Shown here: positions 1 to 64,000 of the stretch, one piece after another | Layout: the number at the start of each line of letters is the position of its first letter | How positions within the stretch are numbered: position 1 is the first letter of the stretch | Origin: Haliotis asinina | Taxonomy: Eukaryota > Mollusca > Gastropoda > Lepetellida > Haliotidae | Direction of reading: 5' to 3' | Assembly (NCBI RefSeq): GCF_037392515.1 | Contig: NC_090280.1 | Span: 22,945,118 to 23,009,117 of the forward strand | DNA: 64,000 nt | Position numbers and translations under genes: made by a program | Notes under the pieces: model-generated | The model's database searches: none | What the model was told of the DNA's origin: nothing | Seen by the model: the letters and a program-made list of their open reading frames with translations, nothing else

Positions 1-340
1 AACGAGGACCTGTCTACATCCAGTAACTTCCTGTCCATTGGTTCCCTGACAGTACCAGCGTCCTGTACAGTAACATTGTAGATGGTAAACCTCAGCTGTC
101 CGGTCTGTGATGGTGAGTCCTCTCCGGTGTAACTGAACTTGGTCCTGTAGCCGGTGTGACTGCTGTTAATTACCTCTACACGGTGTGTCCTGGGCTGGAC
201 CAGTAACAGTCTCCCAGGTACCGAACCATTCAGCCATACAGAATATACGAAGCTGACATTCTTTGGTTTCATGGTCATGGTAACATCTTCGCCAACACGT
301 GTAACAGTGTATGGGTATCCAGTTGTCATGGAGGCAAGAC
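1..340 (-). pseudogene. V-like Ig exon of left-edge cassette L0 (broken, cut by window edge)
   Basis: Minus-strand V-like exon of the same family as those in R1-R4. Its acceptor (TGAGTGCAG) is just above position 340, and its donor lies left of the window. It reads YTVTRVGED, then VWLNGSV, TGEDSPSQTGQL and NVTVQDAGT. It then lacks 7 bases that every other copy has, just where YYCQG should follow. This removes the F-strand Tyr-Tyr-Cys and shifts the frame for the rest of the exon, so the domain cannot fold normally and the exon end is out of phase. Its leader exon is intact at 586-661. Whether Ig2, Ig3 and TM exons follow to the left cannot be seen. Confidence 0.8.
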
Positions 341-585
341 CTGCACTCAAAACAAATAATACTCACTAGGTTGACATAAAAATTGAAGCATATTATTTAA
401 GCCTGCTCCATATAATACAAGTTCACAGATACATACCACATATACAGGCAAACTAAATGTAAGTCACAAATTAAAGCGTCAAAATATGAAGCAATAATAT
501 TTTCATAGAAAACACTGGTCACTTATAAAAAGTCATGTAAAGCTCAGGATAATTCAATTGCTCTTTTCAGCTAGCACATACATAC

Positions 586-661
586 CACACACATGTAAGC
601 CCAAAAACAGAATGTGAGTCACAGACATGTCTACTGGCGTGGTAAATTCATACTGACACAT
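586..661 (-). CDS. Leader exon of cassette L0 (MCQYEF class)
   Basis: 76-nt exon, ATG to a GTATGT donor, ending in phase 1. It encodes MCQYEFTTPVDM followed by a hydrophobic stretch (THILFLGLHVC), a plausible signal peptide. The matching leaders at 20385-20460, 40468-40543 and 58125-58200 are the same length and start the same way. The leader is intact, but the V exon it would splice to is broken. Confidence 0.65.
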
Positions 662-867
662 CACTCACTTTGACATTTGTTTTTAAGCGTTGAAATATTT
701 AGTTTCGCTGGATAATATTTCCCTAAAAAAGCGGGTAACTTCCCGTTGAATTTTAACCTATGTTTACGTGCGCTTAACGTTACATAGTCAGTAATGAGTT
801 GTTTACATTCATATCCACAGACAAATAATGTTGGTGACAGATTACTCACAAAACTGCTTTTGTTAAG

Positions 868-1005
868 TATTATTGCAGCTATATGGCGGCGGTTTGTATA
901 TAATCGAGTCTGGAATAGAGAATCCAGTGATCAATAGCATGAGCATCAACTGCTCAACCAAGTCAACTAGTCACCCGATCCCGTTAGTCAGACAGATCGT
1001 TGTAT
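868..1005 (-). repeat. SINE-like fragment, old
   Basis: Partial copy of the abalone-type short repeat (phrases such as aatcgagtctgga and cccgatcccgttagtc). The same fragment lies at the equivalent place near 20668-20826, 40750-40850 and 58408-58555, so it was present before the units duplicated. Confidence 0.6.
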
Positions 1006-1429
1006 TGGTTATGGGGTCATGTTTGCCTGTACAGTTTACAAATCATCTAAGAATGGTCAAAATATGGGTATAGAAAGGTTGATCGATGTTTGAAGATATT
1101 GTGAGGGAATAAAGTGGTTATATTGAACATTCGGCTGGAACAGTTGGTTGTCCATAATAAACATTTTGTAACAGTGAAAACTATTCATCTCGTATATCCT
1201 GTTTTTTTCCTAACAAATGAAAAAAATAGGGTTGTATGTTTGAGTTTGCCGACCATCACGGTGTGAACGGTAAAATTCTGTTATTGGTGTATCATCGTCA
1301 TTCCTATATATGTTGACTTTGATATGGTTGTGGGATGCTCTACATTTACAAAATCCCTGGATCAAATGATGAGTTCTAGTTTCGAGCGTAATAATGTTCA
1401 TTCATTAACAACAACTTGAAACAGAACTT

Positions 1430-1690
1430 ACTCACTTTTATTTGGGTACGTGGAGTTCCTTCTTATTATTGAAAATTCTAAATACAGACAAACAGACTTT
1501 ACACGCTTGTTGAACCAGTCTCGATGAAAATATTATACTGAGATATTTATAATGTGTCACTAACAGTCACTGACAATGATGACGTCGTTATGAAACACAA
1601 TAATAGATGATGTGTCGGGGATTCAGTTCCAAACCCACTGGGGCAAAACGAATCCAGAAAATTCAATTGTCTTTGGAGACCATAGATGAT
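1430..1690 (-). mobile_element. LINE fragment (post-RT region)
   Basis: Aligns by eye with 59700-59930, where it continues into a recognisable non-LTR reverse transcriptase on the same strand. Here only the part after the catalytic box remains, and the reading frame is interrupted. Confidence 0.45.
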
Positions 1691-1956
1691 GTTACATAGA
1701 CTTACAACTAGGAAATGAATTCAATCCAGAACGTTCATGTGTTAAGCCTTGAGTCGACGAATGGGTTATATATTCTTAGCCAATATCTATTGTCTATCTA
1801 ATTAGCACATGAACTGAATCCACATGTAAACCTAATATCTACTTTTGTCCAGAGATGATTCAACCGTTTTCATTATGGTTTGCCTAAAGGGACACGCATT
1901 TTAAGCGAAATGTCTCGAGTGCGTGCCACTGTATACGTATTTGGGTATTACTTGCT

Positions 1957-2206
1957 TCTCAGACTAGTGAAGGTTCGGGGTAGAATAGACCTTCAGCAAC
2001 CCATGCTTGCCATAAAAGGCGACTAACGGGATCGGATGGTCAGGCTCGCTGACTTGGTTGACATACGTCATCGGTACCCAATGGCGCAGATCGATGCTCA
2101 CATTGTTGGTCACTGGATTGTCTGATCCAGACTCGACTATTTACAGACCACCATCATATAGCTGGATTATTGCGGCGTAAAGCTTAACTCACTCACTCGT
2201 TTACTT
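1957..2206 (+). repeat. SINE, near full length, present only in this unit
   Basis: Runs from gtgaaggttcggggtagaa to an actcactcactcg tail. In the other units the site is empty: the flanking text gtat..gtatta..ttgcttctaata is continuous near 22260-22300 and 41240-41275. Imperfect copies of ttacttctc flank the insert and look like a target-site duplication. The insertion is therefore younger than the unit duplication. Confidence 0.7.
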
Positions 2207-3210
2207 CTCCTAATATGTTTTCGTAGTATAAGCAGATTTGATATGTGTTATTGAAAAGTGGAGATATTAAAACTAACTGACCATGCTTCTCAGTCTTAAA
2301 CATGTCAAAGTTCACACTGGTAACGAGTATCCGGGCCCAGTATCTCTAAAGCTAATAGAACCAAGGCGTTGTACGTTTATCTGTTTTGAATGGATATATC
2401 CCAGGGTCAAACCCCCTACCACATATGCCCGTGGAATGCTTGCGACTGACTATCGTCCAAACTAATCTCAAGTTCACAATAGTAAGTTTTATATGTGAAC
2501 GCGATTATCTGCGATAGCTAGAACAGAACGGAATACGAATAACAGTCGCAACTTAAGGGGTGTAGTAAATTCAGTCAGGTATGTAACGTTGCTTCCTTCT
2601 GGTTCGATAAATCTTTACTACTGCTATTCTATTTTAACTTCAATCTAATGGACATCGCTTTACTATTTGTTTCCCTTGGCACTACCTTCACGCTGATGTG
2701 CAACGGTGCAACCTCTACCAAAGTCAAAAAGCTTATTGTACAAACGGCATCCGGCTCATATACATATCATACTGTTTCACACGGGAATGACACATTCTTT
2801 AAAGACTTTGTTACTTTTAACTAGTGCATGTTTATTATAATAATGTATAGTGAAAGGTTTGATATCTGAGGTTCGTTCTTAGTCCTTATCAAATGATTTG
2901 TAATATATTTCTTTCGAAGATCACTATAAAATGGACAGATGCACACAGAGTAAATTTCATTTCCTAGTTGTATATGCATAACTGACATATTCGTTCCGAT
3001 TTTGCAATGAACAATTTTTTCCCCTCATTTTCGACATGGTCTAATGAACCTAGCCGATATTAGATAAAATGGTTCCCTACAGTTTCCGGCGTGAGTACCG
3101 ATGAAAAAAATTCCGGTTGAAATAAAGTCTTGAACGTGTTGTAATAGGCATAACGTGAACTATCTCCAAAGTTGAATGCCACTCGAGCTAAATATATTTA
3201 CAGACCGAGT

Positions 3211-3597
3211 TCAAAATTCTTCGTGAAACATGTCTACACTTCCAACTGATTCACAAAACCATATACAACCATAGCCATGGACAAATAGAAGATTCCTTAC
3301 ACTCGATACCTGTGTAATTTCCCCCATGTTATCTGAATGTAAAATCACGTTGTAGCTATACTGGGAAGACGGTGTCCATGCATATGGAGAAGTTTGAACC
3401 AGTGTTTTAAACATCTGGGAATTAATATATATTGGCTTTCTCCCACATTCACCATGCACCATACAATTTGGTGAAGAGGAGCCAACACTAAGAACTTTTT
3501 GAGATGCTAATAAATGAATCTTCTCCAAACATTCATACCGCTGGAATCCCCATACCTCTGAGTCGTATGATAAAGTTGGTTGTATAATATGGCTCAC
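3211..3597 (-). mobile_element. LINE ORF2 C-terminal fragment
   Basis: Open minus-strand frame with the typical end of a non-LTR reverse transcriptase: PTLSYDSEVWGF, then ECLEKIHLLASQKVL and GECGRKPIYI. This block follows the RT domain in many molluscan LINEs. The corresponding stretch is deleted from the units at 22.8 kb and 41.8 kb, whose flanks still match. Not a host gene. Confidence 0.6.
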
Positions 3598-4429
3598 GTA
3601 TTCTGCATTACTGTTTAAGAAAGTTCATTTAATACGGTTAACGCTACGCTGTTTTGTGAAAATGTAGGTTGAGTGAACGTCCACCGTGCTGATGTGTGAG
3701 TATTAACTGAACCGTTGCTTTACCTGTATACTTTTGAATGTTATCGAGACCAATGTAGTATCTGTGACAAATCTACATGTGATGTTTATGTTCTCTGTTA
3801 GCTGATTGCTTTGTGAACATGCTGTGATAATTCATTGTAAACCATTCTGTTAATGACTACGTAGCACATCATTCAGCTACTGGTCGTTTATTTACCAAGG
3901 GATATCAAAAAGGTTCTAATTATCACCAAGACGTTTTCAGGGTAGAAACTTCATTTTTGATTTTTGGACCTTAAGACCTCTTTACATTGTCACCATCCAC
4001 AGTAACATATTTCTCCCAACATTTCTTGACCTTGTGCAGACCTCTTAAATAGACCCCCTAATTTCATGTAAACACTCCGTCTCTTCAATGACCTCAAAGG
4101 TATCATCATAATGGTGTCCACATCTTGGCTCATTTGTCAGGGACATATGTTCAGTTTGAAAATTCCGTTTTACATCTCACAAGTATCAAAAGATGGACTG
4201 TCTTCATCATAAACAGATTTCATCTCCTTTTGATTCTGTCGGGCAGTGCAACCATTCAATTGCAAAAGGTTGATAATACTGCATGACTCAATCTTCTGGA
4301 AACATGGGGTTACTTGTGTTTAGGATGAACTACCAGAAGAATTAATAAAGTGAAGCAAGACGTTACTGGTCCATTAATTAGATAGGGATTACTGATATTG
4401 CCTTGTCGTTTTCAGCACAATTTACAATA

Positions 4430-4700
4430 AATTCCTGGCGATAAAATTATTCTTATTTTACTGCATGAGTCTGAGGTTTGCTGAGTAAGAGAGCGTAACA
4501 AATATACAAACCATTCACATCTTTGTATGTAGAAGCTTTCTTGGAGTGAAGACATTGACACCAACCTACACAGTATTGGGTATATGTGGCAGAAATCCTT
4601 TGTATATTCTTACATTTAAATGTTCCATGAAATATTGAATTAGAGCATTATATGTACCTAATTTAAGATAGCATATTTAATGCAAGTGGCAAGAATACAA
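4430..4700 (+). mobile_element. LINE ORF2 C-terminal fragment, plus strand
   Basis: Plus-strand sequence reads NIQTIH..., then RSFLGVK..., then VLGICGRNPLYIL, the same post-RT block as at 3211 in the opposite orientation. Paralogous copies lie near 23560-23860, 42530-42620 (truncated) and 62050-62500. Degenerate. Confidence 0.55.
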
Positions 4701-5001
4701 TGTTCGCTTGAACCGGACTCTCACTCCCCTCTCTTATGCAGTTCTAAACCTAGAAGTTATACTTTCTGAAAGGGTACTTTTGGCAGCATACCTCAAGTAA
4801 CTAACAATTGCAAAATCCCCTAGGAAGAGAAGTGTCAGACAGGAATTAAAGACAGGAAACAGAAAGCAGTGGTGGTACTAGAAGAGCATGTCTTTGATGA
4901 CTGGACGTGTTAATGACAGACTGGTAAATAAGTGGAAACATGAAGTAGTTGGAATACATATTTTAAGAACCAGTATGTAATGACGTCTTCCTTCCTGGTC
5001 A

Positions 5002-5163
5002 TTAACGATCTATTACGCCCAGCTCGACTGAAAACTGTCTCGTGCCCTTGTCCGATCTGAAACCACGTACAGTTAAAATCGTTTTCTGTGCCACAGTACA
5101 GAAATACACAGCTGTATCGTTTTCGAAGGGTGTTATTTCACATTCCATTTGTAACTTCAGCAT
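5002..5163 (-). pseudogene. Ig V-like fragment (DTAVYFC), unit 1
   Basis: Short minus-strand open frame containing ITPFENDTAVYFCTVAQK followed by GFRSDKGTRQFSVEL. The first part matches the F strand of a V-set domain (D-T-A-V-Y-F-C). The second resembles the G-strand pattern F-x-x-G-T that ends V domains. Two stop codons sit directly before the start, and I could not find the first half of the domain, its B-strand cysteine or a leader. It is probably a relic exon. Equivalent fragments are at 24144-24305 and 42588-42754. It differs clearly from the V-like exons of R1-R4. Confidence 0.45.
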
Positions 5164-5884
5164 TTATCATCCAAAACTGTGTACAACAGGAGATATGGAT
5201 TGTGTCAGATCAGACAACATCTCGTAGGAGATATCATTTTAACAGTAGATTTTGCACAAAGCCCTGACAATGATATGACGTCATGACTCGATAACGTCAC
5301 AATGTTATGACATCGATGCACCGGAAGTCTGATGGCAGTGCAGTCTTCAGACATGTACAGTTTTCACTGAAAACTAATCAAGAATGATTTTGGATGATAA
5401 ACAGAATCTCACTCTCGTGTTTACTGATATCAATTATATCAATACCCGTTGGTAAAGGTGAAAATATCCTTGCCAAGCCTCGGATATTTGTTACTTTATC
5501 AACTTGTGTTGATATATTTGATATCAGTAGACATTTCGATGAGATTCTCTATTTCTTTACACGAGTGGTTGACTGATATCTGCAGGAAACGGGTTGTTAA
5601 CAGTTGTTCAAATGTCAGCTGGTGTTAAGCTACAGATCACGATACTTCAGTCCTAAGACAAATACCTCCTGAGGAATACATTCTAGGCAGAGTGATACCA
5701 ATACAGAAGTAGGCTAGCAGTAATGTGAATTCCTGTATGATGTGGGACATCTGTTTGAAGTAATCTGGTTGATCAAATTTGCAGCATTTAAAACTAAAGT
5801 AAAACTTTTAAAGGATTTATAGAAGACATAAAAACAACGATTTAACGATTTTTAGCGATTCTTATTGAATCGTGTGTGAGAGTG

Positions 5885-5950
5885 TTAGTCCGTGCGTGCG
5901 TGCGTGAGTGCGTGCGTGCGTGAGTGCGTGTGTGTCCACGCGCGCGTGTC
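5885..5950. repeat. (GTGC)n-type simple repeat
   Basis: Run of gcgtgcgtgcgtgagtgcgt units. Shorter versions lie at 25036-25080 and 43478-43515 in the other units. Confidence 0.8.
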
Positions 5951-6159
5951 CATGTATGTTGAGAATGGGTATTATATTTATGTAGAGTTTTATTTGAGGT
6001 GCTGACAATCAAAAGATCACAATCGGAAACCGATCTGTTACTTATGATTTATGGAATTAAGAAATTGTGGAGCCTTGGCCGACAAGCCCATCCATTTACC
6101 TCATGTGCAAATTACCATGTGCAATCCTATTATGTGTGTAGTGTTTGATATATAGAGAA

Positions 6160-6295
6160 AACTAAACTATGTCCCATGTAATACCTTATTTATCAAACGA
6201 GTGAATGGTTTGGGGTCTAAATCGCTTTCGCTCGTTAGATACCGATGCCATTCACGAGTTTTATAAATATGGTGTTACACGGGACACAGTTTCGT
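6160..6295. repeat. Foldback (palindromic) element, unit 1
   Basis: Two arms of about 55-60 bases, one starting aactaaactatgtccc and the other ending gggacacagttt, are inverted copies of each other around a short centre (atcgctttcgctcg). A non-autonomous inverted-repeat element is the simplest reading. Copies occur at 25281-25414 and 43725-43857. Confidence 0.65.
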
Positions 6296-6701
6296 ATTTT
6301 ATTTATTACTCACCCGGCATTAGCAAAATAATATCGAGCAAAGTACTTCTTTACTAGGAATTCCACGAGTGTGATGACACTAAGCTTTCCGAAAGTCAAG
6401 CAAGGTCTAATGCTATTGTGACCGAGGTATTAGCACGTCATAACAATAAAACACTTTGACGTCATACGTACGCCATCACGCAATGTTATCACACAATGTG
6501 TAACTTTCTAAAATTACCTAACAGTGATATCTACAACGGATGAGTAATAAAATGTCGATCGGTGTGTTGAGAAAGCATAAGAGTTAAATCTTTCTGATAA
6601 AACAGGTTAAAGCTATATTGATTGAAAAATTGTGTTTTCACATTATCGCTGTTGATGAAATATAACATAAGTTTCATGAAACGAAAATAAAAGGTTTTAA
6701 C

Positions 6702-6707
6702 TTTATT
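6702..6707 (-). terminator. Candidate poly(A) signal of R1
   Basis: AATAAA on the minus strand, about 680 bases beyond the R1 stop codon and past the minisatellite. The same hexamer is kept at 25832-25837 and 44277-44282. No transcript end can be verified here. Confidence 0.4.
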
Positions 6708-6924
6708 AATTGAATAAGAATGTTGATGCTAAATCAGTGTTGTTAATATACTTTGATATACATCAGTTAAGCTGAGAGACCAATACCAGTACAATCCTCT
6801 GTTAAAAATGGCATCGTGGAAAACATTTCCTGTTGTTGGGTGATTAGTAAATGAAGTACTCTTGTTTTGTCAGCTGAAACGTTAGCTTGTTGAGATGTTA
6901 AACTGTATAGGCTCTGTTGAAAAG

Positions 6925-7450
6925 TGAAAACACGTGCAGATGTGGAACTGTAAAGTCAGTTTAGGTTTCACCTAGTACTGTGGTCCTCTGTTGAGGAAGA
7001 TGAAGGATGGAGAGACGTGTAGATCTGGAACTGTACCGTCAGTTTAGGTTTTACCTGGTACTGTGGTCCTCTGTTGAGGAAGATGAAGGATGGAGAGACG
7101 TGTAGATGTGGAACTGTACCGTCAGTTTAGGTTTTAGCTGGTATTGTGGTCCTCTGTTGAGGAAGATGAAGGATGGAGAGACGTGTAGCCGTGGAACTGT
7201 ACAGTCAGTTTAGGTTTCACCTGGTACTGTGGTCCTCTGTTGAGGAAGATGAAGGATGGAGAGACGTGTAAGTGTGGAACTGTACCGTCAGTTTAGGTTT
7301 CACCTGGTACTGTGGTCCATTGATGAGGAAGATGAAAGATGGAGAGACGTGTAGACGTGGAACTGTACAGTCAGTTTAGGTTTCACCTGGTACTGTGGTC
7401 CTCTGTTGAGGAAGATGAAGGATGGAGAGACGTGTAGATGTGGAACTGAT
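6925..7450 (-). repeat. 83-bp minisatellite, about 6 units, overlapping the R1 terminal exon
   Basis: Tandem unit of 83 bases with core tgaggaagatgaaggatgg. About six units are seen. The unit nearest the coding exon supplies the last roughly 20 codons and the stop codon of R1, and the rest would be 3' UTR. The unit is not a multiple of 3, so the repeats cannot be read through as protein. Confidence 0.85.
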
Positions 7451-7566
7451 CCCGCAGGAGTCGTTCGTAATCGTATAGGGGTAAGACATCGTTGTTGGAA
7501 GCATGAGGTACATCACTGAAGTCATGGCATAATCTCTCTGCCATCACAGTGAGATATTCACCAAAT
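7383..7566 (-). CDS. R1 terminal cytoplasmic exon
   Basis: Acceptor TGATTGCAG. Enters in phase 2 and reads FGEYLTVMAERL, then PLYDYERLLRDQ, then a Ser-rich end (SLHPSSSS) and TGA. YLTV and YERL are Y-x-x-hydrophobic motifs. DYERLL also fits the acidic dileucine sorting pattern [DE]xxxL[LI]. All three gene copies keep a 60-residue frame here with mainly conservative changes, which supports real coding. The end of the frame lies in the 83-bp minisatellite. Confidence 0.75.
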
Positions 7567-10500
7567 CTGCAATCACAACATTACACTTATGTTACACTTG
7601 CCCATAGGTGCATGTATTTTTCTTTCAAGCAGTGTGCAGCGGAAATCACCTCCTATAAACCACTTCAACTATGGTCATAGATTTCCAACACTTTTTTAGC
7701 AAATTGTGCATCAGTTACATAGATACATTTGCTACTTTCTCTGTCATTTCCACAGGTAATCGATGCCGGCGTTTATCTAAGATTTCTAAAGGTACGTTGA
7801 CTAAATGGTGTTTGACACAGAAGACAGCAACCGTTGATATGAAGATTTGTTCACTAGTTATTACGATGACTGACTCCAGCACTTGAGATAAAAACATGAA
7901 AACGTGTACCTGTTGTCCTGGTTCTCTGCAAGTAAAACAAAAGACTGAGTAACAGTAAAGAATTAGTCACTCTCAGACTAGTCCATCAATATCACCAAAA
8001 CTAGAACACTATAAATATGGCTTCATTATGCTCATATGGGGAATCGAACCTGCGTCTGTGGCGTGAACACCCTATCCACTGGCCTACCGACCGCTCCATT
8101 ACTGAATAAAGGAATCAAAACAACTTCACAAACTAAAATGAGAAGAAAATATTGCAGCACGTCAAGGTGAACCACGGATATGCCCGTATACTGTTCGACG
8201 CTGCATTCAACAATATCCCAGCTAGACTACGCTTGTCTGATACACGCCAGACTTGCCGAGAACACCCAGTGGTTGATATAAAGAGCGTCGATTTACGCAA
8301 CTGGGATACGTCGGAAAAACATGCATGAGCATAATCAACCAGCGTTTCTCACCTGTTGTAACAAGCATGGTTGTTGAAGTTCTGACCAGGCCCTCACGTT
8401 GGGGTACATTTTTGTTGGTTGTGGTGTGTTGGGGATTGGAGGGGTGGGGGTTGAAACTTACATTGCATGCAAAAATATTCATGCATTCGTTGTACCTTTC
8501 ACGTCCCTGCAAACAAGAACAGTGACTGCTGCCACCACAACTGCCACAGCAGTCAGCATAATGGAGTAGACAGCTACGATGGGGACGATGTCGTCTACGT
8601 TTGCATCACCTTCTGATACAAGACAAAGATGACACATATCTGTATTAAGTATGATAATTCATGTGACAATATAGCGAAGTATTTCACCATGGTGTATTTT
8701 CTAGTTCCTGTTACAGCACTAAATAACTTTATGACATAAATAATGTCAACTGACAAAACAGTATTTTGCTCTACAAGAACTATGACACAATAAAGTAAGC
8801 AAGCGATGAATAAGGAAGAATCATTCACCGGGATGACCATTACAGCTCTCCAGACTAGTGGATCCTTTTCCCCAACACGGCCTATCACCAATATCTGGTC
8901 GTCCTTTATGAACACTGAGAAATGTCCTAAGTATTCGGACATCTAGAATATCCGACTCTATTTACAATGTTATAGCTATTCTATTATGGCTATTTCAGAC
9001 TAAATAATCGGGGGTTTTGGTCTCCTTGGTTGGTTTGAGACACGAGTCCTGTTCCAGGCTTCAGACACTAGCCAGTTCGTGCTACGTTTACTCGACATAT
9101 CAGTACCCTATTCAGCAGTTCGAGTTTCACAGTCGTTACACATCATGCTAGTTGTTAACCTTCAGACACCAACCTTCTATTTCCTGGTAGCTCCCATCGT
9201 TTTCGTCTTCCCTGTGATACGACACCACACTGGTAAAAGGGAACATTGAACGTGAGCATAATGAGAGGAAATTATTAAGCTGTGACACGCTCTCAGTTCA
9301 TATCGCGCTCCTAGTCGTGTATAGTTTTGTCTGGTTGGTTTGTTGTTTAACGCCACACTCAACAACATGACAACTATATGTTGACGATCTATAAATAAAT
9401 GGTCTTGGATCACATAATCCAGTGTTCAACAGCACAAGCATCGATCCCGTTCGTCAGCTTTTACGACAAGTATGGGTTGATGAAAATCACTTTACCACGG
9501 GTAATTACACCAATGTGGTGACGAAATATTTATTCATCTTACTTGAAGATTGATGAACATACTCACCGATGACGAGCACATCCTCTCTCTGAAAGTTTAA
9601 AGTGTGTGGGAACAATTATGCATACAAACTTAAAGTATATATTTATTTCTTGCACACTGATGTTACCATTTTTTCTCCATTTAGAAGTTTAAGAGTTTAA
9701 GAGATACTGTACATCATACGGTATGAGTTTCAGTAGAAGGTCAATCAGTGCTAATAGTTGTCAGAATTATAAAATGTTAATAGACCTGTAGTTTTGGTTG
9801 CAAACAGTTCCGGACTGGTTTTCAGATTTTCTACATAACACTACCCCTTAAATACTTCGTATGACCTGTTTAACGTCATCTGAATCAACCGACGTGACGT
9901 ACTAGAATGACGTCCAGCACCAACCTACTATCTCCTCGTAGCCTCCGCCTGTGTCTGCGTCACGGGTGTAAGTGACAACGCTGGGGGAAGGAAATGTAGA
10001 AAGTGGTTGGAATCAAGGATATTTACAAAAAGCAATCCGCTGTCCTCAGACACAAAATTTTGCAAAAGGACAAAATAGTTGTTACAGTTATATGCATGAA
10101 TGTGTTAGTAAAATGGGTAAGTAAGTTAATAGTATTTGAAGCTCTTCTAACGTTTGCCTGAAAGAACGAAATCTTTTTGACACCAACAGCTCATTAGCGA
10201 TGTGCCATTAATTCTGCTTGGGCTTATGCTCCACATATACTGCTACTGATAAGTGAAATAGAGCTAATCAAATCACTGTATTTATGATTAAGTGTTTCCA
10301 CAATAGCAGCTACTACATAATTTTAAGTCAGCTGTTTACACATTTGGCCTTACTCACCGATTACATGTGCATCCTTTACCTGAAACAAATAATTTTGTGT
10401 AAATAATGACATATCCACAATGTTAGATGCAAAATAGAAGATAAACGAATTTCCGGTATAATTATACATCTTTGAAGTGGAAATAAATATCTTGCTATTT

Positions 10501-13500
10501 GTAGAACGACATGTTTATAGAACAACATGTTTGTACAACGACATGTTTGTAGAACAAACGCAACCTGAGTAACACCAGTGTCTTCAAGCATGAATGTCGA
10601 TTAAAACTAGTGTCCTGGAGCCAATGTAAACATAAACTTGGAAACTGAAATCCATTAAACATGTAAATTTGTGCACTCTGTTGATATATATCCTCTTCAA
10701 GCATCATCTTGAAGGTTCCATACAGAATTACTTTAGAAACGCGAGTATCATATTATCATTCATTATGGAGGATGCAAAACGAACAGAAACTGTGCTCAAA
10801 TTAATCTGACTTTCACAGATCAGTCTCCAGACGGTACGATAGCGATTACGTCAGCAAGGGCTGCGTGCGCATAAGTATTCTATTCACTGACGAGTCCTGA
10901 TTTCATCTCAGTCATGCGTATACAAGGATCAGAGTGACGTGGACAGCGTAACGGTGATTGTTGAGTTCAGCAGCGTTGAGGGAAGCGTATTACTAATGAT
11001 TTGTTGAGAGACTGATAGTCATGACAGGACACGTGTGGACGTCTGCCGTAGTCGAGTTACAGCTCAAAATGATACTTACTGAGAACAAGAGTCGTTCCTG
11101 CTCCCAGCATGGCGCCAGATCAACGTCTTCACATTTTGCAGGAGGATTATGCAAATGACGGTCAAAACCGTTACTGACATTGGCTCTGTGAAAGTTTTGA
11201 GCGCGTTTGGAAATAAATTTGATCCCTTCAACGTTATCGTTAATTCAACTTTGCACTGACTACTTTTGTTTTTTCTTGTGTTTCAACCCTGATTGACAAT
11301 TTCAGTGTCAAGAGGGACAAGTTCTTTTCTTCGTTCAACGTCTTATCCCAATGGTGCGTTTCTAAAGTAGTTCAGTATACTTCACAGTCTCCTCTCACAA
11401 TCTGTCCTCTTTCAAACTCTTCCTTAAAGACGGTCTCAGATTCCATTTCCCCACAAGAGACTTGGTTTTCTTCCTTGATGAATATTCACCATCAAGGACA
11501 CTTTTACATTCAATCAAGATACACCACAGACACGTCACAAATCACACCTAGAGAGAATCACTTAATATAGGTAGGACAAAAATTATCATTTCCTTGAAAA
11601 TGTATCACATGTCAGTATGAAGTGAAATAATTATCAGCTAGCTTTCTACTGAGTATGGGTGGAAATAGACATCAGACGCTACATACCAAAGTATTCTTAC
11701 ATGTTTTGCAGACAAAGAAGAGGCATGAAATCAATACTTATTAGTACTGCTTAACATTTCTATAGGTGCATAGATGTATATGAGTTGTGGGGTAAAACTG
11801 TTTAAAGTACTACTCTGGTAACTATCTGATCCCCCATCCCCACCTTCCTAACCAGCGCGTCGTTTTCCCAGACTGTCATACATTATTCACTACATATAAG
11901 AAAGTGCAAAGGGATAACTTACTGACGATGCACTGAACACATACACACGCACACACGCACACACGCACACACGCACACTAGCACACACGCACTCACGCAC
12001 ACGCACAAGCATCCACTCAACACGCTATTAAGTGAGATCGGTATATGTAATTACTGAACCAAAGTGTTTGTGAGTTCTAGTCATTCACTGTCACATCACA
12101 CCGTTTTACCTCCACGTCTCTGTTTTCTACAAACAACAACCATGACGACGACAGTGATGATCACGATCAGGATGGAGCAGACAGCAGTCACTGGGACGAT
12201 GGAAACGACACCAGATTCATTAAGCTCACGTGCTGAAACATTTAATATGGACAATATTCAGTTTAACATTGTATAATCCTGTTTACCTTTCAGAAACAAA
12301 TAACATCCAAGATATGTTGCTTTGTTTAAGGTACATGATGTGAGTGAGTAAATGAGTGGAGTTTTATATCACTTATAACCCAGAAACATCACCCCTCTTA
12401 AGAAGATTTTAATTAGGTTCATGGCATGTCAACCGGGTTGACCCTTCCGATGTTCATCTAAAATGACACTTTCCAACTGCAATATAACCAGTTGCGTTCT
12501 CGATACAACACCCATCGATCCATCTTCATAGAGGGATCCAATAATAATGGTCAAGTTACCAGTGCTACTGTCATTGCATCAATTTGAAGGAAGTAAAAAC
12601 TTTATTACATATCTCATGCAAATATAATCTTGAATTTTACATATTCTGTCACAAAGCATGTTTCCGGAATCTGTGGAGGCCTTACTGAAGACCTCTAGTG
12701 TCAGGTTGCGTGATGCACTCCCATGGTTGTTGTTGACGTGACACGTGTACTGTCCAGACACAGACACATCTATAGCTGGTATAGACAACACAGCCTTCCT
12801 GTGTCCTGTAATCACCATCTGTCTGGATGTGTCCCACCAGGTTACAGTGCAGGCAGGGTTACAGTCAGCAGAACATCTCACTGTTACAGGTTTCCCTTCT
12901 TCTACCTCCAGATTGTCCCTTGTGCCGTCAAACTGTATCTGGTCAGGTCCATCTGCAAAGCATGTGATATAATCAGAAATAATAATTTGATAACTTGATA
13001 TTTTCTTCTATCATACCAATACCACTGTATATCAATTTCACTTGAATTAATTTTTCATCAACTTTCGGTTTAGACTTTTGAAGTTGGTTAGGTTTTATTT
13101 TTTACTCAATGCCTATTCTACTTTTAGTGTTGATCACATCTACATCTGCTAGCCTTGTCGAGTCTAGGCTCACCAATATAAGACTCCCAGTTTCAAAGAT
13201 CTTACTGTTGTCACGAAAATATTACACTCAAATGCAAACGACGACACATGACGCACATTCTGTTTTTGTTCCTCTAAGTCATACGTGTACGTATCAGTCA
13301 GGTATTCCGACTGGATGGTCGACCGCGACTGCAGCAGGGGAAACGTCCAATGTTTTGTTTGTACGAGCTGGATAGCCGCTCAACTGTGATTTTGTTAACA
13401 GTGGGAATCTACAGTCAACTGTATTTTGTATGTACACGTCCGATATTGTCATTTTTATGCTCCGCCTGACCAACGTTGACAGTTCGATTCATGTATTATC

Positions 13501-16157
13501 TTGACGTTCCTGTATATCTCATCTGATGCCCTTACGATTATATCTCTAATGATCAGTGCCTGTACCAGATATTGTCAACGTTTCATGCATTTTACCGTAT
13601 TCTTAATTGTAAACCCAATATTGTCACGATTTTAAAAAGAAGCGTTTTTGAGGACAAAAGCCCCATGAGTGAGTGAGTGAATAGGTTGAGTTTTACGCCG
13701 CACTCAGCAATATTCCAGCTATATAGCAGCGGCCTATAAATAATCGAGTCTGGACCAGACAATCCAGTGATTAATAACATGACCATCGATCTGCGCAAAT
13801 GGGAACCGATGACATGTGTCAACCAAGTCAGCGAGCCTGACCACCCCATTCCGTTAGTCGCGTCCTACGACAAGCAGAGTCGCCTTTTATGGCAAGCATA
13901 GGTTGCTGAAGGCCTATTCTACCCCGGGACCTTTACGGGTACTCGTCGATAAATCACTGTAGATTATTTTTCCCATAATTTTCTTGCATCTGTGCATGGT
14001 CAGAGTTTTCAGGGTCAAATCACACACTCCTGACTGAAAATTGTAGACATGAAATTTTCATGCCATACTTTCAATCGCTTTGATCTGATTCAGTACATAT
14101 TATGTATTGTTAGTTTTGTGTTGATCTTTCGTATTTCAGCTGAGTGGCCCGTGCCCGTTTTTTGCTCATTTAAAATATATGTCCAGGTGAGAAACAATGA
14201 CATGACATAATTTTAAAGTGTTCGTGTATATTGGACATAACACCTGACACCGCTTGCCTTTGAAGCTGAAAGCCTTCACCACAGATTCTGGCTGTGTTCT
14301 CTTCCGAAAGTTCTATATCAACGGACGCCAGTAATGCCTTTTTGTTAGCGCTATGAGTAAACATGGTGTGGAGTTTGGAGCTATATAAATTGACACATTA
14401 TTGTGTAGCTGTCATTAAGTCCTATCAGAACCACAAAGGTACTATCATAATAATGATTCAGAACATAACGGTTCTATGTAAGTTGTATGCTAAGCTGCAT
14501 AGATATGCGAGGTTCCTGTACCGTAAACAAAGGTACGTTCTTACTCACAGAGGACATCCAGTACATGTTCGTGACTCCAGTCAGACTCCAGCCCCTCCTC
14601 CACAGCCTGGCAGCTGTAGGTGTCTCCCTGGTTCTCTCCGCTGACCTGGGTTATTGTCAAGTTATCTCCACCTGTTGGAGACTCATCACCAGATTCTAGG
14701 AGGGTCCTGTCCCTCCTCCAGATGTAGGTCATGGTCAGTTGGGGGTGGTCCGGGGGCAGACTCCGGGACGAGGAGTTGGAGCATGTGAGGGTGACATTCT
14801 CACCTGATACAGGTGAGGCAGGTCCGGTGATGGTAGGTGTGGTTGGCCTCTCTGTGAAAAAAATTTAACAGCTTCGCCGAGACCTTAACACCAGTACTAA
14901 TCAACATGGTTTTACGAAATGTGTGAAAAACATTTTAAAATATGAATCCACTGAGACATAATGAACTAAATGAACTGAATGAACTAAATGCTCTGACACT
15001 TTTATTAATGACGTATTCACCTTTATTGTCAATCAAATAAGCGCCAGCGACACGCTAATACTCCTAATCGGTTTGTTGATTAAATGTTCTACACAGCATT
15101 TAATCAGTTGGCTGGACTAATCCCAAGGTGCGGCGTAAAAATGACATTAGATATGCTCGTTGTTGTTACCTTGACTGGCGCTCGGGATTATAGCAACAAG
15201 ACAGGTGGATTCGGATATACTGCGAGTGAGTAGTTGGTTGGACTGTTGTTAACACGTAAGAACATTCCATATATATATATATATGGCTGCGATCTGTAAA
15301 TAATCAAGTTTGGACCGGACAATCCCGTGACCAGCATCATGAGCATACATCTACGCAATTGGGATACGATGACATGTGTCAACCAAGTCAGCGAGTCTGA
15401 CTACCCAATCCCATTAGTCGTCTCGTGCGACAAGCAAGGGGTAAAGAAGACCAATTCTAACCCGGATCTTCACGGGTATACTGTGAGTAGGCTTGCCATG
15501 TGTAACTCGACAAAAGCACATGCATGCACACGCACGTACACACACACGAGTCTTTATATATGGTTAATTACGTTTTAGTTTAGACGCATTCTTTTAGTTA
15601 TCTACCGTTCCACTCAGTACTCACGTGCTACAACGAGGACATGTCTACATCCAGGAACATTCTCTCCACTGCTTCCCTGACAGTAGTAAGTACCAGCGTC
15701 CTGTACAGTAACATTGTAGATGGTAAACCTCAGCTGTCCGTTCTGTGATGGTGAGTCCTCCCCGGTGTATCGTATCCTGGTAATGTAGCCAGTGTGACTG
15801 TTGTTGAATACCCGTACACGGTGTGTCTTGGGCTGGACCAGTAACAGTATCTTAGATACAGAACCATTCCCCGCTACAAAATACTGGAAGCTGACATTTT
15901 CTGGGTTCATGGCCATGGTAACATCTTCACCAGCACGTGTAACAGTGTATGGGTATCCAATTGTCATGGACACTAGAGCTGTATACGAAAAGGTAATTAG
16001 AATCAGAACTCAACAACACTAGATACAGACGTTAGACATTGCGTAAGATTAAAGTGAAAAGCAACTTAATCAGAGATTCAATATATATTTCAGTTTTCGA
16101 AAACAGATACATACCAAACCCACATAGTGCTACGGACACAATGGAACCCAGAAACAT
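7383..16157 (-). CDS. R1: Ig-superfamily transmembrane receptor gene (complete, 11 exons, two TM exons)
   Basis: Predicted type I membrane receptor. Exon order on the minus strand: leader 16115-16157, V-like Ig 15625-15978, Ig2 14549-14851, Ig3 12686-12952, TM1 12110-12232, m1 10358-10379, tail T 9929-9980, m2 9567-9588, TM2 8496-8612, m16 7910-7925, terminal 7383-7566. Every proposed exon has AG and GT borders. Leader through TM exons are all phase 1. Joining all but TM2 gives 1386 nt (461 aa plus stop); leader-V-Ig2-Ig3-TM2-m16-terminal gives 1284 nt (427 aa plus stop). The ectodomain has N-glycosylation sequons in each domain type. The tails carry YEEI, YLTV and DYERLL, which in other families bind SH2 domains or sorting adaptors. 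The ligand is unknown and no named family was recognised. The domain calls are firm; which small exons are used together is inference. Confidence 0.75.
7910..7925 (-). CDS. R1 micro-exon m16
   Basis: 16 nt between a strong acceptor (TTTTGTTTTACTTGCAG) and a GTACAC donor. Phase 1 in and phase 2 out, adding about five residues (ENQDN). It is needed to join either TM exon to the terminal exon in frame. It is identical in R2 and R3. Confidence 0.5.
7950..8098 (-). repeat. tRNA-derived SINE in the R1 intron
   Basis: The minus strand has a perfect B box (GGTTCGATTCC) and an A-box-like TAGGCCAGTGG about 40 bases upstream, so the head is tRNA-derived. Equivalent heads lie near 27004-27063 and 45752-45812. 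Confidence 0.6.
8496..8612 (-). CDS. R1 second transmembrane exon (TM2)
   Basis: 117 nt, phase 1 both ends, acceptor CTTGTATCAG, donor GTACAA. Encodes GDANVDDIVPIVAVYSI followed by a Val/Ala-rich membrane span and CRDVK. It aligns with TM1 (shared xxIVPxxAVxSI start and VxVC end), so the two are duplicated exons. Splicing from here to m16 and then the terminal exon stays in frame. Confidence 0.75.
9310..9480 (-). repeat. SINE-like fragment in the R1 intron
   Basis: Partial copy of the ACTC-tailed family (taacgccacactcaacaa ... cgatcccgttcgtcagc), between m2 and TM2. Paralogous at 28300-28445 and 47330-47515. Confidence 0.5.
9567..9588 (-). CDS. R1 micro-exon m2
   Basis: 22 nt with an acceptor (AAACTTTCAG) and a perfect GTGAGT donor. 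In phase 0 it reads REDVLVI and exits in phase 1, which fits T upstream and m16 or TM2 downstream. R3 has IKDVLVI. The small size makes this tentative, but borders and length are kept in all three genes. Confidence 0.5.
9929..9980 (-). CDS. R1 tail exon T with YEEI motif
   Basis: 52 nt after a strong acceptor (TTTCCTTCCCCCAG). Only phase 2 is open, giving VVTYTRDADTGGGYEEI. The donor is probably ATA|GTAGGT (phase 0). pYEEI is the classic optimal ligand of Src-family SH2 domains, so this is a candidate signalling tail. Alternatives are a donor four bases further on, or read-through to a nearby stop as a terminal exon. Confidence 0.65.
10358..10379 (-). CDS. R1 micro-exon m1
   Basis: 22 nt with acceptor TTATTTGTTTCAG and a GTGAGT donor. 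It must run phase 1 to phase 2 to link TM1 to T. Its sequence resembles m2 (both end in ATCG before GTGAGT), which suggests a duplicated micro-exon, although the two would then be read in different frames. Confidence 0.45.
11938..12010. repeat. (CACACG)n simple repeat
   Basis: acacacgcacacacgcac run just beyond TM1 on its intron side. Equivalent runs at 31200-31266 and 49828-49880. Confidence 0.85.
12110..12232 (-). CDS. R1 first transmembrane exon (TM1)
   Basis: 123 nt, phase 1 both ends, acceptor AAATGTTTCAG, donor GTAAAA. Encodes a short stalk (RELNESGVVSIVPVTAV), a membrane span rich in Ile and Val, and a basic stop-transfer end CRKQRRG. This fixes the orientation as type I, with the Ig domains outside. 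Confidence 0.85.
12344..12575 (-). repeat. Second short dispersed repeat family in the R1 intron
   Basis: Begins gtgagtgagtaaatgagtgg and continues gttttatatcacttataac. Same architecture as the ACTC-tailed SINE but a different body. Copies at 31722-31965 and, doubled, at 50360-50760. Confidence 0.5.
12686..12952 (-). CDS. R1 Ig domain 3 exon
   Basis: 267 nt, phase 1 both ends. Encodes EVEEGKPVTVRCSADCNPAC, then TVTWW, AIDVSVSGQYTCHV and the closing NLTLEVF. The B-strand Cys (VRC), C-strand Trp and F-strand Cys (YTC) of an I- or C2-type Ig domain are all present, plus an extra C-x3-C. Joins Ig2 through a Tyr-Gly-Pro-Asp linker of the kind seen between Ig domains of many adhesion receptors. 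Confidence 0.9.
13667..13945 (-). repeat. Full-length ACTC-tailed SINE in the R1 intron
   Basis: Between the Ig3 and Ig2 exons. It starts (as its tail) with gtgagtgagtga and ends tgaaggcctattctacccc. The R2 counterpart is at 33047-33330. R3 has a satellite in this intron instead. Confidence 0.75.
14549..14851 (-). CDS. R1 Ig domain 2 exon
   Basis: 303 nt, phase 1 both ends, donor GTGAGT. Reads RPTTPTITGPASPVSGENVT, LTC, TMTYIWRRDRTLLESGDESP and NQGDTYSCQAVEEGLESDW. The B-strand Cys, C-strand Trp and F-strand Cys are present, so this is a complete Ig domain with a Thr/Pro-rich hinge at its start. Confidence 0.9.
15225..15490 (-). repeat. SINE-like copy between V and Ig2 of R1
   Basis: Body of the ACTC-tailed family (gacatgtgtcaaccaagtca) with an (AT)n stretch. 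Counterpart at 34845-35080. Confidence 0.65.
15625..15978 (-). CDS. R1 V-like Ig exon
   Basis: 354 nt, phase 1 both ends, acceptor TTCGTATACAG, donor GTGAGT. Reads YPYTVTRAGEDVTMAMNPEN, GNGSVSKILLL, then RFTIYNVTVQDAGTYYCQG and GCRHVLVVA. The D-A-G-T-Y-Y-C signature is V-set. The expected B-strand Cys after GEDVT is absent (Met/Asn), and a second Cys lies ten residues after the F-strand Cys. Sequons NVS, NGS, NNS and NVT are present. Confidence 0.9.
16115..16157 (-). CDS. R1 leader exon (MFLG class)
   Basis: 43 nt, ATG to GTATGT donor, phase 1. MFLGSIVSVALCGF is a short signal peptide completed by the first residues of the V exon. Same length as the R2 and R4 leaders. The ATG was chosen because it lies 43 nt from the donor in R1, R2 and R4. 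Confidence 0.75.
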
Positions 16158-16322
16158 TGTCACTACTACGGTGAGCAGAAACTGACAGATACAGTCTCTG
16201 ATATAATGCGTCACATAATGTAGTTTCACTAAGCAATATTTCCTGATAAACATTTCCCGGTGAACCTCACGTTGTGCGACGATATTTCACTGTGAATGAT
16301 ATACGTTTTGTTGTGAATATGT

Positions 16323-16610
16323 CCTCCATCAACGCCCACATGGATACAATGTGTCAAACCCATCTCTGGTGATCACCCACTCACGCACAGATTCAACCAC
16401 TCACTCACTCACCCACTGATTTACCCACTCACTCACCATTCACCCACTCACGGATTCATCCACTCACTCACCCACCGATTCAACTACTCACCAAATCACC
16501 CACTCACTCATTCACCTACCCATTCACCCACCCATATTTACCTACCCAAACACTCACTCACCAACCCACCTATTCACACACCCATTCACCCACTGATTCA
16601 CCAATCAGTT
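16323..16610 (+). repeat. SINE 3' end with expanded (CACTCACC)n tail
   Basis: cccacatggatacaatgtgt followed by a long degenerate run of cactcaccca. The first part matches the 3' half of an abalone SINE as I remember it. The tail looks like its ACTC tail grown into a simple repeat. Counterpart at 35897-36150. Confidence 0.6.
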
Positions 16611-16949
16611 TTACTGCTTGTACGGAAAAGTACTGTGTTTGACTCGGGGTATCGCTACAAGTGATACCTATTTAAAATATTGATAATCTGTCTACAAATC
16701 TGACATGACGCGATAACGCTAAATATAATTTCGCTGACAAATGAGTATTAAATGTTAAAATCTCAGTGCTTACAAAAGCATATTTTCACCTCCTCCACAG
16801 CATGACTGCTTAATTTGAATACACCTCTCTACCCAAACACCACTGCAACCCAACCACTCACACCAAGATTCACCCTCTCGTGAACTGTCAAGAGTAATAT
16901 TCCCTCTATCAAACATTTACTATTTGACCAGCCACGTCTTTCTCCTCTC

Positions 16950-17640
16950 ACGTACACACATACAAAATATAATGCAGTACGAATATGGCAGTTAGCGTTT
17001 TGATGTGAAGAATGAAACACCACTCCGAAATTTTGATAGCAAGTGTAAACCAGCGGGGGAGGGAAAATCCCAGGGATATAGAAACGAGTTCCGTACTTCC
17101 GTAAACTTTGTGCGAAGCAGATCTCCTGAACTATTTGTGATAGCTTGGTACACATGTCAAACATGATCCCAAGATGTGTGTTTTCGGGGTTAGACCCAGA
17201 TATGGTTTCATATGGTTTCCCCGTTTGGAAATGACTTAGCCTGTGATTAAGGGGATGTCAACTTGTTCAGAGCAGATCTCGTAGCTAGCTTCGTAGAACT
17301 TGGAACACATGCCAAGCATAATTGATCCCTTTCGGGGATTAGACCCGGACATGAATTTTTTATAGGTTTCCATGTCCTTTGCAGATCACCCAAACGTTTG
17401 CTTTATCAAACGTGGTACACATGTTCGCTTTGTTCACCATGATCCCTAGATGTGTCTTTCGGGTGTTGCACCAGTGTGTGAAATTTGTTTGTTATTTTTT
17501 GTTTGTTTGGTTGGTTGGGGTTTTTTTCTTTGTTACCTTGAGAAGACGTTTGACATTGAAATTGGAACAGAACCTTAAAACTGTTCACTATTACTTCACC
17601 AAACTTGGCATATGGATAGGCCTGGTGGTATAGTGACGCC
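16950..17640. repeat. Degenerate tandem repeat with ggggttagaccc core
   Basis: Three imperfect blocks, each containing a cggggttagacccagaca-like core followed by ggtttcc. Counterpart at 36500-37140. Not coding as far as I can see. Confidence 0.4.
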
Positions 17641-19384
17641 TTCTTTTAGGTTTGGATATGTGAATAAAATATTTTGGGCGTTTAGATGGCAACAACTTCG
17701 ACCTCGACTGACTTTGGTGGTAGTGTTCTTTCTAGGAGCACAACTGTAAAACCTTACAAGCCTCCCACTCTACCATATGCACAGCAAAACACTGGCATAC
17801 AGTTGCGGGGGATATTGATGACTTTTGTCTTAATGGTTCGTTCCTATTGACAGCAGGGTGATTATTTAGAGAGATATTCAATCTACACACCTCAAGGAAT
17901 ATACAAATATTCCTTATAAACCTCATTGCAAAATGCCTGCGATAGTTGTGATCATATTCTGTCCTTCACTTGATAAAGGGAAGGAAGTAGCCCAGAAAAG
18001 TCGTGTTGTAAATAATAAAGACGTTGTAAATCCATACACGATGCAGTGGTTTGTCAGAAAGCTTCTCCACAGTGACCGACTCCTGCTAGACTTGGTGAAG
18101 GATTTCACTTGATGTACATCACTGTACTGTCGATCATCACTGTACATCACCATCAACAAAACCTTCAAACTTCAAACCTTGGCACACAGAGAATAGCTGT
18201 GGAATTCCTTGTTTTCGTTTTGAGTCTCGACATGCATCATCAGAGGATCATCACATAAATACATATGTGCAAAAGTACACAATAAGATTCTGCCATGAAG
18301 AGCCTCCACATTAATCAAAACCCGGCCTTCCGAATTGATTGGCATACACAAAGGATTAACAGACTTAGAAGCGTTAGAATGGAAAATTCTAAAACAGTGA
18401 ATCACCATGTTTGAAAGGTATTTTTGACTAATAAGAATAAAGGAAACAGCTGTATGTGCTGCACTGCAACATGGCCATTACAGACAGTAACACCGGTGAT
18501 TTATGGATTAAGCACGAGCCAAAGTGAGTGAATGTGTTGCAATATGGAAAGAACTAGATGACATTGAAAACTCAGTATCTGAAAAAGTTAATACAGCGTC
18601 TACAAGTACAGTTAAGTTCTGTCTGAAGTGTTGCCAAAACCTTAGTGAAACGACACTTTGAAATGAAAAGTCAAGGGCTGTTTGAGTATAGGTAGGTTCG
18701 ATTCTCCTCCTATGAAAACTTGTTGAAGTATGTTGCATTTTTGGCATTCATGCCATAAATGGTACATTATGTGACCAGTTTATATGCTTTGCTTATAATA
18801 GTCTCAGTGCTGTTGCCTATGTTAGGTTCTTCCTCGTTGCTTCCCTTCATCATACACTTTAACTCATGTCACTTGCTCGTCTCATGCACAGTCAAGCTCC
18901 CCACATCGCTCTTTGACACACATTCACCTCTAACAGCAATACACATGAGGATAAACCGGACAAATGGACAAAATACATGTGGCACGAGGGTGAAAATAGT
19001 GCATTCTTTACAAACATTAGGTTACACTTTCACACTGGTAGCTCTTTTTCCGAAAGCAGCTGATTACACAAAAACATACATGATGGTACATTTGCTTTAA
19101 CAAATGAGAACACAACCGGTGTGGTGGGATTAGGAATTCAAAATATAAAGCATGAGAAATATGCGGCACTCAGAGCTCAAAGAGATCACAATGAAGAAAG
19201 ACAGTTACGAACACTCTTCAAATATACTTTCAAATCCAAAACACATTCACAAGCTCTAACCCTAAATTACTTTGGGAAACATTTTCAACTAATATCGCAG
19301 TTGCTACGGTTGATAAATTGGTATAAGAAGGTATAAGAAATATCCTTCGAAATATCAAAATATTACACAGACAAGTCTAAAATA

Positions 19385-19640
19385 CTGCGAGTGAGTAGTT
19401 GGTTGCATTGCTGTTAACACTTAACAACATTCTATATATATGTCGGCGATCTCTAAATAATCGAGTCTGGACCAGACGATCCGATGATCAGCACCATGAG
19501 CATACATATACGCAATTGGGATACGATGACATGTGTCAACCAAGTCAGAGAGCCTGACTACCCGATCCCGTTAGTCGCCTCTTACGACAAGCAAGGGGTA
19601 ATGAAGACCAATTCCCGCCCTGATCTTCACATGTATACTT
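19385..19640 (-). repeat. SINE-like copy beside cassette L1
   Basis: ACTC-family body (gacatgtgtcaaccaagtca) next to a CACACG run near 19665-19705. Counterpart at 38915-39145. Confidence 0.6.
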
Positions 19641-19771
19641 CCATCTTTAACTCCACAAAAGCACACGCATGCACACGCATACACACGCACGTACACACAC
19701 ACGTATGGTTAATTACGTTTTAGTTTAGGCTCATTCATTTACTTATATACCGTTCTGTTAACTCCACTCAC

Positions 19772-20120
19772 GTGCCACAACGGGGACCTGTCTACATCCA
19801 CTAACTTCCTGTCCATTGGTTCCTTGGCAGTAGTAAGTACCAGCGTCCTGTACAGTAACATTGTAGATGGTAACCCACAGCTGTCCGATCTGTGATGGTG
19901 AGTTCTCCCCGGTGTATCTGATCCTGGTCCTGTAGCCGACTACTGCTGAGTACCCCTACACGGTGTGACTTGGGCTGGACCAGTAACAGTATCTTAGATA
20001 CCGAACCATTTACCCATACATAATATACTAAGCTGACATTGTCTGGGTTCATGGTCATGTTAACATCTTCACCAACACGTGTAACAGTGTATGGGTATCC
20101 AATTGTCATGGAGACTAGAG
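19772..20120 (-). pseudogene. V-like exon of orphan cassette L1 (frameshifted)
   Basis: Acceptor and GTGAGT donor are intact and the exon reads YPYTVTRVGEDVNMTMNPDN and YYVWVNGSVSKILLL normally. It then loses two bases near the D/E-strand (after VGVLSSS), so the frame is lost. The exon is 349 nt, not a multiple of 3. Its nearest leader is at 20385-20460. No Ig2 exon lies between it and R1, so it could only ever have spliced into R1's Ig2. Confidence 0.8.
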
Positions 20121-20384
20121 CTGCACTCAAAACAAATATTACTCCTGAAAACAAGGCTGACATAAATATTCAAGCACATTATTTAAGCCCGCTCAATATA
20201 TTACAAGTTGACAGATACATGGCACGTATACAGGCAAGCAAACGATATGTAAACCAGAAATTAAGGCGTCAAACTATCTAGTTTCTCTGAATAATATTTT
20301 ATTAGAGAAAACTGGTCACTTATAAAAAGTCATGTAAAGCTCATGTAATTCAAATAATGTTCTTCTCAGCTGACAGGTACATGC

Positions 20385-20460
20385 CGCACGCATGTAAGCC
20401 CCAAAACAGAATGTAAGCCAAAGACCTAACTACTAGCGTGGTAAATTCATACTGACACAT
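20385..20460 (-). pseudogene. Leader exon of cassette L1 (MCQYEF class, GC donor)
   Basis: Same 76-nt leader as in the other cassettes (MCQYEFTTLVVRSLAYILF). Its donor is GCATGT where the other copies have GTATGT. GC donors can work, but together with the frameshifted V exon this looks like decay. Confidence 0.65.
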
Positions 20461-21309
20461 CACGCTCTGTAACAATTGTTTTCAAGAGATGAAATATTTA
20501 GTTTCGCTGGATAATATTTCCCTAGAAAAAAACGGTAACTTCCCGTTGAATTTTAACACATGCCTATGAGGTCTTAACCTTTAATAGTCAGTAATTAGGT
20601 GTTTACATTCATATGGACAGACAAGTAACGTTGATGACAGATTATTCACAAAACTGCTTTTGGTAGGTAATATTGCAGCTATATCGTAGAGCTCTGTATA
20701 TAATCGAGCCTGGACCAGACAATCTAGTGATCAATAGCATGAGCATCAACCTGCTCAGTCGGAATACCATGGTATTTCTCAACCAGGTCAGCGAGTCACC
20801 AGATTTCGTTAGTCAGACAGATTGTTTTATTCATAATGCCGGCCTGTTTGCCTATAATACAGTTTACAAATACAGTTTACAAGTTTGAAGATATTGTGAG
20901 GGAATAAAGCGGTTATTTGGAATATTCGACTGGAATAGTTAGTTGGCTATTATAAACATTTTGTAGCAGTGAAAACTAGTCATGCCGTATGTGCTGTTTC
21001 TTCTGACAATTGTGAAACATGAGGTTTTCAGTTTGAGTTTTAGGCCGACCAAAATTCTGTTATTGGTAAGAGCCGTGAGACTTTCATCACCTCACAGAAA
21101 TTAGGCAAGGAGCACTTCAGTATACTCTGCTTTTTCTTTCCTGCCTTTATTGCATTTTCTCAAACCGGCATGGAATGGCTCAATAACGTCCCAAGTGCTA
21201 AAACTGCCACGTGTTAAGACATTAACTCGCAAGGTTCACCCGAAGAAGGAAGAAGTTCACTGACTGAAATGAGAAATTAAAGGGATTCCACAGGAGGACA
21301 GAGGGGGAC

Positions 21310-21800
21310 TACAGAGGTCTACAGGTCCGACGATAAAAGTACAGTTTTAGTTGTTCTGTCGCCTCAAATGCCGCCTTATACCAAGACGTCTCTTTCCTTG
21401 AAGACCCTACGATACATCGAAAAGCCCAGCCGCCGTTTCTGAACAGACCGATCCAACATTCATCAGAAGACAGCACTCTCTACCAATCACGTCGCTGCCA
21501 CCCACTTCCAGCTGCAGTCGGCGTTAGCGGTGTAGACGGGGGATAAAAGGCATTGCACGGAAGGAACGTGCCAGCCATACCAAGTCGTGGAAAGACTGTT
21601 CGTGTGCTGATGGCGTGTCCTAGTATTATAGCTGCCGTCCATAGTAAGGTCACGAATCTACAGACTTTCAGTTTGTGTCGTGACTCTTTCCGATCTCATA
21701 ATTTCAAGCATCTTTAGAAAAAAAATAGGTATCTATTTAGAAAAAACGTCGTACATTTTGGACAATTGCCTAGGACAAACCCGTGGAATTACAGGCCGGA
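21310..21800 (-). mobile_element. Tc1/mariner-like transposase relic
   Basis: Aligns by eye with 60880-61340, where the transposase motifs are readable. Here the frames are broken. Only a short piece remains in unit 3 (40838-41000). Confidence 0.5.
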
Positions 21801-23559
21801 TTTTGATGAGAGATAGTCCACATTGACATGCATATTTATTCCAGTGATTTCACGGTTTGTATAGAAAAGAAAAGTGGGAAGTTTATGCTCTAATTGTAGA
21901 TTTGATCAACCATCAATGATTTTGGGAAGGATAGGAGTTTCTTCAAAAATGTTTAATGGCGTACAAGCTATATACACTCGAGAACCTTCATGTGTTAAGC
22001 CTTAATTTGACGACAGGGTTATATATCCTTAGCCATATATCTATTCTCTTTCTAAATAGCATGTGAACTGAATACACATGTAAACCTAATATCTAGTTTC
22101 GTCCGCAGATGATTGAACCGTTTTCATTATGGTTTGCCGAAAGGGATACGCATTCTAAATGGGATAAAACTGAAGTGGGTGTTTTAAAACATGGTGGTAT
22201 TCCCGTGAGAAGTGGCAGTTGGTATAATTGGTAAAAAATCTCTCGAGTGCGTGCCATTGTATACGTATCTGGTTATTAATTGCTTCTAATATATCATCGT
22301 GGAATAAGCATATTTGATGTGTTATTGAAAACTGGAGATATTAAAACTAACTGACCATGCTTCTCAGTCTTAACCATGTCAAAGTTCACACTGGTAACGA
22401 ATATCCGGGACCAGTATCTCTAAAGCTAACAGAACCAAGGCGTTGTGCGTTTTTCTGTATTGAGTGTATATGGCCCAGGGCCAAATCCCCTACCACATAT
22501 GCCTTCGTGGAATACTTGCGACTGGCCATCGATGCTTCGTCCCAACTACATGACATAATCTCAATTTCACAACAAAACAACGCCATCGTAAGTTGTTTTT
22601 TTTGTCTGTTAACGCGATTATCTGTGATAGCTAGAATAGAATAGAATATGGACTACAGTCACAAATCAGGGAGTCTAGTAAATTCAGTCAAGTATAGAAC
22701 GTTACTGTCTTCTAGTCCGAGAAGTCTTTACTGTTGCTATTCTATGTTAACTTTAATCTAATGAACATATCTTTACTGTTTGTTTCCCTTTACACTAACT
22801 TCAGGTTGATGTGCAACGGTTCAGCCTTTATCGTATGGTTCATGTATTCTGCGCATTAATGTTTAAAATTGTTTATATAAGACTCTTAACACTACGTTGT
22901 TTTGTGAAAATGTAGATTCTGTGAACGTCCACAGTGGTGACGTGTAGAGTACTAATTGAACAATTATCCTGACTATTCTAGTATCTGTAACAAATCTACA
23001 TGTGATGTGTAGGTCCTTTAATGGCTGATTGCTCTGTGAACATGTTGTAATAATTAATTGTAAAAGATTTTGTTAACGCTTAACCAACACACCGTTTCTT
23101 CAATGACCTCACTGGTAACGTCAAAATGGTGGCCAGATCTTGACTCATCTGTCAAGGACATATAATCGGTTGAAAAATTCCTTTTTAAATCTCACAACTA
23201 TTTCCAGATTTCATTTCCTCTTAATTCTGTCGGGAGGTGCAACCATTCAATTGCAAAAAGTTGATGCATAATTCAGTCTTCTGGAAACATGGGATTACTC
23301 AAATACCAGAAGAATGAATAAAGTGAAGCAAATAGTTTCTGGTCCATTAACTAGGTAAGGATTACTCATATTGCCACATCAGTTTCAACATAATTTACAA
23401 TAAATTCATGATGATAATTAGAACATTCTTATTTCCCTTTACTAATATGTTGTGTATGGATTTGGTATGGTCAGACCTCTTACCAAGCGAACTGATTCCC
23501 TAACTCTCTCGCACTGTACTATGACAGATATTACATAGATTTATACCAATTCCGTTTCA

Positions 23560-23860
23560 ATTATTCTTCAAGATATTTGACACTAAAATTATTCCTATTT
23601 TACTTCATGAATCTGATGTTTGCTGAGTTAGAGAGCGTAACAAATATACAAACCATTCACAACTTTGTATGTAGAAGCTTTCTTGGAGTGAAGGCATCGA
23701 CACAAACCTACACAGTATTGGGTATATGTGGCAGAAATCCTTTGTATATTCTTACATATAAATGTTCCATGAAATTTTAAATTAGAGTATCATGTAGGCA
23801 CAATGAATCATAGCATATTTAGTGCAGGACATGTGGCAAGATTAAAATGTTCGCTTGTAC
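23560..23860 (+). mobile_element. LINE ORF2 C-terminal fragment, plus strand
   Basis: Reads NIQTIHNFVCRSFLGVKAS and VLGICGRNPLYIL, the block that follows a non-LTR reverse transcriptase. Paralogue of 4430-4700. Confidence 0.6.
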
Positions 23861-24143
23861 GGGACTGGCACTCCCATCGCTTCTGCAATTCTAAACCTAG
23901 AAGTTAAACTTTCTGAAAGGGTACTTTTGGCAGCATACCTCAAGAAACTAGCAATTGCAAAATACCCGAGGAAGAGAAGTGTCAAACAGGAATTAAAGAC
24001 AAGAAACAGAAAGCAATGGTATTGCTAGAAGAGCATGTCTTTGATGACTGGACGTGTAATGACAGACTGGTAAGTGGAAACATGAAGTAGTTGGAATAGA
24101 TATTTTAAGAACCAGTATGTAATGACGTCTTCCTTCCTGGTCA

Positions 24144-24305
24144 TTAACGATCTATTACGCACAGCTCGACTGAAAACTGTCTCGTGCCCTTGTCCGATCT
24201 GAAACCACGTACAGTTAAAATCGTTTTCTGTGCCACAGTACAGAAATACACGGCTGTATCATTTTCGAAGGGTGTTATTTTACATTCCATTTGTAACTTC
24301 AGCAT
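24144..24305 (-). pseudogene. Ig V-like fragment (DTAVYFC), unit 2
   Basis: Same 53-residue open frame as at 5002-5163, with ITPFENDTAVYFCTVAQK and GFRSDKGTRQFSVEL preserved. Stops again lie just before it. Confidence 0.45.
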
Positions 24306-25831
24306 TTATCATCCAAAACTGTGTACCGCAGGAGATATGGATTGTGTCAGATCAGACGACATCTAAGAGATATCGTTTTGACAGTAGATTTTCCACAAAG
24401 CCCTGACAATGATATGACGTCATGAACTCGATAACGTCACAATGTTATGACATCGATGCACTGGAAGTCTGATGGCAGTGCTGTCTTCAGATATGTACAG
24501 TTTTCACTGAAAACTAATCAAGAATGATTTTGGATGATAAACAGAATCTCACTCTCGTGTTTCCTGATATCAATTATATCAATACCCGTTGGTAAAGGTA
24601 AAAATATCCTTGCCAAGCCTCGGATATTTGTTACTTTATCAACTTGTGTTGATATATTTGATATCTGGAAACACGAGAGTAAGATTCTCTATTTTTTTAC
24701 ACGAGTGGTTGACTGATATCTGCATGAAACGGGTTGTTAACAGTTGTTCAAATGTCAGCTGGTGTTAAGCTACTGCTCACGATACGTCACTCCTATGACA
24801 AATACTTCCTGAGGAATACATTCTAGGCAGAGTGATACCAATACGGAAGTAGGATAGCAGTACTGTGAATTCTGAGCATTCCTGTACAATGTTCGACATC
24901 TGTTTGAAGTAATCTGGTTGATCAAATTTGCAGCATTTAAAACTAAAGTAAAACTTTTAAAGCATTTATAGAAGACATAAAAACAACGATTTAACGATTT
25001 TTAACGATTCTTATTGAATCGTGTGTGAGAGTGTTAGTCCGTGCGTGCGTGCGTGCGTGCGTGTGTGTCCGTGCACGCGTGTCCATGTATGTTGAAAATG
25101 GGTGTTATATTTATTTGAGGTGCTGACAATCAAAAGATCACAATCGGAAACCGATCTGTTACTGATGACTTATGGAATTAAGAAATTGTGGAGCCTTGGC
25201 CGACAAGCCCATCCATTTAGCTCATGTGCAAATTACCATGTGCAATCCTATTATGTGTGTAGTGTTTGACATATAGAGAAAACTAAACTATGTCCCATGT
25301 AATACCTTATTTATCAAACGAGTGAATGGTTTGGTATCTAAATCGCTTTCGCTCGTTAGATACCGATACCATTCACGAGTTTCATAAATATGGTGTTACA
25401 CGGGACACAGTTTCGTATTTTAGTTATTACTCACCCAGCATTAGCAAAATAATATCGAGCAAAGCACTTCTTTACTAGGAATTCAACGAGTGTGATGACA
25501 CTAAACTTTCCCAGAGTCAAGCAAGGTCTAATGCTATTGTAACCAAGGTATTAGCATTTTGACGTCATAACAATAAAACACTTTGACGTCATACGTACGC
25601 CATCACGTGATTTTATTACACAATGTGTAATAACTTTCTAAAATTACCTAACAGTGATATCTACAACGGATGAGTAATAAAATGTTGATCGGTGTGTTGA
25701 GAAAGCATAAGAGTTACATGTTTCTGATAAAACAGGTTAAAACTATTTTGATTGGAAAATTGTGTTTTCACATAATCGCTGTTCATGAAATATAACATAA
25801 GTTTCATGAAACGAAAATAAAAGGTTTTAAC
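24306..25831. other. Unit-2 spacer, proximal part: no gene
   Basis: Holds a GTGC simple repeat (25036-25080) and the foldback copy (25281-25414). Nothing else recognised. Confidence 0.55.
25281..25414. repeat. Foldback element, unit 2
   Basis: Paralogue of 6160-6295. The arms match each other over roughly 55 bases around the centre atcgctttcgctcg. Confidence 0.65.
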
Positions 25832-25837
25832 TTTATT
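25832..25837 (-). terminator. Candidate poly(A) signal of R2
   Basis: AATAAA on the minus strand beyond the R2 minisatellite, in the same position as in R1 and R3. Confidence 0.4.
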
Positions 25838-26051
25838 ACTTGAATAAGAATGTTGATGCTAAATCAGTGTTGTTAATATACTTTGATATACATCAGTTAA
25901 GCTCAGAGACCAATACCAGTACAATCCTCTGTTAAAAATGGTATCGTGGTAAACATTTCCTGTTGTTGGGTGATTAGTAAATGAAGTACTCTTGTTTTGT
26001 CAGCTGAAACGTTAGCTTGTTGAGATGTTAAACTGTATAGGCTCTGTTGAA

Positions 26052-26412
26052 AAGTGGAGACACGTGCTGATGTGGAACTGTACCGTCAGTTTAGGTTTCA
26101 CCTGGTACTGTGGTCCTCTGTTGAGGAAGATGAAGGATAGAAAGACGTGTAGACGTGGAACTGTACCGTCAGTTTAGGTTTCACCTGGTACTGTGGTCCT
26201 CTGTTGAGGAAGATGAAGGATGGAAAGACGTGTAGACGTGGAACTGTACCGTCAGTTTAGGTTTCACCTGGTACTGTGGTCCTGTGTTGAGGAAGATGAA
26301 GGATGGAAAGACGTGTAGACGTGGAACTGTACCGTCAGTTTAGCTTTCACCTGGTACTGTGATCCTCTTTTGAGGAAGATGAAGGATGGAGAGACGTGTA
26401 GATGTGGAACTG
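26052..26412 (-). repeat. 83-bp minisatellite, about 4 units, R2 3' end
   Basis: Same unit as in R1. Four units are seen, the fewest of the three genes. The first unit encodes the R2 C-terminus and stop. Confidence 0.85.
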
Positions 26413-26530
26413 ATCCCGCAGGAGTCGTTCGTAATCGTATAGGGGTAAGACATCGTTGTTGGAAGCACGAGGTACATCACTGAAGTCATGGGATAATCTC
26501 TCTGCCATCACAGTGAGATATTCACCAAAT
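26347..26530 (-). CDS. R2 terminal cytoplasmic exon
   Basis: 184 nt, phase 2 in, FGEYLTVMAERLSHDFSD ... PLYDYERLLRDQ ... SLHPSSSSKEDHSTR then TGA. Differs from R1 by a few residues only. Confidence 0.75.
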
Positions 26531-29500
26531 CTGTAATCACAACATTACACTTATGTTACACTTGCCCATAGGTGCATGTATTTTTCTTTCAAGCAGTGTG
26601 CAACGGAAATCACCTCCTATAAACCACTTCAACTATGGTCATAGATTTCCAACACTTTTTTTTAGCAAATTGTGCATCAGTTACATAGATACATTTGCTA
26701 CTTTCTCTGTCATTGCCACAGGTAATCGATGCCGGCGTTTATCTAAGATTTCTAAAGGTACGTTGACTAAATGGTGTTTGACACAGAAGACAGCAACCGT
26801 TGATATGAAGATTTGTTCACTAGTTATTACGATGACTGACTCCAGCACTTAAAATAAAAACATGAAAACGTGTACCTGTTGTCCTGGTTCTCTGCAAGTA
26901 AAACAAAAGACTGAGTAACAGTAAAGAATTAGTCGCTCTCAGACTAGTCCATCAACATCACCAAAACTAGAACACCATAAATATGGCTTCATTATGCTCA
27001 TATGGGGAATCGAACCTGCGTCTATGGCGTGAACACCCTATCCACTGGCCTACCGACCGCTCCATTACTGAATAAAGGAATCAAAACAACTTCACAAACT
27101 AAAATGAGAAGAAAATATTGCAGCACGTCAAGGTGAACCACGGATATGCCCGTATACTGTTCGACGCTGCATTCAACAATATCCCAGCTAGACTACGCTT
27201 GTCTGATACACGCCAGACTTGCCGAGAACACCCAGTGGTTGATATAAAGAGCGTCGATTTACGCAACTGGGATACGTCGGAAAAACATGCATGAGCATTA
27301 TCAACCAGCGTTTCTCACCTGTTGTAACAAGCATGGTTGTTGAAGTTCTGACCAGGTCCTCACGTTGGGGTACATTTTTGTTGGTTGTGGTGTGTTGGGG
27401 ATTGGAGGGGTGGGGGTTGAAACTTACATTGCATGCAAAAATATTCATGCATTCGTTGTACCTTTCACGTCCCTGCAAACAAGAACAGTGACTGCTGCCA
27501 CCACAACTGCCACAGCAGTCAGCATAATGGAGTAGACAGCTACGATGGGGACGATGTCGTCTACGTTTGCATCACCTTCTGATACAAGACAAAGATGACA
27601 CATATCAGTATTAAGTATGATAATTCATGTGACAATATAGCGAAGTATTTCACCATGGTGTATTTTCTAGTTCCTGTTACAGCACTAAATAACTTTATGA
27701 CATAAATAATGTCAACTGACAAAACAGTATTTTGCTCTACAAGAACTATGACACAATAAAGTAAGCAAGCGATGAATAAGGAAGAATCATTCACCGGGAT
27801 GACCATTACAGCTCTCCAGACTAGTGGATCCTTTTCCCCAACACGGCCTATCACCAATATCTGGTAGTGCTTTATGAACACTGAGAAATGTCCTAAGTAT
27901 TCGGACATCTAGAATATCCGACTCTATTTACAATGTTATAGCTATTCTATTATGGCTATTCCAGACTAAATAATCGGGGGTTTTGGTATCCTTGGTTGGT
28001 TTGAGACACGAGTCCTGTTCCAGGCTTTAGACACTAGCCAGTTCGTGCTACGTTTACTCGACATATCAGTACCCTATACGGCAGTTCGAGTTTCACAGTC
28101 GTTACACATCATGCTAGTTGTTAACCTTCAAACACCAACCTTCTATTTCCTGGTAGCTCCCATCGTTTTCGTCTTCCCTGTGATACGACACCACACTGGT
28201 AAAAGGGAACATTGAACGTGAGCATAATGAGAGGAAATTATTAAGCTGTGACACGCTCTCAGTTCATATCGCGCTCCTAGTCGTGTATAGTTTTGTCTGG
28301 TTGGTTTGTTCTTTAACGCCACACTCAGCAATATGACAACTATATGTTGACGATCTATAAATAAATGGTCTTGGATCACATAATCCAGTGTTCAACAGCA
28401 CAAGCATCGATCCCGTTCGTCAGCTTTTACGACAAGTATGGGTTGATGGAAATCACTTTACCACGGGTAATTACACCAATGTGGTGATGAAATATTTATT
28501 CATCTTACTTGAAGATTGATGAACATACTCACCGATGACGAGCACATCCTCTCTCTGAAAGTTTAAAGTGTGTGGGAACAATTATGCATACAAACTTAAA
28601 GTATATATTTATTTCTTGCACACTGATTTTACCATTTTTTCTCCATTTAGAAGTTTAAGAGTTTAAGAGAAACTGTACATCATACGGTATGAGTTTCAGT
28701 AGAAGGTCAATCAGTGCTAATAGTTGTCAGAATTATAAAATGTTAATAGACCTGTAGTTTTGGTTGCAAACGGTTCCGGACTGTTTTTCAGACATTCTAC
28801 ATATCACTACCCCTTAAATAATTCGAATGACCTGTTTAACGTCATCTGAATCAACCGATGTGACGTACTAGAATGACGTCCAGCACCAACCTACTATCTC
28901 CTCGTAGCCTCCGCCTGTGTCTGCGTCACGGGTGTAAGTGACAACGCTGGGGGAAGGAAATGTAGAAAGTGGTTGGAATCAAGAATATTTACAAAAAACA
29001 ATCAGCTGTCCTCAGACACAAAGTTTTGCAAAAGGACAAAATAGTTGTTACAGTTATATGTATGAATGTGTTCACAAAATGGGTAAGCAAGTTATCAGTA
29101 TTTGAAGCTCTTCTAACGTTTGCCTGAAAGAACGAAATCTTTTTGACACCAACAGCTCATTAGCGATGTGCCATTAATTCTGCTTGGGCTTATGCCTCAC
29201 ATATACTGCTACTGATAAGTGAAATAGAGCTAATCAAATCACTGTATTTGTGATTAAGTGTTTCCACAATAGCAGCTACTACATAAATTTAAGTCAGCTG
29301 TTTACACATTTGGCCTTACTCACCGATTATATGTGCATCCTCTACCTGAAACAAATAATTTTGTGTAAATAATGACATATCCACAATGTTAGATGCAAAA
29401 TAGAAGATAAACGAATTTCCGGTATAATTATACATCTTTGAAGTGGAAATAAATATCTTGCTATTTGTAGAACGACATGTTTATAGAACGACATGTTTGT

Positions 29501-32500
29501 ACAACGACATGTTTGTAGAACAAACGCAACCTGAGTAACACCAGTGTCTTGAAGCATGAATGTCGATTAAAACTAGTGTCCTGGAGCCAATGTAAACATA
29601 AACTTGGAAACTGAAGTCCATTAAACATGTAAATTTGTGCACACTGCTGATATATATCCTCTTCAAGCATCATCGTGAAGGTTCCATACTGAAGTACTTT
29701 AGAAACGCGAGTATCATATTATCATTCATTATGGAGGATGCAAAACGAACAGAAACTGTGCTCAAATTAATCTGACTTTCACAGATGAACTTGACGCATA
29801 CCAAGAAATGCCCACGTGACCCACCATTTGCTGGAAATCAACTTTTCACCTGCAAAATCCGTGAAAATGCGTAAACGTGGCGTTTTCACAACACATTGTC
29901 AGATCAGTCAACTGTGTACCAAAATCACACCGAAATTTTGAACTTCACCAAATTGCTGACTTGGGCACAACATGTGATCGAGCACATCTTTGCCAACCAT
30001 GTGTCCAGCCCGAGATCGCCGCATACAAGTTCAAGCCAGCCTCCAGAACAGATATTACCATTCATGGAAGAAGGGATATCGTCAGTCTCCAGACGGTACG
30101 ATAGCGATTACGTCAGCAAGGGCTGCGTGCGCATAAGTATTCTATTCACTGACGAGTCCTGATTTCATCTCAGTCATGCGTATACAAGGATCAGAGTGAC
30201 GTGGACAGCGTAACGGTGATTGTTGAGTTCAGCAGCGTTGAGGGAAGCGTATTACTAATGATTTGCTGAGAGACTGATAGTCATGACAGGACACGTGTGG
30301 ACGTCTGCCGTAGTCGAGTTACAGCTCAAAATGATACTTACTGAGAACAAGAGTCGTTCCTGCTCCCAGCATGGCGCCAGATCAACGTCTTCACATTTTG
30401 CAGGAGGATTATGCAAATGACGGTCATAACCGTTACTGACATTGGCTCTGTGAAAGTTTTGAGCGCGTTTGGAAATAAATTTGATCCCTTCAACGTTATC
30501 GTTAATTCAACTTTGCACTGACTACTTTTGTTTTTTCTTGTGTTTCAACCCTGATTGACAATTTCAGTGTCAAGAGGGACAAGTTCTTTTCTTCGTTCAA
30601 CGTCTTATCCCAATGGTGCGTTTCTAAAGTAGTTCAGTATACTTCACAGTCTCCTCTCACAATCTGTCATCTTTCAAACTCTTCCTTAAAGACGGTCTCA
30701 GATTCCATTTCCCCACAAGAGACTTGGTTTTCTTCCTTGATGAATATTCACCATCAAGGACACTTTTACATTTAATCAAGATACACCACAGACACGTCAC
30801 AAATCACACCTAGAGAGAATCACTTAATATAGGTAGGACAAAAATCATCATTTCCTTGAAAATGTATCACGTGTCAGTAGGAAGTGAAATAATTATCAGC
30901 TAGCTTTCTACTGAGTATGGGTGGAAATAGACATCAGACTCTACATACCAAAGTATTGTTACATGTTTTGCAGACAAAGAAGAGGCATGAAATCAATACT
31001 TATTAGTACTGCTTAACATTTCTATAGGAGTATATATGTATATGAGTTGTGGGGTAAAACTGTTTAAAGTACTACTCTGGTAACTATCTGATCCCCCATC
31101 CCCACCTTCCTAACCAGCGCGTCGTTTTTCCAGACTGTCATACATTATTCACTACATATAAGAAAGTGCAAAGGGATAACTTACTGACGATGCACTGAAC
31201 ACATACACACGCACACACGCACACACGCACACACGCACTCACGCACACGCACACGCACACGCACAAGCATCCACTCAACACGCTATTAAGTGAGATCGGT
31301 ATATGTAATTACTGAACCAAAGTGTTTGTGAGTTCTAGTCATTCACTGTCACATCACACCGTTTTACCTCCACGTCTCTGTTTTCTACAAACAACAACCA
31401 TGACGACGACAGTGATGATCACGATCAGGATGGAGCAGACAGCAGTCACTGGGACGATGGAAACGACACCAGATTCATTAAGCTCACGTGCTGAAACATT
31501 TAATATGGACAACATTCAGTTTAGCATTGTATAATCCTGTTTACTTTTCAGAAACAAATAACATCCAAGATATGTTGCTTTATTTAAGGTACATGATGTG
31601 ATTACAAAATACCAGAGATATAATTTATACCAGGATTACAAATATAACCAGGGCTGCACCGTATCTGCGAATTTGAGTAGGTGAGTTGATGAGTGAGCAG
31701 GTGAGTGGGTAAGTGGGTGGGTGGGTATGGGTGAGTGAGTAAATGAGTGGAGTTTTATATCACTTATAACCCAGAAACATCACCCCTCTTAAGAAGATTT
31801 TAATTAGGTTCATGGCATGTCAACTGGGTTGACCTTCCCGATGTTCATCTAAAATGACACTTTCCAACTGCAATATAACCAGTTGCGTTCTCAATACAAC
31901 ACCCATCGATCCATCTTCATAGAGGGATCCAATAATAATGGTCAGGTTGCCAGGTTGCATCCATTTGAAGGGAGTAAAAACTTTATTACATATCTCATGC
32001 AAATATAATCTTGAATTTTACATATTCTGTCACAAAGCATGTTTCCGGAATCTGTGGAGGCCTTACTGAAGACCTCTAGTGTCAGGTTGCGTGATGCACT
32101 CCCATGGCTGTTGTTGACGTGACACGTGTACTGTCCAGACACAGACACATCTATAGCTGGTATAGACAACACAGCCTTCCTGTGTCCTGTAATCACCATC
32201 TGTCTGGATGTGTCCCACCAGGTTACAGTGCAGGCAGGGTTACAGTCAGCAGAACATCTCACTGTTACAGGTTTCCCTTCTTCTACCTCCACATTGTCCC
32301 TTGTGCCGTCAAACTGTATCTGGTCAGGTAGATCTGCAAAGCATGTGATATAATCAGAAATAATAATTTGATAACTTGATATTTTCTTCTATCATACCAA
32401 TACCACTGTATATCAATTTCACTTGAATTAATATTTCATCAACTTTCGGTTTAGACTTTTGAAGTTGGTTAGGTTTTATTTTTTACTCAATGCCTATTCT

Positions 32501-35500
32501 ACTTTTAGTGCTGATCACATCTACATCTGCTAGCCTTGTCGAGTCTAGGCTCACCAATATAAGACTCCCAGTTTCAAAGATCTTACTGTTGTCACGAAAA
32601 TATTACATTCAAATGCAAACGACGACACATTACGCACATTCTGTTTTTGTTCCTCTAAGTCATACGTGTACGTATCAGTCAGGTATTCCGACTGGATGGT
32701 CGACCGCGACCGCAGCAGGGGAAACGTCCAGTGTTTTCTTTGTACGAGCTGGATAGCCGCTCAACTGTGATTTTGTTAACAGTGGGAATCTACAGTCAAC
32801 TGTATTTTGTATGTACACGTCCGATATTGTCATTTGTATGCTCCGCCTGACCAACGTTGACAGTTCGATTCATGTATTATCTTGACGTTCCTGTATATCT
32901 CATCTGATGCCCTTACGATTATATCTCTAATGCTCAGTGCCTGTACCAGATATTGTCAACGTTTCATGCATTTTACCGTATTCTTAATTGTAAACCCAAT
33001 ATTGTCACGATTTTAAAAAGAAGCGTTTTTGAGGACAAAAGCCCCTTGAGTGAGTGAGTGAGTGAGTAGGTTGAGTTTTACGCCGCACTCAGCAATATTC
33101 CAGCTATATAGCAGCGGCCTATAAATAATCGAGTCTGGACCAGACAATCCAGTGATCAATAACATGACCATCGATCTGCGCAAATGGGAACCGATGACAT
33201 GTGTCAACCAAGTCAGCGAGCCTGACCACCCCATTCCGTTAGTCGCGTCCTACGACAAGCAGAGTCGCCTTTTATGGCAAGCATAGGTTGCTGAAGGCAT
33301 ATTCTACCCCGGGACCTTTACGGGTACTCGGCGATAAATCACGGTAGATTATTTTTCCCATAATTTTCTTGCATCTGTGCATGGTCAGAGTTTTCAGGGT
33401 CAAATCACACACTCCTGACTGAAAATTGTAAACATGAAATTTTCATGCCATACTTTCCATCGCTTTGATCTGATTCAGTACATATTATGTATTGTTAGTT
33501 TTGTGTTGATCTTGTGATCTTCAGCTGAGTGGTCCGTGCCCGTTTTTTTTCCTCATTTAAAATATATGTCCAGGTGAGAAACAATGACATGACATAATTT
33601 TAAAGTGTTCGTGTATATTGGACATAACACCTGACACCGCTTGCCTTTGAAGCTGAAAGCCTTCACCACAGATTCTGGCTGTGTTCTCTTCCGAAAGTTC
33701 TATATCAACGGACGCCAGTAATGCCTTTTTGTTAGCGCTATGAGTATACCTGGTGTGGAGTTTGGAGCTATATAAATGGACACATTATTATGTAGCCGTC
33801 ATTAACTCCTATCAGAACCACAAAGGTACTATCATAATAATGATTCAGGACATAAAGGTTCCATGTAAGTTGCATACTAAGTTGCATAGATATGCGAGGT
33901 TCCTGTACCGTAAACAAAGGTACGTTCTTACTCACAGAGGACATCCAGTATATGTCCGTGACTCCAGTCAGACACCAGCCCCTCCTCCACAGCCTGGCAA
34001 CTGTAGGTGTCTCCCTGGTTCTCTCTGCTGACGTGGGTTATTGTCAGGTCATCTCCACTTGTAGGAGACTCATCACCAGATTCTAGCAGGGTCCTGCCCC
34101 TCCTCCAGATGTAGGTCATGGTCAGTGGGGGATGGTCCGGGGGTAGACTCCGGGAGGAGGAAGAGCATGTGAGGGTGACATTCTCACCTGATACAGGTGA
34201 GGTAGGTCCGGTGATAGTAGGTGTGGTTGGCCTCTCTGTGAAAAATGTAACAGATGATCCGAGACTTTAACACCAATGCCAATAAACATGGTTTTACTAA
34301 ATGTGTGGTTGGCCTCTCTGCAAAAAATGTTTTACAATATGAATCCACTGAGACATAATAAACTGAATAAAGTAAATGCTCTGACACTTTTATTTATTAA
34401 GTATTCGCCTTTATTGTCAATTAAATAAGCGCCAGCGACTCGCTAATACTCCTAACCGGTTTGTTGATTAAAAGTACATGTACGACACAACTACATTCCC
34501 CTTGGTCAAATGAATAAATCTTTTGCCCGGAGAGAGGGGGTTCGCTGGATTGATCCCAAGGTGCGTCGCAAAAAAAGACGTTAGATATGCTGGATGTTGT
34601 TACAGACAGATAGTTTATTTGACATATCACAGGATCTGAAAGTATAAAACTAGCACGCTCCTGGCGTTCACAGAAGTTGTCTAGTGCATCACAGCGTTCC
34701 ATTAGCTCACGTCTGATATCATCATATAGCGGACATCTTAAAAGGACATGACATTCGTCTTCGTCTTCGTCTTCATCTGTACAAATAGAGCATGTTACAC
34801 TTTCGGGATTAATAAAATTCGGATATACTGCGAGTAAGTTCTTGGTTGGACTGTTGTTTTAACACCGCACTTAACAACCTTCCATATATATGGGGGCGAT
34901 CTGTAAATAATCGAGTCTGGACCAGACAACCCGGTGATCAACATCATGAGCATACATCTATGCAATTGGGATACGATGACATGTGTCAACCAAGTAAGCG
35001 GATCTGACTACCCGATCCCGTTAGTCGCCTCTTACGACAAGCAAGGGGTAATGAAGACCAATTCTACCCCGGATCTGTGAGTAGGCTTGCAAGCGCACGC
35101 ATGCACACGTCTTTATGTATCCTTAATTACGTTTTAATGTAGGCGCATTCTTTTACTTATCTACCGTTCTGTTAACTCCACTCAGTACTTACGCACTACA
35201 ACGAGGACCTGTCTACATCCAGTAACTTCCTCTCCCTTGCTTCCCTGACAGTAGTAAGTACCAGCGTCCTGTACAGTAACATTGTAGATGGTAAACCTCA
35301 ACAGTCCGGTCTGTGATGGTGAGTCCTCCCCGGTGTATCTGATCCTGGTCCTGTGACCGGTGTGACTGTTGCTGAATACCATTACACGGTGTGACTTGGG
35401 CTGGACCACTAACAGCATCTCAACTACCGAACCATTCACCCATACACAATAGAAGAAGCTGACATTCTCTGGGTTCATGGCCATGGTAACGTCTTCACCA

Positions 35501-35723
35501 ACACGTGTAACAGTGTATTCAGTTGTCATGGAGACTAGAGCTGTATACGAAAAGGTAATTAAAATCAGAACTCAGTAACACTAGATACGTTGACACGTTA
35601 GACGTTGCGAAAGATTAAACTGAAAAGCAACTTAATCAGAGATTCAATATATATTTCAGTTTTCGAAGACAGATACATACCAAACCCATATAGAGCTACG
35701 GACGCAGTGACACCCAGAAACAT
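26347..35723 (-). CDS. R2: Ig-superfamily transmembrane receptor gene (complete, 11 exons)
   Basis: Second copy of the receptor. Exons: leader 35681-35723, V-like 35193-35540, Ig2 33936-34235, Ig3 32067-32333, TM1 31368-31490, m1 29324-29345, T 28895-28946, m2 28533-28554, TM2 27462-27578, m16 26876-26891, terminal 26347-26530. Joining all but TM2 gives 1377 nt (458 aa plus stop); the TM2 route gives 1275 nt (424 aa plus stop). No disabling change was seen in any exon. The 3' half is almost identical to R1 by eye, while the V exon differs at about a quarter of its residues. The intron between V and Ig2 carries a LINE fragment that R1 has largely lost. Confidence 0.75.
26876..26891 (-). CDS. 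R2 micro-exon m16
   Basis: 16 nt, identical to R1, same borders. Confidence 0.5.
27004..27063 (-). repeat. tRNA-derived SINE head, R2 intron
   Basis: Perfect B box GGTTCGATTCC and A-box-like element on the minus strand; paralogue of the R1 copy. Confidence 0.55.
27462..27578 (-). CDS. R2 second transmembrane exon (TM2)
   Basis: 117 nt, phase 1 both ends, DDIVPIVAVYSIMLTAVAVV ... VLVCRDVK. Same as R1. Confidence 0.75.
28533..28554 (-). CDS. R2 micro-exon m2
   Basis: 22 nt, REDVLVI in phase 0, GTGAGT donor. Confidence 0.5.
28895..28946 (-). CDS. R2 tail exon T with YEEI motif
   Basis: 52 nt, VVTYTRDADTGGGYEEI, same acceptor and GTAGGT donor as R1. Confidence 0.65.
29324..29345 (-). CDS. R2 micro-exon m1
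   Basis: 22 nt, acceptor TTGTTTCAG, donor GTGAGT; phase 1 to 2. Confidence 0.45.
29785..30085. other. 300-bp block present in units 2 and 3, absent from unit 1
   Basis: Lies in the intron between m1 and TM1. R1 is continuous across the site (near 10818). A diverged version is at 48487-48770. Two overlapping plus-strand frames are open here, but no domain is recognisable. Confidence 0.5.
31200..31266. repeat. (CACACG)n simple repeat
   Basis: Paralogue of 11938-12010. Confidence 0.8.
31368..31490 (-). CDS. R2 first transmembrane exon (TM1)
   Basis: 123 nt, RELNESGVVSIVPVTAV stalk, membrane span, CRKQRRG end. Same protein sequence as R1 by eye. Confidence 0.85.
32067..32333 (-). CDS. R2 Ig domain 3 exon
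   Basis: 267 nt, phase 1 both ends. VRCSADCNPAC, TVTWW and SGQYTCHVNNSHG retained. The linker glycine after the split Tyr codon is Leu here. Confidence 0.9.
33047..33330 (-). repeat. Full-length ACTC-tailed SINE, R2 intron
   Basis: Same insertion as 13667-13945 in R1, with a longer gtgagtgagtgagtgag tail. Present before the R1/R2 duplication. Confidence 0.75.
33936..34235 (-). CDS. R2 Ig domain 2 exon
   Basis: 300 nt, phase 1 both ends. ENVTLTC, TYIWRRGRTLLESGDESP and GDTYSCQAVEEGLVSDW give the Cys-Trp-Cys core. One codon shorter than R1 (one Ser/Asn fewer after LTC). Confidence 0.9.
34560..34800 (-). mobile_element. LINE ORF2 C-terminal zinc-motif fragment
   Basis: Minus strand reads CSICTDEDEDECHVLLRCPL and YDDIRRELMERC, a C-x2-C-x8-H-x4-C pattern typical of the end of many LINE ORF2 proteins. 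R1 retains the flanks (near 15170) but lacks most of the insert. Located between the V and Ig2 exons. Confidence 0.55.
34845..35080 (-). repeat. SINE-like copy between V and Ig2 of R2
   Basis: Paralogue of 15225-15490. Confidence 0.6.
35193..35540 (-). CDS. R2 V-like Ig exon
   Basis: 348 nt, phase 1 both ends, donor GTAAGT. YTVTRVGEDVTMAMNPENVS, VWVNGSVVEMLL, NVTVQDAGTYYCQG and GCRQVLVVV. Two codons (Tyr-Pro) shorter than R1 near the start. Same missing B-strand Cys and same C-x10-C. Confidence 0.9.
35681..35723 (-). CDS. R2 leader exon (MFLG class)
   Basis: 43 nt, MFLGVTASVALYGF, GTATGT donor, phase 1. Confidence 0.75.
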
Positions 35724-38700
35724 AGTCACTGCTGTGAGTAGAAACTGACAGATGCAGTGTCTGATATAATGCGTCGCATAATGTAGTTTCACTGGACAAT
35801 ATTTCCTTATAAACATTTCCCGGTGAACCTTACGTTGTGCCACGATATTGCCCTGTGAATAATATATGTTTTCTTGTGAATGTGTCCTCCATCAACGCCC
35901 ATATGGGTACAATGTGTGAAGCCCATTTCTGGTGATCACCCACTCATTCAGTCACTGACCTACTGGTTCACTCATTCACCCACTCACTCACCATTCATCC
36001 ACTACCTCATCCACCTATTCACTCACTCAACCACTCATTCACTCACCCACCCAGTCACTCACCGACTTACCTATTCGCACCCTTCTTCGCTCACTGATTC
36101 AGCCTTTCAAAAATTAATTCACAAATTCACACACTGATTCACCAATCACCTATCATTTTCACTGCTTGTGCTGAAAAGTACTGTGTTTGACTCGGGCTAT
36201 CGCTACAAGTGATACCTATTTAAAACATTGATAATCTGTCTACAAATCTGACATGACAAACAAATGAGTATTAAATGCTAAAATCTCAGTGCTTACAAAA
36301 ACATTTTCGCCTCCTCCACAGCATGACTGCTTAATTTGAATACACCTCTCCACCCACACACCACTGCAACCCAACCACTCACACCGAGATTCACCCTCTC
36401 GTGAACTGTCAAGAGTAATATTCTCTCTATCAAACATTTACTGTTTGACCAGCTACGTCTTTCTCCTCTCTCACATACACACATACAAAATATAATGCAG
36501 TACGAATATGGCAGATGGCGTTTTGATGTGAAGAATGAAACACCACTCCGAAATTTTGATAGTAAGTGTAAACCAGCGGGGGAGGGAAAATCCCAGGGAT
36601 ATAGAAACGAGTTCCGTACCTCCGTAAACTTTCTGCGAAGCAGATCTCCTGAACTATTTGTGATAGCTTTTTACACATGTCAAACATGATCCCAAGATGT
36701 GTGTTTTCGGGGTTAGACCCAGATATGGTTCCATATGGTTTCCCCGTTTGGAAATGACTTAGCCTGTGATTAAGGGGATGTCAACTTGTTCAGAGCAGAT
36801 CAGAGACACATGCCAAGCATAACTGATCCCTTTCGGGGATTAGACCCGGACATGAATCTTTTTAGGTTTCCATGTGCTTAGCAGATCACCCAAACGTTTG
36901 CTTTGTCAAACGTGGTACACATGTTCGCTATGTTCACCATCATTCCTAGATGTGCCTTTCGGGTGTTGCACCAGTGTGTGAAATTTGTTTGTTATTTTTT
37001 CTTTGTTTGTTTGTTTCGTTGGTTGGGGTTTTTTTCTTTGCTTCCATGACAAGACGTTTGACATTGAAATTGGAACAGAACCTTAAAACTGTTCACCATT
37101 GTTTCTCTAAACTTCGCAAATGGATAGGCCTGGTGGTATAGTGACGCCTTCTTTTAGGTTTGGATTTCTGAATAAAAATAAAATATTTTTGGCGTTTAGA
37201 TGGCAACAACTTCGACCTCGGCTGACTTTGGTGATAGTGTTCTTTCTAGGAGCAAAACTGTAAAACCTTACAAGCCTTTCACTCTGCCGTATGCACACCA
37301 AAACACTGACATACAGTTGCGGGGGATATTGATGACTTTTGTCTTAATGGTTCGTTCCTATTGACAGCAGGGAAATTATTTAGAGAGATATTCAATCTAC
37401 ACAACTGAAGGAATATACAAATATTCCTTATAAACCTCGTTGCAAAATGCCTGCGATACTTGTGATCAAATTCCGTCCTTCACTTGATGAAGGGGAAGGA
37501 AGTAGTCCAGAAAAGTCGTGTTGTAAATAATAAAGAAGTTGTAAATCTGTACACGATGGAGTGGTTTCTCAGAAAGCTTCTCCACAGTGACCGACTCTTG
37601 ATAGACTTGGTGAAGGATTTCACTTGATGTACATCACTGTACTGTCGAGAAGTACATCACCATCAACAAAACCTTCTAACTTCAAACCTTGGCACACAGA
37701 GACTAGCTGTGGAATTCCTTGTTTTCGTCATGAGTCTTGACATGCATCATCAGAGGATCATCACATAAATAAATATGTCAAAAAGTACACTATAAGATTC
37801 TGCCATGAAGAGCCTCCACATTAATCAAAACCCGGCCTACCGAATTGATTGGCATACACAAAGGATTAAGAAATTTAGAAGCGTCAGAATGGAAAATTTT
37901 AAAACAGTGAATCATCATATTTGAAAGGTATTTGTGACTAATAAGAATGAAGAAAGCAGCTATTTGTGCTGCATTGCAACATGGCCGTTACAGACAATAA
38001 AATCGGTGATTTATGGATTAAGCATGAGCCAAAGTGAATCAATGTTTTGCAATATGGAAAGAACTAGATGACATTGAAAACTCTGTATCTGAAAAAGTTA
38101 ATACAGCTTCTACAGGTACAGTTAAGTTCTATCTGAAGTGTTCCCAGAACGTTAGTGAAAAGACACTGAGAGAGCTTTGAAATGAAAAGTCAAGGGCTGT
38201 TTGAGTATAGGTAGGTTCGATTCTCCTTCTATCAAAACTTGCTGAAGTATGTTGCATTTTTGGCATGAATGCCAAAAATGGTACATTATGTGACCAGTTT
38301 ATATGCTTTGCTTATAATAGTTTCAGTGCTGTAGCCTTTGTTAGGTTCTTCCTCCCTTTTCCCCTTCATCATACACTTTAACTCATGTCACTTGCTCGTC
38401 TCATGCACAGTCAAGCTCCCCGCATCGCTCTTTGAAACACATTCACCCATAACAGCAATACACATGATGCTAAACCGGACAAATGGACAAAATACATGTG
38501 GCACGATGGTGAAAATAGTGAATTCTTTACAAGCTTTAGGTTACACTTTCACACTGGTAACACTTTTTCAGGAAGCAGGTGATCACACAAAAACATATAT
38601 GATGGTACATTTGTTTTAAAAAATGAGAATACAAACGCTGTGGTGGGATTAGGAATTCAAAATATAAAGCATAAGAAATGTGCATCACTCAGAGCTCAAA

Positions 38701-38914
38701 GAGATCACAATGAAGAAAGACAGTTACGAACACTCTTCAAATATACTTTCAAATCCAAAACACATTCACAAGCTCCAACCCTAAATTATTTTGGGAAACA
38801 TTTTCAACTAATATCACAGTTGCTACGGTTGATAAATTGGTATAAGAAGGTATAAGAAATATCCTTCGAAATATCAAAATATTACACAGACAAGTCTAAA
38901 ATACTGCGAGTGAG
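35724..38914. other. Region between R2 and cassette L2: no recognised gene
   Basis: Counterpart of 16158-19384: SINE end with CACTC-rich tail (35897-36150), degenerate tandem repeat (36500-37140) and the unexplained AT-rich block (about 37200-38860). No exon supported. Confidence 0.5.
35897..36150 (+). repeat. SINE 3' end with expanded CACTC-rich tail
   Basis: cccatatgggtacaatgtgt followed by degenerate cactcattca runs; paralogue of 16323-16610. Confidence 0.6.
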
Positions 38915-39145
38915 TAGTTGGTTGCATGGCTGTTAACACTTAACAACATTCCATATATATGGCGACGATCTGTGAGTAAATAATCGAGTCTTGACCAGAC
39001 AGTCCGGTGATCAGTATCATGAGCATACATACACGTATTTGGGATACGATGACATGTGTCAACCAAGTCAGAGAGCTACCCGATCCCGTTAGTCGTCTCG
39101 TACGACCAGCAATCGGTAATGAAGACCAATTCCCGCCCTGATCTT
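38915..39145 (-). repeat. SINE-like copy beside cassette L2
   Basis: Paralogue of 19385-19640. Confidence 0.55.
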
Positions 39146-39271
39146 CACATGTATACTGCCATCTTTAACTCCACAAAAGCACACGCATGCACACGCATTT
39201 ATATATGATTAATTACGTTTTAGTTTAGGCGCATTCATTTACTTATCTACCGTTCTGTTAACTCCACTCAC

Positions 39272-40204
39272 GTGCCACAACGAGGGCCTGTCTACATCCA
39301 GTAACTTCCTGTCCAATGCTTCTGTCAACGGGTGGATGAGATCGACGTGATTACTTACATGCAATACTTTGACGAAATGAAGGCATAGTTTAGTTGTTCA
39401 AACTTCTTTAGATGGTTTCACAAGATATGACAAACAAGTATACATCAATGAGGTGAGCGGACTTCCAGCTCAACCCCAGGGCCTTTCCTGCGAGCGGCAT
39501 AATCCTGCTCACTGTCGTCCCTACACAGACAGTCGGAACACCGGTCTCCACACTCACATCACACGTCTCACGTACAGTATAGATGTGAGCATGCATATAT
39601 ATATAGTTTTTAACAACAATAGACAGGCAAAAATTCAACAAAGGACAGATAGAGAAACAATAGCACTTCTTTCTACAGTTGATGTGATGACAGACACAGC
39701 CAAGGGGGGTGACCAATAAAGGCCATAAATGTCATATACAGTAATTAATGGAAGTGACAAAGAGGAACAAGGTAACTGACAAAACAATGTACTCTGCGGT
39801 AGTGATAAAGATCAAGATTGTAGATCGAATAATAATAACTAAATATCATATAGCCTGGCTATATTGTTTTTGGTCTGTAGAAATATTTGGGCATGACTGT
39901 CCTGAAGTAGACACTATAACATTTCTTTGACAGTAGTAAGTACCAGCGTCCTGTACAGTGACATTGTAGATAGTAAACCTCAGCTGTCTGCTGTATCTGA
40001 TCCTGTTCCTGTAGCCGGTATGGCTGTTGTTGAGTCCCTCTAGTCGGTGTGAGCTAGGGATGACTACTAACAGTTTCTTAGATACCGAACCATTCATAAA
40101 CACGGAGTATACTGAGCTAACATTCTCCTGGTTCATGATCATGTTAACATCTTCACCAACACGTGTAACAGTGTATGGGTATCCAGTTGTCATGGAGGCA
40201 AGAC
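39272..40204 (-). pseudogene. V-like exon of orphan cassette L2, split by a ~600-bp insertion
   Basis: The 5' part (40204 down to about 39928) reads YPYTVTRVGEDVNMIMNQEN and NVTVQDAGTYYCQ. The 3' end with its GTGAGT donor is at 39272-39322. Between them lie about 605 unrelated bases. The 5' part also lacks about eight codons (the TGEDSPSQ segment). The exon cannot encode a whole domain. Confidence 0.8.
39323..39927. other. Unidentified ~605-bp insert inside the L2 V exon
   Basis: No terminal inverted repeats or clear target-site duplication could be seen. It contains an (AT)n stretch and a minus-strand open frame of about 100 codons without a recognisable domain. Not found elsewhere in the window. 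Its nature is unknown. Confidence 0.5.
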
Positions 40205-40467
40205 CTGCACTCAAAACAAATATTACTCATGAAAACAAGGCTAACAGTTGACATATGTATTCAAACACAGTATTTAAGCTCGCTCAATATATTACAACTT
40301 GACAGATACATACCACATATACAGGCACGCAAACGAAATGTAAACCAGAAAATAACGTGTCAAAATATCGAGTTTCTCTCAAAACTATTTTCTTTGACAA
40401 AACTGGTTACTTATAAAAAGTCATGTAAAGCTCATTTAATGGGTTTTTTCAGCTGACGGGTACATAC

Positions 40468-40543
40468 CGCACACATGTAAGCCCCAAAACAGAATGTGAG
40501 TCACAAACATGGCTACTAGCGTGGTAAATTCATACTGACACAT
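40468..40543 (-). CDS. Leader exon of cassette L2 (MCQYEF class)
   Basis: 76 nt, MCQYEFTTLVAMFVTHILF then WGLHVC, GTATGT donor, phase 1. Intact although its V exon is destroyed. Confidence 0.6.
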
Positions 40544-42587
40544 CACGCACCTTCACAATTGTTTTCAAGAGATGAAATATTTAGTTTCACTGGATAATAT
40601 TTCCCTAGAAAAAATGGGTAACTTCCCGTTGCATTTAAACACATGCCTACGAGGTCTTAGCCTTTAATAATCAGCAACTGGTTCTTTACATTCATATGGA
40701 CAGACAAGTAACGTTGATGACAGACAAATCACAAACCTACCTTTGGTAGGTAATGTTGCAGTTATATCGCAGAGCTCTGTATATAATCGAGCCTGGACCA
40801 GAGAATCCAGTGATCAATAGCATGAGTCTCCCGATTCCGTTAAGACATTAACTCGCAAGGTTCCCCCGAAGAAGGAAAGAGTTCACTGACTGTAATGCGA
40901 AATTAAAGGGATTCCACAGGAGGACAGACGGGGACTACAGAGGTCTAGATGTCATACAATAAGAGTACAGTTTTAGTTGTTCTGTCGCCTTGATTCGGCG
41001 ACCGGGTTATATATCCTTAGCCCAAATCTATTCAGTTTCTAAATAGCATGTAAACTGAATACACATGGAAACCTAATATCTAGTTTCGTAAAGGATGATT
41101 GACCTGTTTTCATTATGGTTTGCCGAAAGGGATACGCATTTTAAATGGGATAAGACTGAAGTGGGTGTTTTAAAAAGTGGTGGTATTCTCTCGGGTTGAT
41201 ATAATTGGTAGGAAATCTTTCGAGAGCGTGCCATTGTATACGTATTTGGGTATTAATTGCTTCTAATATATCATTCGTGGAATAAGCATATTATATGTGT
41301 TGTTGAAAACTGGAGAAACCTAACTGACCATGCTTCTCAATCTTAAACATGTCAAAGTTCACACTGGTAACGAGTATCCGTGTCTCTAAAGCTAATAGGA
41401 CCGAGGCGTTGTGCGTTTTTCTGTATTGAATGTATATAACCCAGGGTCAAATCCCCTACCACATATGCCTTCGTGGAATACTTGCGACTGGCCATCGATG
41501 CTTCGTCCCAACTATATGACATAATCTCAGTTTCACAACAAAACAACGTCATCGTAAGTTGGGGTTTTTTTTGTCTGTAAACGCGACTATCTGTGATAGC
41601 TAGAATAGAATAGAATATGGATTACAGTCACAAGTCAGGGAGTCTAGTAAATTCAGTCAAGTATATAACCTTACTTTCTTCTAGTCCGAGAAGTCTTTAC
41701 TATTGCTATTCTATGTTAACTGTAATCTAATGGGCATCTCTTTACTGTTTGTTTCAGGTTGATGTGCAACGGTTCAGTCTTTATCTTATGGTTCATATAT
41801 TCTGCAGTAATGTTAAAATTGATTATATAAGACTGTAAACACTACGTTGTTTTGTGAAAATGTAGACTGTGTGAATGTCCACAGTGGTGACGTGTAGAGT
41901 ATTATTTGAACAATTATCCTGACCATTCTAGTATCTGTAACAAATCTACGTGTAATGTTTAGGTCCTTTAATCGCTGATTGCTTTGTGAACATGTTGTAA
42001 TAATTAACTGTAAACATTTCTGTTAAAGCCTAACCAACACACCGTCTCTTCAATGACCTCACTGGTAACGTCAAAATGGTGGCCAGATCTTGACTCATCT
42101 GTCAAGGACATATAATCGGTTGGAAAATTCCTTTTTACATCTCACAACAGAATCATAAGATGGACTATTTCCAGATTTCATTTCCTCTTAATTCTGTCGG
42201 GAAGTGCAACCATTCAATTGCAAAAAGTTGATGCATGACTCAGTCTTCTGGAAACATGGGGTTACTGAAATACCAGAAGAATGAATAAAGTGAAGCAGAT
42301 AGTTTCTGGTCCATTAACTAGGTAAGGATTACTCATATTGCCACATCAGTTTCAACATAATTTACAATAAATTCATGGCGATAATTAGAACATTCTTATT
42401 TCCCTTTACTAATATGTTGTGTATGGGTTGGTATGGTCAGACCTCTTACCAAGCGGACTGATTCCCTCTCTCGGACTGTACCATGACAAATATTACATAG
42501 ATTTATACCAATTCCGTTTGAATTATTCTTCATGATATTTGACACTAAAATTATTCCTATTTTACTGAATGAGTCTGAGGTTTGCTG
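40544..42587. other. Unit-3 spacer: shortened, relics only
   Basis: SINE fragment (40750-40850), Tc1 stub (40838-41000), truncated LINE tail (42530-42620). Shorter than in units 1 and 2 because of several deletions, one of which removes about 1.5 kb between the LINE tail and the V-like fragment. Confidence 0.5.
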
Positions 42588-42754
42588 AGTTAGAGAGCGT
42601 AACAAATATACAAACCATTTGAAAACTGTCTCGTGCCTTTGTCCGATCTGAAACCACGTACAGTTAAAATCGTTTTCTGTGCCACAGTACAGAAATACAC
42701 GGCTGTATCGTTTTCGAAGGGTGTTATTTCACATTCCATCTGTAACTTCAGCAT
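42588..42754 (-). pseudogene. Ig V-like fragment (DTAVYFC), unit 3
   Basis: Keeps ITPFENDTAVYFCTVAQK and GFRSDKGTRQFS. The end differs because a deletion joins it to LINE-tail sequence. Confidence 0.4.
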
Positions 42755-44276
42755 TTATCATCCAAAACTGTGTTCCACGGGAGATATCGCTTGTGTGAGA
42801 TCAGACGACATCTCTGAGGAGATATCATTTTGATGGTAGATTTTCCACAAAGTCCTGACAATGCTATGACGTCATGAACTCGATAACGTCACAATGTTAT
42901 GACATCGATGCACCGGAAGTCTGATAGTAGTGCTGTCGTCAGACATGTACAGTTTTCACTGAAAACTAATCAAGAATGATTTTGGATGATAAACAGAATC
43001 TCACTCTCGTGTTTTCTGATATCAGTTATATCAATACCCGTTGGTAAAGGTGAGAATATCCTTGCCAAGCCTCGGATATTTGTTACTTTACCAACTTGTG
43101 TTGATATATTTGATATCAGTAGACATTTCGATGAGATTCTCTATTTTTTCACGAGTGGTTGACTGATATCTGAATGAAACGGGTTGTTAACAGTTGTTCA
43201 AATGTCAGCTGGTGTTAAGCTACAGATCACGATACGTCAGTCCTAAGACAAATACTTCCTGAGGAATAGATTCTAGGCCCAGTGATACCAATACAGAAGT
43301 AGGATAGCAGTAATGTGAATTACTGTATAATGTGGGACATCTGTTTGAAGTAATCTGTTTGATCAAATTTGCAGCATTTAAAACGAAAGTAAAACTTTTA
43401 AAGCATTTATAGAAGACATAAAAACAACGATTTAACGATTTTTAACGATTCTTATTGAATCGTGTGTGAGAGTGTTAATCCGTGCGTGCGTGCGTGTGTG
43501 TCCACGCGCGCGTGTGCATATATGTTGAAAATGGGTATTATATTTATGTAGAGTTTTACTTGAGGTGCTGACAATCAAAAGATCACAATCGGAAACCGAT
43601 CTGTTACCGATGACTTATGGAATTAAGAAATTGTGGAGCCTTAGCCGACAAGCCCATCCATTTAGCTCATGTGCAAATTACCATGTGCAATCCTATTATG
43701 TGTGTAGTGTTTGACATACAGAGAAAACTAAACTATGTCCCATATAATACCTTATTTATCAAACGAGTGAATGGTTTGGTATCTAAATCGCTTTCGCTCG
43801 TTAGATACCGATACAATTCACTAGCTTCATAAACATTGTGTTACAAGGGACACAGTTTCGTATTTTATTTATTACTCACCCAGCATTAGTAAAATAATAT
43901 CGAGCAAAGTACTTCTTTACTAGCAATTCAACGAGCATGATGACACTAAGCTTTCCGAGAGTCAAGCAAGGTCTAATGCTATTGTGACCGAGGTATTAGC
44001 ATTTTGACGTCATAACAATAGAACACTTTGACGTCATACGTACGCCATCACGTGATGTTATTACACAATGTGTAATAACTTTCTAAAATTATCTAACAGT
44101 GATATCTACAACGGATGAGTAATAAAGTATTGATCGGCGTGGTGAGAAAGCATAAGAGTTAAATCTTTCTGATAAAACAGGTTAAGGCTATATTGATTGA
44201 AAAATTGTGTTTTCACATTATCGCTGTTGATGAAATATAACATAAGTTTCATGAAACGAAAATAAAAGGTTACAGC
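42755..44276. other. Unit-3 spacer, proximal part: no gene
   Basis: GTGC repeat at 43478-43515 and the foldback copy at 43725-43857. Nothing else recognised. Confidence 0.5.
43725..43857. repeat. Foldback element, unit 3
   Basis: Third copy; its right arm has more mismatches than in units 1 and 2. Confidence 0.6.
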
Positions 44277-44282
44277 TTTATT
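44277..44282 (-). terminator. Candidate poly(A) signal of R3
   Basis: AATAAA on the minus strand beyond the R3 minisatellite, matching R1 and R2. Confidence 0.4.
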
Positions 44283-44502
44283 AATTGAATAAAGAATGTT
44301 TATGCTAAATCAGTGTTGTTCATATACTTTAATATACATCAGTTAAGCTCAAAGATCGATACCAGTACAATCCTCTGTTAAAAATGGCATCGTGGAAAAC
44401 ATTTCCTGTTGTTGGGTGATTAGTAAATGAAGTACTCTTGTTTTGGCAGCTGAAACGTTAGCTTGTTGAGATGTTAAACTGTATAGGCTGTGTTGAAAAG
44501 TG

Positions 44503-45190
44503 GAGACACGTGCAGATGTGGAACTGTACCTTCAGTTTGGGTTTCACCTGGTACTGTGGTCCTCTGTTGAGGAAGATGAAGGATGGAAAGACGTGTAGAT
44601 GTGGAACTGTACCGTCAGTTTAGGTTTCACCTGGTACTGTGGTCCTCTGTTGAGGAAGATGAAGGATGGAAAGACGTGCAGATGTGGAACTGTACCGTCA
44701 GTTTAGGTTTCACCTGGTACTGTGGTCCTCTGTTGAGGAAGATGAAGGATGGAAAGACGTGTAGATGTGGAACTGTACCGTCAGTTTAGGTTTCACCTGG
44801 TACTGTGGTCCTCTGTTGAGAAAGATGAAGGATGGAAAGACGTGCAGATGTGGAACTGTACCGTCAGTTTAGGTTTCACCTGGTACTGTGGTCCTCTGTT
44901 GAGAAAGATGAAGGATGGAAAGACGTGTAGATGTGGAACTGTACCGTCAGTTTAGGTTTCACCTGGTACCGAGGTCCTCTGTTGAGGAAGATGAAGGATG
45001 GAAAGACGTGCAGATGTGGAACTGTACCGTCAGTTTAGTTTTCACCTGGTACTGTGGTCCTCTGTTGAGGAAGATGAAGGATGGAAAGACGTGTAGATGT
45101 GGAACTGTACCGTCAGTTTAGGTTTCACCTGGTACCGAGGTCATTTGTTGAGGAAGATGAAGGATGGAGAGACGTGTAGGTGTGGAACTG
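44503..45190 (-). repeat. 83-bp minisatellite, about 8 units, R3 3' end
   Basis: Largest of the three arrays. Adjacent units alternate between two variants (gacgtgtagatg and gacgtgcagatg), which suggests expansion by a two-unit step. Confidence 0.85.
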
Positions 45191-45308
45191 ATCCCGCAGG
45201 AGTCGTTCGTAATCGTATAGGGGTAACACAGCGTTGTTGGAAGTACGAGGTACATCACTGAAGTCACGGGATAATCTCTCTGCCATCACAGTGAGATATT
45301 CACCACAT
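45125..45308 (-). CDS. R3 terminal cytoplasmic exon
   Basis: 184 nt, phase 2 in. CGEYLTVMAERLSRDFSD ... PLYDYERLLRDQ ... SLHPSSSSTNDLGTR then TGA. Both tyrosine motifs and the dileucine are retained despite about eight replacements, as expected for a constrained coding exon. Confidence 0.75.
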
Positions 45309-48300
45309 CTGTAATCACAACATTACACTTATGTTACACTTGCCCAGTTCAACTATGGTCATAGATTTCCAACACTTTTTTAGCAAATTGTGCATCAGTT
45401 ACATAGATACATTTGCTACTTTCTCTGTCATTTCCACAGGTAATCGATGCCGGCGTTTATCTAAGATTTCTAAAGGTACGTTGACTAAATGGTCTTTGAC
45501 ACCGAAGATAGCAACCGTTCATATGAAGATTTGTTCACTAGTTATTACGATGACTGACTCCAGCACTTAAGATAAAAACATGAAAACGTGTACCTGTTGT
45601 CCTGGTTCTCTGCAAGTAAAACAAAAGACTTGTACATTTCTAAACGGATCGATTCATCCAACACTGAGTAACAGTAAAGAATTAGTCGCTCTCAGACTAG
45701 TCCATCAACATGACCAAAACCAGAACACTATAAATATGGCTATACTCATATGGGGAATCGAACCTGCGTCTGTGGCGTGAACACCTTATCCACTGGCCTA
45801 CCAACCGCTCCATTACTGAATAAAAGAATCAAAACAACTTCACAAACTAAAGTGAGAACAAAATATTGCAGCACGTCAAGGTGAACCACGGATATGCCCG
45901 TATACTGTTCGACGCTGCATTCAACAATATCCCAGCTAGACTACGCTTGTCTGATACATGCCAGACTTGCCGAGAACACCCAGTGGTTGATATAAAGAGC
46001 GTCGATATACGCAACTGGGATACGTCGGAAAAACATGCATAATCAACCAGTGTTTCTCACCTGTTGTAACATTGGTTGCTAAAGACAAGTTCTGACCAGG
46101 CCCTCACGTTGGGGTAATTTTTTGTTGGTTGTGGTGTGTTGGGGATTGGAGGGGTGGGGGTTGAAACTTACATTGCATGCAAAAATATTCGTGCATTCTT
46201 TGTACCTTTCGCGTCCTTGCAGACAAGAACAGTGACTGCTGCCACCACAACTGCCACAACAGTCAGCATAATGGAGTAGACAGCTACGATGGGGACGATG
46301 TCGTCTACGTTTGCATCACCTTCTGATGCTAGACAAAGATGACACATATCTGTATAAAGTATGATAATTCATGTGACAATATAGCGACGTATTTCACCAA
46401 GGTGTATTTTCTAGTTCCTGTTAAAGCACTGATTAACTTTATGACATAAATAATGTCAACTGACAAAATAGTATTTTGCTCTACAAGAACTATGACACAA
46501 TAAAGTAAACAAGCGATGAGTAAGGAAGAATCATTCACCGGGATGACCATTACAGCTCTCCAGACTAGTGGATCCTTTTCCACAATACGACCCATCACCA
46601 ATATCTGGTAGTGCTTTATGAACATTGAGAAATGTCCTAAGTATTCGGACATCTAGAATATCCGACTCTATTTACAATATTATAGCTATTCTATTATGGC
46701 TATTTCAGACTAAATAATCGGGATGGGGGGGGGGGGTCTCTTTGGTTGGTTTGAGACACGACAACTGTTCCAGGCTTCAGACACTAGACAGTTCGAGCTA
46801 TATTTCATCATAAAATGCACGGCGCGGCAGTTCGAGTTTCACAGCCGTTCCACTGTCTGTAATCGAGTATGGATGAGACAATCCAAATACCAACAGCATG
46901 ACCATCGATCTGCGCAAATGGGAACAAATGATATGTGTCAAACATGTCTGCGAGAACGACGTGCCGATCCTTTTAGTTGCCTCTTACGACAAGCATAGTC
47001 GACGTTTATGACAAGCATGGGTTGCTGAAGACTATCTACCATGGACATGTAAGAGTCCTTCAGACAGGAGATAATTCGAGCTACGTTTACTCGACAAATC
47101 AGTACCCTATACGGCAGTTCGAGTTTCACAGTCGTTACACATCATGCTAGTTGTTAACCTTCAGACACCAACCTTCTATTTCCTGGTAGCTCCCATCGTT
47201 TTCGTCTTCCCTGTGATACGACACCAGACTGATCAAAGAGAACATTGAACGTGAGCATAATGAGAGGAAATTATTAAGCTGTGACACACTCTCAGTTCAT
47301 ATCGCGCTCCAAGTCGTGTACAGTTTTGCCTGGTTGTTTTGTTGTTTCGCGCCGCACTCAGCAATATCACAGGTATATGTCGACGGTCTGTAAATAAACG
47401 GTTCTGGACCAGATAATCCAGTGTTCAACAGCATAAGCGTCGATCCCGTTCATCAGCTTTTACGACAAGCATGGGTTGATGAAAACCAATTCTAGCCTGG
47501 ATCTTCACGGGTACTTACACCAATGTGGTGATGAAATATTTATTCACCTTACATGGAGATTAATGAACATACTCACCGATGACGAGCACATCCTTTATCT
47601 GTAAGTTTAAAGTGTGTGGGAACAATTATACATAAAAACTTAAAGTATATATTTATTTCTTACACACTGATATTACCACTTTTTCTCCATTTAGAAGTTT
47701 AAGAGTTTAAGAGATACTTTACCTCATACGGTATGAGTTTCAGGAGAAGGTCAATCAGTGCTAATAGTTGTCAGAATTTTAAAATGTTGATATACCTCTA
47801 GTTTTGGATGTTGACAGCTTACCAAAAGTCCAAGACTGCTTTTCAGACATTCTACATAACACTACCCTTTTAAAAATTCGTATGACCTGTTTAATGTCAT
47901 CTGAATCAACTGACATGGCGTACTAGAATGACGTCCAGCACCAACCTGCTATCTCCTCGTAGCCTCCGTCTGTGTCTGCGTCACGGGTGTATGTGACACC
48001 GCTGGGGGAAGGAAATGTAGAAAGTGGTCGGAATCAAGGATATTTAGAAAAACAATCCGCTTTCCTCAGACACAGAATCTTGCAAAGGACAAAATAGCTG
48101 TTACAGTTATATGCATGAATGTGTTCACAAAAAGGATAAGCACGTTCTGCCTTATCGGTAGTTCACGCTCTTCTAACATTTGCCTGAAAGTAAGAAATCT
48201 TTGTGACAAGAACAGCTCATTAACGATGTGCCATTAATTCTGCTTGGGCTTATGCTCCACATATACTGCTACTGATAAGTGAAATAGAGCTAATCAAATC

Positions 48301-51300
48301 ACTGTATTTCTGATTAAGTGTTTCCACAATACCCTTGAAAAATAGCAGCTACTGCAAAATTTTAAGTCAGCTGTTTACACATTTTGCCTTACTCACCGAT
48401 TATATGTGCATCCTCTTCCTAAAACAAATAATTTTGTGTAAATAATGACATATGCACAATGTTAGATGAAAAATAGAAGATAAACGATCCACCATTTGCT
48501 GGAAAACACCTTTTCACCTGCAAATCGCGTGAAAATGCTTAAAACGTGTCGTTTTCACAACACATTGTCAGATCAGTCAACTGTGTACCAAAATCACACC
48601 GAAAGTTTAAACTGCACCAAATTGTTGACTTGGGCACAACACGTGATCGAGCACATCCTTGACAACCATGTGTCCAGCTCGAGATCGCCGCATTGTCTTC
48701 ACTGATTTTTAAGGAACAGGTTCAAGCGAGCCTCCAGGACAGATGTTACCATTCATGGCAGAAGCGACGGTACGACAGTGATTACGTCAGCTAGGACTGC
48801 GTGCGCATAAGTATTCTATTTACTGACGAGTCCTGATTTCATCTCAGTCATGTGTATACAAAGGATCAGAGCGACGTGGACAGCGTAACGCTGATTGTTG
48901 AGTTCAGCAGGGCTGAGGGAAGCACAATGATTTGTAGCGAGATTGGTAGTGATGGCAGGACACATGTGCACGTCTGTCGTGGTCGAGTTACAGCTCAAAC
49001 GAATACGTACTGAGAACAGCAGTTGTTCCTGTTCCCAACATGGCGGCAGATGAACACCTTCACACTTTGCAGAAGGATTATGCAAGTGATGGCCATACCC
49101 GTTACTGACACTGACTGTGAAACTTTTGAGCGCGTTTGGAAATGAGTTTGACCCCCTTCAACGTTTTCGTTAATTCATGTTTGCACTAAACTGAGAATGA
49201 CTACTTTTGATTTTATGTGTGTTTCAATCTTGTCTGGCGACTTCGGTTTCAACAGGGACAAGTTCTTTTCTTCGTTTATCACGGATATTCAACGTTTTAT
49301 CCCAGTGATGCGTTTCTAAAGTAGTTCAGTATACTTTCACCGCCCTCTCTTATAATTACAATCTGTTCTCTCTCTCAAACTCTTCCTTAAAGCCGGTCTC
49401 AGATTCCATCTCCCCACAAGAGACTTGGTCTTCTTCCTTGATGAATAGTCACCATCAAGGACACTTTTACATTCAATCAAGATACACCACAGACACGTCA
49501 CAAATCACACCTAGAGAGAATCACTTGATATAGGTAGGACAAAATCATCATTTCCTTGAAAATGTATCACATGTCAGTATGAAGTGAAATAATTACCAGC
49601 TAGCTTTCTACTGAGTATGGGTGGAAATAGACATCAGACACTACATACCAAAGTATTGTTACATGTTTTGCAGACAAAGAAGAGGCATGAAATCAATACT
49701 TATTAGTACTGCTTAACATTTCTATAGGAGTATATATGTATATGAGTTGTGGGGTAAAACTGTTTAAAGTACTCTGGTAACTATCTGACGTCCCCTACCC
49801 TCTCCCCCACTCTAGTGACAATCCCACACACACACACACACGCACGCACGCACGCACGCACGCACACAAAGCACACACGCAACACGCTATTAAGTGAGAT
49901 GAGTATCTGTAATTTCTGAACCAAAGTGCTGAGGAAGTGTTTGTGAGAGAGGCCACTTCACGTCACTCTCGAGTTCTAGTTATTCACTGTCACGTCACAC
50001 CGTATTACCTCCACGTCTGTGTTTTCTACAAACAACAACTATGACGACAACGACGATGACCACGATCAGGACGGAGCAGACAGCAGTCACTGGGACGATG
50101 GAAACGACACCGGATTCACTAACCTCACGGACTGAAACATTTAATATGGACAATATTCAGTTCAGTATAGTAAAATCATGTTTGCTTTTTCCAAAAGAAA
50201 CATCCAAGATATGTTGCTTTATTTAAGGTACATGATGTGATTACAAAATACCAGAGATATAATTTATATCAGGATTACAAATATAACCAGGGCTGCACCG
50301 TATCTGCGAATTTGAGTAGGTGAGTGGATGAGTGAGCAGGTGAGTGGGTAAGTGGGTGGGTGGGTATGGGTGAGTGAGTAAATGAATGAAGTTTTATGTC
50401 ACTTATACCCCAGTCACATCATGCCTCGTCAGAAGATTTTAATTAGATTCATGACATGTCAAGTGGGTTGACCCTTCCAATGTTCATCTGAAACAACACT
50501 TTCAAACTGCAATACAACATGTTGCGTTCTCGATACAACACCCATCCATCCATTTTCACACACGGATCCAATAATAATGGTCAAGTTGCCAGTCAGTCCG
50601 TGAGCCAGTCAGTCAGTCAGTCAGAGCCAGTCAGTCAGTCAGTCAGTCAGTTATGCGACTTTAGGAACAATACCCCAGTAACATCACTTCACTTCAGGAG
50701 ACTTTAATAGTCATATTAAATGGGTTGCCCCTGCCATGTTCATCTGAAATAATCTTTCAGTGGTGCACTGCACATTCACAACAACAACATCACTGTCTAC
50801 GTCAGCTCAACAAGAGACCATGCAACGTCGGAAACATCAACGTTCTCATTTGTGCAGGCGAAGTTGTAAAGAAACGGAAACATGCGAAAAGTGTCGATAC
50901 ATCACATATCAAGAGACAACTAGGATTCCGAGTCATCTTGATTTCTTTTTAAATTTTCGAATTAACAGAAACATTTGGAGAAACACGTTTTGGAGAATCT
51001 GAACTTACAAAACATTGTCGTGATATTGACATTAGATTGACCCTCTTATCAACGTTACGGGCTCCAAGCACAAATAATCTTGGATTTCATTTCATATCTG
51101 CTCATAACGAAGCTAAATAAAGTTCGCAATAGTAAAGCTAGTAGAGATTGAAATTACCACTCTTCGATAAATAGTCCATTAAACATTAACATCATGTATT
51201 GTGTCATAAAATGGAAAATTAGTCATGAACCCCTGATTACGGGTTGTTATGGTTATCTGTTAGTGGTTGAATCTTTGGGTGTCATTACTGTTGGTGTTCC

Positions 51301-54300
51301 AGCGGGTGCTCCATAAGGTTAAGGTGAACAGAAAGGCAGGCGTCATCCATGTTTTGTTGCAGATTTCATTATTGAAGTGTTGACTTACAGAAGACCTCCA
51401 GTGTCAGGTTCCGTGATGAACTTCCATGGCTGTTGTTGACGTGACACGTGTACTGTCCAGACACAGACACATCTACAGCTGGTATATACAACACAGCCTC
51501 CCTGTGTCCTGTCACCACCACCTGTCTGGATGTGTCCCACCAGGTTACAGTGCAGGCAGGGTTACAGTCAGCAGAACATCTCACTGTTACAGGTTTCCCT
51601 TCTTCTACCTCCAGCTTATCCCTTGCGCCTTCAAAGTGTACCTGGTCAGGTCCATCTGTAATGCATGTGAGATGGTCAGTTAACATCGGAAATCTATTTC
51701 TGAGATATAAGTTTGTCGTCTATGACGTAAATGTAAACAATAAAGACAAACTGCTTGGTTTGGTCTGTGGAATTCACACTAATGACAAACCTCCATGTCT
51801 CGTATCAAGTTGTGTTTTCCTCCCACAATAAGTACAGGCTACAGCTGGGACACCGTTGTAACTCACTCACCCACTGGGTTGCTATGTGTAACTCTTGACA
51901 ACATATCCGAGTGATCTTACAGTGACGTCATACCACGACCCCGTTCCTCAAAGCGATCTTAGAGCTAAGACGATTGTTACTCCCATACTTTACCATAGAC
52001 GATTGTTACTCCCATACTTTACCATAGACGATTGTTACTCCCATGCTTTACCATAGACGATTGTTACTCCCATGCTTTACCATAGAGGATTGTTACTCCC
52101 ATACTTTACCATAGACGATTGTTAATCCCATACTCTACCATAGACGATTGTTACTCCCATGCTTTACCATAGACGATTGTTACTCCCATGCTTTACCATA
52201 GACGATTGTTACTCCCATACTTTACCATAGATCATTGTTACTCCCATACTTTCACATAGACGATTGTTACTCCCATACTTTACCATAGACGATTGTTACT
52301 CCCATACTTTACCATAGACGATTGTTACTCCCATACTTTACCATTGACGATTGTTAATCCCATACTTTACCATAGACGATTGTTGCTCCCATACTTTAAC
52401 ATAGACGATTGTTACTCCCATACTTTACCATAGACGATTGTAACTCCCATACTTTACCATAGACGATTGTTACTCCCATGCTTTACCATAGACGATTGTT
52501 ACTCCCATGCTTTACCATAGACGATTGTTACTCCCATACTTTACCATAGACGATTGTTACTCCCATACTTTGACATAGACGATTGTAACTCCCATGCTTT
52601 ACCATAGACGATTGTTACTCCCATACTTTACCATAGACAATTGTTACTCCCATACTTTACCATAGACGATTGTTACCCCCATACATTACCATAGACGATT
52701 GTTACTCCCATACTTTACCATAGACGATTGTAACTTTCATACTTTACCATAGACGATTGTTACTTACATACTTTACCATAGACGATTGTTACTCCCATAC
52801 TTACACATAGACGATTGTTACTCCCATACTTTACCATAGACGATTGTTACTTACATACTTTACCACCGACGATTGTAACTCCCATACTTTCACATAGACG
52901 ATTGTTACTCCCATGCTTTACCATAGACGATTGTTCCTCCCATACTTTACCATAGACGATTGTAACTCCCATACTATACCATAGACGATTGTTACTCCCA
53001 TGCTTTAACATAGACGATTGTTACTCCCATACTTTCACATAGACAATTGTTACTCCCATACTTTCACATAGACGATTGTTACTCCCATACTTTAACATAG
53101 ACGATTGTTACTCCCATGCTTTCACATAGACGATTGTTACTCCCATACTTTATCATAGACGATTGTTACTTACATACTTTACCACCGACGATTGTTACTC
53201 CCATACTTTCACATAGGCGATTGTTACTCCCATGCTTTACCATAGACGATTGTTCCTCCCATACTTTACCATAGACGATTGTAACTCCCATACTTTACCA
53301 TAGACGATTGTAACTCCCATACTTTACCATAGAGGATTGTTACTCCCATACTTTACCATAGCTTATTGAAACTCTCATAGTTTACCATAGACGATTGTTA
53401 CTCCCATACTCTAACATAGACGATTGTTACTCCCATACTTTACCATAGACGATTGTTACTTACATACTTTACCACCGACGATTGTTACTCCCATACTTTC
53501 ACATAGGCGATTGTTGCTCCCATACTCTACCATAGACGATTGTAACTCCCATACTTTATCATAGGCGATTGTTTCTCCCATACTTTACCACAGACGATTG
53601 TTACTCCAATACTTTCACATAGGCGATTGTTACTCCCATACTTTACCATAGACGATTGTAACTCCCATACTTTACCATAGACAATTGTTACTTACATACT
53701 TTACCACCGACGATTGTTACTCCCATACTTTCACATAGGCGATTGTTACTCCCATACTTTACCATAGACGATTGTTACTCCCATGCTTTACCATAGACGA
53801 TTGTTACTCCCATGCTTTACCATAGACGATTGTTACATACATACTTTATCATAGACGATTGTAGCTCCCATACTTTATCATAGACGATTGTAACTCCCAT
53901 ACTTTATCATAGACGATTGTAACTCCCATACTTTATCATAGACGATTGTTACTCCCATACTTTACCATAGACGATTGTAACTCCCATACTTTAACATACA
54001 CGATTGTAACACCGATACTTTCACATAGGCGATTGTTACTCCCATACTTTCACATAGGCGATTGTTACTCCCATACTTTATCATAGACGATTGTTACTCC
54101 CATACTTTACCATAGACGATTGTAACTCCCATACTTTACCATAGACGATTGTTACTTACATACTTTACCACCGACGATTGTTACTCCCATACTTTACCAT
54201 GGACGATTGTAACTCCCATACTTTATCATAGACGATTGTTACTCCCATACTTTACCATAGACGATTGTAACTCCCATACTTTAACATACACGATTGTAAC

Positions 54301-57300
54301 ACCGATACTTTCACATAGGCGATTGTTACTCCCATACTTTCACATAGGCGATTGTTACTCCCATACTTTACCATAGCTTATTGAAACTCTCATAGTTTAC
54401 CATAGACGATTGTTACTCCCATACTCTAACATAGACGATTGTAACTCCCATACTTTACCATAGACGATTGTTACTTACATACTTTACCACCGACGATTGT
54501 AACTCCCATACTTTCACATAGGCGATTGTTACTCCCATACTTTCACATAGGCGATTGTTACTCCCATACTTTATCATAGACGATTGTTACTCCCATACTT
54601 TCACATAGGCGATTGTTACTCCCATACTTTACCATAGACGATTGTAACTCCCATACTTTACCATAGACGATTGTAACTCCCATACTTTACCATAGACGAT
54701 TGTAACTCCCATACTTTACCACCGACGATTGTTACTCCCATTCTTTCACATAGGCGATTGTTACTCCCATACTTTACCATAGACGATTGTAACTCCCATA
54801 CTTTACCATAGACGATTGTAACTCCCATACTTTACCATAGACGATTGTAACTCCCATACTTTACCATAGACGATTGTAACTCCCATACTTTACCATAGAC
54901 GATTGTTACTTACATACTTTACCACCGACGATTGTTACTCCCATACTTTCACATAGGCGATTGTTACTCCCATACTTTACCATAGACGATTGTAACTCCC
55001 ATACTTTACCATAGACGATTGTAACTCCCATACTTTACCATAGACGATTGTAACTCCCATACTTTACCATAGACGATTGTAACTCCCATACTTTACCATA
55101 GACGATTGTTACTCCCATACTCTACCATAGACGATTGTAACTCCCATACTTTACCATAGACGATTGTTACCCCCATACTTTACCATAGACGATTGTAACT
55201 CCCATACTTTAACATACACGATTGTAACACCGATACTTTCACATAGGCGATTGTTACTCCCATACTTTACCATAGACGATTGTAACTCCCATACTTTACC
55301 ATAGACGATTGTAACTCCCATACTTTACCATAGAGGATTGTTACTCCCATACTTTACCATAGCTTATTGAAACTCTCATAGTTTACCATAGACGATTGTT
55401 ACTCCCATACTCTACCATAGACGATTGTTACCCCCATACTTTACCATAGACGATTGTTACCCCCATACATTACCATAGACGATTGTAACTCCCATACTTT
55501 ACCATAGACGATTGTTACTTACATACTTTACCACCGACGATTGTTACTCCCATACTTTCACATAGGCGATTGTTACTCCCATACTTTACCATAGACGATT
55601 GTAACTCCCATACTTTACCATAGACGATTGTAACTCCCATACTTTACCATAGACGATTGTAACTCCCATACTTTACCATAGACGATTGTAACTCCCATAC
55701 TTTACCATAGACGATTGTTACTCCCATACTCTACCATAGACGATTGTAACTCCCATGCTTTACCATAGACGATTGTTACCCCCATACATTACCATAGACG
55801 ATTGTAACTCCCATGCTTTCACATAGACGATTGTTACTCCCACACTTTATCATAGACGATTGTTACTTACATACTTTACCACCGACGATTGTTACTCCCA
55901 TACTTTCACATAGGCGATTGTTACTCCCATACTTTACCATAGACGATTGTAACTCCCATACTTTACCATAGACGATTGTAACTCCCATACTTTACCATAG
56001 ACAATTGTTACTCCCATACTTTACCATAGACGATTGTTACCCCCATACATTACCATAGACGATTGTAACTCCCATACTTTACCATAGACGATTGTTACTC
56101 CCATGCTTTACCATAGACGATTGTTACTCCCATGCTTTCACATAGACGATTGTTCCTCCCATAGTTTAACATAGACGATTGTTACTCACATACTTTACCA
56201 CAGACGATTGTTACTCCCATACATTACCATAGACGTACGACAGTTCGCTTTGAGGAACGAGACCCAGCTGCAGTTTTCTGAAACTTTCAACGGATCATTG
56301 AAGCAAACTTGCCACTAATTCCTATCCGAACGTACACAATATTAATTTCTGTTCTGTTTACACAACAAAGACAAGTTGTCACAAAACTGTCACTTAAAAA
56401 CAGAGTTTCAAGGAGAAGTAATGCTTCTGTTACCTAAACCAAGGTAGGTTCTTACTCACAGAGGACATCCAGTACATGTTCGTGACTCCAGTCAGACTCC
56501 AGACCCTCCTCCACAGCCTGGCACCTGTAGGTGTCTCCCTGGTTCTCTCTGCTGACGTGGGTTATTGTCAGGTCATCTCCACCTGTAGGGGACTCATCAC
56601 CAGATTCTAGCAGGGTCCTGTCCCTCCTCCAGATGTAGGCCATGACCAGTGAGTTGTCGTCCGGGGGTAGACTCCGGGAGGAGGAGGAACATGTGAGGGT
56701 GACATTCTCACCTGATACAGGTGAGGTAGGTCTGGTGATGGTAGGTGTGGCTGGCTTCTCTGTGAAAAATATAACAGCTGTGCTGTAACCTTACCACGGG
56801 TCTCATTGTACAAGATTTCCCTAACTCCTTTATACTTGTATTTATATGCTATTCATCATTATTATCCATCAATTGTTAAACAGTTAAAGTGTTCACTCGT
56901 CACGCCAAAGATCCTCCTTCTCCCTCCCTCCCTCCCACACTCACTCACTCACTCACTGACTCACTCAGTGTTCCACAGTTACAGCAGGGAATACGTGTTG
57001 GCTGGATCGTAAAACTCCAATTGTTGATTAAATGTGATAATTACCACACAACTACTGGCTGAATCGAGTTAAACGTACTTTCGAGAGAGAGGCATTAAAA
57101 GATTGTGAGACTGATAGACTCGGATACACTTATCCATGTTAACCTGCGATAAAGCTTCATTGTCGGTAAGTATAGAAGAACCAGCATTTCTTTGGAATAG
57201 TTGACATACACACCATACACACAATACACACAGTCACACACGCACATTAACACGCAATACACATAAGCACACACAAAATACACACATGCAGTCACACAAT

Positions 57301-58200
57301 ACACACACGCACAAACAGTACACAAAAGCACACACACAATACACACATGCACACACGCGCGCACGGGCACTCGCACACTAACACACACACATCTGGATCT
57401 ATGTCGCCATGTACCAGGCCAGTGTCCAATAATGTCCAATGTCCAGCTATTCATTCATGTTGGCGATGCATTACAACAGTCAACCTTTATTCTTCATATA
57501 CTACTATACACGTGCTACAACGAGGACCTGTCTACACCCAGTGACTTCCTGTCCATTGCTTCCCTGACAGCAGTAAGTACCAGCGTCCTGTACAGTAACA
57601 TTGTAGATGGTAAACCTCATCTGTCCGGTCTGTGATGGTGAGTCCTCTCCGGTGTATGTGATCCTGTTCTTGTAGCCGGTGTGACTACTGTTGAGTACCA
57701 CTACATGGGGTGACATTTGCTTGACCAGTAACAGTTTCTCAGCAACCGAACCATTCACCCATACAAAATATAGAAAGCTGACATTCGCTGGGTTCAAGGT
57801 TATATTAACATCCTCGCCAACACGTGTAACAGTGTATGGGTATTCCGTTGTCATGGACGCTGCACTCAAAACAAATATTACTCATCAAAACAAGGCTAAC
57901 AGTTGACATATGCATTCAAACACAGTATTTAAGCTCGCTCAATATAACACAAGTTCACAGATACATGCCACATATACAGGCACGAAAATGAAATGTAAAC
58001 CAGAAATTAACGCGTCAAAATATCTAGTTTTTCTCAAAACTATTTTCTTAGACAACACTGGTTATTTATAAAAAGTCATGTAAAGCTCAGTTAATGTTTT
58101 TTTTTTCAGCTGACAGGTACATACCACACACATGTAAGCCCCAAAACAGAATGTGAGCCACAGACATGGCTACTAGCGTGGTAAATTCATACTGACACAT
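45125..58200 (-). CDS. R3: Ig-superfamily transmembrane receptor gene (complete, 11 exons, MCQYEF leader)
   Basis: Third copy, using the second leader class. Exons: leader 58125-58200, V-like 57512-57859, Ig2 56460-56759, Ig3 51389-51655, TM1 50009-50131, m1 48397-48418, T 47950-48001, m2 47577-47598, TM2 46206-46322, m16 45594-45609, terminal 45125-45308. All but TM2 joined gives 1410 nt (469 aa plus stop); the TM2 route gives 1308 nt (435 aa plus stop). No disabling change was seen. It is more diverged from R1 and R2 than those are from each other. The leader+V pair sits directly before Ig2, unlike R1 and R2, where the same class is orphaned upstream. The Ig3-Ig2 intron is enlarged by the 29-bp satellite. 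Donors after V (GTGTAT) and after T (GCAGGT) are weaker than in R1 and R2. Confidence 0.75.
45594..45609 (-). CDS. R3 micro-exon m16
   Basis: 16 nt, identical to R1 and R2. Confidence 0.5.
45752..45812 (-). repeat. tRNA-derived SINE head, R3 intron
   Basis: B box GGTTCGATTCC retained; paralogue of the R1 and R2 copies. Confidence 0.55.
46206..46322 (-). CDS. R3 second transmembrane exon (TM2)
   Basis: 117 nt, phase 1 both ends. DDIVPIVAVYSIMLTVVAVV ... VLVCKDAK, so the residues after the span differ (Lys and Ala for Arg and Val). Confidence 0.75.
46850..47065 (-). repeat. SINE-like copy only in unit 3
   Basis: gaccatcgatctgcgcaaat body in the intron upstream of TM2; R1 and R2 lack it. Confidence 0.55.
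47577..47598 (-). CDS. R3 micro-exon m2
   Basis: 22 nt, IKDVLVI in phase 0, acceptor AAACTTACAG, donor GTGAGT. Confidence 0.5.
47950..48001 (-). CDS. R3 tail exon T with YEEI motif
   Basis: 52 nt, GVTYTRDADTDGGYEEI. The frame and the YEEI are kept, but the donor is GCAGGT rather than GTAGGT. GC donors are a known minor class. A GT four bases further on would break the m2 link but still fit m16. Confidence 0.6.
48397..48418 (-). CDS. R3 micro-exon m1
   Basis: 22 nt, acceptor TTTGTTTTAG, donor GTGAGT. Confidence 0.45.
49828..49880. repeat. (CACG)n/(CA)n simple repeat
   Basis: cacacacacacgcacgcacg; equivalent of 11938-12010. Confidence 0.8.
50009..50131 (-). CDS. R3 first transmembrane exon (TM1)
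   Basis: 123 nt. REVSESGVVSIVPVTAV stalk, span with Val/Ile replacements, CRKHRRG end. Confidence 0.85.
50360..50760 (-). repeat. Doubled short dispersed repeat with a (CAGT)n run
   Basis: Two copies of the gtgagtgagtaaatga family in tandem, separated by cagtcagtcagtcag at about 50596-50650, in the TM1-Ig3 intron. R1 and R2 have one copy. Confidence 0.55.
50761..51388. other. R3 intron segment without recognised content
   Basis: Follows the doubled repeat and reaches the Ig3 exon. Not matched in R1 or R2. Overlapping open frames near 50760-51000 show no domain. Confidence 0.4.
51389..51655 (-). CDS. R3 Ig domain 3 exon
   Basis: 267 nt, phase 1 both ends. GPDQVHFEGARDKLEVEEGK, VRCSADCNPAC, TVTWW, SGQYTCHVNNSHG. 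Donor GTAAGT. Confidence 0.9.
51937..56264. mobile_element. Putative non-autonomous inverted-repeat element carrying the satellite
   Basis: The left border (gaccccgttcctcaaagcga, 51937-51956) and right border (tcgctttgaggaacgagacc, 56245-56264) are near-perfect inverted copies of about 20 bases. Just inside lies cttagagctaag on the left. Everything between is the 29-bp array. A short DNA-transposon derivative whose internal segment was amplified is the simplest explanation. No clear target-site duplication was found. Confidence 0.5.
51969..56235. repeat. 29-bp satellite array, about 147 units, in the R3 Ig3-Ig2 intron
   Basis: Unit of 29 bases with core acgattgttactcccatac followed by tttaccatag. 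Variants (tttcacatag, ccaccgacg, aacacc) recur at intervals that are multiples of 29, showing block duplications. It contributes nearly all of the 4.8-kb intron and has no counterpart in R1 or R2. Confidence 0.95.
56460..56759 (-). CDS. R3 Ig domain 2 exon
   Basis: 300 nt, phase 1 both ends. KPATPTITRPTSPVSGENVT, LTC, MAYIWRRDRTLLESGDESP, GDTYRCQAVEEGLESDW. Confidence 0.9.
56922..56965. repeat. (CTCC)n then (ACTC)n simple repeat
   Basis: tccctccctccctccc followed by actcactcactcactc, in the V-Ig2 intron of R3. Confidence 0.8.
57205..57390. repeat. (CA)n-rich simple repeat
   Basis: Interrupted acacac runs with gcacacac and tacacac variants. The long minus-strand frame across it is a low-complexity artefact. 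Confidence 0.85.
57512..57859 (-). CDS. R3 V-like Ig exon
   Basis: 348 nt, phase 1 both ends, acceptor TGAGTGCAG, donor GTGTAT. YPYTVTRVGEDVNITLNPAN, VWVNGSVAEKLLLV, NVTVQDAGTYCCQG and GCRQVLVVA. The second F-strand Tyr is Cys (Y-C-C), so this copy has one extra cysteine. The C-x10-C is kept. Confidence 0.85.
58125..58200 (-). CDS. R3 leader exon (MCQYEF class)
   Basis: 76 nt, MCQYEFTTLVAMSVAHILF then WGLHVC, GTATGT donor, phase 1. The only cassette of this class whose V exon is intact. Confidence 0.7.
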
Positions 58201-59479
58201 CACGCACTTTCACAATTGCTTTCAAGCGTTGAAATATTTAGTTTCGCTGGATAATATTTCCCTAGAAAAAGTGAGTAACTTCCCGTTGAATTTTGACATA
58301 TGTTTACGTGCGTTTAACCTTTAATAGTTACTAATTAGTAGTTTACATTCACATCGACAGACAAAACGTTGATGACTGATGACTCACAAATCTGGTTTTA
58401 GTGGATAATATTACAGTTATATGGCAGAGGTCTGTATGTAATAGAGTCTGGACCAGACAATCCAGTGATCAATATCGTAAGCATCAGTCTGCTCAATCGG
58501 GATACCATATATTTATCAACTAAATCAGCGAGTCACCTACTCCCGTTATTCAGACAGATAGTAACACAGTTTACAAATCATCTAACACTGGTCAAAATAT
58601 CAATATACGAAAACTGATCTCAGTTTGAAAATATTGTGAAGGAATAATGCTGTTTTATGTTATTTTCTGACAAATGTGCAAAATAGAGTTTTCAAAATCA
58701 GTTTGTCGACCATCACAGTGTGGATGGTGCAATTCTGTTATTGGTGTATCATCGTTATTCCTGTATATGTTGACTTTGAAATGGTTCTAGGATACCAGAT
58801 ATTTACAAAGTGCCTGGATCAAATGATGCCTGAACGTAATAATGTTCATTCATTAACAACAACTTGAAACAGAACCTAATCACTTTTATTTGGGTACGTA
58901 CATACATGGGATACATAAGAATGAAGATTTTTATGGATATCAACCAATATCGACCAAGGAGTGTACCTACCAAGTGCCTGGGACTTATTGATAAATTAAT
59001 CTCATCTATCTGTGTACATTCTATCTATGTAATTCATGTATAGTCAATCTACCCGAGTACATCCTTACCTACTTGTGTTTGTACATCATCAACCCTCATG
59101 TAAACATGCTCACCCCCTATCGTGTGTTATGTACATCATCCTATCATGCGCAATGTATCACCATTGGCTTCCATCCTTATCCCCAATCATGTACATCGTA
59201 CTTACCCCGTATCTGTGTTATGTAAACATATCCAATCACCATTGGCTTCCATCATTGTTATCTTAACTATCGGCTTCCTATCAGTGCTTGTTTATAGTAG
59301 CTTTCGTTAACTCATTCCACTTGTTACTTTGTTATTGTTTTACCTGTACATATAAATACACCTCTGTATCCCTTTCTCAATCAACTGATGAAGGAGTAAG
59401 CATTAACTCCGAAACGTTGTGTTCTCTCATAAAGAAGTTGATATCCATAAAAATCTTCATTCTTATGTATTTTCACTTC

Positions 59480-60570
59480 TAAATGACATTCAAAGACTTG
59501 ATGGGATACATAGTTCACCGAGGGAGGCTTTGCTTGATTCATATCTCTCAATTTTTAGAAATCTTTTAAAAAAACTTCTTATAGATAATATCTATTTCTT
59601 TTGAATAAGTCTCCAAATTCCGGCTCCATAATGTAATATAGGTGTTATTTGTTTTTCGAATATGATCCAGGCGATTGTAGAAGAGAATGCCTTGTTCTTG
59701 TTGAAAAGTCTAAATACAACCAAGCAGGCTCAAAACGCCTTTGTGCAAACCAGTCTCGATGAAAATACTACACTATGGTGTTTTTAGTATGTCTTTTCCG
59801 TTAGCAGTTGAATGAAGAAAACCCGTCTCTCACAATGATGACGCCGCTATGGAACACAACAATATTTGATTTGTTGAGATTCGGTTCCAGATCCGATTTG
59901 AAGCAAAGCGATTCCAGAAAGTTCTACTCTCTTGACGCAGCTACAGAATAGAACAATATCGTCTGCATACATTAGCAATAGTAGATCTTGGATGTCTTTT
60001 GTAACGAACATTCCAGTATTACACAATTTATTAAGCTCATATGCATGCTCATTAATGAAGAGCATAGGACTGAGGATGCATCCTTGTCTCACTTACAGGG
60101 AAATGTCGGAAGTCTTTTTGCGTTAATTGTTTACTTTAACACTTGCCTTTATAGATGCGTACATGTGTTTTGTAATGATTAACTTGCCATGGTATCCATA
60201 TTTAATCACTATGTAAAGCAATTTGTTCCTGGCAACAATTTGAACAATTGTTTGCAATCTGTGAATCCACAGTAAAATCGACCCTTTGTCTTTCACGGGT
60301 ACTTGGAACATAAGGCCTGTAGCGTGAGTATGTGGCCTGCTTGACTTTCATTCATATCAAGCCTTTTTCTCACATGTATATCCAAAAGAGGAATGAAGAT
60401 TTTACCCACAATGTTAAACAGAGAGATTCCGCGGTAGTTGCCAGGGTCCAGCTTGTCATATGTTTTATATCGGGAAGAATTAATATAATAATATTCCACT
60501 GACTCGGGGTCTTTCTCGTTGGTTGTTTTTTACTACAAGTAATGCCGTTAGGGACTTTGGTAATTTCACG
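59480..60570 (-). mobile_element. LINE (non-LTR retrotransposon) reverse-transcriptase relic
   Basis: Three consecutive minus-strand pieces in the right order: LDPGNYRGISLFNIVGKIF (60.3-60.5 kb), then RQGCILSPMLF, then LLLMYADDIVLFC with the catalytic Y-A-D-D (59.85-60.1 kb), then a WII..ITPILHYGAGIW-like end (about 59.6 kb). Frames are interrupted several times. Clade not determined. Confidence 0.7.
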
Positions 60571-60599
60571 CATTCCATTTCTTCTTGTTGAAGAACGTT

Positions 60600-61340
60600 G
60601 AAGCGTCAGTATAAGAACCTCTGTTGCGTCAGCAACTTATGGCTACAGCCCGATCCCGTCTCAGTCGAGGCATTGAGCGTACTAACGTAGGCCTTCCCGC
60701 TTGAGACGAGTAACTGTTCATCGAAACTCACAGGCGGTAGGCTAGCAAATGATATTATCCTTGTCAAATCCAGATAGCTCAGAAATCCACTCCATCGTAG
60801 CACTATACTCTGCGTTTTCTCTACAGCCTGTATTTTATTTTCCCAAACCTTCCTGGATCTAGAGGTGAATCTAGAGGTCAGATGATGAAAGTACAGTTTT
60901 AGTTCTGTGGTCACAAATGCACCCCATACCATGACGCCTCTTCCCTTAAACGGATGAACCTCCGCTACGTCGAAATACTGCCGTCGTCTCTGAACAGACT
61001 GATCCAAACATTCATCTATAAAGAGCACCCAATCACGTCCCTACCACCGACGTACAGTTGCAGACAGCCATAAAAGGAGCGCTAAGGTAATTTACCAACC
61101 ATACCAAGTTGTCGAAAGACTGTTCGCTCATGGCGTGTCCTAATGTTCTCGTCCCCGTCGATATCACTATCATGAATCTTTTCTGAGGGTGGATCTTCAG
61201 TCAATGTTGTGAATCTTGGTCTTTCCGATCTTATAATTTCAAGCATCTTTAGTAAAATATATGTATCTATTTTGAAAAGACGTCTTACGTTTTGGACTAA
61301 CACCTACGATAAACCCGTGGAATTACAGGCCGGATGACCG
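60600..61340 (-). mobile_element. Tc1/mariner-like transposase relic
   Basis: Minus strand shows an HTH-side piece (TRHERTVFRQLGMVGKLP) followed by VLFIDECLDQS and FKGRGVMVWGAF, the D-E and G-x-VMVWG motifs of Tc1-like DDE transposases. Frames are interrupted, and no terminal inverted repeats were found. Paralogous pieces at 21310-21800 and 40838-41000. Confidence 0.65.
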
Positions 61341-62049
61341 TGAGAGATGCTCCACAAAATAAATTTATTTCCGTGATATAACGCTATTTTTCAGAGAAAA
61401 TAGTGCAAGTTTTTTTATGGTATTTGTAGAATTTTTTACAACGTTAAAAGGACGGTTTTGAAAAGGAGAGGGGCTTCTCCAAAAATGTTTAATGGAGTAC
61501 AAGCTGGAGAACATCCATGTGTTAACCCGTGAGTGGACGATAGGGTTGTGTCCTTAGCCCATATCTATTCCGTACCTTTATCATTGAATTAGCACATGAA
61601 TTGAATCCACATGTAAACCTACGATCCAGTTTCATCCAGGGATGATTGAGCTGTGTAAAGTATGGTCTGCATTACTGTTTATCTAAAATTGATTAACACG
61701 TCGCTGTTTCGTGAGAATGTAGATTGTGGAAACGCCCATGTGGTGATGTGTAGAGTATTAACTGAACAACTGCATTACCTGTATACTTTTGAATGTTATG
61801 GTAACCGATGTAGTGTATGACAAATCTACATGTGATGTTTATGTTCTTTGTGAGCTTATTGCTTTGTGAAGATATTGTAATAATCGTAAACCATTCAATT
61901 ATTGCCTGATTGTGTATCATATCATTCAGCTGCTGTGTATTATAAACTGGTCGTTTATGTAGTGTTGTGTGTGGGTTGGTATAGTCAGTCCTCTTGCGAG
62001 CAGATTCCCTAACTCTCGTGTTTTAATATTAAGGATATTACACAGATTT

Positions 62050-62500
62050 ATGCCAATTCTTCAAGATACTTGACCACTAAAATTATTCATATTCAATGCA
62101 TGGGTCTGAGGTTTGCTGTGTTAGATAGCGTAACAAATATACAAACCATTCACATCTTTGTATGTATATGCTTTCTTGGAGACGTCGACACCAACCTGCA
62201 TAGTATTGGGTAAATGTGGCAGAAATCCATTATATATTTTTACGTTTAAATGTGCCATGAAATATTGAATCAGATTATTATGTATGTCTAATGTAAGATA
62301 ACCAAAGGAATGTTTTAGAATGCTTTTACAAGCAGGTAATAATGGCAAAAAAACTATTGGATGTAAAGGCCGAATTTGTTGTTTCGTCTTGGATTCGACT
62401 ATTATGGGATTCACAAACCGTGAGTAAAGAATCCTTCATGGCGGGACACATGGCATGATTAAAATGTTCGGATGAACAGGACTGACACTTCTCTCTCTTC
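62050..62500 (+). mobile_element. LINE ORF2 C-terminal fragment, plus strand
   Basis: Fourth copy of the 4430-4700 fragment (acaaatatacaaaccattca ... gggtaaatgtggcagaaat). Degenerate. Confidence 0.5.
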
Positions 62501-62682
62501 AACAGTTCTAAAACTAGAAATTATGCCTCCTATAAGGTGCCTTTGGAATTATGCCTCAAACGATTAACAACTGCAAAAATCCGCGTGGCCATGGCATAGT
62601 TTCGTTGCAGTTCCAATGGTCTCAAAATAGCAACAGGAAGATACAAATAAGAGTAAATGCATTATTTCGGAAAACAAGGATA

Positions 62683-62689
62683 TGACTCA
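62683..62689 (+). promoter_or_regulatory. Perfect AP-1-type site before R4
   Basis: TGACTCA, 86 bases upstream of the R4 start codon, in the unique junction segment. A 7-base match can occur by chance, so this is only a candidate. Confidence 0.2.
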
Positions 62690-62774
62690 TTTGACTGGGA
62701 ATATTGTCAACTGAAAGGATAGAGCGACGCAGGAATCGCAAAGCAGTCAGCATCAGTCCATCAAGCCTGTGACC

Positions 62775-62817
62775 ATGTTTCTGTTATACGTTGTTACCGG
62801 AGGGCTATATGTGGGTG
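62775..62817 (+). CDS. R4 leader exon
   Basis: 43 nt, ATG to a consensus GTAAGT donor, phase 1. Signal peptide MFLLYVVTGGLYVG. Confidence 0.75.
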
Positions 62818-63741
62818 GTAAGTATCTTGTAGTTGGCATTTTACGTTATGTCCTTTCAATTCGTAACATTCTATCAATTGTAAACCGCACATGACGTTTT
62901 GATGATGAGCATATTGCTTTGCATACAGGTTTTGTCTACATGACAGCTGGATACGAACACACTGTTGCGCGCGTAGGCGACGATGTCGGCGTAACCATGA
63001 GCCCAACGAATGTCAGCTTCCCATGTTACGCATGGGTGAATGGTTCGGTTGCTGTGAGACTGTTACAGGTCGTGCCCAGAATGCATCGTTTATTAGTACT
63101 CATTAGTGTTCACTCCGGCTACAGGATCACGTACGGAGTGACGGACTCACTGTCACGGCTGAGGTTTACCATCAGCAATGTTACTGTGCAAGACGCTGGT
63201 ACCTACTACTGTCAAGGAACCGACGGACACAGTGCTGCAGGATGTACACAGCTCCTCGTCGTAGCGCGTATGTAGTAACGTGGAATTAACAGAATAATAT
63301 TTTAAGGGGTTCAACGCTTTAACCGTTTAACATTTGATGGATAATAGTGATAAATAGTATATACATTTACAAAAGTATAAAGGATTTATTAAAATCTTGA
63401 CACTCGTGTTAAGGTCTCGGTGAATTTCACATTTTACACAGAGAAGCCAACCACACCTACCACCACCGGACCTGCCTCGCCTGTATCAGATGAGAATGTC
63501 ACCCTCACATGCTCCTCCTCCTCTCGGAGTCTACCCCAGGACCATCACCCACTGACCATGACCTACATCTGGAGGAGGGACAGGACCATGCTAGAATCTG
63601 GTGATGAGTCTCCTACAGGTGGAGATGACCTGACAATAACCCACGTCAGCAGAGAGAACCAAGGAGACATCTACAGGTGCCAGGCTGTGGAGGAGGGGCT
63701 GGAGTCTGACTGGAGTCACGGACATGTACTGGATGTCCTCT
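62775..63741 (+). CDS. R4: Ig-superfamily receptor gene, inverted, 5' part only
   Basis: Fourth receptor, on the plus strand: leader 62775-62817 (MFLLYVVTGGLYVG), V-like exon 62929-63267, Ig2 63442-63741, then on past the window. All joins are phase 1 with GT-AG borders. It begins MFL like R1 and R2. The V domain is the most diverged of the set (FPCYAWVNGSV, GVTDSLSRLRF), and its introns are much shorter than in R1-R3 (111 and 174 nt). Ig2 remains very close to R1-R3. The exons downstream (Ig3, TM, tail) are expected outside the window and were not seen. Confidence 0.8.
62929..63267 (+). CDS. R4 V-like Ig exon
   Basis: 339 nt, acceptor GCATACAG, donor GTATGT. YEHTVARVGDDVGVTMSPTN, CYAWVNGSVAVRLLQV, NVTVQDAGTYYCQG, AAGCTQLLVVA. 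No B-strand Cys; C-x10-C kept; an extra Cys precedes YAWVNG. Confidence 0.85.
63442..63741 (+). CDS. R4 Ig domain 2 exon
   Basis: 300 nt, acceptor TTTTACACAG, donor GTGAGT. KPTTPTTTGPASPVSDENVT, LTC, TYIWRRDRTMLESGDESP, GDIYRCQAVEEGLESDW. Confidence 0.9.
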
Positions 63742-64000
63742 GTGAGTAAGAACCTACCTTCTTTCGATATAGTTGAGTTGAGCTGCACTTTACGCTACAT
63801 CGGCGTTATTGCAGCCATATAGGAACCTCCTGGATGTAATATGTGCAACTGTGCGACAGTTTTGTAAGAACTGTTTCTGGTTTTGTTTGAAAAACAACAT
63901 TTCTCTCCTAAAAATCAAAGCCTTTTTGCTGGAATAAATCTATAATCTTAATAGTCTTGTCAAAGTTTCAACTACATAGAACTTTTAGTTTTAGAAGCCA
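63742..64000 (+). other. R4 intron, running off the window
   Basis: Follows the Ig2 donor. Contains a short SINE-like trace (tattgcagccatatagga). No exon seen. Confidence 0.5.

What the first reader, a model, noticed from the sequence alone, without database searches (positions are those of the whole stretch)
7383..12232. Two duplicated transmembrane exons giving two in-frame receptor tails
Each of R1, R2 and R3 has TM1 and TM2 exons about 3.6-3.8 kb apart, clearly related to each other and both phase 1-1. TM1-m1-T-m2-m16-terminal and TM2-m16-terminal both close in frame in all three genes. Three independent exon sets would rarely do this by chance. The result would be one ectodomain with two alternative cytoplasmic tails: one with YEEI plus the shared motifs, one with the shared motifs only. 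Using both TM exons also stays in frame and would give a two-pass protein. I know of no described molluscan receptor with this layout, but could not search.
Basis: partly seen in the sequence, partly recalled or inferred. Interest (0 to 1): 0.85.

Follow-up and report, generated by a model that had tools for sequence, protein, structure and literature searches.

The report
Snail immune receptors with spare anchors
A large family of immune-type receptor genes in an abalone-like sea snail carries two different membrane-anchor exons per gene, both apparently kept by selection, so each gene could probably make a receptor with a long or a short signalling tail, although no RNA evidence was available.

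Summary
The exons are real. Each window gene has TM1 and, 3.6-3.9 kb downstream, TM2; both are phase 1-1 with AG/GT sites. Two corrections. The three genes are recent tandem copies (R1 and R2 TM1 and TM2 exons are identical), so not independent.

The genome holds 57 full matches of the terminal exon; 53 have both TM exons (TM2 broken in one). TM2 is intact in 54 of the 55 copies found. At high divergence its exon stays near 0.085 differences per site while flanks reach 0.27, so it is unlikely to be a dead duplicate. The terminal exon encodes an ITAM-like motif (strict in 42 of 57). A sister subfamily (25 TM1 copies) has ITIM-type tail exons and no detected TM2.

Most likely, splicing picks TM1 plus two YxxI cassettes, or TM2 alone, before one shared ITAM-like tail. 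No transcript was seen; a two-pass form stays possible. Alternative TM exons are known from Dscam1; this is a new variant of that kind.

The parts
12110..12232 (-). R1 TM1 exon (123 nt, phase 1-1)
   Evidence: peptide found at 80 places genome-wide
8496..8612 (-). R1 TM2 exon (117 nt, phase 1-1)
   Evidence: intact in 54 of 55 copies
10358..10379 (-). R1 micro-exon m1 (22 nt, phase 1 to 2)
9925..9980 (-). R1 T1 exon (56 nt, YEEI)
   Evidence: alternative 52-nt donor
9567..9588 (-). R1 micro-exon m2 (22 nt)
9174..9229 (-).
   Evidence: pN/pS 0.08
7910..7925 (-). R1 micro-exon m16 (16 nt, phase 1 to 2)
7383..7566 (-). R1 terminal exon with YLTV and ITAM-like YERLx7YTSL
   Evidence: 57 full matches genome-wide
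12686..12952 (-). R1 Ig3 exon
14549..14851 (-). R1 Ig2 exon
15625..15978 (-). R1 Ig1 (V-set) exon
31368..31490 (-). R2 TM1 exon
   Evidence: L013, converted to window coordinates
27462..27578 (-). R2 TM2 exon
   Evidence: L013, converted
28891..28946 (-). R2 T1 exon
   Evidence: L013, converted
28140..28195 (-). R2 T2 exon
   Evidence: L013, converted
26876..26891 (-). R2 m16
   Evidence: L013, converted
26347..26530 (-). R2 terminal exon
   Evidence: L013, converted
50009..50131 (-). R3 TM1 exon
   Evidence: R3, converted
46206..46322 (-). R3 TM2 exon
   Evidence: R3, converted
47946..48001 (-). R3 T1 exon
   Evidence: R3, converted
47173..47228 (-). R3 T2 exon
   Evidence: R3, converted
45594..45609 (-). 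R3 m16
   Evidence: R3, converted
45125..45308 (-). R3 terminal exon
   Evidence: R3, converted

Best explanation
Each gene is a tandem-array Ig receptor with two alternative, apparently homologous transmembrane exons. Splicing joins the ectodomain (Ig3) either to TM1, followed by two duplicated micro-exon plus tyrosine-exon cassettes (m1-T1 YEEI, m2-T2 YQEI in R1), or directly to TM2. Both routes end in the same m16-Term tail with YLTV and an ITAM-like pair (YERLx7YTSL). The products would be one ectodomain with a long tail (two extra SH2-type docking sites plus the ITAM-like pair) or a short tail (the ITAM-like pair only). SHOWN here: the exons, splice sites, frames, long-term constraint on TM2, and co-occurrence of TM2 with this tail. 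INFERRED: use of TM2 in mRNA, mutual exclusion, single-pass topology, and signalling through Src/Syk-type kinases.
For: TM2 peptide: 54 matches over the whole or all but one end residue, none with a stop, plus one frameshifted copy, each next to a Term copy. 55 of 55 keep AG/GT; 54 of 55 keep length and frame. Among the intact copies, exon p-distance plateaus at 0.085 when flanks are at 0.27; all 54 exons have the same length, while flanks show about 5-8 gap events per 100 bp in the diverged pairs; the exon is less diverged than the flanks in 744 of 820 pairs. pN/pS for TM2 is 0.50 (0.31-0.83), against about 1.0-1.1 for Ig1 and Ig3, whose ranges are wide, and 0.08 for T2. Long and short routes are in frame in 19 of 19. 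TM2 has the same phase, an IVPxxAVxSI start and a VCR end like TM1. 55 of 57 Term genes have a TM2 (broken in one), and near the 25 TM1 copies of the sister subfamily with ITIM-type tails none was detected. TM2 has the weakest mean donor score of ten exons (-0.3; m16 0.1 is close) (weights recalled).
Against: No transcript seen. The short form needs Ig3 to skip TM1, m1, T1, m2 and T2 as a block. All alternatives, including both TM exons or none, are in frame (19 of 19), so frame does not enforce a choice. In the 62 closest pairs the exon is about as diverged as its flanks, and among 19 close copies the TM2 exon (0.040) is hardly slower than neighbouring mid-introns (0.047, 0.052; a third 0.072). 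Stop codons alone are a weak test: 8, 79 and 127 of 300 neutral simulations gave 1 or fewer broken copies at full, half and 0.3 rate. Flank charges give TM2 little orientation signal in the short form (N side -2, C side -1; TM1 -1 and +6). Two Term genes lack TM2. A pattern search for processed copies joining m16 to Term found none.
Confidence: 0.6

Rival explanations
1. TM2 is a cassette exon added to the TM1 transcript, giving a two-pass protein with the T1/T2 cassettes in a cytoplasmic loop and the Term tail outside.
For: In frame in 19 of 19 copies and needs inclusion of only one exon. Flank charges do not argue strongly for either orientation of TM2.
Against: It would put the conserved tail tyrosines outside. 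The 16 residues before TM2 would carry net charge -7 on the cytoplasmic side, and TM2 aligns with TM1 in the same orientation.
Confidence: 0.16
2. TM2 is a dead duplicate that survives because the array is young and homogenised.
For: The array is recent. One of 55 copies is broken and two Term genes lack TM2. Among close copies exon and intron divergence are similar.
Against: Exon divergence saturates and exon length is unchanged at flank divergence up to about 0.27. pN/pS 0.50 with upper bound 0.83. Splice sites intact in 55 of 55.
Confidence: 0.07
3. TM2 belongs to a separate short transcript starting inside the gene, a DAP12-like free ITAM adaptor.
For: An ATG element with a GTAAGT donor and a hydrophobic start lies between TM1 and m1 at window 11110-11080, phase 1.
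Against: The element is not conserved: ATG absent in L018-L021, element cut short in L027-L028, not found in L022, L024, L065. The region 5' of TM2 is not constrained.
Confidence: 0.05
4. Splicing can also skip both TM exons and yield a secreted ectodomain, with TM choice as one part of a membrane/secreted switch.
For: m16-Term directly after a phase-1 exon such as Ig3 is in frame in 19 of 19. A crustacean Dscam without TM is named in the reference list of PMC3364881.
Against: It does not explain why two TM exons are kept.
Confidence: 0.12

Closest known systems
Arthropod Dscam1 exon 17 (two mutually exclusive transmembrane exons; passages in PMC1397879, PMC3364881, PMC12074976)
   Same: Ig-superfamily receptor; two homologous TM exons in tandem, one used per mRNA in Dscam1, ahead of a shared tail
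   Different: Here the two TM exons are separated by tail cassettes that only the upstream TM can use, so TM choice also sets the tail. Three Ig exons and no FN3 hit, in a large tandem family and not a single gene.
Botryllus fester co-receptors (FcoR; passages in PMC12065747)
   Same: Invertebrate Ig receptors in a cluster, with ITIM/hemITAM tails and alternative splicing that swaps motifs at some loci
   Different: There motifs are swapped; here a TM exon switch would add or drop two YxxI cassettes while keeping the ITAM-like pair. Sushi domains there; here Pfam found Ig-type domains plus a TM-segment hit below its cut-off.
CEACAM paired ITAM/ITIM receptors (passages in PMC2110893, PMC5856374)
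   Same: Tandem Ig family with ITAM and ITIM members; TM and tail exons evolve together; splicing changes the tail
   Different: The horse CEACAM42 and CEACAM50 tail changes in the passages use alternative donors at one TM exon, not a second TM exon
Oyster CgIgIT2 (passage in review PMC11999971)
   Same: Molluscan Ig-TM-ITAM receptor of the haemolymph
   Different: Five Ig domains and a TM domain described; no second TM exon mentioned in the passages seen; sequence not compared here

Membership tests
Dscam1-type mutually exclusive TM exons | two homologous, same-phase TM exons in tandem | tested here: met
   53 of 57 genes carry both, TM2 broken in one; homology support is moderate
Dscam1-type mutually exclusive TM exons | both TM exons can join the same downstream exon in frame | tested here: met
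   TM1-m16 and TM2-m16 in frame 19 of 19
Dscam1-type mutually exclusive TM exons | only one TM exon per mRNA | not testable with these tools
   no RNA held
Dscam family | ectodomain of 10 Ig and 6 FN3 domains | tested here: not met
   Pfam finds Ig domains and no FN3 in the 466-aa R1 model
ITAM-bearing receptor | Yxx[LI]-x6-8-Yxx[LI] in the tail (consensus recalled) | tested here: met
   42 of 57 Term peptides; of the other 15, 14 have V, P or F at the first +3 position and 1 has F at the second; 49 of 8600 shuffled peptides fit
Paired ITAM/ITIM receptors | related ectodomain with an ITIM tail in sister genes | tested here: met
   Ig3 and TM1 types shared; 25 of 25 TM1 copies at 24.2-27.2 Mb followed by an ITIM-type exon; only Ig3 and TM1 compared; motifs read in 3 of 26 tail hits; ITIM consensus recalled
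Paired ITAM/ITIM receptors | opposite signalling from shared ligands | not testable with these tools
   needs biochemistry

The most novel reading that the evidence does not exclude
In a molluscan array of more than 50 ITAM-type Ig receptor genes, with a sister array of ITIM-type genes, the choice of transmembrane exon is itself the signalling switch. Taking TM1 commits the mRNA to two extra SH2 docking cassettes; taking TM2 removes them as a block. Nearly every gene has kept both options under selection.
Probability: 0.5. Interest if true: 0.75.

Novelty: new variant of a known kind. Interest (0 to 1): 0.6.

Why it matters
If true, anchor choice and tail choice are one splicing decision, a way to give each member of a fast-evolving receptor array two signalling strengths. 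The locus also looks like a molluscan counterpart of vertebrate paired ITAM/ITIM receptor clusters, testable with ordinary haemocyte RNA.

Tried and rejected
Dead duplicate: judged unlikely. 'Three independent sets': rejected, R1 and R2 identical in the key exons. Free ITAM adaptor from an internal ATG exon at 11.1 kb: element not conserved. Read-through of TM2 into its intron: a stop follows within about 6 codons in 21 of 22 copies, R3 being the exception; not pursued as an isoform. Processed copies as splice witnesses: no hit for the m16-Term junction pattern, and its reversed control also gave 0. Divergence of TM2 flanks from one multiple alignment (0.32 and 0.20) is probably inflated by misalignment; I rely with pairwise alignment. 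In the pN/pS table the Ig exons were limited to the commonest length and to copies without a stop.

Full report
Setting. The window lies at G000:C1:22945118-23009117 of a 1.14 Gb genome. The genome carries egg-lysin exons (Pfam PF01303, 6 matches; 0 of 14 control genomes), the best of them matching solved sperm-lysin chains. I take the organism to be a vetigastropod, probably an abalone (that lysin is typical of them is recalled); the species is not identified. The genes R1, R2 and R3 are on the minus strand.

Gene model. In R1 I place Ig1, Ig2, Ig3 (phase 1-1), TM1 (12232-12110), m1 (22 nt), T1 (56 nt, YEEI), m2 (22 nt), T2 (56 nt, YQEI), TM2 (8612-8496), m16 (16 nt) and Term (7566-7383). m1-T1 and m2-T2 look like two copies of one 78-nt cassette, each phase 1 to 1. 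The signal-peptide exon was not located. Pfam finds Ig domains and no FN3 in the 466-aa model.

Frames. Of 21 full copies (20 fetched loci plus R3), the tail exons were all located in 19. In those 19 the long route with T2, the short route TM2-m16-Term, the two-pass route, TM1-m16 and the route with no TM exon are in frame. T2 is the most constrained exon measured (pN/pS 0.08) and was located in 21 of 21 full copies and in L064, so I put it in the long tail; it was not found in L065. In L022, L024 and L065 the T1 motif reads YQQI, not YEEI.

Family. The Term peptide has 57 full matches (55 at C1 22.35-23.57 Mb, 2 at 28.06-28.09 Mb; 150 of 330 candidates scored, the other 93 listed matches being partial, over the exon's end). 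Of the 57, 53 have TM1 and TM2 nearby, 2 have no TM2, 2 have no TM1 within 9.5 kb. One TM2-less copy (L064) has a stop in T1; in the other (L063) TM1 is followed by m16 and Term with no cassette found. I read TM2 DNA in the 55 copies that have it: 54 are 117 nt, open and spliceable; L062 is one base short and frameshifted but keeps AG/GT. TM1 DNA was read in 50 of 55 copies: 48 of 123 nt, 2 of 120 nt, no stop or lost splice site. Term: AG acceptor in 56 of 57; one copy has an early stop after the ITAM-like pair. Some genes are damaged elsewhere: L020 has a stop in Ig2 and some Ig3 matches carry stops.

Selection on TM2. Pairwise, among 41 distinct contexts of intact copies, exon divergence rises to about 0.085 while the flanks go to 0.27; gap events in the flanks reach about 5-8 per 100 bp, while the exons keep one length; the exon is less diverged in 744 of 820 pairs. 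pN/pS with codon-bootstrap ranges: TM2 0.50 (0.31-0.83), TM1 0.71 (0.44-1.15), Term 0.43 (0.24-0.81), T2 0.08 (0.00-0.36), T1 0.66 (0.17-3.14), Ig1 1.01 (0.63-1.84), Ig2 0.59 (0.35-1.05), Ig3 1.10 (0.60-2.48). Against: in the 62 closest pairs the exon is about as diverged as its flanks; in 19 close copies the exon (0.040) is near neighbouring mid-introns (0.047, 0.052; a third 0.072); stop codons alone give a weak test (8, 79 and 127 of 300 neutral runs with 1 or fewer broken copies at three rates). The copies are related by block duplication, so counts of copies are not counts of events.

TM1 and TM2 look homologous: same phase, shared IVPxxAVxSI and VCR, hhalign probability 55% with P 1.2e-4, DNA score reached by 0 of 1000 codon shuffles; the composition-matched protein shuffle is weaker (18 of 2000 reach it).

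Tail. Term carries YLTV and a pair YERLx7YTSL that fits the ITAM spacing (consensus recalled). The strict pattern holds in 42 of 57 Term peptides; of the other 15, 14 have V, P or F at the first +3 position and 1 has F at the second; 49 of 8600 shuffled peptides fit. YEEI and YQEI are SH2-type docking sequences by recall; no binding was tested.

Sister subfamily. At 24.2-27.2 Mb there are 25 TM1 matches, and 25 of 25 are followed 4.4-7.1 kb downstream by a match to an exon with LTYADL and VVYEQI or VVYEEI, ITIM-type (motifs read in 3 loci; three of the 26 tail matches carry more than one stop). No TM2 match lies there (69 of 69 candidates scored, so a strongly diverged TM2 could still be missed) and no full Term was listed. 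In L066 the TM1 exon is followed, by eye, by a 16-nt micro-exon like m16 (one locus). So TM1-m16 may be the shared layout, and the second TM with the YxxI cassettes goes with the ITAM branch. This resembles vertebrate paired receptors; whether ligands are shared is unknown.

How it most likely works. A splicing choice at Ig3 sets both anchor and tail: TM1 leads into the two cassettes, TM2 jumps to m16. This needs a five-exon skip for the short form. Frame does not enforce exclusion, so the choice would have to be regulated. TM2's donor is on average the weakest of ten scored, with m16 close behind (weights recalled), which fits regulated use but proves nothing. The two-pass form is disfavoured because it would export the ITAM-like pair and place a net -7 stretch on the cytoplasmic side; but in the short form TM2's own flanks (-2 and -1) carry little orientation signal.

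Known parallels. Dscam1 exon 17 has two mutually exclusive TM exons (passages in PMC1397879; PMC3364881; PMC12074976). Botryllus oligomorphic FcoR loci can swap ITIM and hemITAM by splicing (passages in PMC12065747). CEACAM tails change with TM and tail exons (passages in PMC2110893 and PMC5856374). Oyster CgIgIT2 is an Ig-TM-ITAM receptor (passage in PMC11999971). Nine paper searches (named in Tried and rejected) listed no molluscan receptor with two TM exons. I therefore call it a new variant of a known kind.

Noticed in passing
G000:C1 24.2-27.2 Mb; L066, L128-L130: Sister subfamily with the same Ig3 and TM1 types but an ITIM-type tail exon (LTYADL, VVYEQI/VVYEEI); 25 TM1 copies each followed by a match to such an exon, no TM2 detected.
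   Followed up: partly
window 6918-7457 and downstream of other Term copies: An 83-base tandem repeat is made of copies of the ITAM-coding end of the terminal exon; the Term peptide search hits the units many times.
   Followed up: no
window 51968-56235: A 4.2 kb array of about 29-base repeats (unit length read from self-BLAST offsets) fills most of the R3 Ig2-Ig3 intron, with strong GC skew.
   Followed up: no
window 11110-11080: ATG element MLGAGTTLVL with a GTAAGT donor between TM1 and m1, kept in some copies and lost in others.
   Followed up: yes
window 19804-20169: A second Ig1-like exon upstream of R1 Ig1 is frameshifted by eye, while R2 has an open counterpart at about 39849-40226.
   Followed up: no
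window 62895-63746, plus strand: Ig1- and Ig2-type exons of an oppositely oriented family member at the window edge.
   Followed up: no
G000:C1 22.74-22.82 and 23.08-23.15 Mb: Two runs of four Term copies with nearly the same spacing suggest duplication of a large multi-gene block (by eye).
   Followed up: no
L063 (G000:C1:22348026-22349400): Copy with TM1 followed by m16 and Term; cassettes and TM2 not found, so it would make a short-tail receptor from TM1.
   Followed up: partly
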